From positions 1-64,000 of the forward strand of contig CANQSM010000002.1 in the NCBI GenBank assembly GCA_947626525.1: a DNA stretch of 64,000 bases, given 5' to 3'. The notes beneath the pieces were generated by a model. The model saw only the letters and a list, made by a program, of their open reading frames with translations. It did no database searches and was not told the DNA's origin. This DNA is from an uncultured Phocaeicola sp. (GTDB lineage: Bacteria; Bacteroidota; Bacteroidia; Bacteroidales; Bacteroidaceae). Made by a program: the position numbers and the translations under genes. Shown one piece after another: positions 1-64,000 of the stretch (within the stretch, counting starts at the first letter, position 1; each line of letters begins with the position of its first letter).

Positions 1-55
1 GTTCTTTGTAAAGTTACAAAATATCTATCATATTGGCAAATAATTAGTTGACTAA

Positions 56-1102
56 ATTCTGAATATCCCTAATTTAACTTATTCAGATAAGGGATTTCAT
101 ATAGGTGTGACAGGTGTTTATAATGTTTTCAACAGATTGTTGAAACCGAGTAGTGAAGCTTATAAGAAATATTATCCGCGCGGAACAGAATTTTATGCTT
201 ACGGGGCAGATTACAGTTATTTTCATCATCGCCTAACCATAGCGGGTGAAACGGCTTATTGCAAGGGAGGAGGAATCGCTACGATGAATTCTTTACAATT
301 TCAGTGTTGGCGTGATTATAAGTTGATTCTTGTGCAGCGTTATTATTCGAAAGAATACAATGCCCTCTATGCCAATTCCTTTTCCGAATCGAGTGGTGTG
401 CAGAACGAGAGTGGGCTGTATATAGGGATAGAGGCTATTCCGTGGCGACGAGTAAAGATAACCGGATATTTCGACTGTTTTCGGTTCCCTTATCTGAAAT
501 ACCAGGCTTCCGTACCTTCTTCCAGGGGAATAGATGGAGTGTTGCAAGCCTTTTGGACACCTGGAAAAAAGATGTCTTTCCTGTTGAAATATCGTTATAA
601 GAATAAGGGCAAAGATTTTACTTTGCCGGATACAAAGAAGAAAGGTATTGACATGGAAATACAGCAGAAAATTTGTCTTCAATGGCAATATATTCCCATA
701 GACAAGCTGACATTGAAGACTACTTTCGATTATGCGCAGGTCGATTTTAGAACGCATGAGAGTGATTGCGGGTATATGTTTACACAGAATATAGAATATG
801 TTCCAAGTTTTTTTCCGATACGTTTCGATATAGCGATGGCCTATTTCCATACAGACAGTTACGACAGCCGTTTATACAGATACGAGAAAGGCATGCTTTA
901 TGCTTTTTCTTTTCCTTCCTTCTACTATCAGGGTATGCGGTTGGCTGCCCAAATTCGTTATGAAATAAACAATCATTTTACAGTGATTGCCAAATATGGA
1001 AATACTCGTTATTTTGACAGGGAATCCATTGGTTCTTCACTGCAGAAGATTGAAGGAAACCTGAAACAGGATATTCAACTGCAATGCAGAATAAAGTTTT
1101 AG
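56..1102 (+). pseudogene. C-terminal beta-barrel portion of a Bacteroidetes helix-hairpin-helix (ComEA-like) barrel protein; N-terminal part missing
   Basis: Frame stays coding-like upstream of the GTG at 107 (ILNIPNLTYSDKGFHIGVTGVYNVFNR...) but meets an in-frame TAA at 53-55. Sequence resembles the C-terminal half of large HHH/barrel proteins by recall; no HHH domain is present. Confidence 0.45.
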
Positions 1103-1285
1103 GAATATCATGAAATACCTTTTATCGTTACTTTATTTCTTAATATATATTAAAAATTGGCACAAGATGAACCGAAACGGCTTTCCTGTCGTTTAATTAT
1201 TAAAGCGGCTGGTTTCCGAACGGGATGCGGTTATCCCACGTAGCGGAGTAGGTCGTTATCAATCAATCATTAAAAAGTTTGCAAT

Positions 1286-2320
1286 ATGAAAATTCGGGTA
1301 TTTCTATTCGCTGTGCTTATGGCACTGTTGGGCAGTGCGGACGTGCGTCCGTGTTCACGTGTGGTATTCCAAGGCAGGGACAGCCTGACGGTCGTGGGGC
1401 GTACCTTGGACTGGCGGACGCCGATTCCTACAAATCTTTATGTCTACCCACGGGGCATGCGAAAGTCTGGAATGCCTTCGGGCAACACGCTGCACTGGAC
1501 CTCGAAATACGGGTCAGTGCTCGCCGTTTCGTACGATGGTGGCGTGACAGAGGGAATGAATGAAAAGGGGCTGGTGATGAACGGGCTCTTCTGCAAGGGT
1601 ACGGTGTACACGACCGTACAGGACGGCACGCTGCCCGTGATGAGTCTGGCCGTACTGGTAAGCTATATCCTCGATAACTTCGCCACTGTGGCCGAAGTAG
1701 AAAAATGGTTAGCCGAAACGTCTTTTGCCATTTACGGGCAGAGCTTCGATGGAGGTACCGCAGCGGCGCTGCACTGGGCTATCACCGACCGTTCGGGGAT
1801 GACTTTGGTGATGGAGTACCGGGACGGCAAGCTAAACACCTACGCTTCGCGCGATTACCAGGTGTTGACCAACGACCCGCCTTTCGAACAGATGCTCGCC
1901 ATCAATGCATATTGGCAGCAGGTGGGTGGTACGAACATGCTGCCCGGGACGGTACGCAGTGCTGACCGTTTCGTTCGGGCTTCGTTCTTCATCGACCACA
2001 TCCCCGCCGATGTGGATGACCGCACGGCCGCGGCCGCGGTGTTCAGCGTACTGGGAACTGTTTCCGTGCCGCTTGGATATACCGTAGAAGGAGAACCTAA
2101 CCTTTCGTCCACGCAATGGCGAAGCGTTGCCGACACGAAGAACCTTGTCTATTATTTCGGTTTCGCCTCGCAGTTCGCCGAGTTCTGGATCGACCTGAAA
2201 GACCTTGACTTGACGCCCGGAGCTCCAGTACGCAAGCTCGACACCTCGAAAGAAACTGGTCTCTGTTTCAATGTGAACGACCGCTTAGTACACTCCGATC
2301 CTTTCACCCCGATGTGGTAG
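1286..2320 (+). CDS. Exported linear amide C-N hydrolase / choloylglycine hydrolase (bile salt hydrolase) family
   Basis: Signal peptide followed by ...RPCSRVVFQGRDSLTVVGRTLDW (Ntn-hydrolase nucleophile Cys context) and GGVTEGMNEKGLVMN motif. Confidence 0.85.
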   Translation: MKIRVFLFAVLMALLGSADVRPCSRVVFQGRDSLTVVGRTLDWRTPIPTNLYVYPRGMRKSGMPSGNTLHWTSKYGSVLAVSYDGGVTEGMNEKGLVMNGLFCKGTVYTTVQDGTLPVMSLAVLVSYILDNFATVAEVEKWLAETSFAIYGQSFDGGTAAALHWAITDRSGMTLVMEYRDGKLNTYASRDYQVLTNDPPFEQMLAINAYWQQVGGTNMLPGTVRSADRFVRASFFIDHIPADVDDRTAAAAVFSVLGTVSVPLGYTVEGEPNLSSTQWRSVADTKNLVYYFGFASQFAEFWIDLKDLDLTPGAPVRKLDTSKETGLCFNVNDRLVHSDPFTPMW

Positions 2321-2417
2321 AAGGACTATGCGTTTCGCCAATCCCTAGTAGGCCCTTGTATTCCAAAGCACGGCTTCCATGGGATTTATTGGATGCCACA
2401 ATATATTCAGAATATTA

Positions 2418-2460
2418 AAAGACGTGGGGTCGACTTGTGAAAAAGACACCCCACGTCTTT
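2418..2460. terminator. Bidirectional intrinsic terminator between the convergent amidase and rdgB genes
   Basis: Perfect 13-bp stem AAAGACGTGGGGT / ACCCCACGTCTTT (2418-2430 / 2448-2460), 17-nt loop. Confidence 0.85.
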
Positions 2461-2525
2461 CACACCAAATATATAACATAAATTGGCTTAGGAAAAGATA
2501 ATTGACAGATAAATAACGAAAACAA

Positions 2526-3113
2526 TCAAGTTTTTTCTTGAAGGAATTTTACTAACTTTTGTACGGCTTGTGCACGATGACTTATTTGATTTTTTATTTC
2601 TTCTCCCAATTCGGCAAAACTTTCGATATAACCTTCTGGTACAAAGAGAGGATCGTATCCAAATCCGGTCATACCTTTTTTTTCACGGAGGATATGTCCT
2701 TTTACAATACCTTCGAATTTGTATACTTCGCCGTTTAGGATGAGTGCTATGATTGTACGGAAACGGGCTTTGCGGTTTTCCTCGTTTTTTAGTTCTTCAA
2801 GTAGTCGTTTCATATTTGCTTCGGAATCGTGTCCTTCTTCTCCAGCATAACGAGCAGAATAAACACCCGGAGCACCATTGAGAGCCTCCACTTCCAATCC
2901 TGTGTCGTCAGCGAAACAATCCATGTTATAATGTTCGCAGATGTATTGTGCTTTTAGTAAGGCATTTCCTTCTAATGTATCAGCTGTTTCGGGAATATCT
3001 ACATGACAATGAATATCCTTTAAACTGAGTAGTTCTACTTTATCGTTAAGCATAGCAGATATTTCCTCTAACTTATGTGCATTATTGGTTGCGAATACCA
3101 GTTTTCTTTTCAT
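2526..3113 (-). CDS. rdgB: XTP/dITP diphosphatase (non-canonical purine NTP pyrophosphatase)
   Basis: [18 protein letters not shown]...[25 protein letters not shown]...[12 protein letters not shown]. Confidence 0.95.
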
Positions 3114-3194
3114 GAGATATTTTCAATAGTTACTCTTTTTTAGCACTTGATATGATTCGGTAATTTCTTATTGCCGTTTTTAAAGTCAATTTTC

Positions 3195-4100
3195 TCATTT
3201 TACTTTTATTCGGTCGAATCCTTCACCGTAGACACCCACCACATTACTTTGTGAAACAAAGGCATTGGGGTCGATATCTTTTACTAAGCGGAAAATATTG
3301 ATACTTTGATTTCGTTTGGCCAACACGAATACGATTTTTACGGGTTGCCGGCTATACCATCCTGTACCATCGATAAGAGTGACTCCCCTATTAATGTCCT
3401 TGTTGATGGCTTGAGCTATTTCATTGTATTTTTTCGAGAAAATAAAGAATTGTACAGATTGTCGTGCGCTGTTAATAACATAGTCAAGTATGATACTCAT
3501 GATGATGAGTGTAGCGAAGCCGAATACTACTCTTCTCCAATCGTGAAACACGAAATAACATGATGAAATAATGAAAATGTCACAATACATAATCATACGT
3601 CCGAAGGTGATATCACGGTATTTATTCACGATAGCAGCTATGATGTCAGTACCGCCCGTACTACCATTGTTCAGGAATACGATGGCAATACCTAAACCAC
3701 ACATACACGAGCCTAATACACAGCCCATGAAATCTTGTCCAGGACCAAGAATAAGCGTAAAATTGCCATTATCATCTTTCATCATTTCTTGGAATAGCCA
3801 AAGAAAGAAAGTCAGGACAAATACCGCATAAATAGTTTTGATACAGAATTTTAATCCCAATATTTTTAAAGCAACCAATAAAAATGCAGCATTGATGAAG
3901 AAGTAAGATACCTGTATCTCAATTCCTGTGGCATAATAAATAATGGCTGATACGCCGGTTAGCCCCCCTGTGGTAATCTGATAAGGGAGTAAAAAGCAAG
4001 CCCATGCCAGCGCATAACTGATTAGTCCAAATGTAATCATGATATAATCTTTGGATTCGCGCCACAATAGTATAGCTGAATGTTTTTTATTATTCATCAT
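3195..4100 (-). CDS. YitT family membrane protein (DUF161/DUF2179)
   Basis: Multi-TM N-terminus with ITTGGLTGVSAIIYYATG and NNGSTGGTDIIAAIVNKY; C-terminal ...NVVGVYGEGFDRIKVK. Confidence 0.88.
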   Translation of the reverse strand: MMNNKKHSAILLWRESKDYIMITFGLISYALAWACFLLPYQITTGGLTGVSAIIYYATGIEIQVSYFFINAAFLLVALKILGLKFCIKTIYAVFVLTFFLWLFQEMMKDDNGNFTLILGPGQDFMGCVLGSCMCGLGIAIVFLNNGSTGGTDIIAAIVNKYRDITFGRMIMYCDIFIISSCYFVFHDWRRVVFGFATLIIMSIILDYVINSARQSVQFFIFSKKYNEIAQAINKDINRGVTLIDGTGWYSRQPVKIVFVLAKRNQSINIFRLVKDIDPNAFVSQSNVVGVYGEGFDRIKVK

Positions 4101-4130
4101 AAATTGTATACCTTTAAAAAATGAATTGAT

Positions 4131-5027
4131 TTATTTGATTTTAATTCGATCGAACCCTTCGCCGTAAACACCCACTACATTGCTTTGCGAGATGAAAGCG
4201 TCGGGATCGATGTCTTTTACTAAACGGAATATATTGATACTTTGGGTATGTTTGGCTAAAATGACTATTACTTTCACCGGTTGTTTGCTGTACCAACCTA
4301 TACCATCGAGGAGTGTGACACCTCGATGGAGATCGTGGGTTACCGCTTCGGCTATTTCTTCGTAGTGTTTAGAAAAGATGAGAAACTGTACAGAGCGTCG
4401 TGCGCTGTTAATAACATAATCGATAATCAAACTGCTTATGATAAGTGTAGTGTATCCGAACAATACTCGTCGCCAGTCGTGAAATACAAAGTAACACGAA
4501 GAAATGATGAGTATGTCCATATACATAATCATGCGTCCGAAAGTAACATCTCGGAATTTATTGACGATAGCGGCTATAATATCGGTGCCACCTGTGCTTC
4601 CATTGTTGATAAACACGATGGCAATGCCGATTCCGGTCATACATGAGCCTAATACACATCCCATAAAGTCTTGTCCTTCACCAACTAATTTTACCAATTT
4701 CCCAGAGTCGTCTTTTAGAATTTCTTGAAACAGCCATAGGAAAAATGTCATGGCGAACACTCCATAAATGGTTTTAATACAAAATTTGAAGCCTAATATT
4801 TTCAGGGCTACTATCAACAATGCGGCATTGATAAAAAAATACGATATTTGTATTTCCACACCGGTAGCGTAGAAGATGATAGCGGATATACCCGTTACCG
4901 CGCCAGTGGTAATCTGGTAAGGTAAAAGGAAACATGTCCATCCTAAAGAGTAACAAATGACACCGAGGGTGATAAACAGGTAATCTCTTGATTCCCGCCA
5001 AAATTTTAAAATCATTTGTTTGTCCAT
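4131..5027 (-). CDS. YitT family membrane protein, tandem paralogue
   Basis: Closely similar along its length to the 3195-4100 protein. Confidence 0.88.
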   Translation of the reverse strand: MDKQMILKFWRESRDYLFITLGVICYSLGWTCFLLPYQITTGAVTGISAIIFYATGVEIQISYFFINAALLIVALKILGFKFCIKTIYGVFAMTFFLWLFQEILKDDSGKLVKLVGEGQDFMGCVLGSCMTGIGIAIVFINNGSTGGTDIIAAIVNKFRDVTFGRMIMYMDILIISSCYFVFHDWRRVLFGYTTLIISSLIIDYVINSARRSVQFLIFSKHYEEIAEAVTHDLHRGVTLLDGIGWYSKQPVKVIVILAKHTQSINIFRLVKDIDPDAFISQSNVVGVYGEGFDRIKIK

Positions 5028-5045
5028 GACATGTTTTTTCTCTGG

Positions 5046-8000
5046 TTATAGTACGATGTTCACAATCTTTTTCGGAACAATAATCACTTTCTTGGGTGTA
5101 CGTCCATCAATGTATTTCTGTGATGCTTCATGATTCATAACGGTTGATTCAATGGTCGCGTTATCTACATCTGCCGGGAAATCTAATGTAAAACGGGCTT
5201 TTCCATTGAATGATACCGTATATTTTACGGTATCTTCTTTGAGATAGGCTTCGTTGAAGACCGGCCACTTGGCATCGCAAACTGAAGTGTTGTGTCCCAG
5301 TGCTTCCCACAGTTCTTCACTGATGTGAGGAGCGAACGGCGCTAGTAGGATAATCAGATTTTCCAGGACGGTTTTTTTGTTGCATTTCAGTTGTGTCAGT
5401 TCATTTACACAAATCATGAAAGCGCTGACGGAAGTATTGTATGAGAAGTTTTCAATGTCTTCTCCTACTTTCTTTATTAGTTTATGGATAGCTTTCAACT
5501 CTTCTTTAGTAGCTTCTTCCTCTTTGGGCAAAAACTCACCTGTACGGCTGTAGAAGAGTCCCCAAAGTTTTTTGATGAAACGGTGTACACCATCGATGCC
5601 GTTAGTATCCCAAGGTTTGGATTGTTCTACTGGGCCAAGGAACATTTCGTACATGCGCAGTGTATCGGCACCATATTTTTCTACAATCATGTCAGGGTTT
5701 ACCACATTATACATCGATTTACTCATTTTCTCTACTGCCCATCCGCAAATGTATTTGCCGTCTTCCAAAAGAAATTCAGCTTGATTGTATTCAGGACGCC
5801 AGTTTTTGAAAGCCTCGATATCCAGTACATCGTTGGTTACTATGTTTACGTCTACATGTATTTCGTTCACACCTTGGTTGGCAAAAAGTTCTTCGGAGAG
5901 ATTTGCCTGAGATTCTCTGCATAGGGCACCTAATTGTTCTGCGTTGTATTTTCCTTTGGAAATGCCGTCAGCAATGCTCTTCGAAACGAACAAGTTGGTA
6001 GGAATGACTTCTTTTGTTCCATTTATCGTTTTCCAAGAGTAATAGCGGTAGACGAAATTGCTCCGTCCTTGAATCATTCCTTGGTTTACCAATTTCTGGA
6101 ACGGTTCTTCTTTTACGCTTACGCCCAAATCGAACAGGAATTTATTCCAAAAACGTGAATAGATAAGGTGTCCCGTGGCATGTTCCGTACCTCCTACATA
6201 CAAGTCTACGTTCTGCCAATAATGATCTGCCTTTTCGGAAACCAGTTCTTCTCGATTGTGCGGATCCATGTAGCGCAGGTAGTAAGCGGACGACCCGGCA
6301 AATCCCGGCATGGTATTCAGTTCAATAGGAAAGATTGTTTGATTGTCTATCTTGCTGTTTTCCGTTACTTTTTTGTTGACCGTATCCCAAGCCCATTTGG
6401 TGGCATGTCCCAACGGAGGCTCACCCGTTTCAGTAGGGAGAAATTTGGTTACTTCCGGAAGTTCTAACGGCAGACAATCTTCGTCAATCATATAAGGCAT
6501 GCCCTCTTTGTAGTAAACCGGGAACGGTTCGCCCCAGTAGCGTTGACGGGAAAAAATAGCATCGCGCAGGCGAAAGTTGATTTTCACCCGCCCCAAGCTG
6601 TGTTCTTTTACAAACTGTTTAGTAGTTGCAATTGCTTCTTTCACGGTCAATCCATTCAAATTCAGGTTACAATACGGTTTCTTTGGATTGCCATTTTCAT
6701 CGAGGATGGGTGTGCCATCTTCGTTTGTCAGGCGGGGAGAGTTTTTCATGATACCTTCTTTGGCGTCAAAACTTTCTTCCGATACATCACAACCTTCAAT
6801 CAGCGGGCGGATTTCCAGACCGAAATGTTTGGCAAAGGCATAGTCGCGACTGTCGTGTGCCGGCACCGCCATGATGGCTCCGGTTCCGTATCCGGCTAAT
6901 ACGTAATCGCTTACCCATACCGGTACCTCCTCTCCCGTCATCGGGTTGATGGCGTATGCACCGGTAAATACACCTGTTACACGACGGTCGGCAATGCGTT
7001 CACGTTCGGTACGTTTTTTGGTGGCCTCCAAATAAGCTTCCACTTCTGCTTTTTGTTTGGGAGTAACTACTTGAGACACCAGTTCGCTTTCGGGAGCCAG
7101 TACCATGAATGTGACACCAAACATCGTGTCAGCACGAGTAGTAAAGATCGTAAATGAAATGTCTTTACTATCTGATTGGTCACGAGTAGCGTCTTTTTTG
7201 ATATGGAATTGTACTTCCGTGCCTTCCGACCGGCCAATCCAATTGCGTTGTGTCTCTTTCAAAGAATCAGTCCAATCAATGTTTTCCAGTCCGTCAAGCA
7301 AACGCTGTGCATAGGCTGACACACGTAAGCACCATTGGCGCATCTTCTTTTGGATAACAGGATATCCACCTCGTTCGGATACTCCGTCTACCACTTCATC
7401 ATTGGCCAATACGGTACCCAACTGCGGGCACCAATTAACCATCGTTTCACCCAGATAGGCTATACGATAATTCATCAGTGTTTCCTGTTGTTGCTTTTCA
7501 CTCATGGCTTTCCATTCATCGGCAGTAAATGAGAGTTCTTCGCTGCAAGCTATGTCCAGTCCTTCTGTTCCTGAAGTAGAAAAAGCTTTAGTCAATTCGT
7601 CAATAGGGCGTGCTTGCTTTTTCTGATTGCAATAATAGCTATGGAACATTTTCTGAAAAGCCCATTGTGTCCAGTGGTAATATTCCGGTTCACATGTGCG
7701 TACTTCTCGGTTCCAGTCGAAAGAGAATCCTATTTTATCCAACTGTTCCCGATAGCGGTTGATATTGTTTACAGTAGTGATAGCCGGATGTTGTCCCGTT
7801 TGGATTGCATATTGTTCCGCCGGCAAACCATACGAATCGTATCCCATCGGATTCAGTACGTTATAACCTTGCAAACGTTTGTAGCGTGCATAAATATCTG
7901 AAGCGATATATCCCAGTGGATGTCCTACATGCAAACCGGCTCCGGACGGGTATGGAAACATATTTAATACGTAATATTTCTTTTTTGATTCATCTTCCGT

Positions 8001-8072
8001 TACCTGGTATGTTTTGTTCTCTACCCAGCGTTGATGCCATTTTTTTTCAATCTCTCTGAAATTATATTCCAT
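5046..8072 (-). CDS. leuS: Leucyl-tRNA synthetase
   Basis: [18 protein letters not shown] (HIGH region), editing domain, [14 protein letters not shown] (KMSKS). Confidence 0.97.
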
Positions 8073-8124
8073 TGCGATATAAAATTTATATGATTATTTT
8101 GTCAGTTCATTCTATTTCAGTGTG

Positions 8125-8132
8125 CAAAGATA
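8125..8132 (-). promoter_or_regulatory. Bacteroides-type -7 box (TATCTTTG) upstream of leuS
   Basis: CAAAGATA on the + strand, reverse complement TATCTTTG, 53 nt upstream of the leuS ATG. Confidence 0.5.
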
Positions 8133-8370
8133 GTGAAAGTTAGGTATTTTCTTCTTTTATAACTCTATATTTTGTTTGGAGAGTCCGAAACAAAAATGAT
8201 TTGAAACAATAATGCCGGATGATGAAAGTGCAGTTCCATAATAGAATGTATACGATACGAAGAAAACGGTTAAGATTTTGGTTTATCGTTTCTTTTTCCC
8301 GTATTCGGAGGCGGAGAAAATTGATGTATGTCAAGAAAATATTGTTTTTATGCTAAAAAACATGTTTCTT

Positions 8371-8402
8371 ATTGGTTACTATACAAGGAGTGTATACATT
8401 TG
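8371..8402 (+). promoter_or_regulatory. Putative Bacteroides sigma promoter for the 8487-8567 small ORF
   Basis: TACATTTG (TAnnTTTG) at 8395-8402 with TTG-type -33 element near 8372 (attgg). Confidence 0.45.
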
Positions 8403-8486
8403 CAATGTAATATTTATTGCAAGGGATAACAAGATATACACTTCGTGAAGGAGTATCATAGGTAATAGTTAAAAGGTAAAAAGATT

Positions 8487-8567
8487 ATGATTTTAGTTAT
8501 TAGTGTGTTGGTAGCAACGGTAATGATTGCTTCAACTAATCGTCCCTCTGATGGAGGTTGGATGTAG
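8487..8567 (+). CDS. Candidate 26-aa hydrophobic small protein MILVISVLVATVMIASTNRPSDGGWM
   Basis: ATG...TAG ORF preceded by A/G-rich tract, upstream promoter-like element and downstream terminator; not in the supplied ORF track because of size. Confidence 0.4.
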   Translation: MILVISVLVATVMIASTNRPSDGGWM

Positions 8568-8598
8568 AAAATTTGAGAGATATTGAAATTGAAGTAAT

Positions 8599-8637
8599 AA
8601 CGGACGACTCTAAAAATAAAGAGTCGCCCGTTTTTTA
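8599..8637. terminator. Intrinsic terminator, probably bidirectional
   Basis: AACGGACGACTCT / AGAGTCGCCCGTT stem (8599-8611 / 8620-8632, one mismatch) followed by a T tract. Confidence 0.8.
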
Positions 8638-8663
8638 AAGATTAACTATATGAAAATCTGAAA

Positions 8664-9335
8664 TTATTTCTTATTTTTCTTAGCTTCGATACGCTTGTAC
8701 CACGCTTCTCTTTCCTTGTTCAAGTCATATCCACGTTTAGATAGATAATTGTTGATACGTCCTTTGTATTTGCCGAATGCTTCATGTTTTTTATTTGAGT
8801 TTTCTGCATCCATGGCAAATTCCCGGGCTTCTATTAACCACGCATAGATTTGTGCTTTTTCTTCTTTTGTCAGAGAAGGAATCATGTCGAGCGTTGCATC
8901 ATAAGTTACTTTTACTACCCCGTATGTCATGCCATCTTTTACAGCTTCAATTTGTTTATCGTTTAAATAAAGAGAAAGAGCAGTTGGAAAAGCAAAATGC
9001 GAATGGTAAAGTGCCGCATCTTTTTCATGGTTGGCCGCTTTGATAGCATTATCTTTGTCGGTTCCTGTTACACCGGATTCTTTTACCGCTTTCACCTTGC
9101 TGTCACGTACCGCGTAAATGTCATTTATCTCGAAATAACGGTTGGCGATGATATGAAGAACCTCTTTAGCCATATTTGTATCTGTAAGACCTAATTTATC
9201 TACAATTTTTTGTGAACGTGCCACAATTGATTCTACGTATTTCGGATCTCTGTTTTTGCTGTCTAAATCTACAGCTCCGGCTACGGTTGATATAAAAAAG
9301 AGTATAACGAGTATAGAGGAATATTTTAATTTCAT
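8664..9335 (-). CDS. DUF3826-type exported protein, pectin-PUL associated
   Basis: Signal peptide; sequence typical of DUF3826 proteins (recognised from memory), adjacent to a pectate lyase. Confidence 0.65.
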   Translation of the reverse strand: MKLKYSSILVILFFISTVAGAVDLDSKNRDPKYVESIVARSQKIVDKLGLTDTNMAKEVLHIIANRYFEINDIYAVRDSKVKAVKESGVTGTDKDNAIKAANHEKDAALYHSHFAFPTALSLYLNDKQIEAVKDGMTYGVVKVTYDATLDMIPSLTKEEKAQIYAWLIEAREFAMDAENSNKKHEAFGKYKGRINNYLSKRGYDLNKEREAWYKRIEAKKNKK

Positions 9336-9419
9336 TGTTATTTGTTTTTATAATCAATTGAGGGAATATATCCAAATTTTATATATATTTTTTAGAAACT
9401 AATACCTATTTATTGTTAG

Positions 9420-9460
9420 GAGTTAAAGTTCAAATATTTGGTATACTCAAACTTTAACTC
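9420..9460 (-). terminator. Hairpin downstream of pectate lyase
   Basis: GAGTTAAAGTT (9420-9430) / AACTTTAACTC (9450-9460), perfect 11-bp inverted repeat. Confidence 0.45.
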
Positions 9461-9503
9461 TTAAGCTTATTATTTGATTACGAACACTATTTATACTGAC
9501 TTA

Positions 9504-11240
9504 TTACATTAATTTTCCTTTTTCTGCCAAGGTATCGTAATTATTTCTCATATCGGTCCAATTTATTTTATTTTTGGTACTGATACCATTGATATATTTT
9601 TCAATATTTGTATATCCGTCACCTGTACAGTCTTTGTTTGCATCGCTTGGGTCATTGGGATTCAAATCATTTGCAATTTCCCATTCATCCGGCATACCGT
9701 CATTGTCTGAATCCTTATAAGGAGTACCTTTATATTCCGGATAGCCTCCCATTTGTCTTACATCTGTAATGATACCTATTTTGTAAGAATCTTTAGCCAT
9801 ACGGCGGTATTTAAACTGGCCGTCTTCTCCCATTGATTTAGAAGCCAATCCTGTTAAATCTCCATAAGCATCTTTAGGAAGTTTCTTTTCATAATAAGGT
9901 TGGTTAGTACGGACTTCTTCTACAATACGTTCGTCTACTATGTCACGGCAAGGAATATTGGCACCTACATTCTTTAATACATAATCGTAAGCATCATTTG
10001 CCGATGTGATGGTTATATAAGGCATAGCAAATGGTTCATATACACGCATGTTTTCAGTATAACCATCCGTATTAGGCTGATCTTCTATTTGAATACCACC
10101 GGCCCAATTGTCTTTAGTTATTTCAGGAAAACCTTCCATCACGTTACCGTTGGCATATACACGTCCATATTGTTTATAATTGAGTTTGCTACGTCCTGAT
10201 TCCGGTTTCAAGATACGATGACTGATATTTTCTTCTTTCGGAGTGGCCGGTCCTGGTTTGTAATAGTTATTAATCATATTGAACATAGCTGTGTAATCGC
10301 CTCCGTCTGAAGAACGGTGTACCCAATTGTATACTACATTGTTTACAAAATTGAAAATACCGTTCCATCCGATAGACGGGTTACGTCCTGAGTTACTTGC
10401 CCAAAGATTACGCATAAAGGCACAGTTTTCACCTCCCAATGTACTTCCGAATGCATGGTTGTAAGTATCCAGCGCTTTAGCTGAAATTGTATTTTGAATG
10501 GTAACATTTACGGTTGGTAATTTTAAATCTTTTGCTTCATATTGTCCTTCGCTCGGATTGTACATATGACGATAAAATGAAATATTTTCATCCAGTCCCC
10601 AAGTACAAGAGCAGTGGTCTATCATTATATTACCTATGGGATTACCTCCAAAAGAGTCATCACGGTGAGTTACTTTGGTTTCACCACGGCGGAAACGCAT
10701 ATGGCGAACTACTACATCATGCGTATCTACCCAGAATGATTCTCCTGCAATGCAAACTCCATCACCCGGAGCTGTTTGTCCTGCAATGGTAATATAAGGA
10801 GCTCTTACTATAATAGGAGTTTCTAATTTAATAATACCTGAAACGTTAAATACGATGATACGTGCTCCCCCCGTTTCGCAAGCTTCGCGGAATGATCCGG
10901 GACCACTGTCGTTTAGGTTAGTAACAGTAATGACTTTGCCACCACGTCCTCCGAAACTATACATGCCACCACCTTCAGCACCGGGGAAAGCCGGGATTCT
11001 CGCTTGTGGTAAATCATATGGACGGGCGGCCCAAGGAATATAAGGACGTCCTTCTTTTGCTTCTTTTAATACGACAGGAAGAGCTTTTTCCCATGCTTCA
11101 TTTGATTTTTTATAAAACTCAGCTTTAGTTTTAGCAAATGCAGCACCCGCTTCTGATGTAACGGAAGGATATTGGGCAAATGCAGTAGTAGATCCTAACA
11201 TACTGGCTATGGCCATACCCATTAAATACTTCTTTTTCAT
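9504..11240 (-). CDS. Pectate lyase, polysaccharide lyase family 1-like, with C-terminal Ca-binding (TSP3/dockerin-like) repeat
   Basis: FPGAEGGGMYSFGGRGGKVITVTNLNDSGPGSFREA...GGARIIVFNVSGII...; DSDNDGMPDEWEIANDLNPNDPSDANKDCTGDGYTNIEKYI. Confidence 0.88.
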   Translation of the reverse strand: MKKKYLMGMAIASMLGSTTAFAQYPSVTSEAGAAFAKTKAEFYKKSNEAWEKALPVVLKEAKEGRPYIPWAARPYDLPQARIPAFPGAEGGGMYSFGGRGGKVITVTNLNDSGPGSFREACETGGARIIVFNVSGIIKLETPIIVRAPYITIAGQTAPGDGVCIAGESFWVDTHDVVVRHMRFRRGETKVTHRDDSFGGNPIGNIMIDHCSCTWGLDENISFYRHMYNPSEGQYEAKDLKLPTVNVTIQNTISAKALDTYNHAFGSTLGGENCAFMRNLWASNSGRNPSIGWNGIFNFVNNVVYNWVHRSSDGGDYTAMFNMINNYYKPGPATPKEENISHRILKPESGRSKLNYKQYGRVYANGNVMEGFPEITKDNWAGGIQIEDQPNTDGYTENMRVYEPFAMPYITITSANDAYDYVLKNVGANIPCRDIVDERIVEEVRTNQPYYEKKLPKDAYGDLTGLASKSMGEDGQFKYRRMAKDSYKIGIITDVRQMGGYPEYKGTPYKDSDNDGMPDEWEIANDLNPNDPSDANKDCTGDGYTNIEKYINGISTKNKINWTDMRNNYDTLAEKGKLM

Positions 11241-11378
11241 AGTTGATTCTTTAAATAAGTGTATTTAATAGACACATGATGAAAGAGAAAGTTATAAAGG
11301 CGTAACTATATTTTATAATTTATAAAGTGATTTTCATACTATTTTATAATAGATGGAATTTGTTGTTCTAAATTGGTA

Positions 11379-11394
11379 AAGTACCACGGGTACT
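11379..11394 (+). other. Putative inversion site A (shared 16-bp core AAGTACCACGGGTACT)
   Basis: Identical core to sites B and C; 33-bp identity with site B (aagtaccacgggtacttatctgtgtaattgtct). Confidence 0.8.
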
Positions 11395-11428
11395 TATCTG
11401 TGTAATTGTCTAATTTAAAATAGAATCT

Positions 11429-12934
11429 ATGAGAAACAAACGTTTATTTTCACACGGAAAGACGTATGGTTTGTGGCTTGCGACAAGCTTATCTCTTTTC
11501 GGGAGTTGTACTATCGGATATGACCATAATACAACTTGGACTTCCAATGTAAGGGACTCCCAATTGGAGTCTCCGACGGGAGTAACAGTTACGAACAACA
11601 ATGACGGAACAGCTACCGTCAAATGGAAGGTAGTGGAAGGTGCCGGAGGATACGAGGTTTCATTTTACAATGTCGACAATCCCGCTGAAAGAGTTCCCAT
11701 AGGCGACGAGAATGAGTTTGTTGACGGATGCTCGTTTACTCGTGACATCGAAGATGACACGAAATATTTGGCCGTTGTTAGGACCTTGGGCAATACACAA
11801 CTTAATAACACTGCTGCTGAGACTGCAACCGAAACAGACTTTACTACATTGATTGAAACGACAGGGACAATTCCTGACGGAACGGATATTGCGCTCTATT
11901 TTCAGAGTAACCCTATTCCGGAATCGAATGAAGAATTGGCATACGATTTGGTAGCAGGAGGAAATTATACGATGAGTGAAGTGGTGGATTTTGGAGCACA
12001 TAACATCACGTTCAGGGGTGATAAAATAAACCATCCGACTGTAACCTTTGGAGAAAGTGCACGTTTTATAACTTGCGGAGGCTTGAAAATTAAGTTCATC
12101 AACTTTGATTGTAATGCCGCTTCGAGTGGTTCATCCGACAATGCATTTATTTTGCTTAGCAACAATCCTGCTGGTTATGGGCTGACCGCATCTTCTCCGG
12201 GGCAGTTTGTCATCACCGATCCGATTATGATTCAGTCTTGTGAGGTAAGAGGCATCAACCGCCATCTGTTTTATTGCAACGGTACTTCCTATTGCGTGAA
12301 ACAGTTTACGGTAAGGGATTGTATTCTTGGCTTCAATCAGTCCAATATTATTCTTCACATGAATTCAAACAATTCGTTTATTGCTCATACAACGTTTGAG
12401 AACAGTACCTTGTACAGTACCGTACAATCGGGACAACGTTTCATGCACTTTAGTTCCCGTGGCCCGCATTGGTTTATAAGTCAGCTTGGAAGCGATTCGT
12501 ATGGCATCGGAACCATATATAACGGGGTTTCGTATCGTGGCGCCGTCAATATTCTGAATTGCACATTCTACAATATTTCCTATACTGGACAAATGGCTAA
12601 TTATAGCGGAATACTTCAGAATACGACCTATATGAATATTACCAATAATATTTTTGTAAATACCGGCAATAATGAAATCATCAGGCGGTTTACCAACAAC
12701 AATAATAATGTGGCCAAGAGCATTGCGAACAATACTTATTGGTACGATGGAGCACTTTCAACGGACGGTGGAATGCAATATGATACGAATCCGATTACAA
12801 CTGATCCGAATTTAACCGATCCGGATAATGCCATAGAAGCAAACAGGGATTTCACTCCCCGTGGAGTAGAGCAACTGCGACTTCGTACCGGTGACCCACG
12901 TTGGCTTCCGGAAGTAGCAAATGATGAAAAATAG
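11429..12934 (+). CDS. Surface lipoprotein, DUF4957/DUF5123-like right-handed beta-helix (cassette A, first gene)
   Basis: Lipobox-like SLFGSCTIGYD; parallel-helix-like C-terminus ending DPRWLPEVANDEK; paralogous to 39500-41026. Confidence 0.7.
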   Translation: MRNKRLFSHGKTYGLWLATSLSLFGSCTIGYDHNTTWTSNVRDSQLESPTGVTVTNNNDGTATVKWKVVEGAGGYEVSFYNVDNPAERVPIGDENEFVDGCSFTRDIEDDTKYLAVVRTLGNTQLNNTAAETATETDFTTLIETTGTIPDGTDIALYFQSNPIPESNEELAYDLVAGGNYTMSEVVDFGAHNITFRGDKINHPTVTFGESARFITCGGLKIKFINFDCNAASSGSSDNAFILLSNNPAGYGLTASSPGQFVITDPIMIQSCEVRGINRHLFYCNGTSYCVKQFTVRDCILGFNQSNIILHMNSNNSFIAHTTFENSTLYSTVQSGQRFMHFSSRGPHWFISQLGSDSYGIGTIYNGVSYRGAVNILNCTFYNISYTGQMANYSGILQNTTYMNITNNIFVNTGNNEIIRRFTNNNNNVAKSIANNTYWYDGALSTDGGMQYDTNPITTDPNLTDPDNAIEANRDFTPRGVEQLRLRTGDPRWLPEVANDEK

Positions 12935-12936
12935 TA

Positions 12937-15900
12937 ATGAATAAAAACAAAGAAGATATGATAAGTAAGAAATATTTCATTATCAGCCTGTGCATGAGCT
13001 TTTTATTGGTTTTTTCCTTGCCGAGCTACGCCCAAAATGCACGGACTGTGACCGGTTCTGTCATGGATGAGTTTGGCGAACCGGTGATTGGAGCGACCGT
13101 TATGGTCATAGGAACTACTACAGGCACGGTAACCGACATGGATGGTAAATTTAGTCTGTCTGTACCTGAAAATGGAAAACTTTCGGTGTCATTTATTGGT
13201 TATCTCACTCAAACGATTACCAATTTGAATAACCCTACTGTTACCTTGAAAGAAGACGTAGCCAAATTGGACGAAGTGGTAGTGGTCGGTTATGGTACAC
13301 AACGAATGAAAAATGTGACCGGTGCCATTGAAACAATTACTCCGGAGGAGATTGAAGATTTATCGGTAGGCAATTTAGGGGATGCGTTGGCCGGAATGAT
13401 GAATGGGCTGCATGTCAGCACATCTGGAGGTCGTCCGGGCAGCACTCCAAGTCTGCAAATACGTCAAAGTGATGTAAACACAAGTATCACTCCTGCCAGA
13501 GGGGGAGAGCCCGATCCTACTCCTTTGTATGTGATTGACGATTTCATTTCTACGGAAGAGGCTTTTAATAATCTAGATGTAAGTGAAGTGGAAAGTATTA
13601 CGATATTGAAAGATGCTTCTGCAGCCGTATATGGAGCACGTGCTGCGTACGGTGTGGTTTTGGTAAAGACCAAGCGTGGGAAAATGGGAACGCCTACCAT
13701 CTCATACACCGGACAATTCGGTTATACCGATGCTTTGGACATGCCGGATATGTTAAGTGCATACGATTACGGGCGAATTTATAATGGCGCCCGTGCGGCG
13801 GGCACCTCTACGGGAGACTCCGATTCGGATAATCGCAGGACAGAATATTTTCAGGCTGACGAACTGGAGGCCATGAAATATCTGAACTATGATTTGCTGG
13901 ATGAAGAATGGAGTGCGGCTTTGACTCAACGCCACAGCATCAATATCAATGGCGGTACGGAAAAAGCCACTTATTTTGCAGGAATTTCCTATTACAATCA
14001 AGATGGAAATATGGGGCGATTGGATTATGACCGTTGGAATTTCCGTGCAGGTGTCAATGCCAACATCGGGAAGTGGACCAAGGCTTCTTTACAGGTATCG
14101 GGTGATTATGGCGAACAGAACAGTGCCCGCAATGGCGTAACCGGAGGTGGAACCGACAATGATTATAATGCTTTGATGACCCATTTGCGCTTTGTACCCA
14201 ATTACATCAATGGATATCCAATTGTGTATACCGGCATGACAAACAACTCATCCGGTTTGAGCGATACGCAGTTATATCATTTTGGGGCTATTCAGAATTC
14301 ACCTGACAACACCCAGAACCAGACAGAAAATATGTCCATCAATGGTTCATTGGAATATGATTTCGGATGGAGCAACCTTTTGAGGGGACTGAAAATGAAA
14401 GCCTCTTATTCGAGAAGTCTCAATCACAACAAAAGCAATCTGATAGGAACTACCATGAACGTATATCGTTTGAATGCCCGTGGAGGCAGTGGCGGTCACC
14501 TTTATACCGGAGATGACATTTTGCCGGATGAAAGCAATTTCGGGACATTTACCTTGAATAACGGGAATCTTTTAAGACGTACGATGGAAAGGACGGATAA
14601 CTATCAGATGAACTTTACGGTGAGCTACGAAAGGCAATTTGGCTTGCATTATGTAAATGGCTTGTTCTCCGTCGAAAAGGCAGAATCGGAATATGAATAT
14701 GTGAGAGGAAACAAGACTGACCCATTCAGCTTTACAGACGGAACGTCCAATTCAACTGCCAGTAATGCTACTCAAACGGCAGAATTCAGCCGTACCGAAT
14801 CCGGAATGCTTTCTTATATTGGGCGTTTAAATTATTCGTATGCAGACAAATACCTGTTCGAGTTCTTGTTACGTTCCGATGCCTCTACCAAGTTTGCTCC
14901 AAGCAACTACTGGGGAGTATTTCCTTCTTGGTCGGCTGGTTGGGTCATATCAGAAGAAAGCTGGTTCAATAAAGAGAAACTGGGTATTGACTTCTTGAAG
15001 ATTCGCGGTTCGTTTGGTATCTTAGGACGAGACAATGTACAGCCTTGGTTGTGGACTCAACTTTATTCACGCAACCCGGATAGAGGCCCCATCTTCGGTA
15101 CCAGCACAGACACTTCCAGCAGTGCTACCTTCCAGATGCCTCAGACCGGTGTGAATGCGGATGTGCACTGGGATAAGACTTATAAGACAAATATCGGTTT
15201 GGATATTCGGATGTTGGACAGCAAATTGGGAATCACTTTGGATGCGTACTACGATATGGGAAGGGAATTATTCACCACCTATACTGGAACTTCTTTCTAC
15301 CCGACAACTGTAGGTGTGCAGGCAACTCCTGAAAACTTTGGTAAAATCGACACGTATGGTGTAGAATTGACGTTGAATTGGAGAGATAAGATAGGAAAAG
15401 ATTTTTCATATTGGGTGAAGATGTCTACCGGATATAGTGACAATAAGATTATCGAAGCCAATTTCCAAGCTACTCCGGGATTTGACGACATTGTTCGCAA
15501 CGGGCGTTCCGACCGAGGCGTATGGGGGTATGAATGTTTGGGTATGTTCCGCAGTTATCAGGAAATCGAGGAGTATTTTGCAGTAAACAACATCACTTCT
15601 TATTTGGGCAATACCATAGATAATATCCATCCGGGTACGTTGATTTATAAGGACGTACGCGGACAGCGTAATGCGGATGGAACGTATGGAGAACCGGATG
15701 GAGTCATTGACCAAAACGATTATGTGAAAATCTCCCATCGTGCCAGCAATCCTTATGGTTTTACACTGAATTTTGGCGCTTCCTACAAAGATTTTTCATT
15801 CAGTGCCCAATTCGGTGCCAGCTGGGGAGCGTATGGCTTGGTACAAACGGATTTGCGTCAGGAAAGTTTTAATAATCTGGAATATAATAATGTATCCGCA

Positions 15901-16263
15901 ATGTGGAAAGACATGTTCGTGTATGAGGATGTATTGGATGCCAACGGCCAAATCGCAGTAGAGAAAAATACGGATGCCAAATATCCGAATCTTCGTTACA
16001 GCAATATCAACGGACAGGCTTCCACTTTCTGGAAAGTAAGCACTGCCAGTGTACGGTTGCGCAATCTGACCATTGCTTACAGTCTTCCGAAAGCGTGGAT
16101 GAAACCTGTAGGTATCAGCAGTTGCCGTCTGAACCTGACTTGTCAGAATGTATTGGATTTCTATAACCCATATCCCGGTGATGTTTGGAATCCTTGGGCG
16201 GGAACTTACGGGCGTTATCCGAACTTACGTAAGTTTACCTTAGGTGTCAATGTTTCATTCTAA
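12937..16263 (+). CDS. SusC/RagA-type TonB-dependent outer membrane protein (cassette A)
   Basis: CarboxypepD-like domain, LDEVVVVGYGTQ TonB-box region, plug and barrel, C-terminal ...FTLGVNVSF. Confidence 0.95.
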   Translation: MNKNKEDMISKKYFIISLCMSFLLVFSLPSYAQNARTVTGSVMDEFGEPVIGATVMVIGTTTGTVTDMDGKFSLSVPENGKLSVSFIGYLTQTITNLNNPTVTLKEDVAKLDEVVVVGYGTQRMKNVTGAIETITPEEIEDLSVGNLGDALAGMMNGLHVSTSGGRPGSTPSLQIRQSDVNTSITPARGGEPDPTPLYVIDDFISTEEAFNNLDVSEVESITILKDASAAVYGARAAYGVVLVKTKRGKMGTPTISYTGQFGYTDALDMPDMLSAYDYGRIYNGARAAGTSTGDSDSDNRRTEYFQADELEAMKYLNYDLLDEEWSAALTQRHSININGGTEKATYFAGISYYNQDGNMGRLDYDRWNFRAGVNANIGKWTKASLQVSGDYGEQNSARNGVTGGGTDNDYNALMTHLRFVPNYINGYPIVYTGMTNNSSGLSDTQLYHFGAIQNSPDNTQNQTENMSINGSLEYDFGWSNLLRGLKMKASYSRSLNHNKSNLIGTTMNVYRLNARGGSGGHLYTGDDILPDESNFGTFTLNNGNLLRRTMERTDNYQMNFTVSYERQFGLHYVNGLFSVEKAESEYEYVRGNKTDPFSFTDGTSNSTASNATQTAEFSRTESGMLSYIGRLNYSYADKYLFEFLLRSDASTKFAPSNYWGVFPSWSAGWVISEESWFNKEKLGIDFLKIRGSFGILGRDNVQPWLWTQLYSRNPDRGPIFGTSTDTSSSATFQMPQTGVNADVHWDKTYKTNIGLDIRMLDSKLGITLDAYYDMGRELFTTYTGTSFYPTTVGVQATPENFGKIDTYGVELTLNWRDKIGKDFSYWVKMSTGYSDNKIIEANFQATPGFDDIVRNGRSDRGVWGYECLGMFRSYQEIEEYFAVNNITSYLGNTIDNIHPGTLIYKDVRGQRNADGTYGEPDGVIDQNDYVKISHRASNPYGFTLNFGASYKDFSFSAQFGASWGAYGLVQTDLRQESFNNLEYNNVSAMWKDMFVYEDVLDANGQIAVEKNTDAKYPNLRYSNINGQASTFWKVSTASVRLRNLTIAYSLPKAWMKPVGISSCRLNLTCQNVLDFYNPYPGDVWNPWAGTYGRYPNLRKFTLGVNVSF

Positions 16264-16284
16264 TATTAATTAAGGAGAACAACA

Positions 16285-18492
16285 ATGAATAAGATAAGAT
16301 TATATCACTCTATGGCATGGATGGTTGCCATGAGCATGAGTTTCGCCGGATGTAGCGACCAATTTCTGGAGGACAAGAAAGTATATGGAAGCTATGACGG
16401 ATCGGTCGTATACGAAAATTATGAGACAGCAGAGGGCCGGGTGGATTATTTATATCAGTGTCTGTTGCCCAATGCTACCGGTGGTGATAATGCACTGACC
16501 GATGTGGTCAGTGCTGGCATTAATGATAACTTCTCCCAGTGTACGGAAGAGTACGGAGGGTATTCTGTATACAACGATCCTGCGGCCGTTTTGACAAATC
16601 AGACAATTACGGATTATTTCTATGTAATCAATAATGTAACCAGTCCATGGGGGCGTATCCGAGAATGTAACGATATCATTGAGGGAGTGGAAGGGAGCGC
16701 TTCTCTTTCTCAGTCAGAGAAGGAACTGTTGTTGGGGCAGGCTTACTTTTTCCGTGCGTGGCGTTATTATCTGTTGGTTAAATTCTACGGGGGTGTGCCT
16801 ATTGTGGATTATGTACAGAGTCCGATTATCGGGGACGGCAATGGAGAAGATTTGGTGATTCCACGTTCGTCTACCAAGGATTGCATCGATTTTATATGTA
16901 ATGATTTGGATTTGGCTGCCCGGTATCTTCCGGTACGCTGGACCAATGAGGCACAGAATTTCGGACGTATTACCGCAGGTGCGGCCTTGGCACTGAAAGG
17001 ACGTGTCCTGTTGATGTATGCCAGCCCTCTTTTCAATCGCTCTGACAATAAAGAACGTTGGGAAGCTGCCTACCAGGCTAATAGTGCCGCTGTCGACAAG
17101 TTGGCGGAAGGAAACTTCGGTTTAGGCTATGCAGGCAGTGGAGGTGAACACAATGCCAAAGATTGGGCGAGGATGTTTGCCACTCAAAACGGTGGTGGAG
17201 AAGAAGCTGTATTCATCACTTTATATAACAACAAATCACCGGTGGAGGCACAGAATGTGGATAAATACAATTTATGGGAGCAAGGCATCCGCCCGGTAAA
17301 TGCCAATGGAAGCGGAAGTCGTACTCCGACAGCGGAAATGGTTGATTTGTTCCCTATGGCAGATGGGAAAAAACCGGGAGAGTCGGAATATGTTTATGAC
17401 AGGAATAAATTTTTTATGAATCGTGACCCACGTTTCTATCGTACATTTGCTTTTCCGGGAGTAGAATGGCGATTCAATGGTGGTGAAAATACGGATTTTA
17501 CCGGTGATAAAATGAGCACCATTTGGCCGATCCGCTACCGGAACGGAAACGACTACGAATTGTGGAGCTATTGCTGGTATGCCACGGAGGATGACAAAAA
17601 CAGCGAGAGCAAAAGCGGATACGCCGCCGACATGTTAGGTACGAGCAACAAGGGCGTTTATCTGCGTAAACGTTCGGATGATTATGCATTTGGGACCAAC
17701 CTGTATAAGTTCAATGATCTCCGAAGCAGTAACCGACAGGGATTCGGCCAATCGGCCGCTCCCTATATGGAGATAAGGTATGCCGAGGTATTGTTGAATC
17801 TGGCTGAATCGGCTTGTGGTGCAGAGCATTATAACGAGGCCGTCCGTGCATTGAAGGACATCCGTGCCAGAGTAGGTTACACGGAGGAAGAGAATTATGG
17901 ACTGAATAGCAATATAGAGAATGATCGTGCCAAATTATTTGAAGCGATTTTGTACGAGCGTCAGATAGAACTGGCCTATGAGGGGAAACGCTTTGAGGAC
18001 ATGCGCCGTTGGATGCTGTTCGATGGCGGCGTAGGGCAAGCTTCCTTGCATGCAAGTTGGGGATTGACCGGATTCGGTGGAAATACTTGTGCTTATTTGG
18101 GAGTTACTCCCATGAATGAACGTGGTAAAAGGCATCGCATAGAAATCTACGTCGATGGCTTGGGCGAAGCCAATAACCAGAGCGATCCGCTGGCCAATGT
18201 CACTCGTCCGGATGGGCTGACGTTGGATGAAGACATGACCATAGCCATTGACGAAAGCAACGTCCCGACAACTGTCAAAAATCTATATGATTTTTATACG
18301 ACTTATTTTAGACGTAAAGACATTAGTCTGGATGGTAATACGAATGACATCAATCCCACTTTCCGCCCGGAATATTATTTCTTTGGTTTGAGACAAAGTG
18401 CGCAACAAACAAACGCAACGTTGCTACAAACCATCGGGTGGACTGATTATTCTCACGGTGGCATGGGAACATTCGACCCCTTGGCCGAATGA
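16285..18492 (+). CDS. SusD/RagB-type outer membrane lipoprotein (cassette A)
   Basis: SFAGCSDQFLEDKKVYG; ILYERQIELAYEGKRFEDMRRW; ends GTFDPLAE. Confidence 0.95.
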   Translation: MNKIRLYHSMAWMVAMSMSFAGCSDQFLEDKKVYGSYDGSVVYENYETAEGRVDYLYQCLLPNATGGDNALTDVVSAGINDNFSQCTEEYGGYSVYNDPAAVLTNQTITDYFYVINNVTSPWGRIRECNDIIEGVEGSASLSQSEKELLLGQAYFFRAWRYYLLVKFYGGVPIVDYVQSPIIGDGNGEDLVIPRSSTKDCIDFICNDLDLAARYLPVRWTNEAQNFGRITAGAALALKGRVLLMYASPLFNRSDNKERWEAAYQANSAAVDKLAEGNFGLGYAGSGGEHNAKDWARMFATQNGGGEEAVFITLYNNKSPVEAQNVDKYNLWEQGIRPVNANGSGSRTPTAEMVDLFPMADGKKPGESEYVYDRNKFFMNRDPRFYRTFAFPGVEWRFNGGENTDFTGDKMSTIWPIRYRNGNDYELWSYCWYATEDDKNSESKSGYAADMLGTSNKGVYLRKRSDDYAFGTNLYKFNDLRSSNRQGFGQSAAPYMEIRYAEVLLNLAESACGAEHYNEAVRALKDIRARVGYTEEENYGLNSNIENDRAKLFEAILYERQIELAYEGKRFEDMRRWMLFDGGVGQASLHASWGLTGFGGNTCAYLGVTPMNERGKRHRIEIYVDGLGEANNQSDPLANVTRPDGLTLDEDMTIAIDESNVPTTVKNLYDFYTTYFRRKDISLDGNTNDINPTFRPEYYFFGLRQSAQQTNATLLQTIGWTDYSHGGMGTFDPLAE

Positions 18493-18498
18493 CAATCT

Positions 18499-18565
18499 TC
18501 TCCATGTCACACGTACACGGGATTGCCCGTCAGGTTGGAAAGCGCATCGGGCATGGTAGTCACGT
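18499..18565. repeat. Direct repeat copy 1 (tctccatgtcacacgtacacgg...agtcacgt)
   Basis: Matches 46794-46859 on the same strand. Confidence 0.75.
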
Positions 18566-18633
18566 GATCAATGAAGTCCGCATCTGAATGTCGGCACGCA
18601 AATCATTCGTGTACAACATTCCGTTGAACCGCA

Positions 18634-18665
18634 GAGCGGGCCGCACCTCCCGGTGCAGCCCGCTC
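18634..18665. terminator. GC-rich hairpin terminator, reversed copy of 46720-46751
   Basis: gagcgggccgcacc-tccc-ggtgcagcccgctc. Confidence 0.75.
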
Positions 18666-18740
18666 CATATTTTAAAAACCCGAAAAAATAAAAAGATATT
18701 CTGTTTAACTTATTGTATTTGTTCAGTAAGTTCAAATGCT

Positions 18741-18896
18741 TTATTCAGCCAAGGGGTCGAACGTTCCGGGAGCGCCTCCCCTGCTGTAATCTTCCCAACC
18801 GATGGTCTGCTGGATTTGTACGTCCTTTTCCAAAGCGCCTTTAGTCAGTCCCAAGAAATAATATTTAGGGAAGAACTTCATGTACAGATCCGTATC
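18741..18896 (-). pseudogene. SusD C-terminal fragment (TDLYMKFFPKYYFLGLTKGALEKDVQIQQTIGWEDYSRGGAPGTFDPLAE)
   Basis: Near-identical to the C-terminus of the SusD at 44459-46645; no upstream SusD body. Confidence 0.85.
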
Positions 18897-19066
18897 CATC
18901 CGGAAACGTCTTGTCAGTTGGCTGCACATTTCTCCAAGACTTCCTTGTTGGTATCCACTCCAATCCATAAAGTTTACGGTTATTTACTTCATAAACAGAA
19001 AGGACCGCACCTCATGGCACAGCCCTTCCTCATTATAATTATAAAACCCGAAAAAATCATCTATAA

Positions 19067-21115
19067 TTATTCAGTCACAGTCAGGATCTCATCATCTTGG
19101 AAATGAATAGTACCCGGATTCTGATCTTGATCGGTCCAGCCAATAGTCTGTCCCAGCCATTCATTATTGTCCAATACCGTTGCATCCAAACCGTTGATAT
19201 AATAATTACCACGCCAAAGAATATTCACCGGATTATCGCTATTATCTTTATCTGCTGGCGTCAATGGATCTGCTAAATAAAAATGGCTTTTATAGAAAGC
19301 TACCAATTGACTTAATTGGGCCTGAAAATCAGCATGGTCTGGGTCCGCTCCCAACACTGCACGTTCTTCAAACAATGGGTCCTTGTCGCCAATATATTCC
19401 GATGTTTTCACTACCAACATCTTCGAGTGACGGCAAGTGCCATTCAGTGGAGCCAATCCAAGGGCTGTACAAGTATTCACATTACTCAACTTAAGTTCTT
19501 CACCCTGTCCTCCATCATAAAGTAACCAGCGCCATAAATCCCATGAACGCTTTCCTTCGTAAGCCAATTCTATCTGACGCTCTTTCAAGCAAGCTGCAAT
19601 AGCTTGATAGCGATCCGCAACACTACCTAAACCATAATTATTGGTAGCAGGTATACCTACTCGTCCGCGAATTTCACCAATACATCTTACCGCTTCAGTA
19701 ACATTCCCTGTAGCAGCATAGCATTCAGCTAGATTCAATACTAATTCAGCAAAACGATATTCATAAATAGTGGTATTGCTGAACTGCAGCTCATCCTCAC
19801 CAAAGGCCGCATTACTCATCTTACGAACAAAACAGGGACTGTTTACCTTGTTTTCATCACTACCAGACAAGCTATATTGATCATCGGTAGGAGGAAGATT
19901 GAACCATTGATAAGCCCATACAATATCTTCCGGATTTTCTTTACTGCCCCATTTTACACCACTAAAAGCAAAAGTACGATAGAAACGAGGGTCACGATTC
20001 AAAATAAAATCCATACTTTCGTTTTTAATCTTCACAGCCTCTGTAGCCGGTGTTCCATCAGCCATCGGGAACGCATCAATTAACTCAACAGGAACTGAAA
20101 CACCCCCGTTACCGCCCTGAGAAGTTAAACGAATATCTTTTTCCCATCCGTTATGTTCGGAATAGCCCGTATTATCTTTCGAGTTCAGTTTAACAATTAG
20201 CGCTTCCTTATTCCCGCTATTCGTATTATCATTTGTACCCAACATCTCGGCCCAGCCTTTTGCATTAACACACTGTCCCAAACCATAACCTGCATTTTCT
20301 GCAGCTTCACGAGCCAATTGGGTAGCTTTCAAAGCAATCTGCCAACGAATATTCTGCGGATTGTCCCAGTCTTTATTAAACAACGGGCTGGCATACGTCA
20401 GCAACACACGACTTTTGTAAGCCAAAGCCCCCACACTAGTCAAGCGTCCATAGTTTACCGAAGCATTCGGCCATACAGCGGGGAGTAAACGAGATGCTTC
20501 GTCCAAATCCTTCACAATCTGATCGACACACTGTGTAACGGAAGAACGCGGATAACCATTTTCTATAACCTCTGCATTAATCACTGTGGTCACAATAGGT
20601 ACCGGACCGTAACAGCGAACCAGCTCAAACAACTGCATGGCACGCAAAAAGAGCATTTGTCCCTTTGCATAACGTTTCGACTCATCACTTACGTTCTTCA
20701 TTCCATCCAATTCGCCAAGCAACACATTACACAGACGTATGCGCGAGTAAGCATTGTTATTATCTTTAGTATCCAATTTGTTACCAAAATATCCTTTCAT
20801 AAAATATTCATTCAGGTCACTCACACCAGAAGCTGTCGAAGTCTCACCAGCCATTTTGCCGTTATTGTCAATTCCCCATGCCTCCTCAGTCAGGTTATTC
20901 CGGTTCACCCACGAAGTGATAACCACCTTACGAGGGTCAGAATAACCATGAAAGAATCGGTCATATACACCGGCAACATACCAGCTAAGACGAGTTTCGG
21001 AATCAAAATCATCATATTTCTCATAGGTTTTCATGTCGAGGAACGAATCACTGCATCCCGAAAAGAAGAAGCTCATGGCCAAAGCTCCTACATATAATAG
21101 ACTTTTCTTTTTCAT
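19067..21115 (-). CDS. SusD/RagB-type outer membrane lipoprotein (cassette C)
   Basis: Start at MKKKSLLYVGALAMSFFFSGCSDSFLDMK (ORF track start is 57 nt upstream); CLKERQIELAYEGKRSWDLWRW. Confidence 0.93.
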   Translation of the reverse strand: MKKKSLLYVGALAMSFFFSGCSDSFLDMKTYEKYDDFDSETRLSWYVAGVYDRFFHGYSDPRKVVITSWVNRNNLTEEAWGIDNNGKMAGETSTASGVSDLNEYFMKGYFGNKLDTKDNNNAYSRIRLCNVLLGELDGMKNVSDESKRYAKGQMLFLRAMQLFELVRCYGPVPIVTTVINAEVIENGYPRSSVTQCVDQIVKDLDEASRLLPAVWPNASVNYGRLTSVGALAYKSRVLLTYASPLFNKDWDNPQNIRWQIALKATQLAREAAENAGYGLGQCVNAKGWAEMLGTNDNTNSGNKEALIVKLNSKDNTGYSEHNGWEKDIRLTSQGGNGGVSVPVELIDAFPMADGTPATEAVKIKNESMDFILNRDPRFYRTFAFSGVKWGSKENPEDIVWAYQWFNLPPTDDQYSLSGSDENKVNSPCFVRKMSNAAFGEDELQFSNTTIYEYRFAELVLNLAECYAATGNVTEAVRCIGEIRGRVGIPATNNYGLGSVADRYQAIAACLKERQIELAYEGKRSWDLWRWLLYDGGQGEELKLSNVNTCTALGLAPLNGTCRHSKMLVVKTSEYIGDKDPLFEERAVLGADPDHADFQAQLSQLVAFYKSHFYLADPLTPADKDNSDNPVNILWRGNYYINGLDATVLDNNEWLGQTIGWTDQDQNPGTIHFQDDEILTVTE

Positions 21116-21141
21116 AATCGTAACTATATTATATATTATTG

Positions 21142-24100
21142 TTAGAATGTTACATTCACACCCAAAGACCACGTACGCAAAGTTGGATAATCAGCATTTC
21201 CAGCATTATACATATTGCGGTAATGATCGGGATACGGATTGTATAAGTCCCACAAATTATTACCCGACAAATTCAACCGCACACTCTGCATACGCAACGG
21301 AGCAATCCATTTCTTCGGCAATGAATAGGCAATAGTCAGGTTACGCACATAGCAACGGAATGTTTCAATGGCCCAGAAATCGGAATCGGCCAGTACAGAA
21401 CCTCCAATCACGCGGTCACATCCCAAATTCGGATAAGCACCATTCGGGTTTGTTTCCTCGTCAAACATATCTTTCCAGAACGAGTCGGGGCTCCATACGG
21501 TTTTTCCACCTCCTGTTTTAATGTCCACTCGGTCAATGAAACGCACACCACCCCATGAAGTAGCAATATTAATACGGAACGACAAATTCTTCCAACTCCC
21601 ACCCAAACGGGTTGTGAATCCTTGCGAATCTTTTCGACCACAAAGTCGTGCATAATCTTGTTCTTTGTTAATCTGTCCATTAGGAGCTTGTTGTACACCG
21701 TCCTTCATTTCACCTCCCAAATCTTGATAAGCCAACATACCAAGACGTAATTCGTCTTTCTTTTCTTTACCAAAGTATTTCGGAGTAGTACCTGCCGCAT
21801 TAGCGTGTTCAGTCAAGTAATTCCAATAACTGTCAATATCCTCTTGTGTGCGCAAAATACCGTCGCCTGTAGAAGTTCCTTTCCACACTTTAAAGCCATA
21901 TTTAGCAAATGTGGTAGAGAGCCCTTCTTTCCATGATGTAGAACTAGGATAAGCATTGTCGCGCAAACCTGGAACCCACTTCTTGATACGGCTATCATTA
22001 ATACCATAATCCAAGCCAATATCGTATTTAAAATCACCAATCTGATCACGCCAAGTCAATGAAAGCTCAGCTCCGTAAGTATCTACACGTCCCCAATTTT
22101 CTTCAGCATATTGTCCACCGGCATAAATAGGAATACCTGGTTGACTAGCCATATCTTTATTCAAAATTTCATCATTGATATCATAATATAAATCTAATGT
22201 AGCTCCTAAACGGCCTCCTAAGAAACGCATATCAAAACCAACATTAAACTTATCTACAACTTCCCATTTCACATCTCTGTTAGGTGAAGTGTCCGGGAGC
22301 AAACGAGTACCTCTGTTTCCACCATTTGAACCAAACTGCATACCTTCCAACTTCGTACTATAAACTTGTTTCCATTTCCATGCCTTCAAATTATCACGTC
22401 CTGTACGTCCCCACAAAGCACGAATCTTCATGTATTCCATCCAAGGCAGTTTATCCTTGAACCAGTTCTCTTCCGAAATAACCCATCCGGCAGAAATACC
22501 AGGGAAAAAGCCCCAATAGTTCTCTGGAGCAAATTTGGTAGAAGCGTCCGAACGGAAAATGAACTGTAACATGTAACGGTCAAGATAATTATAACTTACA
22601 CGTCCTAAATAAGACAACGAACCGGATTCTCCTTTCCTAGTAACAGTATTATCCGAGCTCAAAGCTGAGGTGCCATCAGGTTTCACAGTCTGAGGTCCAC
22701 CCACGCCTAAAAACGTATCAGACATATCGGATGCCAAGTTTTCAAAAGCTATAAGGCGTTCCGAATATTCCGATTCGCTACGTTCGATACCAAACATGGC
22801 TGCAATGGAGTGATTACCAAATTTACCATCGTAGTTGACATAGAAGTTATACTGCTGATTCTTCGATACCATATCGGTAAAATTGAGCTGTGTATTCTTA
22901 TCAAATGTCTTTAACGCAAAATTACTTAAAGGAATATCTTCCGGTAAATGTTGACCTACTTTCGGTTGAGATTTCATATATACAATATCATAAGGAAATG
23001 CAGCTTGCTCGGATACGTTTGTCGTATATGAAGTAGCATAGCTTCCACGAATAGTCAATCCTTTGATAAATGGTACTTCATAAGTTAAAGAAAGGTTAGA
23101 ACCCCAACTATTCATGTCCTGATTGCTGTATGAACCGTTCTCCCGTAATGCAAAATAGTTCCAACTTGATACACTATTATTGGCAAAGCTCGGATTCCGA
23201 TAAAAATTCTCATACGGAGCCAACCAATATTCCTCTCCATCTTCCATTGTAATGCTCCATGGCATGAAATCAGGAATATGATGCAACACATTGTAATCAG
23301 CCTTTTCACTGGCTGCTCCACCGTAAGCATCAAAACGTGCGCCTTTCGTATAAATAGAACGTGTCTTTCCTTCATTACCCGAAACAGAAGCCGACAATTT
23401 TACATCAGAAGTCAATTTAATGTCTACCCCGGCACGATAAGTAAAACGTGAATAATCCTGTCCACCCAAATTGGCGCCCTGATTCATGTAACTTGCACCT
23501 GCAAAATAAGTGGCACGTTCAGATCCTCCGCTTACGTTCAAAGTATGGGTCTGATTGAACGCAGCTTTCCATCCAGCTTCATCTAACCAATCATAATGAT
23601 AACCATCCAATGCCGTAATTTCTTCATCGCTAAACAACTTGTTTGTTTCTGAACGTTTAGCCTGATTAGAACCTATTAAAAAAGCATTATGAAAACGTCC
23701 ATAATCCGAACCTCTCAGCACTTTTGAATGACTAATTGCATCGCTAATAGCAAATTTGCCTGAATAACTAATGCTCGGCACTCCATTCTTTCCTCGTTTA
23801 GTTTTCACTAAAATAGCACCATTAGCTGCACGAGAACCATAAATAGCCGCACTCGCATCACGTAATACAGTAATGCTTTCTACTTCCGATGGATCAAGCA
23901 TATTGAACTGTTCCATACTTGGCAAACCATTCGTTCCTAGCTGAATAACATCGTCAATGATAATTAACGGAATGTTATTACCACCATCTTTTGATAAACC
24001 ATTCATAGTCTTTGCCTGACGGATGTAGATTTCATTATTCAACGCTCCACCCGGACGACTTGAACCCAAATCCACACTCAGACCATTAATCTCACCTTGC

Positions 24101-24384
24101 AAAGCTTCCGCCAAAGTGGTAACAGGCAAATCTTCCAAATCCTTAGCCGAAATGGTAGAGACAGATCCGGTTACGTTCTTCATTCTTTGTGTTCCATAAC
24201 CTACTACTACCACTTCATTCAGCTTTTGCGTATCTTCCAACAACGTTATCTTCAAAACGTCCGTTTTTGGAGTAATTTCTTGTGAAAGATACCCGATGTA
24301 AGTAATGTTAAGCTTCCCTCCTTCAGGTACATCAAGGGAAAATTTACCATCAAAGTCTGATATAGTACCCGTGGTACTTCCCAC
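21142..24384 (-). CDS. SusC-like TonB-dependent receptor body lacking signal peptide and N-terminus ('headless', cassette C)
   Basis: Begins at GTG GGA AGT ACC ACG GGT = VGSTTGTISDFDGKFSL; everything N-terminal to GSTTGT is absent; the truncation coincides with inversion site C. Confidence 0.9.
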   Translation of the reverse strand: MGSTTGTISDFDGKFSLDVPEGGKLNITYIGYLSQEITPKTDVLKITLLEDTQKLNEVVVVGYGTQRMKNVTGSVSTISAKDLEDLPVTTLAEALQGEINGLSVDLGSSRPGGALNNEIYIRQAKTMNGLSKDGGNNIPLIIIDDVIQLGTNGLPSMEQFNMLDPSEVESITVLRDASAAIYGSRAANGAILVKTKRGKNGVPSISYSGKFAISDAISHSKVLRGSDYGRFHNAFLIGSNQAKRSETNKLFSDEEITALDGYHYDWLDEAGWKAAFNQTHTLNVSGGSERATYFAGASYMNQGANLGGQDYSRFTYRAGVDIKLTSDVKLSASVSGNEGKTRSIYTKGARFDAYGGAASEKADYNVLHHIPDFMPWSITMEDGEEYWLAPYENFYRNPSFANNSVSSWNYFALRENGSYSNQDMNSWGSNLSLTYEVPFIKGLTIRGSYATSYTTNVSEQAAFPYDIVYMKSQPKVGQHLPEDIPLSNFALKTFDKNTQLNFTDMVSKNQQYNFYVNYDGKFGNHSIAAMFGIERSESEYSERLIAFENLASDMSDTFLGVGGPQTVKPDGTSALSSDNTVTRKGESGSLSYLGRVSYNYLDRYMLQFIFRSDASTKFAPENYWGFFPGISAGWVISEENWFKDKLPWMEYMKIRALWGRTGRDNLKAWKWKQVYSTKLEGMQFGSNGGNRGTRLLPDTSPNRDVKWEVVDKFNVGFDMRFLGGRLGATLDLYYDINDEILNKDMASQPGIPIYAGGQYAEENWGRVDTYGAELSLTWRDQIGDFKYDIGLDYGINDSRIKKWVPGLRDNAYPSSTSWKEGLSTTFAKYGFKVWKGTSTGDGILRTQEDIDSYWNYLTEHANAAGTTPKYFGKEKKDELRLGMLAYQDLGGEMKDGVQQAPNGQINKEQDYARLCGRKDSQGFTTRLGGSWKNLSFRINIATSWGGVRFIDRVDIKTGGGKTVWSPDSFWKDMFDEETNPNGAYPNLGCDRVIGGSVLADSDFWAIETFRCYVRNLTIAYSLPKKWIAPLRMQSVRLNLSGNNLWDLYNPYPDHYRNMYNAGNADYPTLRTWSLGVNVTF
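24364..24379 (-). other. Putative inversion site C (core AAGTACCACGGGTACT on the - strand)
   Basis: 22-bp identity with site B (tgtgggaagtaccacgggtact) in opposite orientation. Confidence 0.85.
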
Positions 24385-24472
24385 ATAAAAATATAGATGA
24401 GCGGGGAGTCTTGTAAAAGAAGGTAATAGACAAAGAATACAAATTTAAGTTTCTATTTAGCAAAAGAATATC

Positions 24473-24480
24473 TATCTTTG
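24473..24480 (+). promoter_or_regulatory. Bacteroides -7 box TATCTTTG upstream of ychF
   Basis: TAnnTTTG match 51 nt upstream of ATG 24531. Confidence 0.5.
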
Positions 24481-24530
24481 CATCCCAAATAAATGAGTTG
24501 AATATAACAAAAGAAGAAACATAAGATATT

Positions 24531-25634
24531 ATGAGTTTACAATGTGGCATAGTCGGCCTGCCGAATGTAGGCAAATCGACTCTTTTTAACTGCCTGTCAA
24601 ATGCTAAGGCGCAGGCGGCCAATTTTCCTTTCTGTACAATTGAACCCAATGTAGGGGTTATCACTGTCCCCGATGAACGTTTGAACAAATTGGCGGAACT
24701 GGTTCACCCGGGACGTATTGTTCCTACTACTGTTGAAATTGTGGATATCGCCGGCTTGGTAAAGGGTGCGAGCAAGGGAGAAGGATTGGGAAACAAATTC
24801 TTGGCCAATATCCGGGAAACAGACGCTATCCTTCATGTTTTACGTTGTTTTGAAGATGAGAATGTGACACACGTGGATGGGAACGTAGACCCTGTACGTG
24901 ATAAGGAAATTATTGATACGGAACTTCAGCTGAAAGATTTGGAAACAATTGAAAGCCGTATTCAGAAGATACAGAAACAGGCTCAGACTGGAGGAGACAA
25001 ACAGGCTAAACTGACTTATGATGTGTTAGTGAAATATAAAGAGGCATTAGAACAAGGTAAATCGGCCCGTACCGTACAGTTCGAAGGCAAAGACGAACAA
25101 AAGGTTGCTAAAGAACTCTTTCTGCTCACCTCTAAACCAGTGCTCTATGTATGTAACGTAGACGAAGCAAGTGCTGTCAGCGGGAACAAATATGTGGAAC
25201 AAGTTCGTGAGGCAATCAAGGAAGAAGAAGCAAACCTGTTAATTGTTGCGGCTAAGATCGAATCGGAAATTGCCGAACTCGAAACGTATGATGAGCGGCA
25301 AATGTTTCTCTCGGAGATAGGTTTGGAAGAATCGGGAGTAAACCGTTTAATCAAGGCCGCTTACCAATTACTGAATCTGGAAACCTTCATCACCGCAGGA
25401 GAAATGGAAGTGAAAGCCTGGACTTATCAAAAAGGATGGAAAGCACCACAATGCGCAGGAGTGATTCATACTGATTTTGAGAAAGGATTTATACGTGCCG
25501 AGGTGATTAAATATGAAGATTACCTGAAATATGGTTCGGAAGCTGCCGTACGCGAAGCCGGAAAACTGGGAGTAGAAGGAAAAGAATATATCGTACAGGA
25601 CGGAGACATCATGCATTTCCGTTTCAATGTATAA
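24531..25634 (+). CDS. ychF: Redox-regulated ATPase / Obg-like GTPase YchF
   Basis: MSLQCGIVGLPNVGKSTLFNCLSNAKAQAANFPFCTIEPNVG. Confidence 0.96.
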   Translation: MSLQCGIVGLPNVGKSTLFNCLSNAKAQAANFPFCTIEPNVGVITVPDERLNKLAELVHPGRIVPTTVEIVDIAGLVKGASKGEGLGNKFLANIRETDAILHVLRCFEDENVTHVDGNVDPVRDKEIIDTELQLKDLETIESRIQKIQKQAQTGGDKQAKLTYDVLVKYKEALEQGKSARTVQFEGKDEQKVAKELFLLTSKPVLYVCNVDEASAVSGNKYVEQVREAIKEEEANLLIVAAKIESEIAELETYDERQMFLSEIGLEESGVNRLIKAAYQLLNLETFITAGEMEVKAWTYQKGWKAPQCAGVIHTDFEKGFIRAEVIKYEDYLKYGSEAAVREAGKLGVEGKEYIVQDGDIMHFRFNV

Positions 25635-25652
25635 CAACTAACACTGATTAAA

Positions 25653-26510
25653 ATGAATGAAATACTTTCCATACTTTGGAATCCTAATGTGGATTTCTTT
25701 ACTTTCTTCGGTATTCATATCCGCTACTACTCCCTTTGCTGGATGATTGGCCTTGCACTGGCCTATTTCATCGTTCAGAAATTATATAAACAACAGAGAA
25801 TCAAGCCTGAGCTTTTTGATCCGTTGTTTATCTACTGTTTCTTCGGTATTCTTATCGGAGCGCGTTTAGGACACTGTCTATTCTATGAACCGGGATACTA
25901 TCTGGCTCATCCGCTAGATATCATTTCTCCTTTCCGCCAAACGGCCGCAGGATGGAAATTTACGGGTTACGAAGGATTGGCCAGTCATGGGGGTACCATT
26001 GGCCTCATGATTGCTTTGTGGCTGTATGTCCGTAAGACAAAAGTGAATATTATACGGGTATTGGACAATATTGCCATTGCTACTCCTATCACCGCCTGTT
26101 TCATCCGTTTAGGAAATTTAATGAATTCCGAAATCGTAGGTAATCCCACTACCCTGCCCTGGGGATTTATTTTCGCACGCAACGGAGAAGATTTTGCCCG
26201 GCATCCGGCACAATTATACGAAGCCATTGCCTACCTGATTATTTTCATGATAGGATGGTATCTCTATAAAAAACACACGGAAAGAGTAGATACCGGATTC
26301 TTTTTCGGCTATTGTCTGACCTCTATTTTCACATTCCGATTCTTTGTAGAATTTGTGAAAGCCGCACAGGTAGATTTCGAAAACGGTATGTTGCTGAATA
26401 TGGGACAATGGTTGAGTATTCCCTTTATCATTATAGGTGTAGCTTGTATGATAGGCAGAAAATGGATACGCCGCTTTTCAAGCAACCGGCAGGAAAAGAA
26501 AAAAGTATGA
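25653..26510 (+). CDS. lgt: Prolipoprotein diacylglyceryl transferase
   Basis: [16 protein letters not shown]...[10 protein letters not shown]...[12 protein letters not shown]. Confidence 0.95.
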
Positions 26511-26515
26511 GGGAC

Positions 26516-29134
26516 CTACTTCCCTCCTACTATCTTCTTGATGTCATTCAGTTTGTTCAGAGCTTCCAATGGAGTAAGGTTATTTACGTCCAGATGAAGT
26601 ATTTCATCGCGTATTTGGCAGAGTACCGGATCGTCCAACTGAAAGAAACTAAGTTGCATGCCTTCCCGACTTTCGGCAATTTCGGCTGTGGGACGCCCGC
26701 CAATACCTTGCTGCCGGTTATCTGTCTCCAATTTTTTTAGAATGTCATTGGCGCGCTTTACTATGCTTTTAGGCATGCCGGCCATTTTTGCTACATGAAT
26801 ACCAAATGAGTGTTCACTTCCTCCCCGCTCCAGTTTACGTAGAAAAATCACCTTATTATCAATCTCTTTCACGGAAACATTGTAGTTTTTGATACGGGGA
26901 AATGCCTTCTCCATCTCATTCAGTTCATGGTAATGGGTGGCAAACAGGGTACGGGCTTTTGCCTTTGGATGTTCATGAATATATTCTACGATAGCCCAAG
27001 CGATAGAGATGCCATCGTAAGTAGAGGTTCCCCGTCCTAACTCGTCAAATAGCACCAAACTGCGAGATGAAATATTGTTCAGAATATCCGCCGCTTCATT
27101 CATCTCTACCATAAAAGTGGATTCTCCTACCGAAATGTTATCACTTGCCCCTACACGTGTGAAAATCTTGTCAACCAATCCAATACGAGCACTCTCTGCC
27201 GGCACGAAACTTCCTATTTGCGCCAATAAGGTAATCAAGGCTGTTTGCCGTAGCAATGCCGATTTACCGGCCATATTCGGTCCGGTAATGATGATGATTT
27301 GTTGTTTTTGGCTATCCAGCATGACATCATTTGCAATATATTTTTCTCCCAAAGGGAGCTGTTTTTCAATGACCGGATGTCTTCCTTGGCGAATATCTAT
27401 GACATCACTGTTTTCTATAACCGGCCGGACATAATTGTTTTCACGTGCCACATTGGCAAAAGAAAGCAAGCAATCCAAGCGGGCTATTTGGTTGGCATTG
27501 ATTTGTATGAAAGGGATAAACTCCATCAATGCTGTTACCAATTCCATATACAAACGACTTTCAAGCATCAGGATACGGTCTTCTGCTCCGAGAATTTTCT
27601 CTTCATACTCTTTCAGCTCCTGCGTAATATAACGTTCCACATTAGCCAAAGTCTGTTTACGTATCCATTCCGAAGGAACTTTCTCCTTATGTGTATTGCG
27701 GACTTCAATATAATAACCAAATACATTGTTGTAACCGATCTTTAGACTGGGTATTCCAGTCAGTTCGCTCTCTCTTTGTTGGATCTGCAAAAGGTAGTCT
27801 TTGCCCGAATAGGCGATATGGCGCAGTTCATCCAATTCGGCATTCACTCCGTCACGGATTATCCCACCTTTGTTCAATAATACAGGAGGATCATTCTGTA
27901 TTTCTTTGGCAATACGCTCGCGTGCTTCGACACATAAATTCAGTTTCTCTCCTATTTTTTTCAGGCTCTCGTTCTCAGCCTGCATACAAGCTTCCTTAAT
28001 AGGTCCAATAGCTTGCAGGGCCACTTTCATTTGTACCATTTCACGAGGAGATATCCGTCCTGCAGCCGCTTTGGAGACAATACGTTCCAAATCGCCAATT
28101 TGGTGTAGTTGCTCTTCCATCAAACCTTTAAAATCGGGTTCACGGAAAAAATAGTCTACAACATCCAGTCGTTCGTTTATCTGCTTCTCATCCCGCAGTG
28201 GAAATACCATCCATCGTTTCAGTAAACGTGCTCCCATGGGACTAATGGTTTTGTCGATGACATCCAGCAAACTGATGCCTTCATTCATCATGCTGCTCAC
28301 CAGCTCTAGGCTACGCACGGTAAACTTGTCCAATCTCACGTATCGGTCTTCCTCGATACGTGAAAGGGCAGTGATATGACTGATTTGCGTATGTTGTGTA
28401 ATCTCCAGATACTGAAGAATGGCACCTGCCGCCACAATGCCATTCTTCAGGTATTCCACTCCAAATCCTTTCAGATTCTTTGTCTCAAAGTGTTTCAGCA
28501 ATTTTTCTCTTGAAGAGCTTTCTGTAAAGACCCAGTCTTCCAGTTCAAAAGTAAAATATTTGCCTGTAAAGGTCCGTTCAAATAGTTCCTTTTTTCCTCT
28601 TTCAAACAAAATTTCTTTCGGAGCAAAGTTGTCAAGCAATTTATCTATGTAGTCATAAGGCCCTTCCGCAGTTAGAAACTCTCCGGTAGAAATGTCCAGA
28701 AAAGCCACTCCACACGCTCCTTTTCCAAAATGCAGCGCCGCAAGAAAATTATTTTCTTTATAATTCAGTATATTGTCATTAATGGAAACCCCCGGTGTAA
28801 CCAACTCGGTAATGCCCCGTTTTACCAATTTGCGGGTTGTTTTCGGGTCTTCCAATTGGTCGCAAATAGCCACCCGTTTTCCCGCGCGTACCAATTTGGG
28901 TAAATAGGTATCCAGTGCGTGATGAGGAAAACCGGCCATCTCTACCGAACGTCCCTGTTGCCCGTTGGCGCGTTTCGTTAAAGTAATGCCCAATATTTCG
29001 GATGCCACAATTGCATCCTCCGAATAGGTTTCATAAAAATCCCCACAGCGAAACAATAATACTGCATCCGGATGTTTGCTTTTTAATTCGAAATATTGTT
29101 TCATCATGGGAGTCAAAACCACTTCGTTTGCCAT
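26516..29134 (-). CDS. mutS: DNA mismatch repair protein MutS
   Basis: [58 protein letters not shown]. Confidence 0.97.
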
Positions 29135-29324
29135 TGTTTGTCTATTTTTAATTAGTTGAAATTAGAATACAATCGAGGAGTCATAGCCTTTTGTACGGGC
29201 AAAGATACAAAATTTTTTCATTGTTTACGAAGTGTTTTCCCAGAGATTTCGGATATGCCCACCCGGGTGTTTCCTGGTTAGTAACCTGTCACATAATTTA
29301 GGTGAACAATGCTTCCCGACACAA

Positions 29325-30269
29325 TCAATACATATTCTTTACCATCTTTTTTGCTTCTTGGTCATTTAGGGTGGCATTCAATTCCTGTCCGCAATATTTA
29401 CAGTATATGGCGTTCTCTTCATGATCTTTCATTCCACAATGAGGACAGACACGTTTATTTCTTTTTTTGTTTCCCTCGTTAATCATAGTAGCCGAAACTA
29501 TTCCGGTAGGTACTGCTATGATAGTGTATCCCAACAGCATGACTGTAGCAGACAAGAAACGCCCGAAAGGAGTAATTGGTGTAATATCTCCATATCCTAC
29601 CGTGGTCATGGTTACAATGGCCCAATAAATACTGTTCGGAATATTATTGAATGCCGAACCAGGAACGTTTCCCTCCACCATATACATAATCGTGCCTATG
29701 GCAGTGACCATAATCACTACAAAAAAGAAAAACACCAATATCTTGTTGAAACTCTGTTTCAAGGAGTGCAAAAGCAAATTACCTTCGGCAAGAAAAGAAA
29801 ATAATTTGAACACACGAAAAATACGAATTAACCGAAATGTGCGAATAACAAGAAAATAACGTGATCCTGGTAGGAAAAATTCCAAATAGACGGGCAAAGT
29901 GGCAAGCAAATCCACTATTCCGAAAAAACTAATGATATATCCTTTTGGTCGAGGAGAACAATAAATACGTACCAAATATTCAAAAGTAAAGAAAGCAGTC
30001 AGCACATATTCCGTAATTTCCAGAACCAAAGCGAATTGTTGCGGAATGGAATGCAGGCTTTCTAAAAGTACGATCAATACACTGAAAGAGATACAGCCAA
30101 TCAATGCCACATCAAAAGTTTTTCCCCAGAAAGTGTCCGACTCAAAGATAATTGCGTACAATTTCTCTTTTAAGTCTTTATTTTTCAAGAACGCGTTAAA
30201 GCAATCTGTTCCTCTTTTTATCCAACCATCTAACTTTTTCATTTTCATATAAAACTTAAAGTACCGCAA
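29325..30269 (-). CDS. Voltage-gated K+ channel-like ion transporter with C-terminal zinc ribbon
   Basis: S4-like VIRTFRLIRIFRVFKLF, selectivity filter TTVGYGDITP, C-terminal CPHCGMKDHEENAIYCKYCG. Confidence 0.88.
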   Translation of the reverse strand: MRYFKFYMKMKKLDGWIKRGTDCFNAFLKNKDLKEKLYAIIFESDTFWGKTFDVALIGCISFSVLIVLLESLHSIPQQFALVLEITEYVLTAFFTFEYLVRIYCSPRPKGYIISFFGIVDLLATLPVYLEFFLPGSRYFLVIRTFRLIRIFRVFKLFSFLAEGNLLLHSLKQSFNKILVFFFFVVIMVTAIGTIMYMVEGNVPGSAFNNIPNSIYWAIVTMTTVGYGDITPITPFGRFLSATVMLLGYTIIAVPTGIVSATMINEGNKKRNKRVCPHCGMKDHEENAIYCKYCGQELNATLNDQEAKKMVKNMY

Positions 30270-30305
30270 AAGTAATCATTTATAAGAGTTTTACCCATAT
30301 ATTTG

Positions 30306-30336
30306 TTTGCAATATAAAATATTAACTCTATTTTTG
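30306..30336 (+). promoter_or_regulatory. Bacteroides promoter: TTTG-N19-TATTTTTG
   Basis: -33 TTTG 30306-30309 and -7 TATTTTTG 30329-30336 upstream of ATG 30377. Confidence 0.6.
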
Positions 30337-30376
30337 CAAACGCAAACAAGTTTAAAATCCAACAAAAAACTTACTC

Positions 30377-31258
30377 ATGAAAAAAACAGTTTTCCTGCTA
30401 TGCATGCTATTATGCCTTACTGGGACATTCTGTATAGCAGCTTCTCACAAGGTTAAAGAAGAACAACGCTATAAAATTGCTGTATGTGACTGGATGATTC
30501 TGAAACGTCAGAAAATAGGTTCGTTCCAACTGGCGAAAGAATTGAACTGCGATGGGGTAGAAGTGGATATGGGCAGCCTTGGAAAACGTGAAATGTTTGA
30601 TAACAAATTACGTGAACCTCATTTTCAACAGCTATTCAAAGAAAAATCAAAGGAATTCGGAGTGGAAATCTCTTCTCTTGCCATGTCGGGATTTTACGGG
30701 CAATCACTTGTAGCACGGGATAACTATGTAGATTTAATGAAAGACTGCCTGTTGAGCATGAAAGCCATGAATGTGAAAGTAGTTTTTCTTCCATTGGGAG
30801 TGGCCTGCGATTTGAATACATATCCCGAATTACGCCCTGAAGTGGTGAAACGTCTGAAAGTTATCGGAGACATGGCTGCCCGAGAAGGGGTAGTGATAGG
30901 TATCGAGACTTCTTTAGATGCAAAGGGGGAGGTAGCACTCCTGAAAGAAATCGATTCAAAAGGAGTCAGAATCTATTTTAAATTTCAAAATCCTTTAGAA
31001 GCCGGACGAGACTTGTACAAGGAATTGAAAATATTGGGTAAAAATCGCATTTGCCAAATTCACTGCTCGGATACTGACGGCGTGAATCTTCCGGACAATA
31101 AACGAATCGACATGAAAAAAGTGAAAAAGACTCTGGATAAAATGAACTGGAGCGGCTGGCTGGTAGTAGAACGCTCGAGAGACACAAGAGATGTACACAA
31201 CGTAAAAAAGAACTATGGAACAAACGTCAACTATTTGAAAAGTATTTTTCAAAAGTAG
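30377..31258 (+). CDS. Exported sugar phosphate isomerase/epimerase-like (AP endonuclease 2 / TIM barrel) protein
   Basis: Signal peptide; ELNCDGVEVDMGSLG...IGIETSL...QIHCSDTDG...GWLVVERS. Confidence 0.8.
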   Translation: MKKTVFLLCMLLCLTGTFCIAASHKVKEEQRYKIAVCDWMILKRQKIGSFQLAKELNCDGVEVDMGSLGKREMFDNKLREPHFQQLFKEKSKEFGVEISSLAMSGFYGQSLVARDNYVDLMKDCLLSMKAMNVKVVFLPLGVACDLNTYPELRPEVVKRLKVIGDMAAREGVVIGIETSLDAKGEVALLKEIDSKGVRIYFKFQNPLEAGRDLYKELKILGKNRICQIHCSDTDGVNLPDNKRIDMKKVKKTLDKMNWSGWLVVERSRDTRDVHNVKKNYGTNVNYLKSIFQK

Positions 31259-31267
31259 TTCACAGGC

Positions 31268-31876
31268 ATGAACGGAACGGCAGATCATATCGATAGCGAA
31301 CTGTTAAGACGGATGAAAGAAGGGGATAGCGTCGCTTTCACGTCTATTTACGAGAAATACAATAAAATGTTGTATCTTTTGGCGTTGCGTTATTTTCAAA
31401 ACCCTACGATGGCTGAAGATGCCGTACAACATGTCTATACCCGTTTGTGGGAAACCCGTTCCGAGATGTATGCGGACTTGAATGTACGCAATTATCTGTT
31501 CACCATGATGAAAAACTATGTGCTCACCACAATCCGAAATGAAAGCAATGCTATTGAAAAGAATTATCAGATGGCTTATGCTGAACCAGATTATGACGAT
31601 AGTTTGATTGAGAAAATAGAAGAAAAAGAATTAAGAAGTATGCTGGACAAGGCTATATCCCAGTTGCCAGAACAAAAAAGAATAATTTGTTTAATGAAAA
31701 TGGAAGGAAAATTGACGAATCAGGAAATTGCGGAACAGATGAATTTATCAACCAATACAGTGAAGACACATTACTTTCAATCTATTAAAATTCTACGTGC
31801 CAAGTTATGTAAAATGTTAACTATTGTTACAGAACTCATCCTTTTTGGATATTCATGTGTTAATAATATGTTTTAG
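31268..31876 (+). CDS. ECF-type RNA polymerase sigma-70 factor
   Basis: MAEDAVQHVYTRLWETR; LTNQEIAEQMNLSTNTVKTHYFQSIKILR. Confidence 0.92.
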   Translation: MNGTADHIDSELLRRMKEGDSVAFTSIYEKYNKMLYLLALRYFQNPTMAEDAVQHVYTRLWETRSEMYADLNVRNYLFTMMKNYVLTTIRNESNAIEKNYQMAYAEPDYDDSLIEKIEEKELRSMLDKAISQLPEQKRIICLMKMEGKLTNQEIAEQMNLSTNTVKTHYFQSIKILRAKLCKMLTIVTELILFGYSCVNNMF

Positions 31877-31902
31877 GTAAGGTATTAGCTATTTTCAAGG
31901 TA

Positions 31903-32895
31903 TGAGTAATATTAAAAAAAGAGGATTTAATAAAAGACGTGCTGAAAGGAATTACCGACACCGCAGAGATTTCAGAAGTCGTAAAATCGTTCGCCACCAA
32001 TGAAGGGCAAAACTTCTTATCCAACGACATCGATGAATCTATCGAATCGCTTCTACAGGGAGGCGACAGCGAGTTGGTGTCCGTCAGCCGGATTCCCTCC
32101 GATAAGATGCTGACCCGGATTAACCGTCAGATTCGTTTTCGCCAAATTCGCCGTATAAGTCTACGGGCAGCTGCTGTAATGGTTCCGTTTATCCTGTTAA
32201 TGGGATTCATAGGGTATGCAAACTCAATGCGTTCATTAAGTGATGAAGCGTACGCCGAAATATACGTACCGAAAGGAGCACAACGACAGATTACCCTCGA
32301 AGACGGGAGTCAGATTTATCTGGGTTCCGATACCCGTTTCCGCTATCCGAAAAACTTTTCATCTGAAGTAAGGAAAGTGCATCTGGAAGGAGAAGGATAT
32401 TTTATCGTGGAAAAAAATCCCAAACGTCCGTTTGTTATCGAAATAGATGATGTAGAAGTAAAGGTACTAGGTACTTCATTCAATGTGGAAGCCTACCCGG
32501 AAGACAGTAGAATCACTCTGCAACTGGATGAAGGAAGTATTAAATTGACAGCGTCGTCATCACAAAAGGGCTATGTAATGGTTCCCGGAGAGAAACTGAT
32601 ATATAGCCGTAAAGATGGAAATGGCACTATTTCCCGAACAAAAAATGAATCGGCACTAAAGAATTGGGAAAATCAGACTTTTTCATTCGATAATACACCT
32701 CTCCGCCAAGTACTGGAAACAATAAAGCATTGGCATGAAGTTGATTTCCAAACGGATACAGAGGAAGTATGGAAATATTCCTATACCTTTGAATCTGGTA
32801 AGGACTCTTTGGAAGAAATCTTATCGGATATGGAAAAGGTTTCTCCTATTCAGTTTAAGCGTGAAGGAAAAACAATAAAAATCTCTATGAAATAA
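31903..32895 (+). CDS. FecR-family anti-sigma factor
   Basis: Extended in frame to ATG 31903 (MSNIKKEDLIKDVLKGITD...) versus the ORF-track GTG 31939; FecR domain GSQIYLGSDTRFRYP...VLGTSFNVEAY. Confidence 0.9.
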
Positions 32896-32921
32896 AAAAA
32901 GTGTGTATCTTTACACACTGA

Positions 32922-35900
32922 ATGGAAAAGAGTTTACATGATTTCAAGAATAATGGTCTTCTATGCAGAATTCTTTTTGCATTCTTGGTGATCATAATAG
33001 GTACCGATAGATTATCGGCACAAAATATCACGCTGAATTTCCAGGAAGCGAAAATGAGTGAAGTGATGGAAGCCATTTCCGAACAGACTGGTCTGCAATT
33101 CGTCTATAGTCAGCCGGTAGTCAACCCCAATCAAATCATCAGTATCCACGCAGAGGAAGAAGAATTGAATTATGTGTTGAGAGCACTTTGTGGAAGAGAG
33201 CTCGACTATGAAATCAGTGACGGGAAAATCTATCTTAAACCCAATATACGACGTGGAGGTATGAGGGTTTCCGGATACATTAAAGATGCCGAAGGCGAAC
33301 CCATTATCGGGGCAAATGTCCACATAGCGGGAAGCCAAGCCGGTACCATATCCGATTTTGATGGATATTACTCTATCGAGGTCCCACCGGACAAAAAAAT
33401 AGCCGTATTCTATATCGGGTATATCACTCAGACCCTTACACCGAAAAAAGAACTGTTAAACATTATCCTGCAGGAAGACACCCAGACTTTAGATGAGGTG
33501 GTGGTAGTGGGTTATGGTTTTCAGAAAATGAGAAATGTAACGGGATCCGTGTCTACGTTGTCTGTCGATAACATCGATTACCTTCCTGTGTCAACCCTTG
33601 CCGAAGCCATGGAAGGGCAACTGAATGGTGTAAGCGTGGAAAAAAGCAATGACCGTCCCGGTACGTTCCCGACTCTTAACATCCGGCATGCTAACCGATT
33701 GGACAATCTATCAAGTGCCAACCTGGCAAATATTCCTTTAGTGGTGATTGATGACATGATTCAGCTTAGTCAAACCGGTTCACCCACCTTGGAACAGTTC
33801 AACCTGCTTGATTTGTCCGAAGTGGAAAGCATTACGGTCTTGCGTGATGCCAGTGCCTCCATCTACGGTTCACGAGCTTCGGGTGGTGTCATATTGGTGA
33901 AAACCCAACGGGGTAAATACGGTCGTCCAAAAGTCAGTTACACAGGCAAGCTGGCTTACAATGAAGCAATCAGCCACAGTAAGGTACTGACGGGAAGCGA
34001 CTACGGACGCTTTGCCAATTCTTATACGGTAGGAGCGGGACTGGCCAAAAACCACATGGATTTGAGAAACCTATATAGCGAGAATGAAATAAAATTGCTC
34101 GATAATCTGAATTATAACTGGCTGGACAAGGCTTGGGACGCATCACTTACTCACAATCATTCGGTAAATGTAAGCGGAGGAACGGATAAACTCACCTATT
34201 TTGCCGGAGCCAGCTATTTCAATCAAGGAGCCAATTTGGGAGATGTCGATTACGAGCGTTTCACATATCGCACGGGAGTGGATATCTCCGTATTCTCTAA
34301 TCTGAAATTTTCAGCTTCCTTATCAGGAAATACAGGTGACAGGAAAACAACTTTCGCCAATGGTGCCCGTTTCAATGCATACGGTGGGCAGGCCAGTCGC
34401 GAAAGCGAATACCGGGTGTTGCACCACATGCCCCGCCATATTCCTTGGAGTGTCCAACTGACCGATGAAAGAGGGAACCGGCAAACATATTGGACAGGTC
34501 CCACGGCCAACACATACCGGACACCTTCATGGAACAACACCAGCGTTACCTCATGGAATTACTTTGCGCAACAACAAAACGGTTCTTACAGCATAGACGA
34601 AAACAACAGTTGGAGCGCGAACTTTTTTTTAGTATACAATATTCCTGCCGTGAAAGGGCTTTCGCTACGGGCCACGTATGCCACTACCCATACCAATAAC
34701 GTAAACGAGCAGGCAAGCCTCCCTTACCAATTGGCTTATTTGAAAAACCCCAACCAACAAGACGGACATCTGGAAAGCGAATGGGAACCTTTGAAAGATA
34801 ATTATCATATACGAGATTTTACATCCAACTCGCAAATACGATTTTACGACCTGAACACTACCAGCACACAATTAAATGCTTACATCAATTATGAGCGTTC
34901 TTTTGGAAAACATACTGTTGAAGCCATGGGTTCGATAGAACGTGGAGAAATGTCATATTCTTCGCGCCAGCTGGTATACGACGGACTTCCTGCCGATGCG
35001 GCAGACCTGTTCAGACGGGTGGGGAACTCTGCTCTCAGTGACTATCTTTCAACTTCCAATAGCGTAAGCACAAGAGGAGAAACCGGAACCTTATCCTATC
35101 TGGGACGTATCCATTACAACTATGACGATAAGTATATGTTACAGTTTATTTTCCGCTCCGATGCTTCTACCAAGTTTGCCCCAAACAATTACTGGGGATT
35201 TTTTCCTGGCATCTCCGCCGGATGGATCATATCATCGGAATCTTGGTTCCATCAGAGGTTGCCTTGGATAAACTATTTGAAAATGCGTATGTCGTGGGGA
35301 CAGACCGGGCGTGATAATGTAAATATGTGGCAGTGGAAGCAATTCTACAATGTCCGGAGCGATGGAGTGCAGTTTGGTCCCAATGGAGGACAAGCTTCCG
35401 GAGCCCTGCAGCCTGAAAGGACTCCGAATCCCCAACTGAAATGGGATACGACCGACAAATTCAATCTCGGGTTCGATATGCGTTTCTTCGGAAGCCGTTT
35501 AGGGGCCACTTTGGATTTGTATTATGATATCAACGATCGGATCTTGAATAAAAAGATGGCGGGACAGGTAGGAATTCCCATTTATGCCGGAGGAGCTTAT
35601 GCGGAAGAAAACTACGGGAGAATCGACACGTATGGTGCCGAACTCAGTATCAATTGGCAAGATAAGATAGGACACTTGAATTACTATATAGGAATGGATA
35701 TCAGTCTTGACGGGAACCGCATAAAGAAATGGCCGGCAAAACTACGTTACAACCAATACGACTCAAGTAGCGAATGGAGTGAAGGCATGTCCACCATACT
35801 TCCATATTGGGGGTTCAAAACATGGAAAGGTACTTCTGCCGGCGATGGCATCCTTCGTACACAAGAGGATATCGACAATTATTGGAATTATCTGACAGAA

Positions 35901-36563
35901 CACGCCGATGCGGCAGGAACTACTCCGGCTTATTTCGGGAATGAAAAAGAAAATTTACGGTTGGGCATGCTGGCTTATCAGGATTTGGGCGGAGAAATGG
36001 TAAACGGTGTCCAGCAAATAGCCAACGGACGCATAGAAAAGGAACAGGACTATGCAAAACTATGCGATAAAAATCGCGATTATGGTTTTACAACCCGCTT
36101 GGGAGGACATTGGAAGAATCTGTCATTCCATACGGTCATTTTCACTTCATGGAATGGCATAAGTTTCATCGATTGCATAGACATTAAAAGTGGGAATGGC
36201 AATATGTTGTGGACTCCGGATTCATTCTGGAAAGATATGTTTGACCCGGAAACGAATCCGGACGGGCAGTATCCCAATGTAGGCGCCAACCGTCAGATAG
36301 ACGGTTCGGTGATTTCTCCTTCCGATTTTTGGACGGTTGGCACATTCCGCTGTTATGTGAAAAACCTGAGTATCTCGTATACATTACCGGGACGTTGGTT
36401 GGCTCCGGCAAGAGTCGAATCCGCAACCATAAGTCTTTCGGGTAATAATTTATGGGATTTTTACAATCCCTTTCCCGACCATTATCGTAACATGTACGAC
36501 AGTTCATACAGCGATTATCCGACATTGCGAACTTGGTCATTCGGTATAAAACTAACTTTTTGA
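32922..36563 (+). CDS. SusC-type TonB-dependent transducer with N-terminal STN (secretin/TonB) domain
   Basis: NITLNFQEAKMSEVMEAISEQTGLQFVYSQ (STN), LDEVVVVGYGFQ, barrel; adjacent to ECF/FecR. Confidence 0.94.
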   Translation: MEKSLHDFKNNGLLCRILFAFLVIIIGTDRLSAQNITLNFQEAKMSEVMEAISEQTGLQFVYSQPVVNPNQIISIHAEEEELNYVLRALCGRELDYEISDGKIYLKPNIRRGGMRVSGYIKDAEGEPIIGANVHIAGSQAGTISDFDGYYSIEVPPDKKIAVFYIGYITQTLTPKKELLNIILQEDTQTLDEVVVVGYGFQKMRNVTGSVSTLSVDNIDYLPVSTLAEAMEGQLNGVSVEKSNDRPGTFPTLNIRHANRLDNLSSANLANIPLVVIDDMIQLSQTGSPTLEQFNLLDLSEVESITVLRDASASIYGSRASGGVILVKTQRGKYGRPKVSYTGKLAYNEAISHSKVLTGSDYGRFANSYTVGAGLAKNHMDLRNLYSENEIKLLDNLNYNWLDKAWDASLTHNHSVNVSGGTDKLTYFAGASYFNQGANLGDVDYERFTYRTGVDISVFSNLKFSASLSGNTGDRKTTFANGARFNAYGGQASRESEYRVLHHMPRHIPWSVQLTDERGNRQTYWTGPTANTYRTPSWNNTSVTSWNYFAQQQNGSYSIDENNSWSANFFLVYNIPAVKGLSLRATYATTHTNNVNEQASLPYQLAYLKNPNQQDGHLESEWEPLKDNYHIRDFTSNSQIRFYDLNTTSTQLNAYINYERSFGKHTVEAMGSIERGEMSYSSRQLVYDGLPADAADLFRRVGNSALSDYLSTSNSVSTRGETGTLSYLGRIHYNYDDKYMLQFIFRSDASTKFAPNNYWGFFPGISAGWIISSESWFHQRLPWINYLKMRMSWGQTGRDNVNMWQWKQFYNVRSDGVQFGPNGGQASGALQPERTPNPQLKWDTTDKFNLGFDMRFFGSRLGATLDLYYDINDRILNKKMAGQVGIPIYAGGAYAEENYGRIDTYGAELSINWQDKIGHLNYYIGMDISLDGNRIKKWPAKLRYNQYDSSSEWSEGMSTILPYWGFKTWKGTSAGDGILRTQEDIDNYWNYLTEHADAAGTTPAYFGNEKENLRLGMLAYQDLGGEMVNGVQQIANGRIEKEQDYAKLCDKNRDYGFTTRLGGHWKNLSFHTVIFTSWNGISFIDCIDIKSGNGNMLWTPDSFWKDMFDPETNPDGQYPNVGANRQIDGSVISPSDFWTVGTFRCYVKNLSISYTLPGRWLAPARVESATISLSGNNLWDFYNPFPDHYRNMYDSSYSDYPTLRTWSFGIKLTF

Positions 36564-36575
36564 TGAATCCCCGTT

Positions 36576-38606
36576 ATGAAGAAATCAGCTTTTCATATCC
36601 GTTTTCTTTTCTGGATCCTTATTTTCTTGGGAGAGTCGGCATGCAGTGAGTCTTTTCTGAGAAACATGGAAAATTATGGTTCTTACGGAGACGAAACCTT
36701 TAATTCCGAAACGATGGTAACCGACTATGTGAATACGCTCTATGCCCGTGCGTTCCGCGGTTATAACCTGCCCGGGCAGGATTTGTTGGGATTATGGGCA
36801 GACCGTAGTAACCTGACAACAGAAAAATGGGGGATGAGTGACTGGATAAACCCAAGTGTCACGCATTATACATCAGCTTCCGAAGCGACTAATTTGGTCA
36901 GCTATTTCGGCTATGCTTTGGGAACCAGCACCAACAATACGCCTTATACACGCATACGGAACGGCAATATCTTGCTTGAGGAACTGGAGAGTTCCACTAT
37001 CTCGGAAACCTCCAAGAACTATGCACGCGGACAAGCACTTTGCTTACGCGCCATGCAACTGTTCGATTTGGTCCGTACATACGGTTCCGTACCCATCGTG
37101 ACTAAAGTGCTGAATGCGACCGTGGCCGGTCCGGCTGAACAATTGCCCCGTGCTTCAGTGACCCGATGTGTGGAACAGATACTTCGTGACTTAAATGAAG
37201 CGGCTTCCTTACTGCCTGATGATTGGGGAGCCTCTGAATACGGACGGCTGACAAGCGGTGCGGCGCTCGCCTTGAAAAGCCGCGTGCTGCTTACTTATGC
37301 GAGCCCTGTCTTCAACAGAGATTGGAACAATCCGGACAACAAGCGTTGGGCAGCCGCTTTAAAAGCAACGCTTGCAGCCCAAAGCGCCCTTGCCGCAAAT
37401 GGACTGGACGGATGCAGCAATGCCAGGGAATGGGCTGAAATGCTGGCACGTACAGATAACAGCTTTCATAAGGAAGCTATTATCCTTAAATTGCTGACGG
37501 ACGAACAAGGAAGCGACAATGAATACAATGGATGGGAACATTTACTGCGTCTGCCTTCACAAGAAGGCCTTAACGGCTATGCGGCTCCCATAGAAATGAT
37601 TGACGCTTTTCCTATGGCCGATGGCAGGCGCCCTACAGATAAAGTAAAAATAGCCTTGGGGTCTAAATCATTCTTTGTAGGCAGGGACCCTCGTTTCTAC
37701 CGGACTTTTGCTTTCAATGGCATAAAGTGGGGGTATAATGAACATCCGGACAATGTAGTGTGGGCATACCGATGGAGGGAAAGTGGCTACGCCTATGGAT
37801 ATAGCGACCAGAACCAAATAGAAAGCCCGGCATTTGTCCGTAAAATGACCGGTATGGAGACTTCCACCACAGAGAATTTCAGTTATTCAAGCATTGATAT
37901 CTATGAATATCGTTATGCGGAACTCATTTTAAATCTGGCGGAATGTTATGCGGCCACAGGGCATCCCGATGAAGCTGTAAAATGGTTGGGCGAAATACGT
38001 AAAAGAGTGGGGATTCCCGCAGGAGAAGATGGTACGTATGGAATCGGCCGTTTAGCGGACAGGCATCAGGCTATCGAAGCTTGCCTTTATGAAAGGCAAA
38101 TAGAATTGGCCTATGAAGGCAAACGATTTTGGGATGTATGGCGATGGCTGCTTTATGATGGGGGACAAGGAGACGGATTGCAACTGAGTGATGTGAATAC
38201 CTGCACGGCATTAGGCATTCCCCCGTTAAACGGCACTCACCGTACCTCTTTGTATGTGGACGTTTTGTCCTACCATTACACGATAGGGGAGGAGGACCCG
38301 TTGTTATCCAAACGTTCCGATATGGAAGCCGATCCCGATGCCGCCGATTTTGAAGAACAATTAGTCCGTCTGCAAGGTTTTTGGGAAAAGTACTTCACCT
38401 ACGGAATGCCGGACGCTCCGGCGGACAGAGATAAGAATGACAATCCGGTAGATATCTTCTGGCGTCCCAACTATTATATTCATGGATTAGGAAGCATTGT
38501 CTTGAACAACAACACCTGGCTAGGACAAACCATTGGCTGGACAGATCCAAACGGTATGGACGGTACAATCGGATGGCAAGACAGCGAAACACTGACGGTG
38601 GAATGA
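36576..38606 (+). CDS. SusD/RagB-type outer membrane lipoprotein
   Basis: GESACSESFLRNMENYG; CLYERQIELAYEGKRFWDVWRW; paralogous to 19067-21115. Confidence 0.93.
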   Translation: MKKSAFHIRFLFWILIFLGESACSESFLRNMENYGSYGDETFNSETMVTDYVNTLYARAFRGYNLPGQDLLGLWADRSNLTTEKWGMSDWINPSVTHYTSASEATNLVSYFGYALGTSTNNTPYTRIRNGNILLEELESSTISETSKNYARGQALCLRAMQLFDLVRTYGSVPIVTKVLNATVAGPAEQLPRASVTRCVEQILRDLNEAASLLPDDWGASEYGRLTSGAALALKSRVLLTYASPVFNRDWNNPDNKRWAAALKATLAAQSALAANGLDGCSNAREWAEMLARTDNSFHKEAIILKLLTDEQGSDNEYNGWEHLLRLPSQEGLNGYAAPIEMIDAFPMADGRRPTDKVKIALGSKSFFVGRDPRFYRTFAFNGIKWGYNEHPDNVVWAYRWRESGYAYGYSDQNQIESPAFVRKMTGMETSTTENFSYSSIDIYEYRYAELILNLAECYAATGHPDEAVKWLGEIRKRVGIPAGEDGTYGIGRLADRHQAIEACLYERQIELAYEGKRFWDVWRWLLYDGGQGDGLQLSDVNTCTALGIPPLNGTHRTSLYVDVLSYHYTIGEEDPLLSKRSDMEADPDAADFEEQLVRLQGFWEKYFTYGMPDAPADRDKNDNPVDIFWRPNYYIHGLGSIVLNNNTWLGQTIGWTDPNGMDGTIGWQDSETLTVE

Positions 38607-38732
38607 CAGCTACGACAACGCTTACCCTGAAAAGGCCCGATTGATCAAGTCTGGCGCGCAGGCTTGTTCTATCGCACGCTATACGCCGCCGGAGAAGCCG
38701 CTTTCGCGGAAAAGAAAGGAGAAAGAAAAACT

Positions 38733-38812
38733 CTTAAGAATCTCCGCCGAAACTGTCGGAGTTTTCGGAAAGATTCTTAAGAAAGTTTCGGAAAACTCCG
38801 ACAGTTTTTCCG
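38733..38812 (+). promoter_or_regulatory. Overlapping mutually exclusive hairpins (attenuator-like) downstream of SusD
   Basis: Stem 1 CTTAAGAATCT(38733-38743)/AGATTCTTAAG(38771-38781); stem 2 AAACTGTCGGAGTTTTC(38750-38766)/GAAAACTCCGACAGTTT(38791-38807) followed by TT. Confidence 0.6.
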
Positions 38813-39238
38813 CTTCCTCTCCGGGAACTTTTCCCGTATCCCCCGATACATCACTTTCCATATCTGATGACGCTGCTCCGGCCGGACAACCATGTCACCT
38901 TTCACAGCCGGTCGCGTCACCTTCCGCGACTAATCATCTCACTCTTCGCGACCGGCCGCGTCCGTTTCTTTTTTTTCCTGTTTACAAGGAATTCAAAGCC
39001 TTTTGGCACAGGCGTTTCAGCAAAAGTGAAGATACACAATTTGAAATGTAAAATATAGATATGAGAAGGGCCGGACTGATACATAACAGCCTTTTCGGAA
39101 ACGTTCAAAAGATTTCTAAAGTAAAATAAGTAAAAAAATAAAAAATATTCGTAATCCGCATCATACGTTTTGTCTTTTCATGTGTCTATATTAGTGAATG
39201 TATTAAAACATTTCTGTTTAACTTTAAAATTTATTAGT

Positions 39239-39427
39239 ATGAGGCACAAGATTCTTCTTGTATTATTCGCCGTCATGACGATGATGGGAAGCGCGTTAGC
39301 GCAGACTCGAAGCGTGACTGGCCAAGTTGTCGATGAAAAGGGGGAACCTGTCATCGGCGCCAACATCAAAGTTGTGGGAAGTACCACGGGTACTTATCTG
39401 TGTAATTGTCTGATTCAAAACAGATAG
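39239..39427 (+). CDS. SusC N-terminal 'head' only: signal peptide plus start of the CarboxypepD-like domain, cut at GSTTGT
   Basis: MRHKILLVLFAVMTMMGSALAQTRSVTGQVVDEKGEPVIGANIKVVGSTTGT, then YLCNCLIQNR*; the break is at inversion site B. Confidence 0.88.
   Translation: MRHKILLVLFAVMTMMGSALAQTRSVTGQVVDEKGEPVIGANIKVVGSTTGTYLCNCLIQNR
39379..39394 (+). other. Putative inversion site B (core AAGTACCACGGGTACT)
   Basis: Left flank continuous with the SusC head, right flank like site A; 22 bp shared with site C. Confidence 0.85.
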
Positions 39428-39499
39428 GCAGGCGCTTCACCCGATAGAAGTCGTATAAACCGATTATAAGCATATATGTTTAACTTAAAAAATCAATCT

Positions 39500-41026
39500 A
39501 TGAGAAAAAAATCATTGATGATTCCTCTTTGCCCCAATGGACGGGGAAGGGGAAAGAAAGCCGTCTTATGGTCTTTTGCCATAGGGGCTTTATTCTTGGC
39601 TTCTTGTAGCAAGGGAGCGGATTGCGATGAGTCGTTTTCCAGCAGTACTCAAAATGCAGTACTGACTTCCCCATCGTCAGAATCCATTAGTTTTGATACT
39701 AAAATCGAGTCGGACGGCAGTGAAAAAGTTCAAGTGTCTTGGCCGGTAGTGCATGGCGCAGGTGGCTATGAGTATGAAGTGAAAGATGTTACTGACCCTG
39801 AAGCGATAGTAATAACGGTTCCCAAAGACACATTGGATGGAACTTCATTCTCGTTTGCCAAAGCTGAAGACACTAACTTTGAAATTCATGTCAGATCTTT
39901 GGGAAATCCAATGCAGAACAATAAGGAGGCCGAACAAGCTACCATTGTGAATTATTCCACCATTATTCCGGCGGACATTGTTCCTCAAGGTGTTGATATG
40001 GTGGCATTCATCAAGGGCAAACTGGGAGACGGTTCTACCGAGCAAGCATTCGAGTTGGAAGCCGGCGGACGTTACGAACTGAACGAGCCGCTTGATTTCG
40101 GGAACCGCCCAATCACTCTGCGTGGTAATAAAAAGAATCGTCCGATAATTACATACGGAGCAGAAGGTGTCATCCGTACGGGTAACGGATTGAAGGTCAA
40201 GTTTATCAACTTTGATTGCACCGCACAGGCAAAACCTTTGAGGGGTGTCGTTGAGTGCTCGACGGAAGGTGAGCCTGCATTGGAAGGCCCTAACTTTGGA
40301 TATAAGGATGAAGGATATGTATTACAAAACCCGGTATTGTTGCAAGAGTGCTGGTTTAAGAATGTCAATTTCGGTTTGTTCCATACAGGAACCGCCGCTT
40401 GGATGGTAAGAGATGTACGCGTAATGGACTGTATCGTCCAGCTCAGTTGCGATGGAAAAGATTTTGGAGATGGTTCTGTAATTGGCTCTTATGGTGCTTC
40501 TAATTATAAAAACGGAACTCAAGTGTGGAAATGCGGAATCCGTGATGTTACCGTTAAAAACAGTACTTTTTATAACATTAAATCGAACAGCAAGAACCGT
40601 TTCCTCCGTTTCAGTAATAACAATCTTAGCAATACTTTCGGTACAAAGGATGGTTCTGCCACCATCGAAAACTGTACGCTCATTAGGACCTATGATGACA
40701 AAGAGTTTGGCAACAATACTCCAAACACCAAAGAATACAAGATTTCCTTTAATGGCAACATTTGTTATGATGTATTCCGCTTGCAGAAATTCATTCAAGG
40801 AAACTGTACAAATACCGTCAACCCGACAAAAAATACCATTTGCGGTATTAAAAACGCGGTGGATGACACGGATAAAAGTAAATGGGCAACCGAAGAGAAT
40901 ATTGCTTTTGAGCAAACTGACCTTACTCAAGAACTTGATTTGACTCAACCTAACGGTGGCCTGAAGCTGAAACCTGTCAGTGGAAGCATCTCTATGACCA
41001 TTGGCGACCCGCGTTGGCTGGAGTAA
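39500..41026 (+). CDS. Surface lipoprotein, DUF4957/DUF5123-like beta-helix (cassette B, first gene)
   Basis: Likely start at MRKKSLMIPLCPNG (39500); lipobox LFLASCSKG; ends GDPRWLE; paralogous to 11429-12934. Confidence 0.7.
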   Translation: MRKKSLMIPLCPNGRGRGKKAVLWSFAIGALFLASCSKGADCDESFSSSTQNAVLTSPSSESISFDTKIESDGSEKVQVSWPVVHGAGGYEYEVKDVTDPEAIVITVPKDTLDGTSFSFAKAEDTNFEIHVRSLGNPMQNNKEAEQATIVNYSTIIPADIVPQGVDMVAFIKGKLGDGSTEQAFELEAGGRYELNEPLDFGNRPITLRGNKKNRPIITYGAEGVIRTGNGLKVKFINFDCTAQAKPLRGVVECSTEGEPALEGPNFGYKDEGYVLQNPVLLQECWFKNVNFGLFHTGTAAWMVRDVRVMDCIVQLSCDGKDFGDGSVIGSYGASNYKNGTQVWKCGIRDVTVKNSTFYNIKSNSKNRFLRFSNNNLSNTFGTKDGSATIENCTLIRTYDDKEFGNNTPNTKEYKISFNGNICYDVFRLQKFIQGNCTNTVNPTKNTICGIKNAVDDTDKSKWATEENIAFEQTDLTQELDLTQPNGGLKLKPVSGSISMTIGDPRWLE

Positions 41027-41061
41027 TTAAACGAATCAATTAATATTAATACTATTACCAA

Positions 41062-44000
41062 ATGAAACATCATAGTATATTCAAAATAGGTCTGGGCATA
41101 TTGCTGGCCTTATTCATGGCAGTACCTGCGTTGGCTCAGACAACTGTTTCGGGCGTGGTCGTGGACGAAAACGAAGAGACAGTGATAGGCGCATCTGTTA
41201 AAGTAGTGGGTACTCAGACCGGTACCATTACAGACATGAATGGTAAATTCAGCGTGACGGTTCCTGAAAATGGAGCCATCGAAATTTCATTCATCGGATA
41301 TATCACCCAACAAATCAAGAAATTCACTCCCGATATGAAGATTGTCCTGAAAGAGGATACCCAGAATATGGAGGAAGTAGTCGTAGTGGGTTATGCCACA
41401 CAGAAAAAGGCGCATTTGACAGGTTCCGTGGCTACCATTCCGGTAGAAGATATCCAAGACCTTTCTTCCGGAGGAGTGGCCAGCATGTTGAGAGGATTGG
41501 TTCCGGGGCTTAGCGTAAGCGGCGGACAAGGACGCCCGGGCGAAAACGCCACGATTTATATTCGTGACACCAATGCATTAGGCGATGTAGGTTCCACGGC
41601 CCAAGAGCCTTTGTTCGTTATCGACGGATTTATCTATCCGAACGATGTGAAAGTAGGTAATGTCCGTCAGAACTTGGGCGCTGAAGCGTTTAACAATCTT
41701 GACCCTTCCACCATTGAGAGTATTTCTGTACTAAAGGATGGTTCAGCCGCCGTATATGGTGCCCGGGCCGCTAACGGTGTCATCTTGGTAACTACCAAAA
41801 AGGGTAAGTTAGGCAAACCGATGATTTCATACAGTGGCAACTACGGTTTCACGGATGAGGTATCACGCCCCGACATGCTGAGCACATACGATTACGGACG
41901 ACTCTACAACGCAGTGAAAGCTGCCGATCCTTTTGACGTGGATAATATGAACCTCCGCAGCGACTTGTTCCAGGCTGATGAACTGGAAGCGATGAAACGC
42001 CTCAATTACGATATGCTAGACAAATATTGGGAAACCGGTATTACCATGAAGCATTCCGTAAATGTAAGCGGTGCAACCGAAAAGGCCAACTATTTTGCCA
42101 GTATCGGCTATTTCGAACAGGAAGGCAACTTAGGCCGCCTCGATTACGACCGCTGGAACTACCGTGCCGGTGTGGACTTGAAAATCAGTGACTGGGTAAA
42201 AGCAAGCTTGATGGTATCAGGCGACTATGGCGAAAAGAACAAGCCTCTGATTAAAATCGGTGGAAGCAACATCGAAAAAGACTACAATCTGATGCTGACC
42301 CGTCCGGGATATATCCCAGAATACGTGAATGGATATCCTATCATAGCAATGGGACCTGAAAATGGCAATCCTACCAACGACCAGTTGTATCACTACGCCA
42401 CCTTGCAGGAGAACGGAGACTATAGCGAAAACCAAAACTCGAACACGACCATTAACGGCAGCTTGAGCTACGATTTCGGCTGGAGCAAGATTTTAAAAGG
42501 TTTGAACCTGCGCTTCTCTTACTCGAAAACCATCAATACGAATAAGGCTAACGAGTATGCCACCGACTTCACTGTATACCAAATGCTGGAACGCAGCGGT
42601 AGCGGAAAACACCTCTACACGCCTGTGGACGGACAAGACTTTGAAGCGTTGATGGTGGAAAGCAATTTCAACCCTAGGAAAATCGCCAATGGAGACAAAT
42701 CTTATTTGTCACGTGATATGGTTCGTACAGACAGTTACCAGATGAACTTTACGGCTTCTTACAACCGCGAATTCAAGCAACATTCTGTCAACGCCCTCTT
42801 TTCTATCGAAAAATCGGAAACGGAAAGCGAATATGTAATGGCCAAAAGGCAAGACCCGTATCCTTTCACCACAGGACAGTTCAACTCCGCCACGGGTGAG
42901 AAAGACGGTAACTTTACCCGTTCCGAATCGGGAACGCTCTCTTATATCGGCCGCATCAACTATGCATACGCCAACAAATATTTGCTGGAACTCTTGATTC
43001 GTTCGGATGCCTCTACCAAATTCGCTCCGAAAAACTACTGGGGAACATTCCCTTCCGCTTCGGCAGGTTGGGTGGTATCAGGCGAGGACTGGTTCCAGGA
43101 AAAAGTAAAAGGCATTGACTATTTGAAGGTACGTGCCTCATTCGGTTTGACCGGACGTGACAATACCGAACCGTGGCAGTGGATGCGTATCTTCAGTCAA
43201 GACGCTTATCGCGGTCCGATATTCGGTGAGACTTCCAATGGCAGCTCTTTGCCCCGTATCACCATCAACAAGAACAACTCAGCTGTAAACTCTGATGTAC
43301 ATTGGGACAAATCGTATAAGGCAAACTTCGGTATCGATATCAACTTGCTCGATAACCGTCTGGCTGTTACGTTTGATGCGTACCGTGAGTGGAATCGTGA
43401 AATGTTGATGAAGATAGCCCAGGCTGTACCCTCTACTGTAGGTACGCAGAGTGCTGCTGTCAATCTTGGTGAAATGGATAACTGGGGATACGAATTGAGC
43501 CTGACTTGGAAAGACAAAATCGGCAAAGACTTCAAATATCGTATCAATCTGAATACCGGTTATTCTGACAACCGAGTGTTGAGGATGGACTTTAAACAAG
43601 ACTATACCTTCCGCCAGATTCAATACAAGGGACGTACGGATGTAGGAACTTGGGGAATGCAATGCATCGGCATGTTCCGCAGTTTCCAGGAGATTGAAGA
43701 ATATTTCGACCGCTATATGGTAACCGGTGCCGACGCGACAGGTAATCCTATATACGGTAAGTACATGGGAAAGGACAAATCGGAAATCCGTCCGGGTATG
43801 TTGATTTACAAAGACGTGCGCGGTGCAAAACAAGAAGATGGCACATATGCCGGTCCAGATGGTATCGTGGATAAGGACAATGACTTGGTTCGCTTGTCAG
43901 ACCGCAGCAATCCTTACGGCTTTACTGTAAACTTGGGCGCGGAGTACAAAAACTTCTCTCTGTCGGCACAAATCAGCACAAGCTGGGGTGGATACAGCTT

Positions 44001-44424
44001 CATTCCAAGTAACGCACGCGATTTCTTATACGACAAGGAAATCTCTAACATGCCGTCTATCTGGAATCCGGACAACATGTTCGTCTACCAGGATATTTAC
44101 GACGGTTCGGGTAATCTGATAATGAAAGAAAACCGCAACGGTAAGATGCCTAACTTGGCTTATGCCGATGTGAATAAGGTAGAATCTTCATTTTGGAGAG
44201 TAAGCGGAACCAGAGCCTCTCTCAACAACCTGACCTTGGCATACAAACTTCCGTCGGAATGGGTGAAGAAAGTAGGCATTGAAAGCTGCCGTGTCAACGT
44301 CACAGGCCAGAACTTGCTGAGCCTCTACAATCCGTATCCTGACAATTTCATGGATCCGATGTGCGACTTCGGCAAATATCCTGTATTGAGAAAGTTCACC
44401 GTAGGATTAAACGTGACATTCTAA
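41062..44424 (+). CDS. SusC/RagA-type TonB-dependent receptor (cassette B)
   Basis: MAVPALAQTTVSGVVVDENEETVIGASVKVVGTQTGTITDMNGKF; EEVVVVGYATQ. Confidence 0.95.
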   Translation: MKHHSIFKIGLGILLALFMAVPALAQTTVSGVVVDENEETVIGASVKVVGTQTGTITDMNGKFSVTVPENGAIEISFIGYITQQIKKFTPDMKIVLKEDTQNMEEVVVVGYATQKKAHLTGSVATIPVEDIQDLSSGGVASMLRGLVPGLSVSGGQGRPGENATIYIRDTNALGDVGSTAQEPLFVIDGFIYPNDVKVGNVRQNLGAEAFNNLDPSTIESISVLKDGSAAVYGARAANGVILVTTKKGKLGKPMISYSGNYGFTDEVSRPDMLSTYDYGRLYNAVKAADPFDVDNMNLRSDLFQADELEAMKRLNYDMLDKYWETGITMKHSVNVSGATEKANYFASIGYFEQEGNLGRLDYDRWNYRAGVDLKISDWVKASLMVSGDYGEKNKPLIKIGGSNIEKDYNLMLTRPGYIPEYVNGYPIIAMGPENGNPTNDQLYHYATLQENGDYSENQNSNTTINGSLSYDFGWSKILKGLNLRFSYSKTINTNKANEYATDFTVYQMLERSGSGKHLYTPVDGQDFEALMVESNFNPRKIANGDKSYLSRDMVRTDSYQMNFTASYNREFKQHSVNALFSIEKSETESEYVMAKRQDPYPFTTGQFNSATGEKDGNFTRSESGTLSYIGRINYAYANKYLLELLIRSDASTKFAPKNYWGTFPSASAGWVVSGEDWFQEKVKGIDYLKVRASFGLTGRDNTEPWQWMRIFSQDAYRGPIFGETSNGSSLPRITINKNNSAVNSDVHWDKSYKANFGIDINLLDNRLAVTFDAYREWNREMLMKIAQAVPSTVGTQSAAVNLGEMDNWGYELSLTWKDKIGKDFKYRINLNTGYSDNRVLRMDFKQDYTFRQIQYKGRTDVGTWGMQCIGMFRSFQEIEEYFDRYMVTGADATGNPIYGKYMGKDKSEIRPGMLIYKDVRGAKQEDGTYAGPDGIVDKDNDLVRLSDRSNPYGFTVNLGAEYKNFSLSAQISTSWGGYSFIPSNARDFLYDKEISNMPSIWNPDNMFVYQDIYDGSGNLIMKENRNGKMPNLAYADVNKVESSFWRVSGTRASLNNLTLAYKLPSEWVKKVGIESCRVNVTGQNLLSLYNPYPDNFMDPMCDFGKYPVLRKFTVGLNVTF

Positions 44425-44458
44425 CACAAGTATGTTGAATTTTAAACGAAAAGAAACA

Positions 44459-46645
44459 ATGAAAAATAGCACTATAAAAATGTTAGGCATAGGCTTGGTC
44501 TCCTCACTTGCATTCACGGCTTGCAGCGACCAGTTCTTGGAGGACAAGAAAAACTATGACAACGTAAACCCGGGCATCTACGACTTTTACGAAGGCGCCT
44601 ACGCACGTGTGAGCGACGCATACGGCTGGACACTGCCCAACTGTAATACAAACGCCAACTGGAAATACAATTCCACGGGTTTGGCAGACGACCAGGCCAA
44701 GGGTACCGAGGAGTATACCGGTTTCGGTCCGTTCGTAGATCCCTTGAAAGAGCTGAAATCTATTGATAGCCCCACCGTTCCCGATTATTACATGGGGGAC
44801 GCATCGAACATCCAGAATTCCGTATACGGACGTATCCGTAACATTAACGAGATTATAGACGGAATCTCGAACAGTAAACTGGATGAGGCGACCAAAAATG
44901 AGTTCTTGGGTCAAGTATACTTCTTGCGTGCCTGGTGTTACTACCAGTTAGTGAAATGGTACGGTGGCGTGCCTTTGGTAAAAACCATGGTCGACCCTAC
45001 AGAGGATGCCCATACTCCCCGTTCTTCAGCAAAAGAGTGCATAGAGTTCATCTTGGATGACTTGCAGAAATCGGCCGATATGTTGAAAGAAACGACCGGA
45101 GACGGTGGTTGGAAATCGAGTAATGACTGGGGACGCGTCACAACCGGTACTGCTCTGGCATTGAAAGGGCGTGTGTTGCTGTTGTGGGCAAGCCCGCTTT
45201 TCAATCGTGCCAACGACCAGTCACGCTGGGATAACGCTTACACGGAAATGGAAAAAGACTTGCCGGTAATCCGGGCTTGCGGTTACGGTTTGTACGAAGA
45301 TGGCAATCCGGCAAACGGAGCTACCTTTGCCAAGATCTTTACACAAGTGAAGAGCCCTGAGAACGTATTTGTTACCATCCGCAGTTCAGTAGATCCGGAC
45401 GAGAATGGTTATAGCAACTTCTGGGAAGAATTCATTCGTCCGAAAAACACCGGGGGCAAAGGGAACATTACTCCGTCACAAACCATGATAGACCTGTTCC
45501 CGATGAAAGACGGCAAGCGCCCGGCCACTTACACGGCATATAGCAACTTGCCCTCATCGACCCAAGCCTATGTCAAAAACTATCCGTTCATGGATCGTGA
45601 CCCACGCTTTTACCGGACTTTCGTATTTCCCGGTTTCCGTTGGGCATATAACGGCGACGCTACGAAGAACGATGGCAACAATCCTTCTTACAATACCGGT
45701 AAGGATTATGAATTGTGGAGCTATGTATGGTATGTGGAAGAAAACTCTGTGGGTAATCCTGAGAGCGGTGATGCATACGCCGCAGACAATCTGCTGAAAA
45801 ACAACAAAAGCGTTTATTTACGTAAACGCTCTGATGATGCAGATTTGAATTCTCCATTATACGCATACGAGCCTGAATTTAATGCCAATGCGAGCGCTTT
45901 CCGTTTTTCGGGAGCTCCTTACATCGAACTTCGTTTTGCCGAAGTATTGCTCAACTATGCCGAGGCAGCTTGTATGGCCGGACATACCGACATTGCCATG
46001 GATCAAATCAAAGCCATACGCCAGCGTGCCGGTTACACAGGCGATTGCGGACTGTCGGGCATTGGCAGCGACAAACCATCGTGCATGTCTGCCATTCTTT
46101 ATGAGCGTCAGATAGAATTCGCCTACGAAGGCAAACGTTTCGATGACCTCCGTCGTTGGATGTTGTTTGATGGTGGTGCGGAATTGGCCGAAGGTGCGCC
46201 CTCATCTTGGGCTCCCACAGGCTGGGGAGGAAACACTTGTACTTGGTTGGGCTTCACGCCGTTGAATGGCCAGCGTCGTGAAAGTTTGGAATATCGTACA
46301 GCCGATATTTATGGCTTAGGCGGAACTACGACAGATAGTGACCCACTCATCAAAGCCGGTGTGGAACGCTGTGCCGCGGTGGATATAAACAAGCCCGATT
46401 TGGACACTCAGCTGCAAACTCTGCGGGATTGGTATGAGACGCATTTGGTTTACAAGATGAAGAAAGGAGATGAACGTGAGGAATCAGGTAGTGGCAATAC
46501 GGACCTGTACATGAAGTTCTTCCCTAAATATTATTTCTTGGGACTGACTAAAGGCGCTTTGGAAAAGGACGTACAAATCCAGCAGACCATCGGTTGGGAT
46601 GATGCGGTGAAAGCCAACGGAACGTTCGACCCCTTGGCTGAATAA
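44459..46645 (+). CDS. SusD/RagB-type lipoprotein (cassette B)
   Basis: Start at MKNSTIKMLGIGLVSSLAFTACSDQFLEDKK; AILYERQIEFAYEGKRFDDLRRW; ends GTFDPLAE. Confidence 0.94.
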   Translation: MKNSTIKMLGIGLVSSLAFTACSDQFLEDKKNYDNVNPGIYDFYEGAYARVSDAYGWTLPNCNTNANWKYNSTGLADDQAKGTEEYTGFGPFVDPLKELKSIDSPTVPDYYMGDASNIQNSVYGRIRNINEIIDGISNSKLDEATKNEFLGQVYFLRAWCYYQLVKWYGGVPLVKTMVDPTEDAHTPRSSAKECIEFILDDLQKSADMLKETTGDGGWKSSNDWGRVTTGTALALKGRVLLLWASPLFNRANDQSRWDNAYTEMEKDLPVIRACGYGLYEDGNPANGATFAKIFTQVKSPENVFVTIRSSVDPDENGYSNFWEEFIRPKNTGGKGNITPSQTMIDLFPMKDGKRPATYTAYSNLPSSTQAYVKNYPFMDRDPRFYRTFVFPGFRWAYNGDATKNDGNNPSYNTGKDYELWSYVWYVEENSVGNPESGDAYAADNLLKNNKSVYLRKRSDDADLNSPLYAYEPEFNANASAFRFSGAPYIELRFAEVLLNYAEAACMAGHTDIAMDQIKAIRQRAGYTGDCGLSGIGSDKPSCMSAILYERQIEFAYEGKRFDDLRRWMLFDGGAELAEGAPSSWAPTGWGGNTCTWLGFTPLNGQRRESLEYRTADIYGLGGTTTDSDPLIKAGVERCAAVDINKPDLDTQLQTLRDWYETHLVYKMKKGDEREESGSGNTDLYMKFFPKYYFLGLTKGALEKDVQIQQTIGWDDAVKANGTFDPLAE

Positions 46646-46719
46646 AGCATTTGAACTTACTGAACAAACACAATAAGTTAAACAGAATATCTTTTTATTT
46701 TTTCGGGTTTTAAATTATA

Positions 46720-46751
46720 GAGCGGGCTGCACCGGGAGGTGCGGCCCGCTC
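46720..46751 (+). terminator. GC-rich hairpin terminator after cassette B SusD
   Basis: GAGCGGGCTGCACC-GGGA-GGTGCGGCCCGCTC. Confidence 0.75.
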
Positions 46752-46793
46752 TGTCTGTAAAGCCTGCGAGTATTTGCTTCCATGTCCTGATTT

Positions 46794-46859
46794 TCTCCAT
46801 GCCACACGTACACGGATTGACGTCAGGTTGGAAAGCGCATCGGGCACGGCAGTCATGTC
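46794..46859. repeat. Direct repeat copy 2 of 18499-18565
   Basis: tctccatgccacacgtacacgg...caggttggaaagcgcatcgggca. Confidence 0.75.
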
Positions 46860-46903
46860 TGTACTGATTCTTTTTGCATTTGCACGGAACTTAAAGGAAC
46901 CGC

Positions 46904-49087
46904 TTATTTGTCCGTGTGGCTGCTTTTCGTCACATCGGAGAGGTTATCGTTTCCTTCAGCATTGCCTATCCACTTGAAAGGCATGCCTTCGTTGGTGCAA
47001 CAGTTGTATACATGTGTATTCGTGTTTTTTTGATTATATCCGGCAATACCACCTGCATGACCTTGTGCCGTTACTTGTACCGTGGAACGGGTGACACAGG
47101 TATGTATTTCCCCTCCTTTCGCGTTGTTTCCCACAATGCCTCCTGCAGCGGAGTTGGCTTCCACCGATGTGTTCCTGGCTGTCACAGCAGCCTCGTTTGT
47201 GCAGCCCGTCAGCGTGCCACTCTCGTTTTCACCGGCAATGCCACCCGCTTTGGCATAGATCTTATCGTTGGAAAGGACGGAGATTATTTCGGCATGGTTA
47301 TACGAGTTTTTTATCTTTCCTCCTTCCATCCGGCCTACTATGCCTCCTGCAATGGCTTTACCCGTGGCTTCCGTTATTTCGGTCATACCGTAGTTGTGGC
47401 AGGAAAGGATTTCACCATACACATTCGAATGGCCGTTTGAAGAATAGGTTATCGTACCCGTCACTCCGCCCGCATATATGGAATCACCCTTGCAGGAAAT
47501 ATCCTGATTGTTCTCAGAGTAAGAGATACTGGAAGCGGTGATACCTACTATGCCACCTATGTAAATACGGGAAGAAGTATTCGTATCCCGATTTTCTCCT
47601 TCCATATATCCTTCGTTCTGACATCCCGTAATGGTTCCGTAGTTGGCTCCCACTACACCTCCTTCGTACAGGATGGACCTGCTTTTCGTTCCATATCCTG
47701 TCATGGCAGTGGATATGCTGCTTATGGAGGCCGAATTCCGGCATCCTTCGATGATGCCTGTCTCCCGATTAATTCCCGCTATCCCCGCCACACAGCAGAC
47801 TTCCGTAGAACCTTCCCACTCGATGCTGCCGTCCACCATTACATTGCGGATGGTGCCCGCATTGTCACCGAAAAGGCCGAGTGTCATTCCTCCGTCCGCC
47901 AATTGTGGGGAGATGCCGCTTACTGTATGGTTTGTTCCGTTAAAAGTACCTTCGAACTTGTGTTCTTTCAAGCAGCCGATAGGAGTCCACGGATGATGAT
48001 TCAAGTTAATATCCGCCAATAGGTAGATTGTCTTGTCCTTGAAGCTCTCTCCATCTTGTACCAATTTCGATAAGCCTGCCAGTTCCGCTGCCGTTGTCAG
48101 GTCGAATGAGGTTTTCAGCTGTGTGTACCAACCGGTGTCTATAGTTGTTCCGTCCCACACTTGCCCTTTGTTCTTCGTTTGTTCCAATTCAGAACTGCCG
48201 CTATCTACCCACTCCTCGACTTTGCTTTCTATGCCTCCCGCCGCATAACTGTCTTTTTTCAGTACAATCTGGTAAGTGTATTTACTGGTGCGCTCCCATT
48301 CTTCCGTGGAGATAATCTCAAAAAGGAAAGCTTGTCCGGAAGCCAGGGTTACTTTTACCCGTTTCTGGAGGCAAGGTTGAGGAAATACAATGGCTTCGGC
48401 TTGTGTACCTTCCGCATTGACAAGAGTCTCCACTTCCTTTTTAGAGGAGAGTTCCGTCAAAGCGGCATCCGAAAGAGAAAAGTGCCCTTTGGTCAGTACA
48501 TCAGAAACTGTCAGTTTCAATCCCGACAAATTTTCTTTGCTGATTCCTTCTCCGGCGTTAATAGAGAAAACCAGCTTACTGAGCTGATGTTTGAATTGTA
48601 AACTCAATGCTTGGTCACTTTTGCTTATTGCTTTCAGATTATTACTGTAAAGCAGGTCGATGGCCGAAGGCTGTGTTTGGTTTGACACATCCAGATTTAT
48701 CCCATAGTTCCGGACCGATTTATAAGGATAGTAAGCGATAAAGTCCACGTTTTCATTCGTTTGCGGATAGAAAAGCGTGTCGTTCTTTGTTTCCGGTACG
48801 AAACTGTTCGCATTTCCGGAATAAATATATTTCCGATTGGAGGAGTTCGTGAGGATAGACTCCTTGGAGAGCGTTTCTCCTGTTTTAAACATATAGATAC
48901 CGATCCGGTCGTCTGTTTCCCACGTGTCATCCACCATTCGTGTTTGAATATTGGCGGAAAAGATGACAGCTTTCTTGGTGGATTCGTTTTCTTTTCCTGA
49001 TTCTTCTTCATAATACATTGCCTCTTGACAAGCGTAAGTTGATAAAAGAGCTGCAGTTACAAGCAATCTGTTAATTGTATTTTTCAT
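46904..49087 (-). CDS. Fimbrillin-like (Mfa-like) lipoprotein with C-terminal GLUG repeats
   Basis: Lipobox STYACQEA; fimbrillin-like N-terminal half; repeated GGIAG/GGIVG(x)N...G.I..C.N units. Confidence 0.75.
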   Translation of the reverse strand: MKNTINRLLVTAALLSTYACQEAMYYEEESGKENESTKKAVIFSANIQTRMVDDTWETDDRIGIYMFKTGETLSKESILTNSSNRKYIYSGNANSFVPETKNDTLFYPQTNENVDFIAYYPYKSVRNYGINLDVSNQTQPSAIDLLYSNNLKAISKSDQALSLQFKHQLSKLVFSINAGEGISKENLSGLKLTVSDVLTKGHFSLSDAALTELSSKKEVETLVNAEGTQAEAIVFPQPCLQKRVKVTLASGQAFLFEIISTEEWERTSKYTYQIVLKKDSYAAGGIESKVEEWVDSGSSELEQTKNKGQVWDGTTIDTGWYTQLKTSFDLTTAAELAGLSKLVQDGESFKDKTIYLLADINLNHHPWTPIGCLKEHKFEGTFNGTNHTVSGISPQLADGGMTLGLFGDNAGTIRNVMVDGSIEWEGSTEVCCVAGIAGINRETGIIEGCRNSASISSISTAMTGYGTKSRSILYEGGVVGANYGTITGCQNEGYMEGENRDTNTSSRIYIGGIVGITASSISYSENNQDISCKGDSIYAGGVTGTITYSSNGHSNVYGEILSCHNYGMTEITEATGKAIAGGIVGRMEGGKIKNSYNHAEIISVLSNDKIYAKAGGIAGENESGTLTGCTNEAAVTARNTSVEANSAAGGIVGNNAKGGEIHTCVTRSTVQVTAQGHAGGIAGYNQKNTNTHVYNCCTNEGMPFKWIGNAEGNDNLSDVTKSSHTDK

Positions 49088-49296
49088 TTTTACATATTTT
49101 AGCTTTTTGTATTGTAAATGTTGGTAAAAATATATAATATATTAGAAAGACTGCTATAAATATGAATATTTTTAATAGCTTATTTTATATATTTTTTCTG
49201 CCAATGTGAAAAGCTTTCTCGTTCAATGGATTAAGTAATAGTGACAGAGCCTGTTATCCTGGATAGATACATTCTGATAAACGCATTGGATTTGAT

Positions 49297-49378
49297 GGAG
49301 TGGATACCAACAAGGAAGAGTGGGAGAAATGTGCAGCCAACCGGCAAGGCATTTTCCGGATGAGAGGAAGTTAGATTC
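49297..49378 (+). pseudogene. Orphan C-terminal coding fragment (GVDTNKEEWEKCAANRQGIFRMRGS*)
   Basis: Coding-like frame with no gene upstream; 49297-49362 is repeated inverted at 18897-18961. Confidence 0.4.
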
Positions 49379-50063
49379 TGCCCAGAAGATTGCCCAGTTC
49401 TGCCAAATCTTTTACGATGTAGTCGGCACCGGCTTGTACGAACTCTTCACGGTTCCCATATCCGTAAAGTACTCCCACGGACTGTATGTCTACTTCTTTC
49501 GCTCCGAGAATATCGTGTTTTCGGTCGCCTATCATTAATATGCCGGAAGGGTCTGTAAGGTTGTTCTGTTCCATTACATAGCGTATGACTTTGGCTTTGG
49601 CGGAACGGGTACGTTGCATCGTATCGCCCCCTACAAAATGAAAATATGAGTCTATATTGAAATAAGCCAGTATTTGTCTGGCCAGTATTTCCGGTTTGGA
49701 TGTGGCTACGAAGAGGGTCTTGCCTTCATCTGCCTGTTGTTGTAAGAACTCTTTTATGCCGGGGTAGAGTTTGTTTTCATACATTCCTTTGGCAAGGAAA
49801 TATTCGTGATAATCATCGCAGGCCTGTTCTGCTTCTTCTTGGGTGAAACCATAGAAATCCTGAAACGAATCCTGCAAGGGAGGGCCGATAAAGAGGCAGA
49901 GTTGCTGAAGGTCGTCTACTATGATACCCTGTTTCTTGAGCGCATATTGCACGGAGTGGGTGATACCAAGCATAGGGTCGGAAAGCGTTCCGTCCAAATC
50001 GAAAAATAGGTATTGCTTCATTTGCTTTTTGATGGTAAATTCAGACATATTTTCTATCTTCAC
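49371..50063 (-). CDS. HAD-superfamily hydrolase (phosphoglycolate phosphatase-like)
   Basis: YLFFDLDGTLSDPMLGI...FVATSKPEI...MIGDRKHDILGA. Confidence 0.9.
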   Translation of the reverse strand: MKIENMSEFTIKKQMKQYLFFDLDGTLSDPMLGITHSVQYALKKQGIIVDDLQQLCLFIGPPLQDSFQDFYGFTQEEAEQACDDYHEYFLAKGMYENKLYPGIKEFLQQQADEGKTLFVATSKPEILARQILAYFNIDSYFHFVGGDTMQRTRSAKAKVIRYVMEQNNLTDPSGILMIGDRKHDILGAKEVDIQSVGVLYGYGNREEFVQAGADYIVKDLAELGNLLGRI

Positions 50064-50144
50064 TGGATAAGGAATAATGTTTAACCTTTAAGCTAAGAAA
50101 GGGAAAAATAAGGAGATTTCTGAAATGCTATTTTTTATGCTTGC

Positions 50145-51542
50145 TTATTGTGCGCCCATGATGAACTCGACAATCTCTGTCGGATTCTCCAGACTGTGTG
50201 GATGATGGTCGCAACCTTCTTTCAGAATGAGTTTCACTTTGCCTCCCAGTTGTTCGTAACGTTCTTTCCAGTTTGCGAAGTTTTCATTATAGGGCACCAC
50301 TTTATCTGCCGTGCCACAAACGGCTATCACAGGAATACCGGCTTTGGCTACCGGTTCTACTCTGTCTGTCGGATTGCCTTTGAATCCGCTCATTTCCGTT
50401 TCCGTCAATCCCCATTCGGTAAGGAAATCATTCCAGAGTTTGGACTCCTTACGTGACGGCCAGCTCTCTATATCGCATACCGGAGCGTCAACATAAAGAC
50501 AAGCCACTTTGTTGGGGTAGGTCGCAGCCCAGTTGAGTGCGAAATATCCGCCCCGACTAAATCCTTCGAGTGTCACTTTTTTGTTCAGCTTGTAAGCCTG
50601 TGTCATTACCTTATAAAACATGTCGCCCAGTTTCATGGCGCGCGGACTGCCGTAGAGGTGAGTCAAGTCATAGTAAGCAACATGGAAACCTCTTTCCAAG
50701 AGAGCCGAATCCACCGAAGCAAACACGCCGAAAAAAGCCGGCCTCCATATCCACGGGCGTCCTTCCGCGGCTTTGGCAGGAGCCACTATGATGGCTTGCC
50801 GTCCGTTGTGGTAAAATTCGTATTTATCGAATCCTTTCCACGTGGAATATTTACCGGGGAATGGGCGTGCCGGAGTATAGGAAGCAGGTTCTTTGCCGGT
50901 AAGGGTGCGGTAGATTTCCGTGGCAATACGCAAAGCCCCTTCTTCGTTGGGATGCACACAGTCGGGAAAGCATTCAGGATGAGGAAGCAGAGGGGTATGC
51001 AGGTCGATAACTTTTACTTGCATGTCCTTGGCTATTTTGTCGATAATGGGAATGATATGTTGTACGATGGTGCTGTCATTGATGGTCCATTGTACTTTGG
51101 TCGGTGGTACGGGGTAACACAGGTAAATGTCCGGATGGGAGGGAAGGGCTTGAAACGCTGCCACCATAGTACGCATATCGTGTTCGAATTCGTGTCCGTG
51201 CGTCGGCCAGTTTATGTCTTTGGTATCATTGGTTCCTAGTTTGATGGTTACGATGTCCGGTTCGAAAGCCAGTGCATCCCTGTACTTTTGTTCTTTCATG
51301 TAGGGACGGTCACCTTTCATCAGCATGGTACGGCCGCTATAGCCGAAGTTACGTACATCGTATCCTTTTCCCAACCATTGTGCCAAAATGCCGGGATAGC
51401 TGTCCTGATACATGTTTTTAACGCCTACGCCCTGTGTGATGCTATTGCCTATACAGGCCACTTTACAGTTCTTTTTCTCTTGTGCCCGGATGCTTCCGGC
51501 AAGGATGAGCAGTAGTATCATCCATCCTAAATGTTTCTTCAT
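50145..51542 (-). CDS. Two-domain exported esterase: SGNH/GDSL hydrolase plus alpha/beta hydrolase
   Basis: Start likely MKKHLGWMILL (51542); ACIGNSITQGVGV...IKLGTNDTK...DCVHPNEEGALRIA, then EGFSRGGYFALNWA and GCDHHP. Confidence 0.82.
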   Translation of the reverse strand: MKKHLGWMILLLILAGSIRAQEKKNCKVACIGNSITQGVGVKNMYQDSYPGILAQWLGKGYDVRNFGYSGRTMLMKGDRPYMKEQKYRDALAFEPDIVTIKLGTNDTKDINWPTHGHEFEHDMRTMVAAFQALPSHPDIYLCYPVPPTKVQWTINDSTIVQHIIPIIDKIAKDMQVKVIDLHTPLLPHPECFPDCVHPNEEGALRIATEIYRTLTGKEPASYTPARPFPGKYSTWKGFDKYEFYHNGRQAIIVAPAKAAEGRPWIWRPAFFGVFASVDSALLERGFHVAYYDLTHLYGSPRAMKLGDMFYKVMTQAYKLNKKVTLEGFSRGGYFALNWAATYPNKVACLYVDAPVCDIESWPSRKESKLWNDFLTEWGLTETEMSGFKGNPTDRVEPVAKAGIPVIAVCGTADKVVPYNENFANWKERYEQLGGKVKLILKEGCDHHPHSLENPTEIVEFIMGAQ

Positions 51543-51783
51543 ATCCTCTATTGGGTTTAATGTTTCCGTTCGTGGGACGATACGGGTCTGTTCAAATGCC
51601 GTATCGCTCTCGCAAAGGTACTTTATTTTGACTAAAATGCAAATAAAAGTGAAGAATGGTAGCCGGATGTTAGTTAATAATTCTTTTATATGCATAATCT
51701 GTATTGGTTTTATGAATTTTATCTAATGAATTATTTATTTTTGTGCACTATTTTAATATATAATTAAATTTATTAGAAGCTTG

Positions 51784-54411
51784 ATGAAAATGTATGCTAA
51801 AGTAATGGCAGTGGCCATTGCGTGTATGTTGGTAGGAGGAGAATTTGTCGCAGCGAGCACAACTGCCTTTGCTATGGAGAGCATGGGATGGTTTAAAAAG
51901 AAAAAGAAGCCGGAAAAAGAAGAGAAATCGAAAACGGACTATGAAAAGTTGGTAGAAGGGAGCAAGGCTGCCAAAGGAATGTTTACCATATATCAGAAGA
52001 AAGGTGACTATTATTTTGAGATTCCTACAGCATTGCTTGGACGTGATTGGTTGGTAGTGAATAAATTGCAGCGTGTTCCTTCTGAATTGAACGAGGCTGG
52101 GGTAAATCGGGGCGTGAACTATGAGAACCAGATGGTGGGGATGGAATGGGATAAAGCCGCGGGGAAGCTGTTGTTCAGGCAGAGACGCCCGTTGCCATTG
52201 GCCTCCAAGCAGGATGCTATTTATCGTTCGGTAGAAGATAATTTCATATCTCCTTTGATTGCTTCTTTCAAGATTGAGGCCATTAATGCTGACTCTACAG
52301 CATTGGTTATCAAAGTGAATGACATTTATGACGGAACGGAAACCAGTATTAATAATGTATTTACCAATATCAATTTGGGAACTTCGGCCATCAAGAACCT
52401 TTCGCGTATTCTTTCTGTCAAATCTTTCCCGAATAATATTGTGGCTACATCAGAATTAACGACCAAAGTGACTGAGGAAACCACCAGCATATACGTAACG
52501 GTGGAGGTTAGTTCTTCCATGCTTTTATTGCCTGAAGAACCGATGATGGGGCGTTATGACAATCAAAAAGTCGGTTATTTTACCAATCCGTTTCTAAGTT
52601 TTAGCGATGTACAGCAGGGCACGGATAAGACCCATTTTATTACCCGATGGCGGCTCGAGCCCAAACCGGAAGACAAGGAAGCTTATTTAAACGGGCAATT
52701 GGTAGAACCGGCCAAACCTATTCTGTTCTATATTGACCGTTCTACTCCTTATCAGTGGAGAAAATATATCAAGCAGGGAATCGAAGACTGGCAGATAGCT
52801 TTCGAGAAAGCCGGTTTCAAGCAGGCAATCCGTGCCATAGAGGTGATTGATGGTATGCAAGTGGATATGGACGATGTGAATTATAGTGTGTTGACTTATG
52901 TAGCTTCGGAAAAGAAAAATGCCATGGGACCTTCCATATTGGATCCGCGTTCGGGCGAGATACTGGAAGCGGATATTATGTGGTGGCACAATGTGCTTTC
53001 CATGGTGCGTGAGTGGATTACGGTACAGACTGGTGCGGTGTGTCCGGAGGCGAGAAGCGTGCAGTTGCCCGATTCTTTGCTGGGCGATGCGATTCGTTTT
53101 GTGGTATGCCATGAAGTGGGACATTCTTTGGGGCTTCGCCATAATATGATGGGGTCGGCTGCTTTTCCTACCGATTCGTTACGTTCGGAAACCTTTACTT
53201 CTAAAATGAAATCGACAGCTTCTTCTATCATGGATTATGCTCGTTTTAACTATGTCGCTCAGCCGGGGGATGGAGTGAAGGCACTTTCTCCGCACATTGG
53301 TACGTATGACGTGTTTGCCATTGAATATGGTTATCGTTGGTACGGTAAGAATACACCTGATGAGGAAAAGGAGTTGTTATACGATTTGCTGAGCAAGCAT
53401 ACGGGACGGCTTTATAAATATAGTGAGGCACAGGATGTGCGTGATGCGGTGGACCCACGCGCGCAGAACGAGGATTTGGGAGATGATCCGGTGCGTTCTT
53501 CTCAATGGGGCATTGCCAATTTGAAGCGTATTGTTCCTCAGATTATCAAATGGACCACTACCGGTGAGAAAGGACAGACCTATGAGGAAGCTTCCCGACT
53601 TTACTATGCGGTAATCAACCAGTGGAACAATTATTTGTACCATGTGCTGGCGAATATCGGTGGTATGTATATAGAAAATACGACAGTAGGAGATGGAGTA
53701 AAGACATATACTTTTGTGGAAAAGGAAAAGCAGCGGAATGCCTTGAAGTTCCTGATGGATGAGGTGTTGACTTATCCTCAGTGGCTGTTCGATACGGAAG
53801 TGGGACGGTATACTTATCTTCTTCGTGATACACCGAACGGAGTACAGGAGAATGCTCCCACGCAGATTCTGAAGAATGCGCAAGCTTATATCTTATGGGA
53901 TTTGTTGAGCAATAATCGTTTGATGCGTATGCTCGAAAATGAAACGCTTCATGGTAAGGAAGCGTTCACGGTGGTAGAACTGATGGACGCTTTACATCAG
54001 CATATTTTCGGTGTTACCGAACGGAGAGGAGTTCCCGGTGTGCTGGAACGTTCCGTACAGAAGAATTTTCTGGATGCACTGCTTACAGCCGCAGCTGAGC
54101 CTGAAGCGGTGAAGATTAATAATAAGATTGCAGAGAACCATTTTCTGTTCGATCATGCTGTTCCGCTTTGCAGTTGTTATGAGGCGGAACAACGGGCTTT
54201 GCGTGCGAACGATAGGATGGGAGCTTCCCGAGCGCTTAATTTTTATGGTTCGCAATTGACCCGTATTTCGGATGCTATCTCTGTAAAACGAGGTGAACTG
54301 TTACGTATCAAGAAGTTGTTACAAAAGAGATTGGGCACTTCTGATGTGGCTGCCCGTTATCATTATGAGGATATGATTCTGCGTATTGATACGGCATTGG
54401 GTACCAAATAG
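51784..54411 (+). CDS. Zinc-dependent metalloprotease (DUF5117/DUF5118-type)
   Basis: VVCHEVGHSLGLRHNMMGS zinc-binding motif (HExGHxLGLRHN). Confidence 0.9.
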   Translation: MKMYAKVMAVAIACMLVGGEFVAASTTAFAMESMGWFKKKKKPEKEEKSKTDYEKLVEGSKAAKGMFTIYQKKGDYYFEIPTALLGRDWLVVNKLQRVPSELNEAGVNRGVNYENQMVGMEWDKAAGKLLFRQRRPLPLASKQDAIYRSVEDNFISPLIASFKIEAINADSTALVIKVNDIYDGTETSINNVFTNINLGTSAIKNLSRILSVKSFPNNIVATSELTTKVTEETTSIYVTVEVSSSMLLLPEEPMMGRYDNQKVGYFTNPFLSFSDVQQGTDKTHFITRWRLEPKPEDKEAYLNGQLVEPAKPILFYIDRSTPYQWRKYIKQGIEDWQIAFEKAGFKQAIRAIEVIDGMQVDMDDVNYSVLTYVASEKKNAMGPSILDPRSGEILEADIMWWHNVLSMVREWITVQTGAVCPEARSVQLPDSLLGDAIRFVVCHEVGHSLGLRHNMMGSAAFPTDSLRSETFTSKMKSTASSIMDYARFNYVAQPGDGVKALSPHIGTYDVFAIEYGYRWYGKNTPDEEKELLYDLLSKHTGRLYKYSEAQDVRDAVDPRAQNEDLGDDPVRSSQWGIANLKRIVPQIIKWTTTGEKGQTYEEASRLYYAVINQWNNYLYHVLANIGGMYIENTTVGDGVKTYTFVEKEKQRNALKFLMDEVLTYPQWLFDTEVGRYTYLLRDTPNGVQENAPTQILKNAQAYILWDLLSNNRLMRMLENETLHGKEAFTVVELMDALHQHIFGVTERRGVPGVLERSVQKNFLDALLTAAAEPEAVKINNKIAENHFLFDHAVPLCSCYEAEQRALRANDRMGASRALNFYGSQLTRISDAISVKRGELLRIKKLLQKRLGTSDVAARYHYEDMILRIDTALGTK

Positions 54412-54525
54412 GACAAAATGGGCCTTCTCGGCGTTGAGGCTTTAAAAAGACGCGCTGATCCACGCAATAAAGGAAATGAATTTGAGAAAAAGAGATGATT
54501 AATAACTAAACTCTATGATGAATCA

Positions 54526-57500
54526 ATGAGAAAACATTTGTGCATAATGATGTGCTTGTTTGCCAATGCGCTGGTAATGGCCAGTGTGGGCAATCGTACC
54601 ATTCAGGGTGTGGTACTTTCCGGAGATGATAACCGGCCTTTGATTGGTGCTTCTGTGTATGTGCCGGCTGAGGAACTGAAGAAAGTGGGTTCCGATCAGG
54701 CGGCATTGGGTACGATTACCGATATGGACGGAAACTTTATATTATCCGTACCGGAAAAGGTAACGAAGTTGCTTTGTAGTTACATGGGTTATAACGAACA
54801 AACTGTGTCTTTGCTGAGAGGGAAAGATACATATCGTATTGTGTTACAGGTTTCTTCACATACGTTGGGCGATGTCGTGGTAACAGGTTATCAAGAATTG
54901 GAACGCCGTAAATTGACGGCGGCTGTATCGAAAGTGGAAGTGACGGATGCCATGTTGGGTGGTGCGAAAAGTATAGACCAGGCATTGGCCGGTCAAGTGG
55001 CCGGTGTGTCGGTAACCAGTACTTCCGGTGCACCGGGTGCTCCTGCCCGTATTCGCATTCGTGGTACGGCATCACTTAACGGGACGCAAGATCCGCTTTG
55101 GGTATTGGATGGAATGCCTTTGGAAGGTACGGATATACCTGCCTTGGATGCTAATAACGATAATGATATTACGAACATGGCGCAGTCGTCTATTGCTGGT
55201 CTGAGTCCGAATGATATCGAAAACATTACCATCCTGAAGGATGCGGCGGCAACAGCTATCTACGGTGCCCGTGCGGCCAACGGTGTGATTGTGGTTACTA
55301 CTAAGAAAGGACGATCCGGTAAGCCGGTTATCAACTTCAACACGAAGCTTACCTATACGCCGAATTTGGATACCGATAAATTGAATCTGATGAATTCGGA
55401 GGAGAAAATCAATTTGGAATTGCAGTTGATGAAAGAGCCATATGGAGAACAGTTTTGGACCCCTGTTCCTATTTTCTATGAAAAAGGTGGAGTGTCTGAT
55501 GTGTTGCGGAAGTATGATTTGTTTGATGCATACCGTGCACAAGGTTGGAGCGGGCTGACAACAGAAGCACAGAACGAAATCAATAGGTTGAAAACCGTTA
55601 ATACCGATTGGGGAGACATTTTGTTCCGTGATGCGTTTACACAGGAATATAACGTAAGTATTTCCGGAGGAAGCGAGAAAGTGACTTATTACAATTCGTT
55701 GGGCTATATGGTGGAGAATGGCAACGTGCCCGGAGTTAATAACAGCCGTTTCAATTTGACAAGCAAGACGTCTTATCAGGTAAACAAACTCTTTAAAGTG
55801 GGCGTTTCAATCTTCGCCAACCGTCGGAAGAGCCGAAACTTTATAACGGATACTTACGGATACGCTAATCCGATATTCTATTCCCGTACAGCCAATCCTT
55901 ATCAGCAACTCTATGATGCGGAAAGGAATTATGTGTATGATTATAACATCTCCAGCGATAGCGAACTGGACCCGAACAAGTGTTTCAATGTGCTGGAAGA
56001 GCGCGACAATACTCATAACAAAACAACCATGACTTCGTTGAACGCAATATTCGATGCCGAACTACGCTTAAACGACCAATTGAAATTTACTACTCAGTTA
56101 GGCTTGCAATGGGATAATTCTTCTCAGGACCAATATGTAGGGCAAAATACCTTTAACATGCGTAATATGTATATCAATAGTAGGTATTGGGATAGTGCAA
56201 GCGGTGGATATAAATATGTGCTCCCTTCTACTGGAGGAATGCATAAGGTGAATGAGTCTACCACTTCACAGATTACTTGGAAAGCGCAAGGCGAATGGAA
56301 GAGAACCTTCAATGAAATACACGATGTACAGGTAATGGCCGGTACTGAAATCCGTAAAAACTGGTATGATACCCATTCCTCTACCGGTTATGGCTATGAT
56401 CCGAAAACGTTGACGACTATTCCGTTGGTGTTTAGAGATATAGAACAAGCTAAAAGCTATCCGTTAAGTTCGCAAACCAAGACGGTGAATGCTTTCACTT
56501 CATTTTATGCCAATGGATCGTATACTTTAATGAACCGTTATGTAATAGGAGCGAGCGTTCGTTCGGATGGTTCCGATCTTTTCGGTGTGGACGACAAATA
56601 TCGCTGGTTGCCTATCTACTCATTTAGTGGCTTGTGGCGTGCTTCCAATGAAAAGTTTCTGAGTGGGGCCCGTTCTTGGATGGACAACTTGGCTCTGCGG
56701 TTTTCATACGGTTTGCAAGGTAATATTGATAAGAATACCTCCCCGTTCTTGGTAGGAACTTATGGTAATGTCAGTATATTGCCGGATAATACGGAGAGTA
56801 ATATTACTATTGACTCGGCTCCTAATGCCAAATTGCGTTGGGAGAAGACGGCTTCTTACAATGTCGGACTTGATTTTGCCATGTTGAATCAGGCAGTGAA
56901 TCTGAGCGTGGATTACTACTACCGGAAAGGTACAGACCTGATAGGTACCCGTATGCTTCCTCTCGAAAATGGATTCAGCAGTATGACCATTAATTGGGCA
57001 AGTATGGAAAACAAAGGTGTGGAGGTAAATTTTCAGATACGTAACATCACTACTAAGAATTTTTCATGGTATACCAACCTTAATTTTGCCTATAATCAGA
57101 ATAAAGTACTGAAAGAGAACATCCCTGAAGATCAGCGTACTCCTAGCAGGGAAGGATATCCTGTAGGAGCCATCTTTGTGTTGAAAACTGATGGGATAGA
57201 CCCTGAAACCGGACGTATCCGTATGGTGAAGAAAGACGGTAGCATTGTGACACCGGAAGAACTGTATGGCATGACGCCGGATGACTGGGGAATGAATACG
57301 TATGCTCCGGCTGAAATTTCCGCCTCGGAAGAGCGGGAATTTTATACGTATGCGGGAACGAGCGATGCACCTTATACCGGGGGTCTTATGAATACGTTTA
57401 ATTACCGGAATTGGGAATTGAGCGTGAACTTGGCTTACTATTTTGGTGCACATGTCAGGACTTCTTCTTCCTATGACATTACCAACTATGACCCGGGACG

Positions 57501-57876
57501 GAATACGGACCGGGATATTCTGGACCGCTGGACACCGGAAAATACGACCGGTAAATTCCCGGCATTGGTTAACCTGAACTATTGTCCGGCAGATTATTAT
57601 TTGTTTACTGACCGGAAGGATGTGTATCACTCTTTAGGTATGTGGGTACGCCCGTTGAACTACGTGCGTTTGCAAAATCTTCGTTTGGGATATCGTTTCC
57701 CTTCAGAATGGTTGCGTAGGCTGAATATCGGCGGGGCGACTGTGGCATTGGAAGCGCGTAACTTGTTTGTATGGGGTTCGAACTACCACAACTATATGGA
57801 TCCGGAGTCGCAAAGCAACCTGTATATGACACCGGTACCCAAATCGGTAACATTTAATTTGAGTCTGAACTTTTAA
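54526..57876 (+). CDS. SusC/RagA-type TonB-dependent receptor
   Basis: IQGVVLSGDDNRPLIGASVYV...GTITDMDGNFILSVP; LGDVVVTGYQELERRKLTAAVSKV. Confidence 0.95.
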   Translation: MRKHLCIMMCLFANALVMASVGNRTIQGVVLSGDDNRPLIGASVYVPAEELKKVGSDQAALGTITDMDGNFILSVPEKVTKLLCSYMGYNEQTVSLLRGKDTYRIVLQVSSHTLGDVVVTGYQELERRKLTAAVSKVEVTDAMLGGAKSIDQALAGQVAGVSVTSTSGAPGAPARIRIRGTASLNGTQDPLWVLDGMPLEGTDIPALDANNDNDITNMAQSSIAGLSPNDIENITILKDAAATAIYGARAANGVIVVTTKKGRSGKPVINFNTKLTYTPNLDTDKLNLMNSEEKINLELQLMKEPYGEQFWTPVPIFYEKGGVSDVLRKYDLFDAYRAQGWSGLTTEAQNEINRLKTVNTDWGDILFRDAFTQEYNVSISGGSEKVTYYNSLGYMVENGNVPGVNNSRFNLTSKTSYQVNKLFKVGVSIFANRRKSRNFITDTYGYANPIFYSRTANPYQQLYDAERNYVYDYNISSDSELDPNKCFNVLEERDNTHNKTTMTSLNAIFDAELRLNDQLKFTTQLGLQWDNSSQDQYVGQNTFNMRNMYINSRYWDSASGGYKYVLPSTGGMHKVNESTTSQITWKAQGEWKRTFNEIHDVQVMAGTEIRKNWYDTHSSTGYGYDPKTLTTIPLVFRDIEQAKSYPLSSQTKTVNAFTSFYANGSYTLMNRYVIGASVRSDGSDLFGVDDKYRWLPIYSFSGLWRASNEKFLSGARSWMDNLALRFSYGLQGNIDKNTSPFLVGTYGNVSILPDNTESNITIDSAPNAKLRWEKTASYNVGLDFAMLNQAVNLSVDYYYRKGTDLIGTRMLPLENGFSSMTINWASMENKGVEVNFQIRNITTKNFSWYTNLNFAYNQNKVLKENIPEDQRTPSREGYPVGAIFVLKTDGIDPETGRIRMVKKDGSIVTPEELYGMTPDDWGMNTYAPAEISASEEREFYTYAGTSDAPYTGGLMNTFNYRNWELSVNLAYYFGAHVRTSSSYDITNYDPGRNTDRDILDRWTPENTTGKFPALVNLNYCPADYYLFTDRKDVYHSLGMWVRPLNYVRLQNLRLGYRFPSEWLRRLNIGGATVALEARNLFVWGSNYHNYMDPESQSNLYMTPVPKSVTFNLSLNF

Positions 57877-57879
57877 TGG

Positions 57880-59235
57880 ATGCAGTGTATGAATGGAATA
57901 AGAAAATACTCTATAGCTCTCTTGGTAATGGGAGTCGGATTGTTCGCTTCGTGCGATAGTTATTTAGACCTTCAGCCCGTGGGAAAAGTCATTCCCAATA
58001 CATTGGAGGAGTATCGTGCCCTGTTTTTGACAGCCTATGATTATGACATGTGGGATCGTAGTTTGTGTGAGATGCGTACGGATGAGGTGGCTCTTGTAGC
58101 AGATGAAATGGATATGAACTCGTATAAAAACATTGTGACGTGGAGCGATGCGAATGATGATGCCGCAACCGCTCCGTTTGGTTGGGAATATTATTACAAA
58201 ACGATTTATTATGCCAATTCGGTAATTGACAAGCAAGGTGAAATAACGGGTGGCAGTCAAAATGATATTAATCAGTTGGTAGGTGAGGCTTATCTAATGC
58301 GTGCCTATATGCATTTCCTATTGGTAAATCTCTATGGAGAACCTTATACGAAAGAAGGGGCATTGGAAACAAAAGCTATTCCGTTGAAATGGGATGTTGA
58401 TTTGGAAGAGATTCCGGTTCGTACCACGGTGGCTAAAATCTATGAAGCGGTATTGGCTGATATAGAGAGTGCACGTGAATTGATGAATGTGGTAGAATGG
58501 GAGGAAAAATACCGTTATCGCTTTTCTACTATGTCGGCAGATGCGATGGAATCACGTGTCCGCTTGTATATGGGCAACTGGAAAGAAGCCTACGAAGCGG
58601 CCGAACGGGTGTTGACACAAAAATCGCAGTTGGAAGATTTTAATGAGGCAGATACCCAATTGCCTAATCAATATCAGTCAGTGGAGATGATTACGGCATA
58701 CGAGCAAGTTTACAGCACTTCTACCCACAGGGTTTCTTATGCGGCGGCAGACTTTTTGCGGAAGTATGATGATGCGATCGATCTCCGTCTGGCAAAGTTC
58801 TACGGTGATGCGGATGAGAGTGGTAATCGGCCTAATAATAAAGTACTTGCTGCCTCGCAGTATCGTTGCTCGTTTCGTATAGGGGAACTTTATTTGAATT
58901 CCGCTGAGGCCGCCGCCCGGCAGGATAAGCTGAAAGAAGCCCGTGAACGCCTGCTTCAATTGATGGAAAAGCGTTATACACCAGAAGGTTATGCACAAAA
59001 AGAAACGGCTGTGGATGCTATGGATAAAGAAGCTTTGATTGCGGAAATAGTAGAGGAACGTGCTCGTGAACTGGCTTTTGAAGGCCATCGCTGGTTCGAT
59101 TTGCGTCGTACTACCCGTCCGCGTATCGAAAGGGTTCTGAATGGTATTACCTATACTTTACAGGAGGATGATGCACGTTATACCTTGCGTATTCCACGTG
59201 TAGCTACGGATGCGAATCCCAGCTTGCTGAACTAA
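57880..59235 (+). CDS. SusD/RagB-type outer membrane lipoprotein (short form)
   Basis: GLFASCDSYLDLQPVGKVIPNTLEEYRALFLTAY; ARELAFEGHRWFDLRRTTRP. Confidence 0.92.
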   Translation: MQCMNGIRKYSIALLVMGVGLFASCDSYLDLQPVGKVIPNTLEEYRALFLTAYDYDMWDRSLCEMRTDEVALVADEMDMNSYKNIVTWSDANDDAATAPFGWEYYYKTIYYANSVIDKQGEITGGSQNDINQLVGEAYLMRAYMHFLLVNLYGEPYTKEGALETKAIPLKWDVDLEEIPVRTTVAKIYEAVLADIESARELMNVVEWEEKYRYRFSTMSADAMESRVRLYMGNWKEAYEAAERVLTQKSQLEDFNEADTQLPNQYQSVEMITAYEQVYSTSTHRVSYAAADFLRKYDDAIDLRLAKFYGDADESGNRPNNKVLAASQYRCSFRIGELYLNSAEAAARQDKLKEARERLLQLMEKRYTPEGYAQKETAVDAMDKEALIAEIVEERARELAFEGHRWFDLRRTTRPRIERVLNGITYTLQEDDARYTLRIPRVATDANPSLLN

Positions 59236-59260
59236 GTTTTTTACCGGTGCTGAAAAATTT

Positions 59261-59333
59261 TAGCGGAAATACTTTTGGACTTTAGTAGAAGTTGAAAGCC
59301 GACTTCTACTAAAGTCCAAAAGTATTTCCGCTA
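59261..59333. terminator. 32-bp perfect hairpin, probable bidirectional terminator
   Basis: Arm 59261-59292 tagcggaaatacttttggactttagtagaagt, perfect reverse complement at 59302-59333, 9-nt loop. Confidence 0.6.
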
Positions 59334-59344
59334 CATCATGTTTT

Positions 59345-59430
59345 TTATCCTTTTCGGATTTCCCGCCAATTGCCGTTCTCGTCCTTGAATTCGCCTGTCT
59401 TGTCATTTGTGGGCCAGAATAGGGCAGTAA
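59345..59430 (-). pseudogene. C-terminal coding fragment ...LFWPTNDKTGEFKDENGNWREIRKG*
   Basis: Protein-like frame ending at TAA (59345-59347), no intact upstream gene. Confidence 0.35.
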
Positions 59431-59651
59431 TGAAAAGACAATGGCTAAGATGAACCGACAACGGAACATACTGATGGTAACCCTAAAAGGATCGGAATCG
59501 TAGAGCCTTTTATTTGTGGGGAGTTAAATCTGGAGGTTTTCAATAACGGACTCATGTTTTGGATGCATGTGGTAGAGGTATTACACGCATTTCTGCTTAA
59601 ATTTCTATGAATGAAGACATATGATTTGTAGTATTTCATAAGGTTGATAAT

Positions 59652-60127
59652 TTAACGTGAGTTCGACGAATTCAGAATAAAGCAAGTTGTGTGTCCACAG
59701 TGCGTAGTACATTATTGATGCTTGGCTTTTTGGGAAACATACAATAAGCAGCAATGGCCTTAATGTTCACGATAAAATTGTCAAAGCATCGTTGTGCAGT
59801 GGATTAGCAACGATATTCTCAAATTCAGAGCAAGTATGTTAAAGACACAGAGTAGATGGTTACATAGCAATAACAAGGAAGCACCGTTCACCGTCCAACA
59901 GTCCGCTGGACGGTGAAGTTAGATAGCTGCGAAAGCCGATGCACCTATCTGCATGGACCGTCCAGCGTTCGCTGGACGGTGAACGGAGATACTAGAAACA
60001 GACAAAACACATCCGTAACCATGGCGATTCATATAGGTTGGCAGGTACTGCCATCCCCATACGGAAAAAAGGGGATCAACCACAGAAAAAATCTACAGGC
60101 AGTTAAAATTCGTCGAACGCACGTTAA
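59652..60127. mobile_element. Decayed IS / MITE-like element with 21-bp terminal inverted repeats
   Basis: ttaacgtgagttcgacgaatt (59652-59672) versus aattcgtcgaacgcacgttaa (60107-60127), 20/21; contains transposase C-terminal-like frame on the - strand (59672-59782). Confidence 0.7.
59672..59782 (-). pseudogene. Transposase C-terminal remnant DNFIVNIKAIAAYCMFPKKPSINNVLRTVDTQLALF*
   Basis: Resembles the C-terminal end of DDE transposases (IS982-like by memory, family uncertain); stop codon lies in the terminal repeat. Confidence 0.45.
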
Positions 60128-60145
60128 TTTAATAACTTTTTGTTC

Positions 60146-62917
60146 TTAATGTGCCTCCAGCCAATTCTTTCCCCATCCGCAGTCGGCTTTTAAAGGAACT
60201 CGCATGGTATAGGCATGTTCCATCTCCTCGATAACAATTTGCTGTACGCGTTCTTTCTCCTCGGGCCATACGTTGAAATTCAATTCATCGTGCACTTGGA
60301 TAATCATGGTTGAACGGAGCTTCTCCTGCATGAAACGGCGGTATATCCGCACCATGGCCACTTTGATGATGTCTGCCGCACTTCCCTGAATCGGCGCGTT
60401 GATGGCATTTCGTTCGGCGTAACCGCGTACCACGGCATTACGCGAATTGATATCCGGAAGGAAACGTTTGCGTTTGAAAATGGTTTCTATATAACCTTGC
60501 CGACGGGCGAGCTCTATACTTTCATCCATATATTTCTTTACATCCGGATAGGTCTCAAAGTATCCGTCAATCAACTCTTTAGCTTCTTTGCGATCTACAT
60601 CCATCCGCTCGGCCAAGCCGAATGCGGAGATACCGTAGATGATACCGAAGTTGGCTGTTTTGGCTTTGCCGCGTTCTTCACGTGTCACCTCTTTCATGTC
60701 TTTTTTAAAGACTTTAGCTGCCGTAGCCGCATGAATGTCATAGCCCGAGCGGAAGGCTTCTATCATGTTCTGATCACCGCTCAGATGGGCCATAATGCGC
60801 AATTCTATCTGTGAATAGTCTGCTGAGAAAAATTCGCATCCGTCATCCGGAATGAATGCTTTTCGTATTTCTTTTCCATCTTCGTTGCGGATAGGAATGT
60901 TTTGCAAGTTGGGGTTACTGGAGCTAAGGCGTCCGGTAGCGGCTATTGCCTGATTGAATGAAGTGTGTATCTTATGTGTGCGTGGGTTAATTAGTTCTGG
61001 CAAGGCATCGATGTATGTACTCAGCAATTTCCGGAGGCCTCTGTAATCGAGAATTTTTCCAACAATTTCATGTTTGTGACGAAGACTTTCGAGCACCTCT
61101 TCCGAGGTAATGTACTGACCTTTACTTTTGGTCTTTTTGGCTTTATCGGTAATTTTCAGTTTGTCAAACAGGATTTCACCTACCTGTTTGGGAGAAGCGA
61201 TATTGAACGGTTCACCGGCTAGTGCATATACTTCCTGCTCAATCTGGTTCATGCGTTCGGTATAGTGGGCCGAAGCTTGTTTCAGAGCTTCGATGTCTAT
61301 GCGCACGCCGTTCCATTCCATGTAAGTGAGTACAGGCACAAGGGGCATTTCTATCTGGTAGAAGAGTTCTTCACAATTGTTTTTCTTTAATTCTTCCTCC
61401 AGTTTATTTTTTAGTTTCAGTGTCACATCCGCATCCTCGCAAGCATACTTATATACTTCGGAAGGGGGAAGGTCGCGCATGTTACGCTGATTTTTTCCTT
61501 TCGGTCCTATCAGTTTTTCAATCTTGATGGTTTCATATTTCAGATAAATCTCCGCCAGATAGTCCATGCTGTGATGCAATTCCGGTTGCAATACATAATG
61601 GGCAATCATGGTGTCGAAAAGAGGGCCTTTTACTTCTACTCCATAGTGCCGAAGTACCAGCATATCGTATTTGATGTTTTGTCCTATCTTGGTGGTTTGC
61701 TCCTTTTCGAACAGCGGCTTGAATTCATTAACAATTTTTTGAGCTTCTTCCTGCTTGGCTGGTACCGGAACATAAAAGGCTTGGTTCTCGGTAAAGCTGA
61801 AACTCATTCCTACCAATTTTGCTTCTATCGGGTTGGTGGAGGTGGTTTCCGTATCCAGACTGAAAAATTCTTTTGTCAGCAATATTTGAAGTAATTCCTC
61901 TCTTTTCTCTTTAGAATCAGTAAGTTGATAGTCACAAAAACGTGAATCTAAACGCGTGAGACTTGAATGGTTTTCTTCTTCCGGATATTCGTCCGCAAAT
62001 AAGTCTGGGAAATTGTTTTTAGGGAGTTCTGCCTGCGTTGTTTTTTTTTCTCTTTTAAAGATTCGCTCGGTGAGTGTCTTGAATTCGAGTTCCTCGAATA
62101 TTTTCCGTAAAGCTTCTTCATCGGCTTGTTCTCTTTTGAGTTCCTCCATATTTAATGCGATAGGGACATCAATCTTGATGGTCGCTAAGAATTTGGAAAA
62201 TAGAATCATCTCTCTGTTGGTTTCTACCTTTGTTTTCAAGACACCTTTTAAATCTTCGGTATGTGCCAACAGGTTTTCAATCGTTCCATATTCGGCAATC
62301 AGTTTTTGGGCCGTTTTCTCTCCTACACCCGGACATCCTGGAATATTGTCGGAGCTGTCACCCATCAGCCCCAGCATATCGATCACTTGGGAGGGGGAGG
62401 ATATCTGAAATTTCTTTTTGACCTCTTCCACTCCCATGATGTCGAATTCTTTATCCCCGTATTTGGGGCGGTACATGAAAACGTTGTCGGTCACAAGTTG
62501 CCCATAATCCTTGTCGGGCGTCATCATGTAAGTGGTGATACCTTGTTTTCCGGCTTGCAGGGCAAGCGTACCGATGACGTCATCGGCTTCGTAGCCGGCA
62601 ATTTCCAGTATGGGGATGTGATAGGCGCGAATGATGTCCTTGATAATGGGAACGGAAAGTTTGATGGCTTCAGGAGTCTCTTCACGCTGGGCCTTATATT
62701 GTTCGTAAGCTTCGTGGCGAAAAGTCGGTCCGGCAGGATCGAAAGCGATACCGATGTGGGTGGGATTTTCCTTTTTCAGTACATCCTCCAGTGTATTGAC
62801 AAACCCGAGAATGGCAGAAGTGTTGAAACCTTTGGAATTGATTCTTGGCGCTTTGATGAAAGCATAATAAGCGCGGTATATCAGTGCGTAAGCATCCAGT
62901 AAAAATAGTCTTTCCAT
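60146..62917 (-). CDS. polA: DNA polymerase I
   Basis: 5' nuclease MERLFLLDAYALIYRAYYAF; SADYSQIELRIMAHLSGD; IQVHDELNFNV. Confidence 0.97.
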   Translation of the reverse strand: MERLFLLDAYALIYRAYYAFIKAPRINSKGFNTSAILGFVNTLEDVLKKENPTHIGIAFDPAGPTFRHEAYEQYKAQREETPEAIKLSVPIIKDIIRAYHIPILEIAGYEADDVIGTLALQAGKQGITTYMMTPDKDYGQLVTDNVFMYRPKYGDKEFDIMGVEEVKKKFQISSPSQVIDMLGLMGDSSDNIPGCPGVGEKTAQKLIAEYGTIENLLAHTEDLKGVLKTKVETNREMILFSKFLATIKIDVPIALNMEELKREQADEEALRKIFEELEFKTLTERIFKREKKTTQAELPKNNFPDLFADEYPEEENHSSLTRLDSRFCDYQLTDSKEKREELLQILLTKEFFSLDTETTSTNPIEAKLVGMSFSFTENQAFYVPVPAKQEEAQKIVNEFKPLFEKEQTTKIGQNIKYDMLVLRHYGVEVKGPLFDTMIAHYVLQPELHHSMDYLAEIYLKYETIKIEKLIGPKGKNQRNMRDLPPSEVYKYACEDADVTLKLKNKLEEELKKNNCEELFYQIEMPLVPVLTYMEWNGVRIDIEALKQASAHYTERMNQIEQEVYALAGEPFNIASPKQVGEILFDKLKITDKAKKTKSKGQYITSEEVLESLRHKHEIVGKILDYRGLRKLLSTYIDALPELINPRTHKIHTSFNQAIAATGRLSSSNPNLQNIPIRNEDGKEIRKAFIPDDGCEFFSADYSQIELRIMAHLSGDQNMIEAFRSGYDIHAATAAKVFKKDMKEVTREERGKAKTANFGIIYGISAFGLAERMDVDRKEAKELIDGYFETYPDVKKYMDESIELARRQGYIETIFKRKRFLPDINSRNAVVRGYAERNAINAPIQGSAADIIKVAMVRIYRRFMQEKLRSTMIIQVHDELNFNVWPEEKERVQQIVIEEMEHAYTMRVPLKADCGWGKNWLEAH

Positions 62918-63003
62918 GCAGAATCTTAAATTTTATGGGTAAAAGTAGTAAAAAATACGCTATTATACGTTTTATTATTAATTTTGTGTCGAAATTCTTA
63001 TAT

Positions 63004-63978
63004 ATGGATAAGCTAGACATCATAAGACATCCGGTAGGAAACGAGTTGATAGAGTTGAAGAAGTTGTTCAATCGGTCGCTCGAGAGCTCCAACCCTCTAT
63101 TAAAGTCAGTTCTCGACTATATTGCCCAACGTAACGGTAAGATGATGCGTCCTATTTTGACCTTATTGGTGGCGAAAGGGTTCGGGACGGTTCCGAAGGC
63201 TACCTACCATGTGGGTGTGACGTTGGAAATGTTGCATACGGCTAGTTTGGTGCATGACGATGTGGTGGATGAGAGTGACGAGCGGAGAGGACAGTTATCG
63301 GTGAATGCGGCTTTCAATAATAAAATTTCCGTGTTGGTGGGCGACTATCTGTTGTCGACGGCTTTGCAGCATTCGGCGCTGACGATGCGGGTGGAAGTGG
63401 TGGACATTATATCTCAGCTTGGCAAGGATCTTTCGGAAGGGGAGATTCTCCAACTTTCCAATATTGACAATAAGGAACTTTCCGAAGGAATCTATTTTGA
63501 TGTGATTCGTAAAAAGACAGCCGTTCTGTTTGCGGCATGTGCCCAGCTGGGCGCTTTGACAGCGGGGGCATCTGAAACGGAAGCGGAACGGTTTCGTCTG
63601 TTCGGTGAGAAAGTGGGTATTTGTTTCCAGATAAAAGATGATATCTTTGATTATTTTCATGATGAATCCATCGGGAAACCGACTGGTAATGATATGTTGG
63701 AGGGTAAATTGACCCTGCCTGCCTTATATGCCTTGCGGCATACACGGGACGAAACAATGCTTGCATTAGTGCCAAAGATAAAGAGCCTGACGGCTACTAC
63801 GGACGAAATAGCCCGATTAATCGAGTTTACCAAAGATAACGGTGGCATAGAATATGCCGAAGAGGTGATGATGCGGTATAAGGAAGATGCCTTGCTATTA
63901 CTCACTGAAGTAAGGAATGAGGAGGTTCGTCGGGCACTTGTTGCGTATATGGAGTATGCGATAGAGCGGGAGAAGTAG
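63004..63978 (+). CDS. Polyprenyl synthetase (octaprenyl/solanesyl diphosphate synthase-like)
   Basis: Start at MDKLDIIRHPVGNEL; LVHDDVVDESDERRG; FQIKDDIFDYF. Confidence 0.92.
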   Translation: MDKLDIIRHPVGNELIELKKLFNRSLESSNPLLKSVLDYIAQRNGKMMRPILTLLVAKGFGTVPKATYHVGVTLEMLHTASLVHDDVVDESDERRGQLSVNAAFNNKISVLVGDYLLSTALQHSALTMRVEVVDIISQLGKDLSEGEILQLSNIDNKELSEGIYFDVIRKKTAVLFAACAQLGALTAGASETEAERFRLFGEKVGICFQIKDDIFDYFHDESIGKPTGNDMLEGKLTLPALYALRHTRDETMLALVPKIKSLTATTDEIARLIEFTKDNGGIEYAEEVMMRYKEDALLLLTEVRNEEVRRALVAYMEYAIEREK

Positions 63979-64000
63979 GAGAGACAGGTATTTATAAACC

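Follow-up and report, generated by a model that had tools for sequence, protein, structure and literature searches.

The window (the whole stretch of 64,000 nucleotides analysed here, from an uncultured gut Phocaeicola sp.) contains three copies of one core sequence which, with a probability that we put at about 0.8, act as recombination sites in a SusC/SusD shufflon of three cassettes and a single expression site, the likely enzyme being L022, an integrase-family protein encoded elsewhere in the genome. The 16-bp core, AAGTACCACGGGTACT, is found at 11379-11394 (+), 24364-24379 (-) and 39379-39394 (+), corresponding to sites A, C and B, respectively. When up to 3 mismatches are allowed, 0.30 core matches are expected in shuffled windows, and with at most 1 mismatch the copies in the whole 3.77-Mb assembly are A, B and C only. 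A sequence-only reading had presented A as a third copy of the core, inverted relative to C and direct relative to B, with 33 bp identical to B and a lipoprotein/SusC/SusD cassette on its right flank. All of this was confirmed: the core at A matches those at B and C exactly over 16 bp, the strands agree with the proposed orientations, the 33-bp sequence AAGTACCACGGGTACTTATCTGTGTAATTGTCT is present at both A and B (46 bp at 93% identity when extended), and the right flank codes for a DUF4992/DUF4957/DUF5123 lipoprotein, a full SusC and a SusD-like protein. The genome-wide search for extra copies, also proposed there, returned the three sites and no others. The stretch common to B and C is TGTGGGAAGTACCACGGGTACT. 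The features of the locus are the following:

11379..11411 (+): site A, core and right arm, exact in B
11429..12934 (+): cassette A lipoprotein (DUF4992/DUF4957/DUF5123)
12937..16263 (+): cassette A full-length SusC
16285..18492 (+): cassette A SusD-like protein
18632..18962 (-): inverted copy of the SusD-B 3' end, breakpoint of a large inversion
19067..21172 (-): cassette C SusD-like protein
21142..24384 (-): cassette C headless SusC body
24364..24379 (-): site C, core continuing in frame into this SusC body
24531..29134 (no strand assigned): ychF, lgt and mutS, between the direct copies A and B
39125..39238 (+): conserved block 5' of the leader, taken to be the promoter and 5' UTR for the one expression site
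39239..39427 (+): SusC leader ORF, signal peptide and start of the N-terminal domain (NTD)
39379..39411 (+): site B, core and right arm, ends the SusC leader
39476..41026 (+): cassette B lipoprotein (DUF4992/DUF4957)
41062..44424 (+): cassette B full-length SusC
44432..46645 (+): cassette B SusD-like protein
46497..46753 (+): partner repeat, SusD-B 3' end

The key element of the locus is the promoter and SusC leader to the left of B. The leader ORF starts as a SusC does (MRHKILLVLFAVMTMMGSALAQTRSVTGQVVDEKGEPVIGANIKVVGSTTGT), counts 52 codons to the core and, in the present state, continues for about 10 codons past the core before reaching a stop. The core AGTACCACGGGTACT corresponds to five codons (S-T-T-G-T) of the SusC N-terminal domain, which are codons 48-52 of the leader-bearing gene, and the frame is the same on the leader side and on the body C side. 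The reading frame of SusC-C is open up to the core and has no signal peptide. Taken alone, the leader covers positions 1-29 of the CarbopepD_reg_2 profile and body C positions 23-88, while their in-frame fusion gives the complete domain (profile 1-88, 62.7 bits). Sites A and B each precede a complete lipoprotein-SusC-SusD operon, and the lipoprotein ATG of cassette A (11429) is only 34 bp past the core, so that this cassette would have to be transcribed from the DNA left of the core. Long hairpins, perfect or nearly so, follow SusD genes at 38750-38807 (29-bp arms, no loop) and 59261-59333 (32-bp arms, 9-nt loop), and are probably terminators.

Relatives of SusC-C in five other genomes have kept their own signal peptide, and the headless form is found only in the two species with sites, namely that of the window and a sister species represented by G014 (an uncultured Phocaeicola MAG, contig CANPVZ010000004.1). 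The headless gene is stop-free in both, with a dN of 0.11, a dS of 2.3 (saturated) and a dN/dS of about 0.05, which indicates that it is under purifying selection in both species. A gene under such selection should be expressed at times, for which the leader would be the evident route. The leader and the block upstream of it are unusually conserved: synonymous codons are identical at 39 of 46 positions in the leader, compared with 581 of 1004 in SusC-B, and the approximately 110 bp preceding the leader are conserved with G014, while the DNA further upstream is not. The match to the Bacteroides promoter consensus upstream of the leader is poor and weak, and the DNA upstream of C holds a promoter-like match, both of which speak against the model proposed below.

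The three sites are found in G014 as in the window, with unchanged partners, and all three of its cores read AAGTCCC where those of the window read AAGTACC. The right arms of A and B are identical in G014 over 27 bp (27/27, versus 24/27 in the window), yet unlike those of the window, B differing between the species at 8 of 27 positions. In this way the right flanks of A and B share species-specific bases even though the lipoproteins behind them are only 51% identical. The A slot of G014 is moreover occupied by a different cassette (SusC 53% and lipoprotein 33% identical to those of the window), so the arms have changed in step and the cassettes have not. To the left of the core, the bases adjoining C track those of the leader in both species, with TGTGGG in the window and ATCGTGGG in G014. 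Such a concerted pattern of core and flanks would be left by repeated exchange or by a shared requirement of the recombinase, and the concerted change at all three sites lends support to exchange between them. Compared with G014, the window has the segment running from the end of cassette A through to that of cassette B in inverted orientation, and the SusD 3' repeats at the breakpoints show 98% identity over 107 and 97 nt. The leader of G014 is opposite to A, which places cassette A one flip away, versus two in the window. SusD 3' remnants at 18632-18962 and 46497-49354 mark the breakpoints of this large inversion, and a fimbrillin-like gene (46904-49087) at one of them is absent from the corresponding place in G014. 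In a family-wide scan for the core, triples were found in the two species only; five other genomes had one match each and one genome had two, on different contigs, the stray matches being near chance level. Four other members of the genus have DUF4992 lipoproteins, with no core-like site nearby. A match to the extended pattern at position 15015 of contig C10 in the window's genome is not in a SusC and was discarded.

According to the mechanism proposed here, a tyrosine recombinase would cut inside the core, and inversion of the 13-kb A-C or the 15-kb B-C segment would join another right-hand cassette to the promoter and leader left of B. With body C joined, leader and body would form one complete SusC, followed by SusD; with A or B joined, the leader ORF would end some 10 codons beyond the core, and the lipoprotein, SusC and SusD genes would be transcribed and start from their own start codons. 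The cassettes sitting at A-left and C-upstream would be off, the leader promoter presumably being the sole active one. Inversions between opposite sites give four arrangements in the state graph, namely leader-B twice, leader-C once and leader-A once. The leader reaches all three cassettes by inversions alone, leader-A being two flips away, one of which involves B, and every cassette can thus reach a single expression site, whose promoter is predicted. We infer that these inversions occur; against this, both assemblies, one per species, have the leader joined to B, and no alternative junction was seen in them. The sequence-only reading, partly supported overall, had considered A-C inversion possible as well as B-C, and the geometry allows for both. 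In two respects it is corrected here: the key element is the promoter-leader left of B, and A-C inversion alone leaves leader-B unchanged. Such an inversion joins A-left to body C, which is headless, and cassette A to C-upstream, and as neither resulting end has a SusC leader, it would swap two silent positions. Recombination of the direct pair A-B would delete lgt, ychF and mutS, and such deletions should be selected against for this cost. A more elaborate version of the model is offered tentatively, its probability falling somewhat short of even. It describes a trans-acting shufflon with two kinds of output from one site, either the leader-body C fusion or the A and B operons behind a short aborted leader, where the essential lgt and ychF between direct sites would guard against cassette loss and another inversion, between the repeats of the SusD 3' ends, would re-orient the leader between lineages, altering which cassettes are one flip away.

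The genome of the window has 39 integrase matches, with none on the window's contig. L022 (contig C56, 19175-20341) codes for 389 aa with SAM-like and Phage_integrase domains and is unlinked to the locus; an alignment shows its catalytic R, H-x-x-R-H and Y, as assigned by eye, to be conserved. Amongst 15 genomes of the genus, including those of the window and G014, it has a syntenic ortholog (81%) in G014; for the remaining 13, the best-scoring matches reach at most 35%. Its relatives in another genus of the family (43-48% identity) are located between divergent SusC genes, and 22 of 25 relatives have SusC coding sequence at most 1.5 kb away, compared with 0 of 47 integrase loci in the window's genome and G014. 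This phyletic profile and the relatives' neighbourhood make L022 a strong candidate for, and likely, the shufflon invertase. No core-like sequences were found near its gene. It is rather unlikely, though deserving of some weight, that the same sites are served by another integrase (L029/L080, XerC/D or a mobile-element enzyme). The genome does hold 39 matches, and L029 has an ortholog (73%) only in G014, the others being at most 45% among the matches listed, but the SusC adjacency of the L022 relatives is seen for no other integrase locus of either genome. L015, L021, L024 and L007 were also weighed as invertase and set aside, L024 being present across the genus and L015 and L021 lying among mobile-element-like genes. 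A genus-conserved recombinase between ruvB and large surface-protein-like genes (L100 and L107, on contig C3 of the window's genome and C4 of G014) possibly represents an S-layer phase-variation locus.

It is also conceivable that a system that once inverted has since become locked, B being on while A and C are stranded reserves. The leader-B state common to two species and a recombinase unlinked to the locus would fit with this, but in both species the headless SusC-C has an open frame that is under purifying selection, and the cores are still evolving in concert, which makes a locked system improbable. Less probable still is that the core reflects SusC coding similarity together with cassette duplication, and no recombination: GSTTGT is a common SusC motif and is encoded by the B and C cores alike, but the core at A is non-coding and the right arms of A and B are outside SusC coding, the G014 cassettes with 51% lipoprotein identity still have identical arms, and body C starts abruptly at the core where its relatives are intact. 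An invertible promoter (inverton) was rejected, as 13-15 kb of DNA with operons separates the sites, where an inverton has a short promoter segment between close inverted repeats. Mobile-element attachment sites were rejected as well, given that no integrase lies between the repeats (none on the contig, and none among the main ORFs of the window according to Pfam).

The loci of L022 relatives in the other genus (L138-L150) that were read in detail, one-leader/headless-SusC shufflons with the recombinase in a central position, combine a leader-bearing SusC with at least one headless SusC starting at a 15-bp core, AGTTCTGCGAAAACT or a close variant, which corresponds to the five codons S-S-A-K-T. 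Compared with the core of the window, 9 of 15 positions match, the codon phase is equal and the AGT...ACT ends are present in both. Both systems have a leader-bearing SusC, headless bodies starting from a shared core and the same recombinase family. They differ in that the core of L138-L150 is about 19 codons further downstream and their recombinase adjoins the leader, whereas the candidate for the window is unlinked; unlike A and B, the L138-L150 sites examined have no complete lipoprotein operons. We presume that this type resembles the nutrient-receptor shufflon BT1040-BT1046 of B. thetaiotaomicron. L139/L140 (G392:C1:1490001-1524999) holds the shufflon recombinase and leader twice, as identical-scoring inverted copies about 11 kb apart, and L139 has a 793-nt inverted repeat (97%). 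The same type of core, AGTTCCACGAGAACT, is found in L172 (G220:C1:505169 and 506562) as an inverted pair that flanks one gene and lies 5' of where two divergently oriented SusC genes have their start codons. In G014, inverted palindromes AAGTTCCGGCGGAACTT are found beside two copies of one gene start (ATGGCAAAAATGCACAAG...) at C37:26-42 and 5704-5720 (L063 and L066), a layout resembling that of an invertible phage tail-fibre segment.

In B. fragilis SusC/SusD shufflons, the invertase Tsr0667 inverts large segments and places alternative pairs behind one promoter (PMC5729914, PMC4747536, PMC11852207), and the repeats of region EE overlap the susC start codon (PMC5729914). Nutrient-receptor shufflons also exist in B. 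thetaiotaomicron (PMC12548429). As in region EE, multiple inversions would put alternative SusC/SusD pairs behind one promoter in the window, which is here a prediction from sequence. Compared with region EE as described, the core of the window is located at codons 48-52, and the signal peptide and NTD start are hence shared; the window also has two full lipoprotein-SusC-SusD cassettes and housekeeping genes between the sites, and its candidate recombinase is unlinked. The Mpi, Tsr19 and BT1927 invertible promoters of Bacteroides loci for capsule and S-layer likewise control surface structures by reversible inversion, as proposed here, but there a short promoter flips between two inverted repeats, while in the window the promoter-leader ends 13-15-kb segments carrying operons. 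With at least three copies of one core in mixed orientation and, on their variable side, alternative SusC/SusD cassettes, the system of the window has the sequence features of a Bacteroides SusC/SusD shufflon and probably is one, differing in the position and sequence of its sites, its mix of cassettes and its unlinked candidate enzyme.

These observations would link one particular family of recombinases with a defined target of 15 bp and five codons in the SusC N-terminal domain, where a putative recombination site stays in frame inside a conserved protein motif, and they predict the junctions to seek in reads of the window's lineage. SusC/SusD transporters of the outer membrane are surface-exposed and set which glycans gut Bacteroidales import, and switches between them would for this reason affect nutrition and possibly interactions with phages and the immune system.
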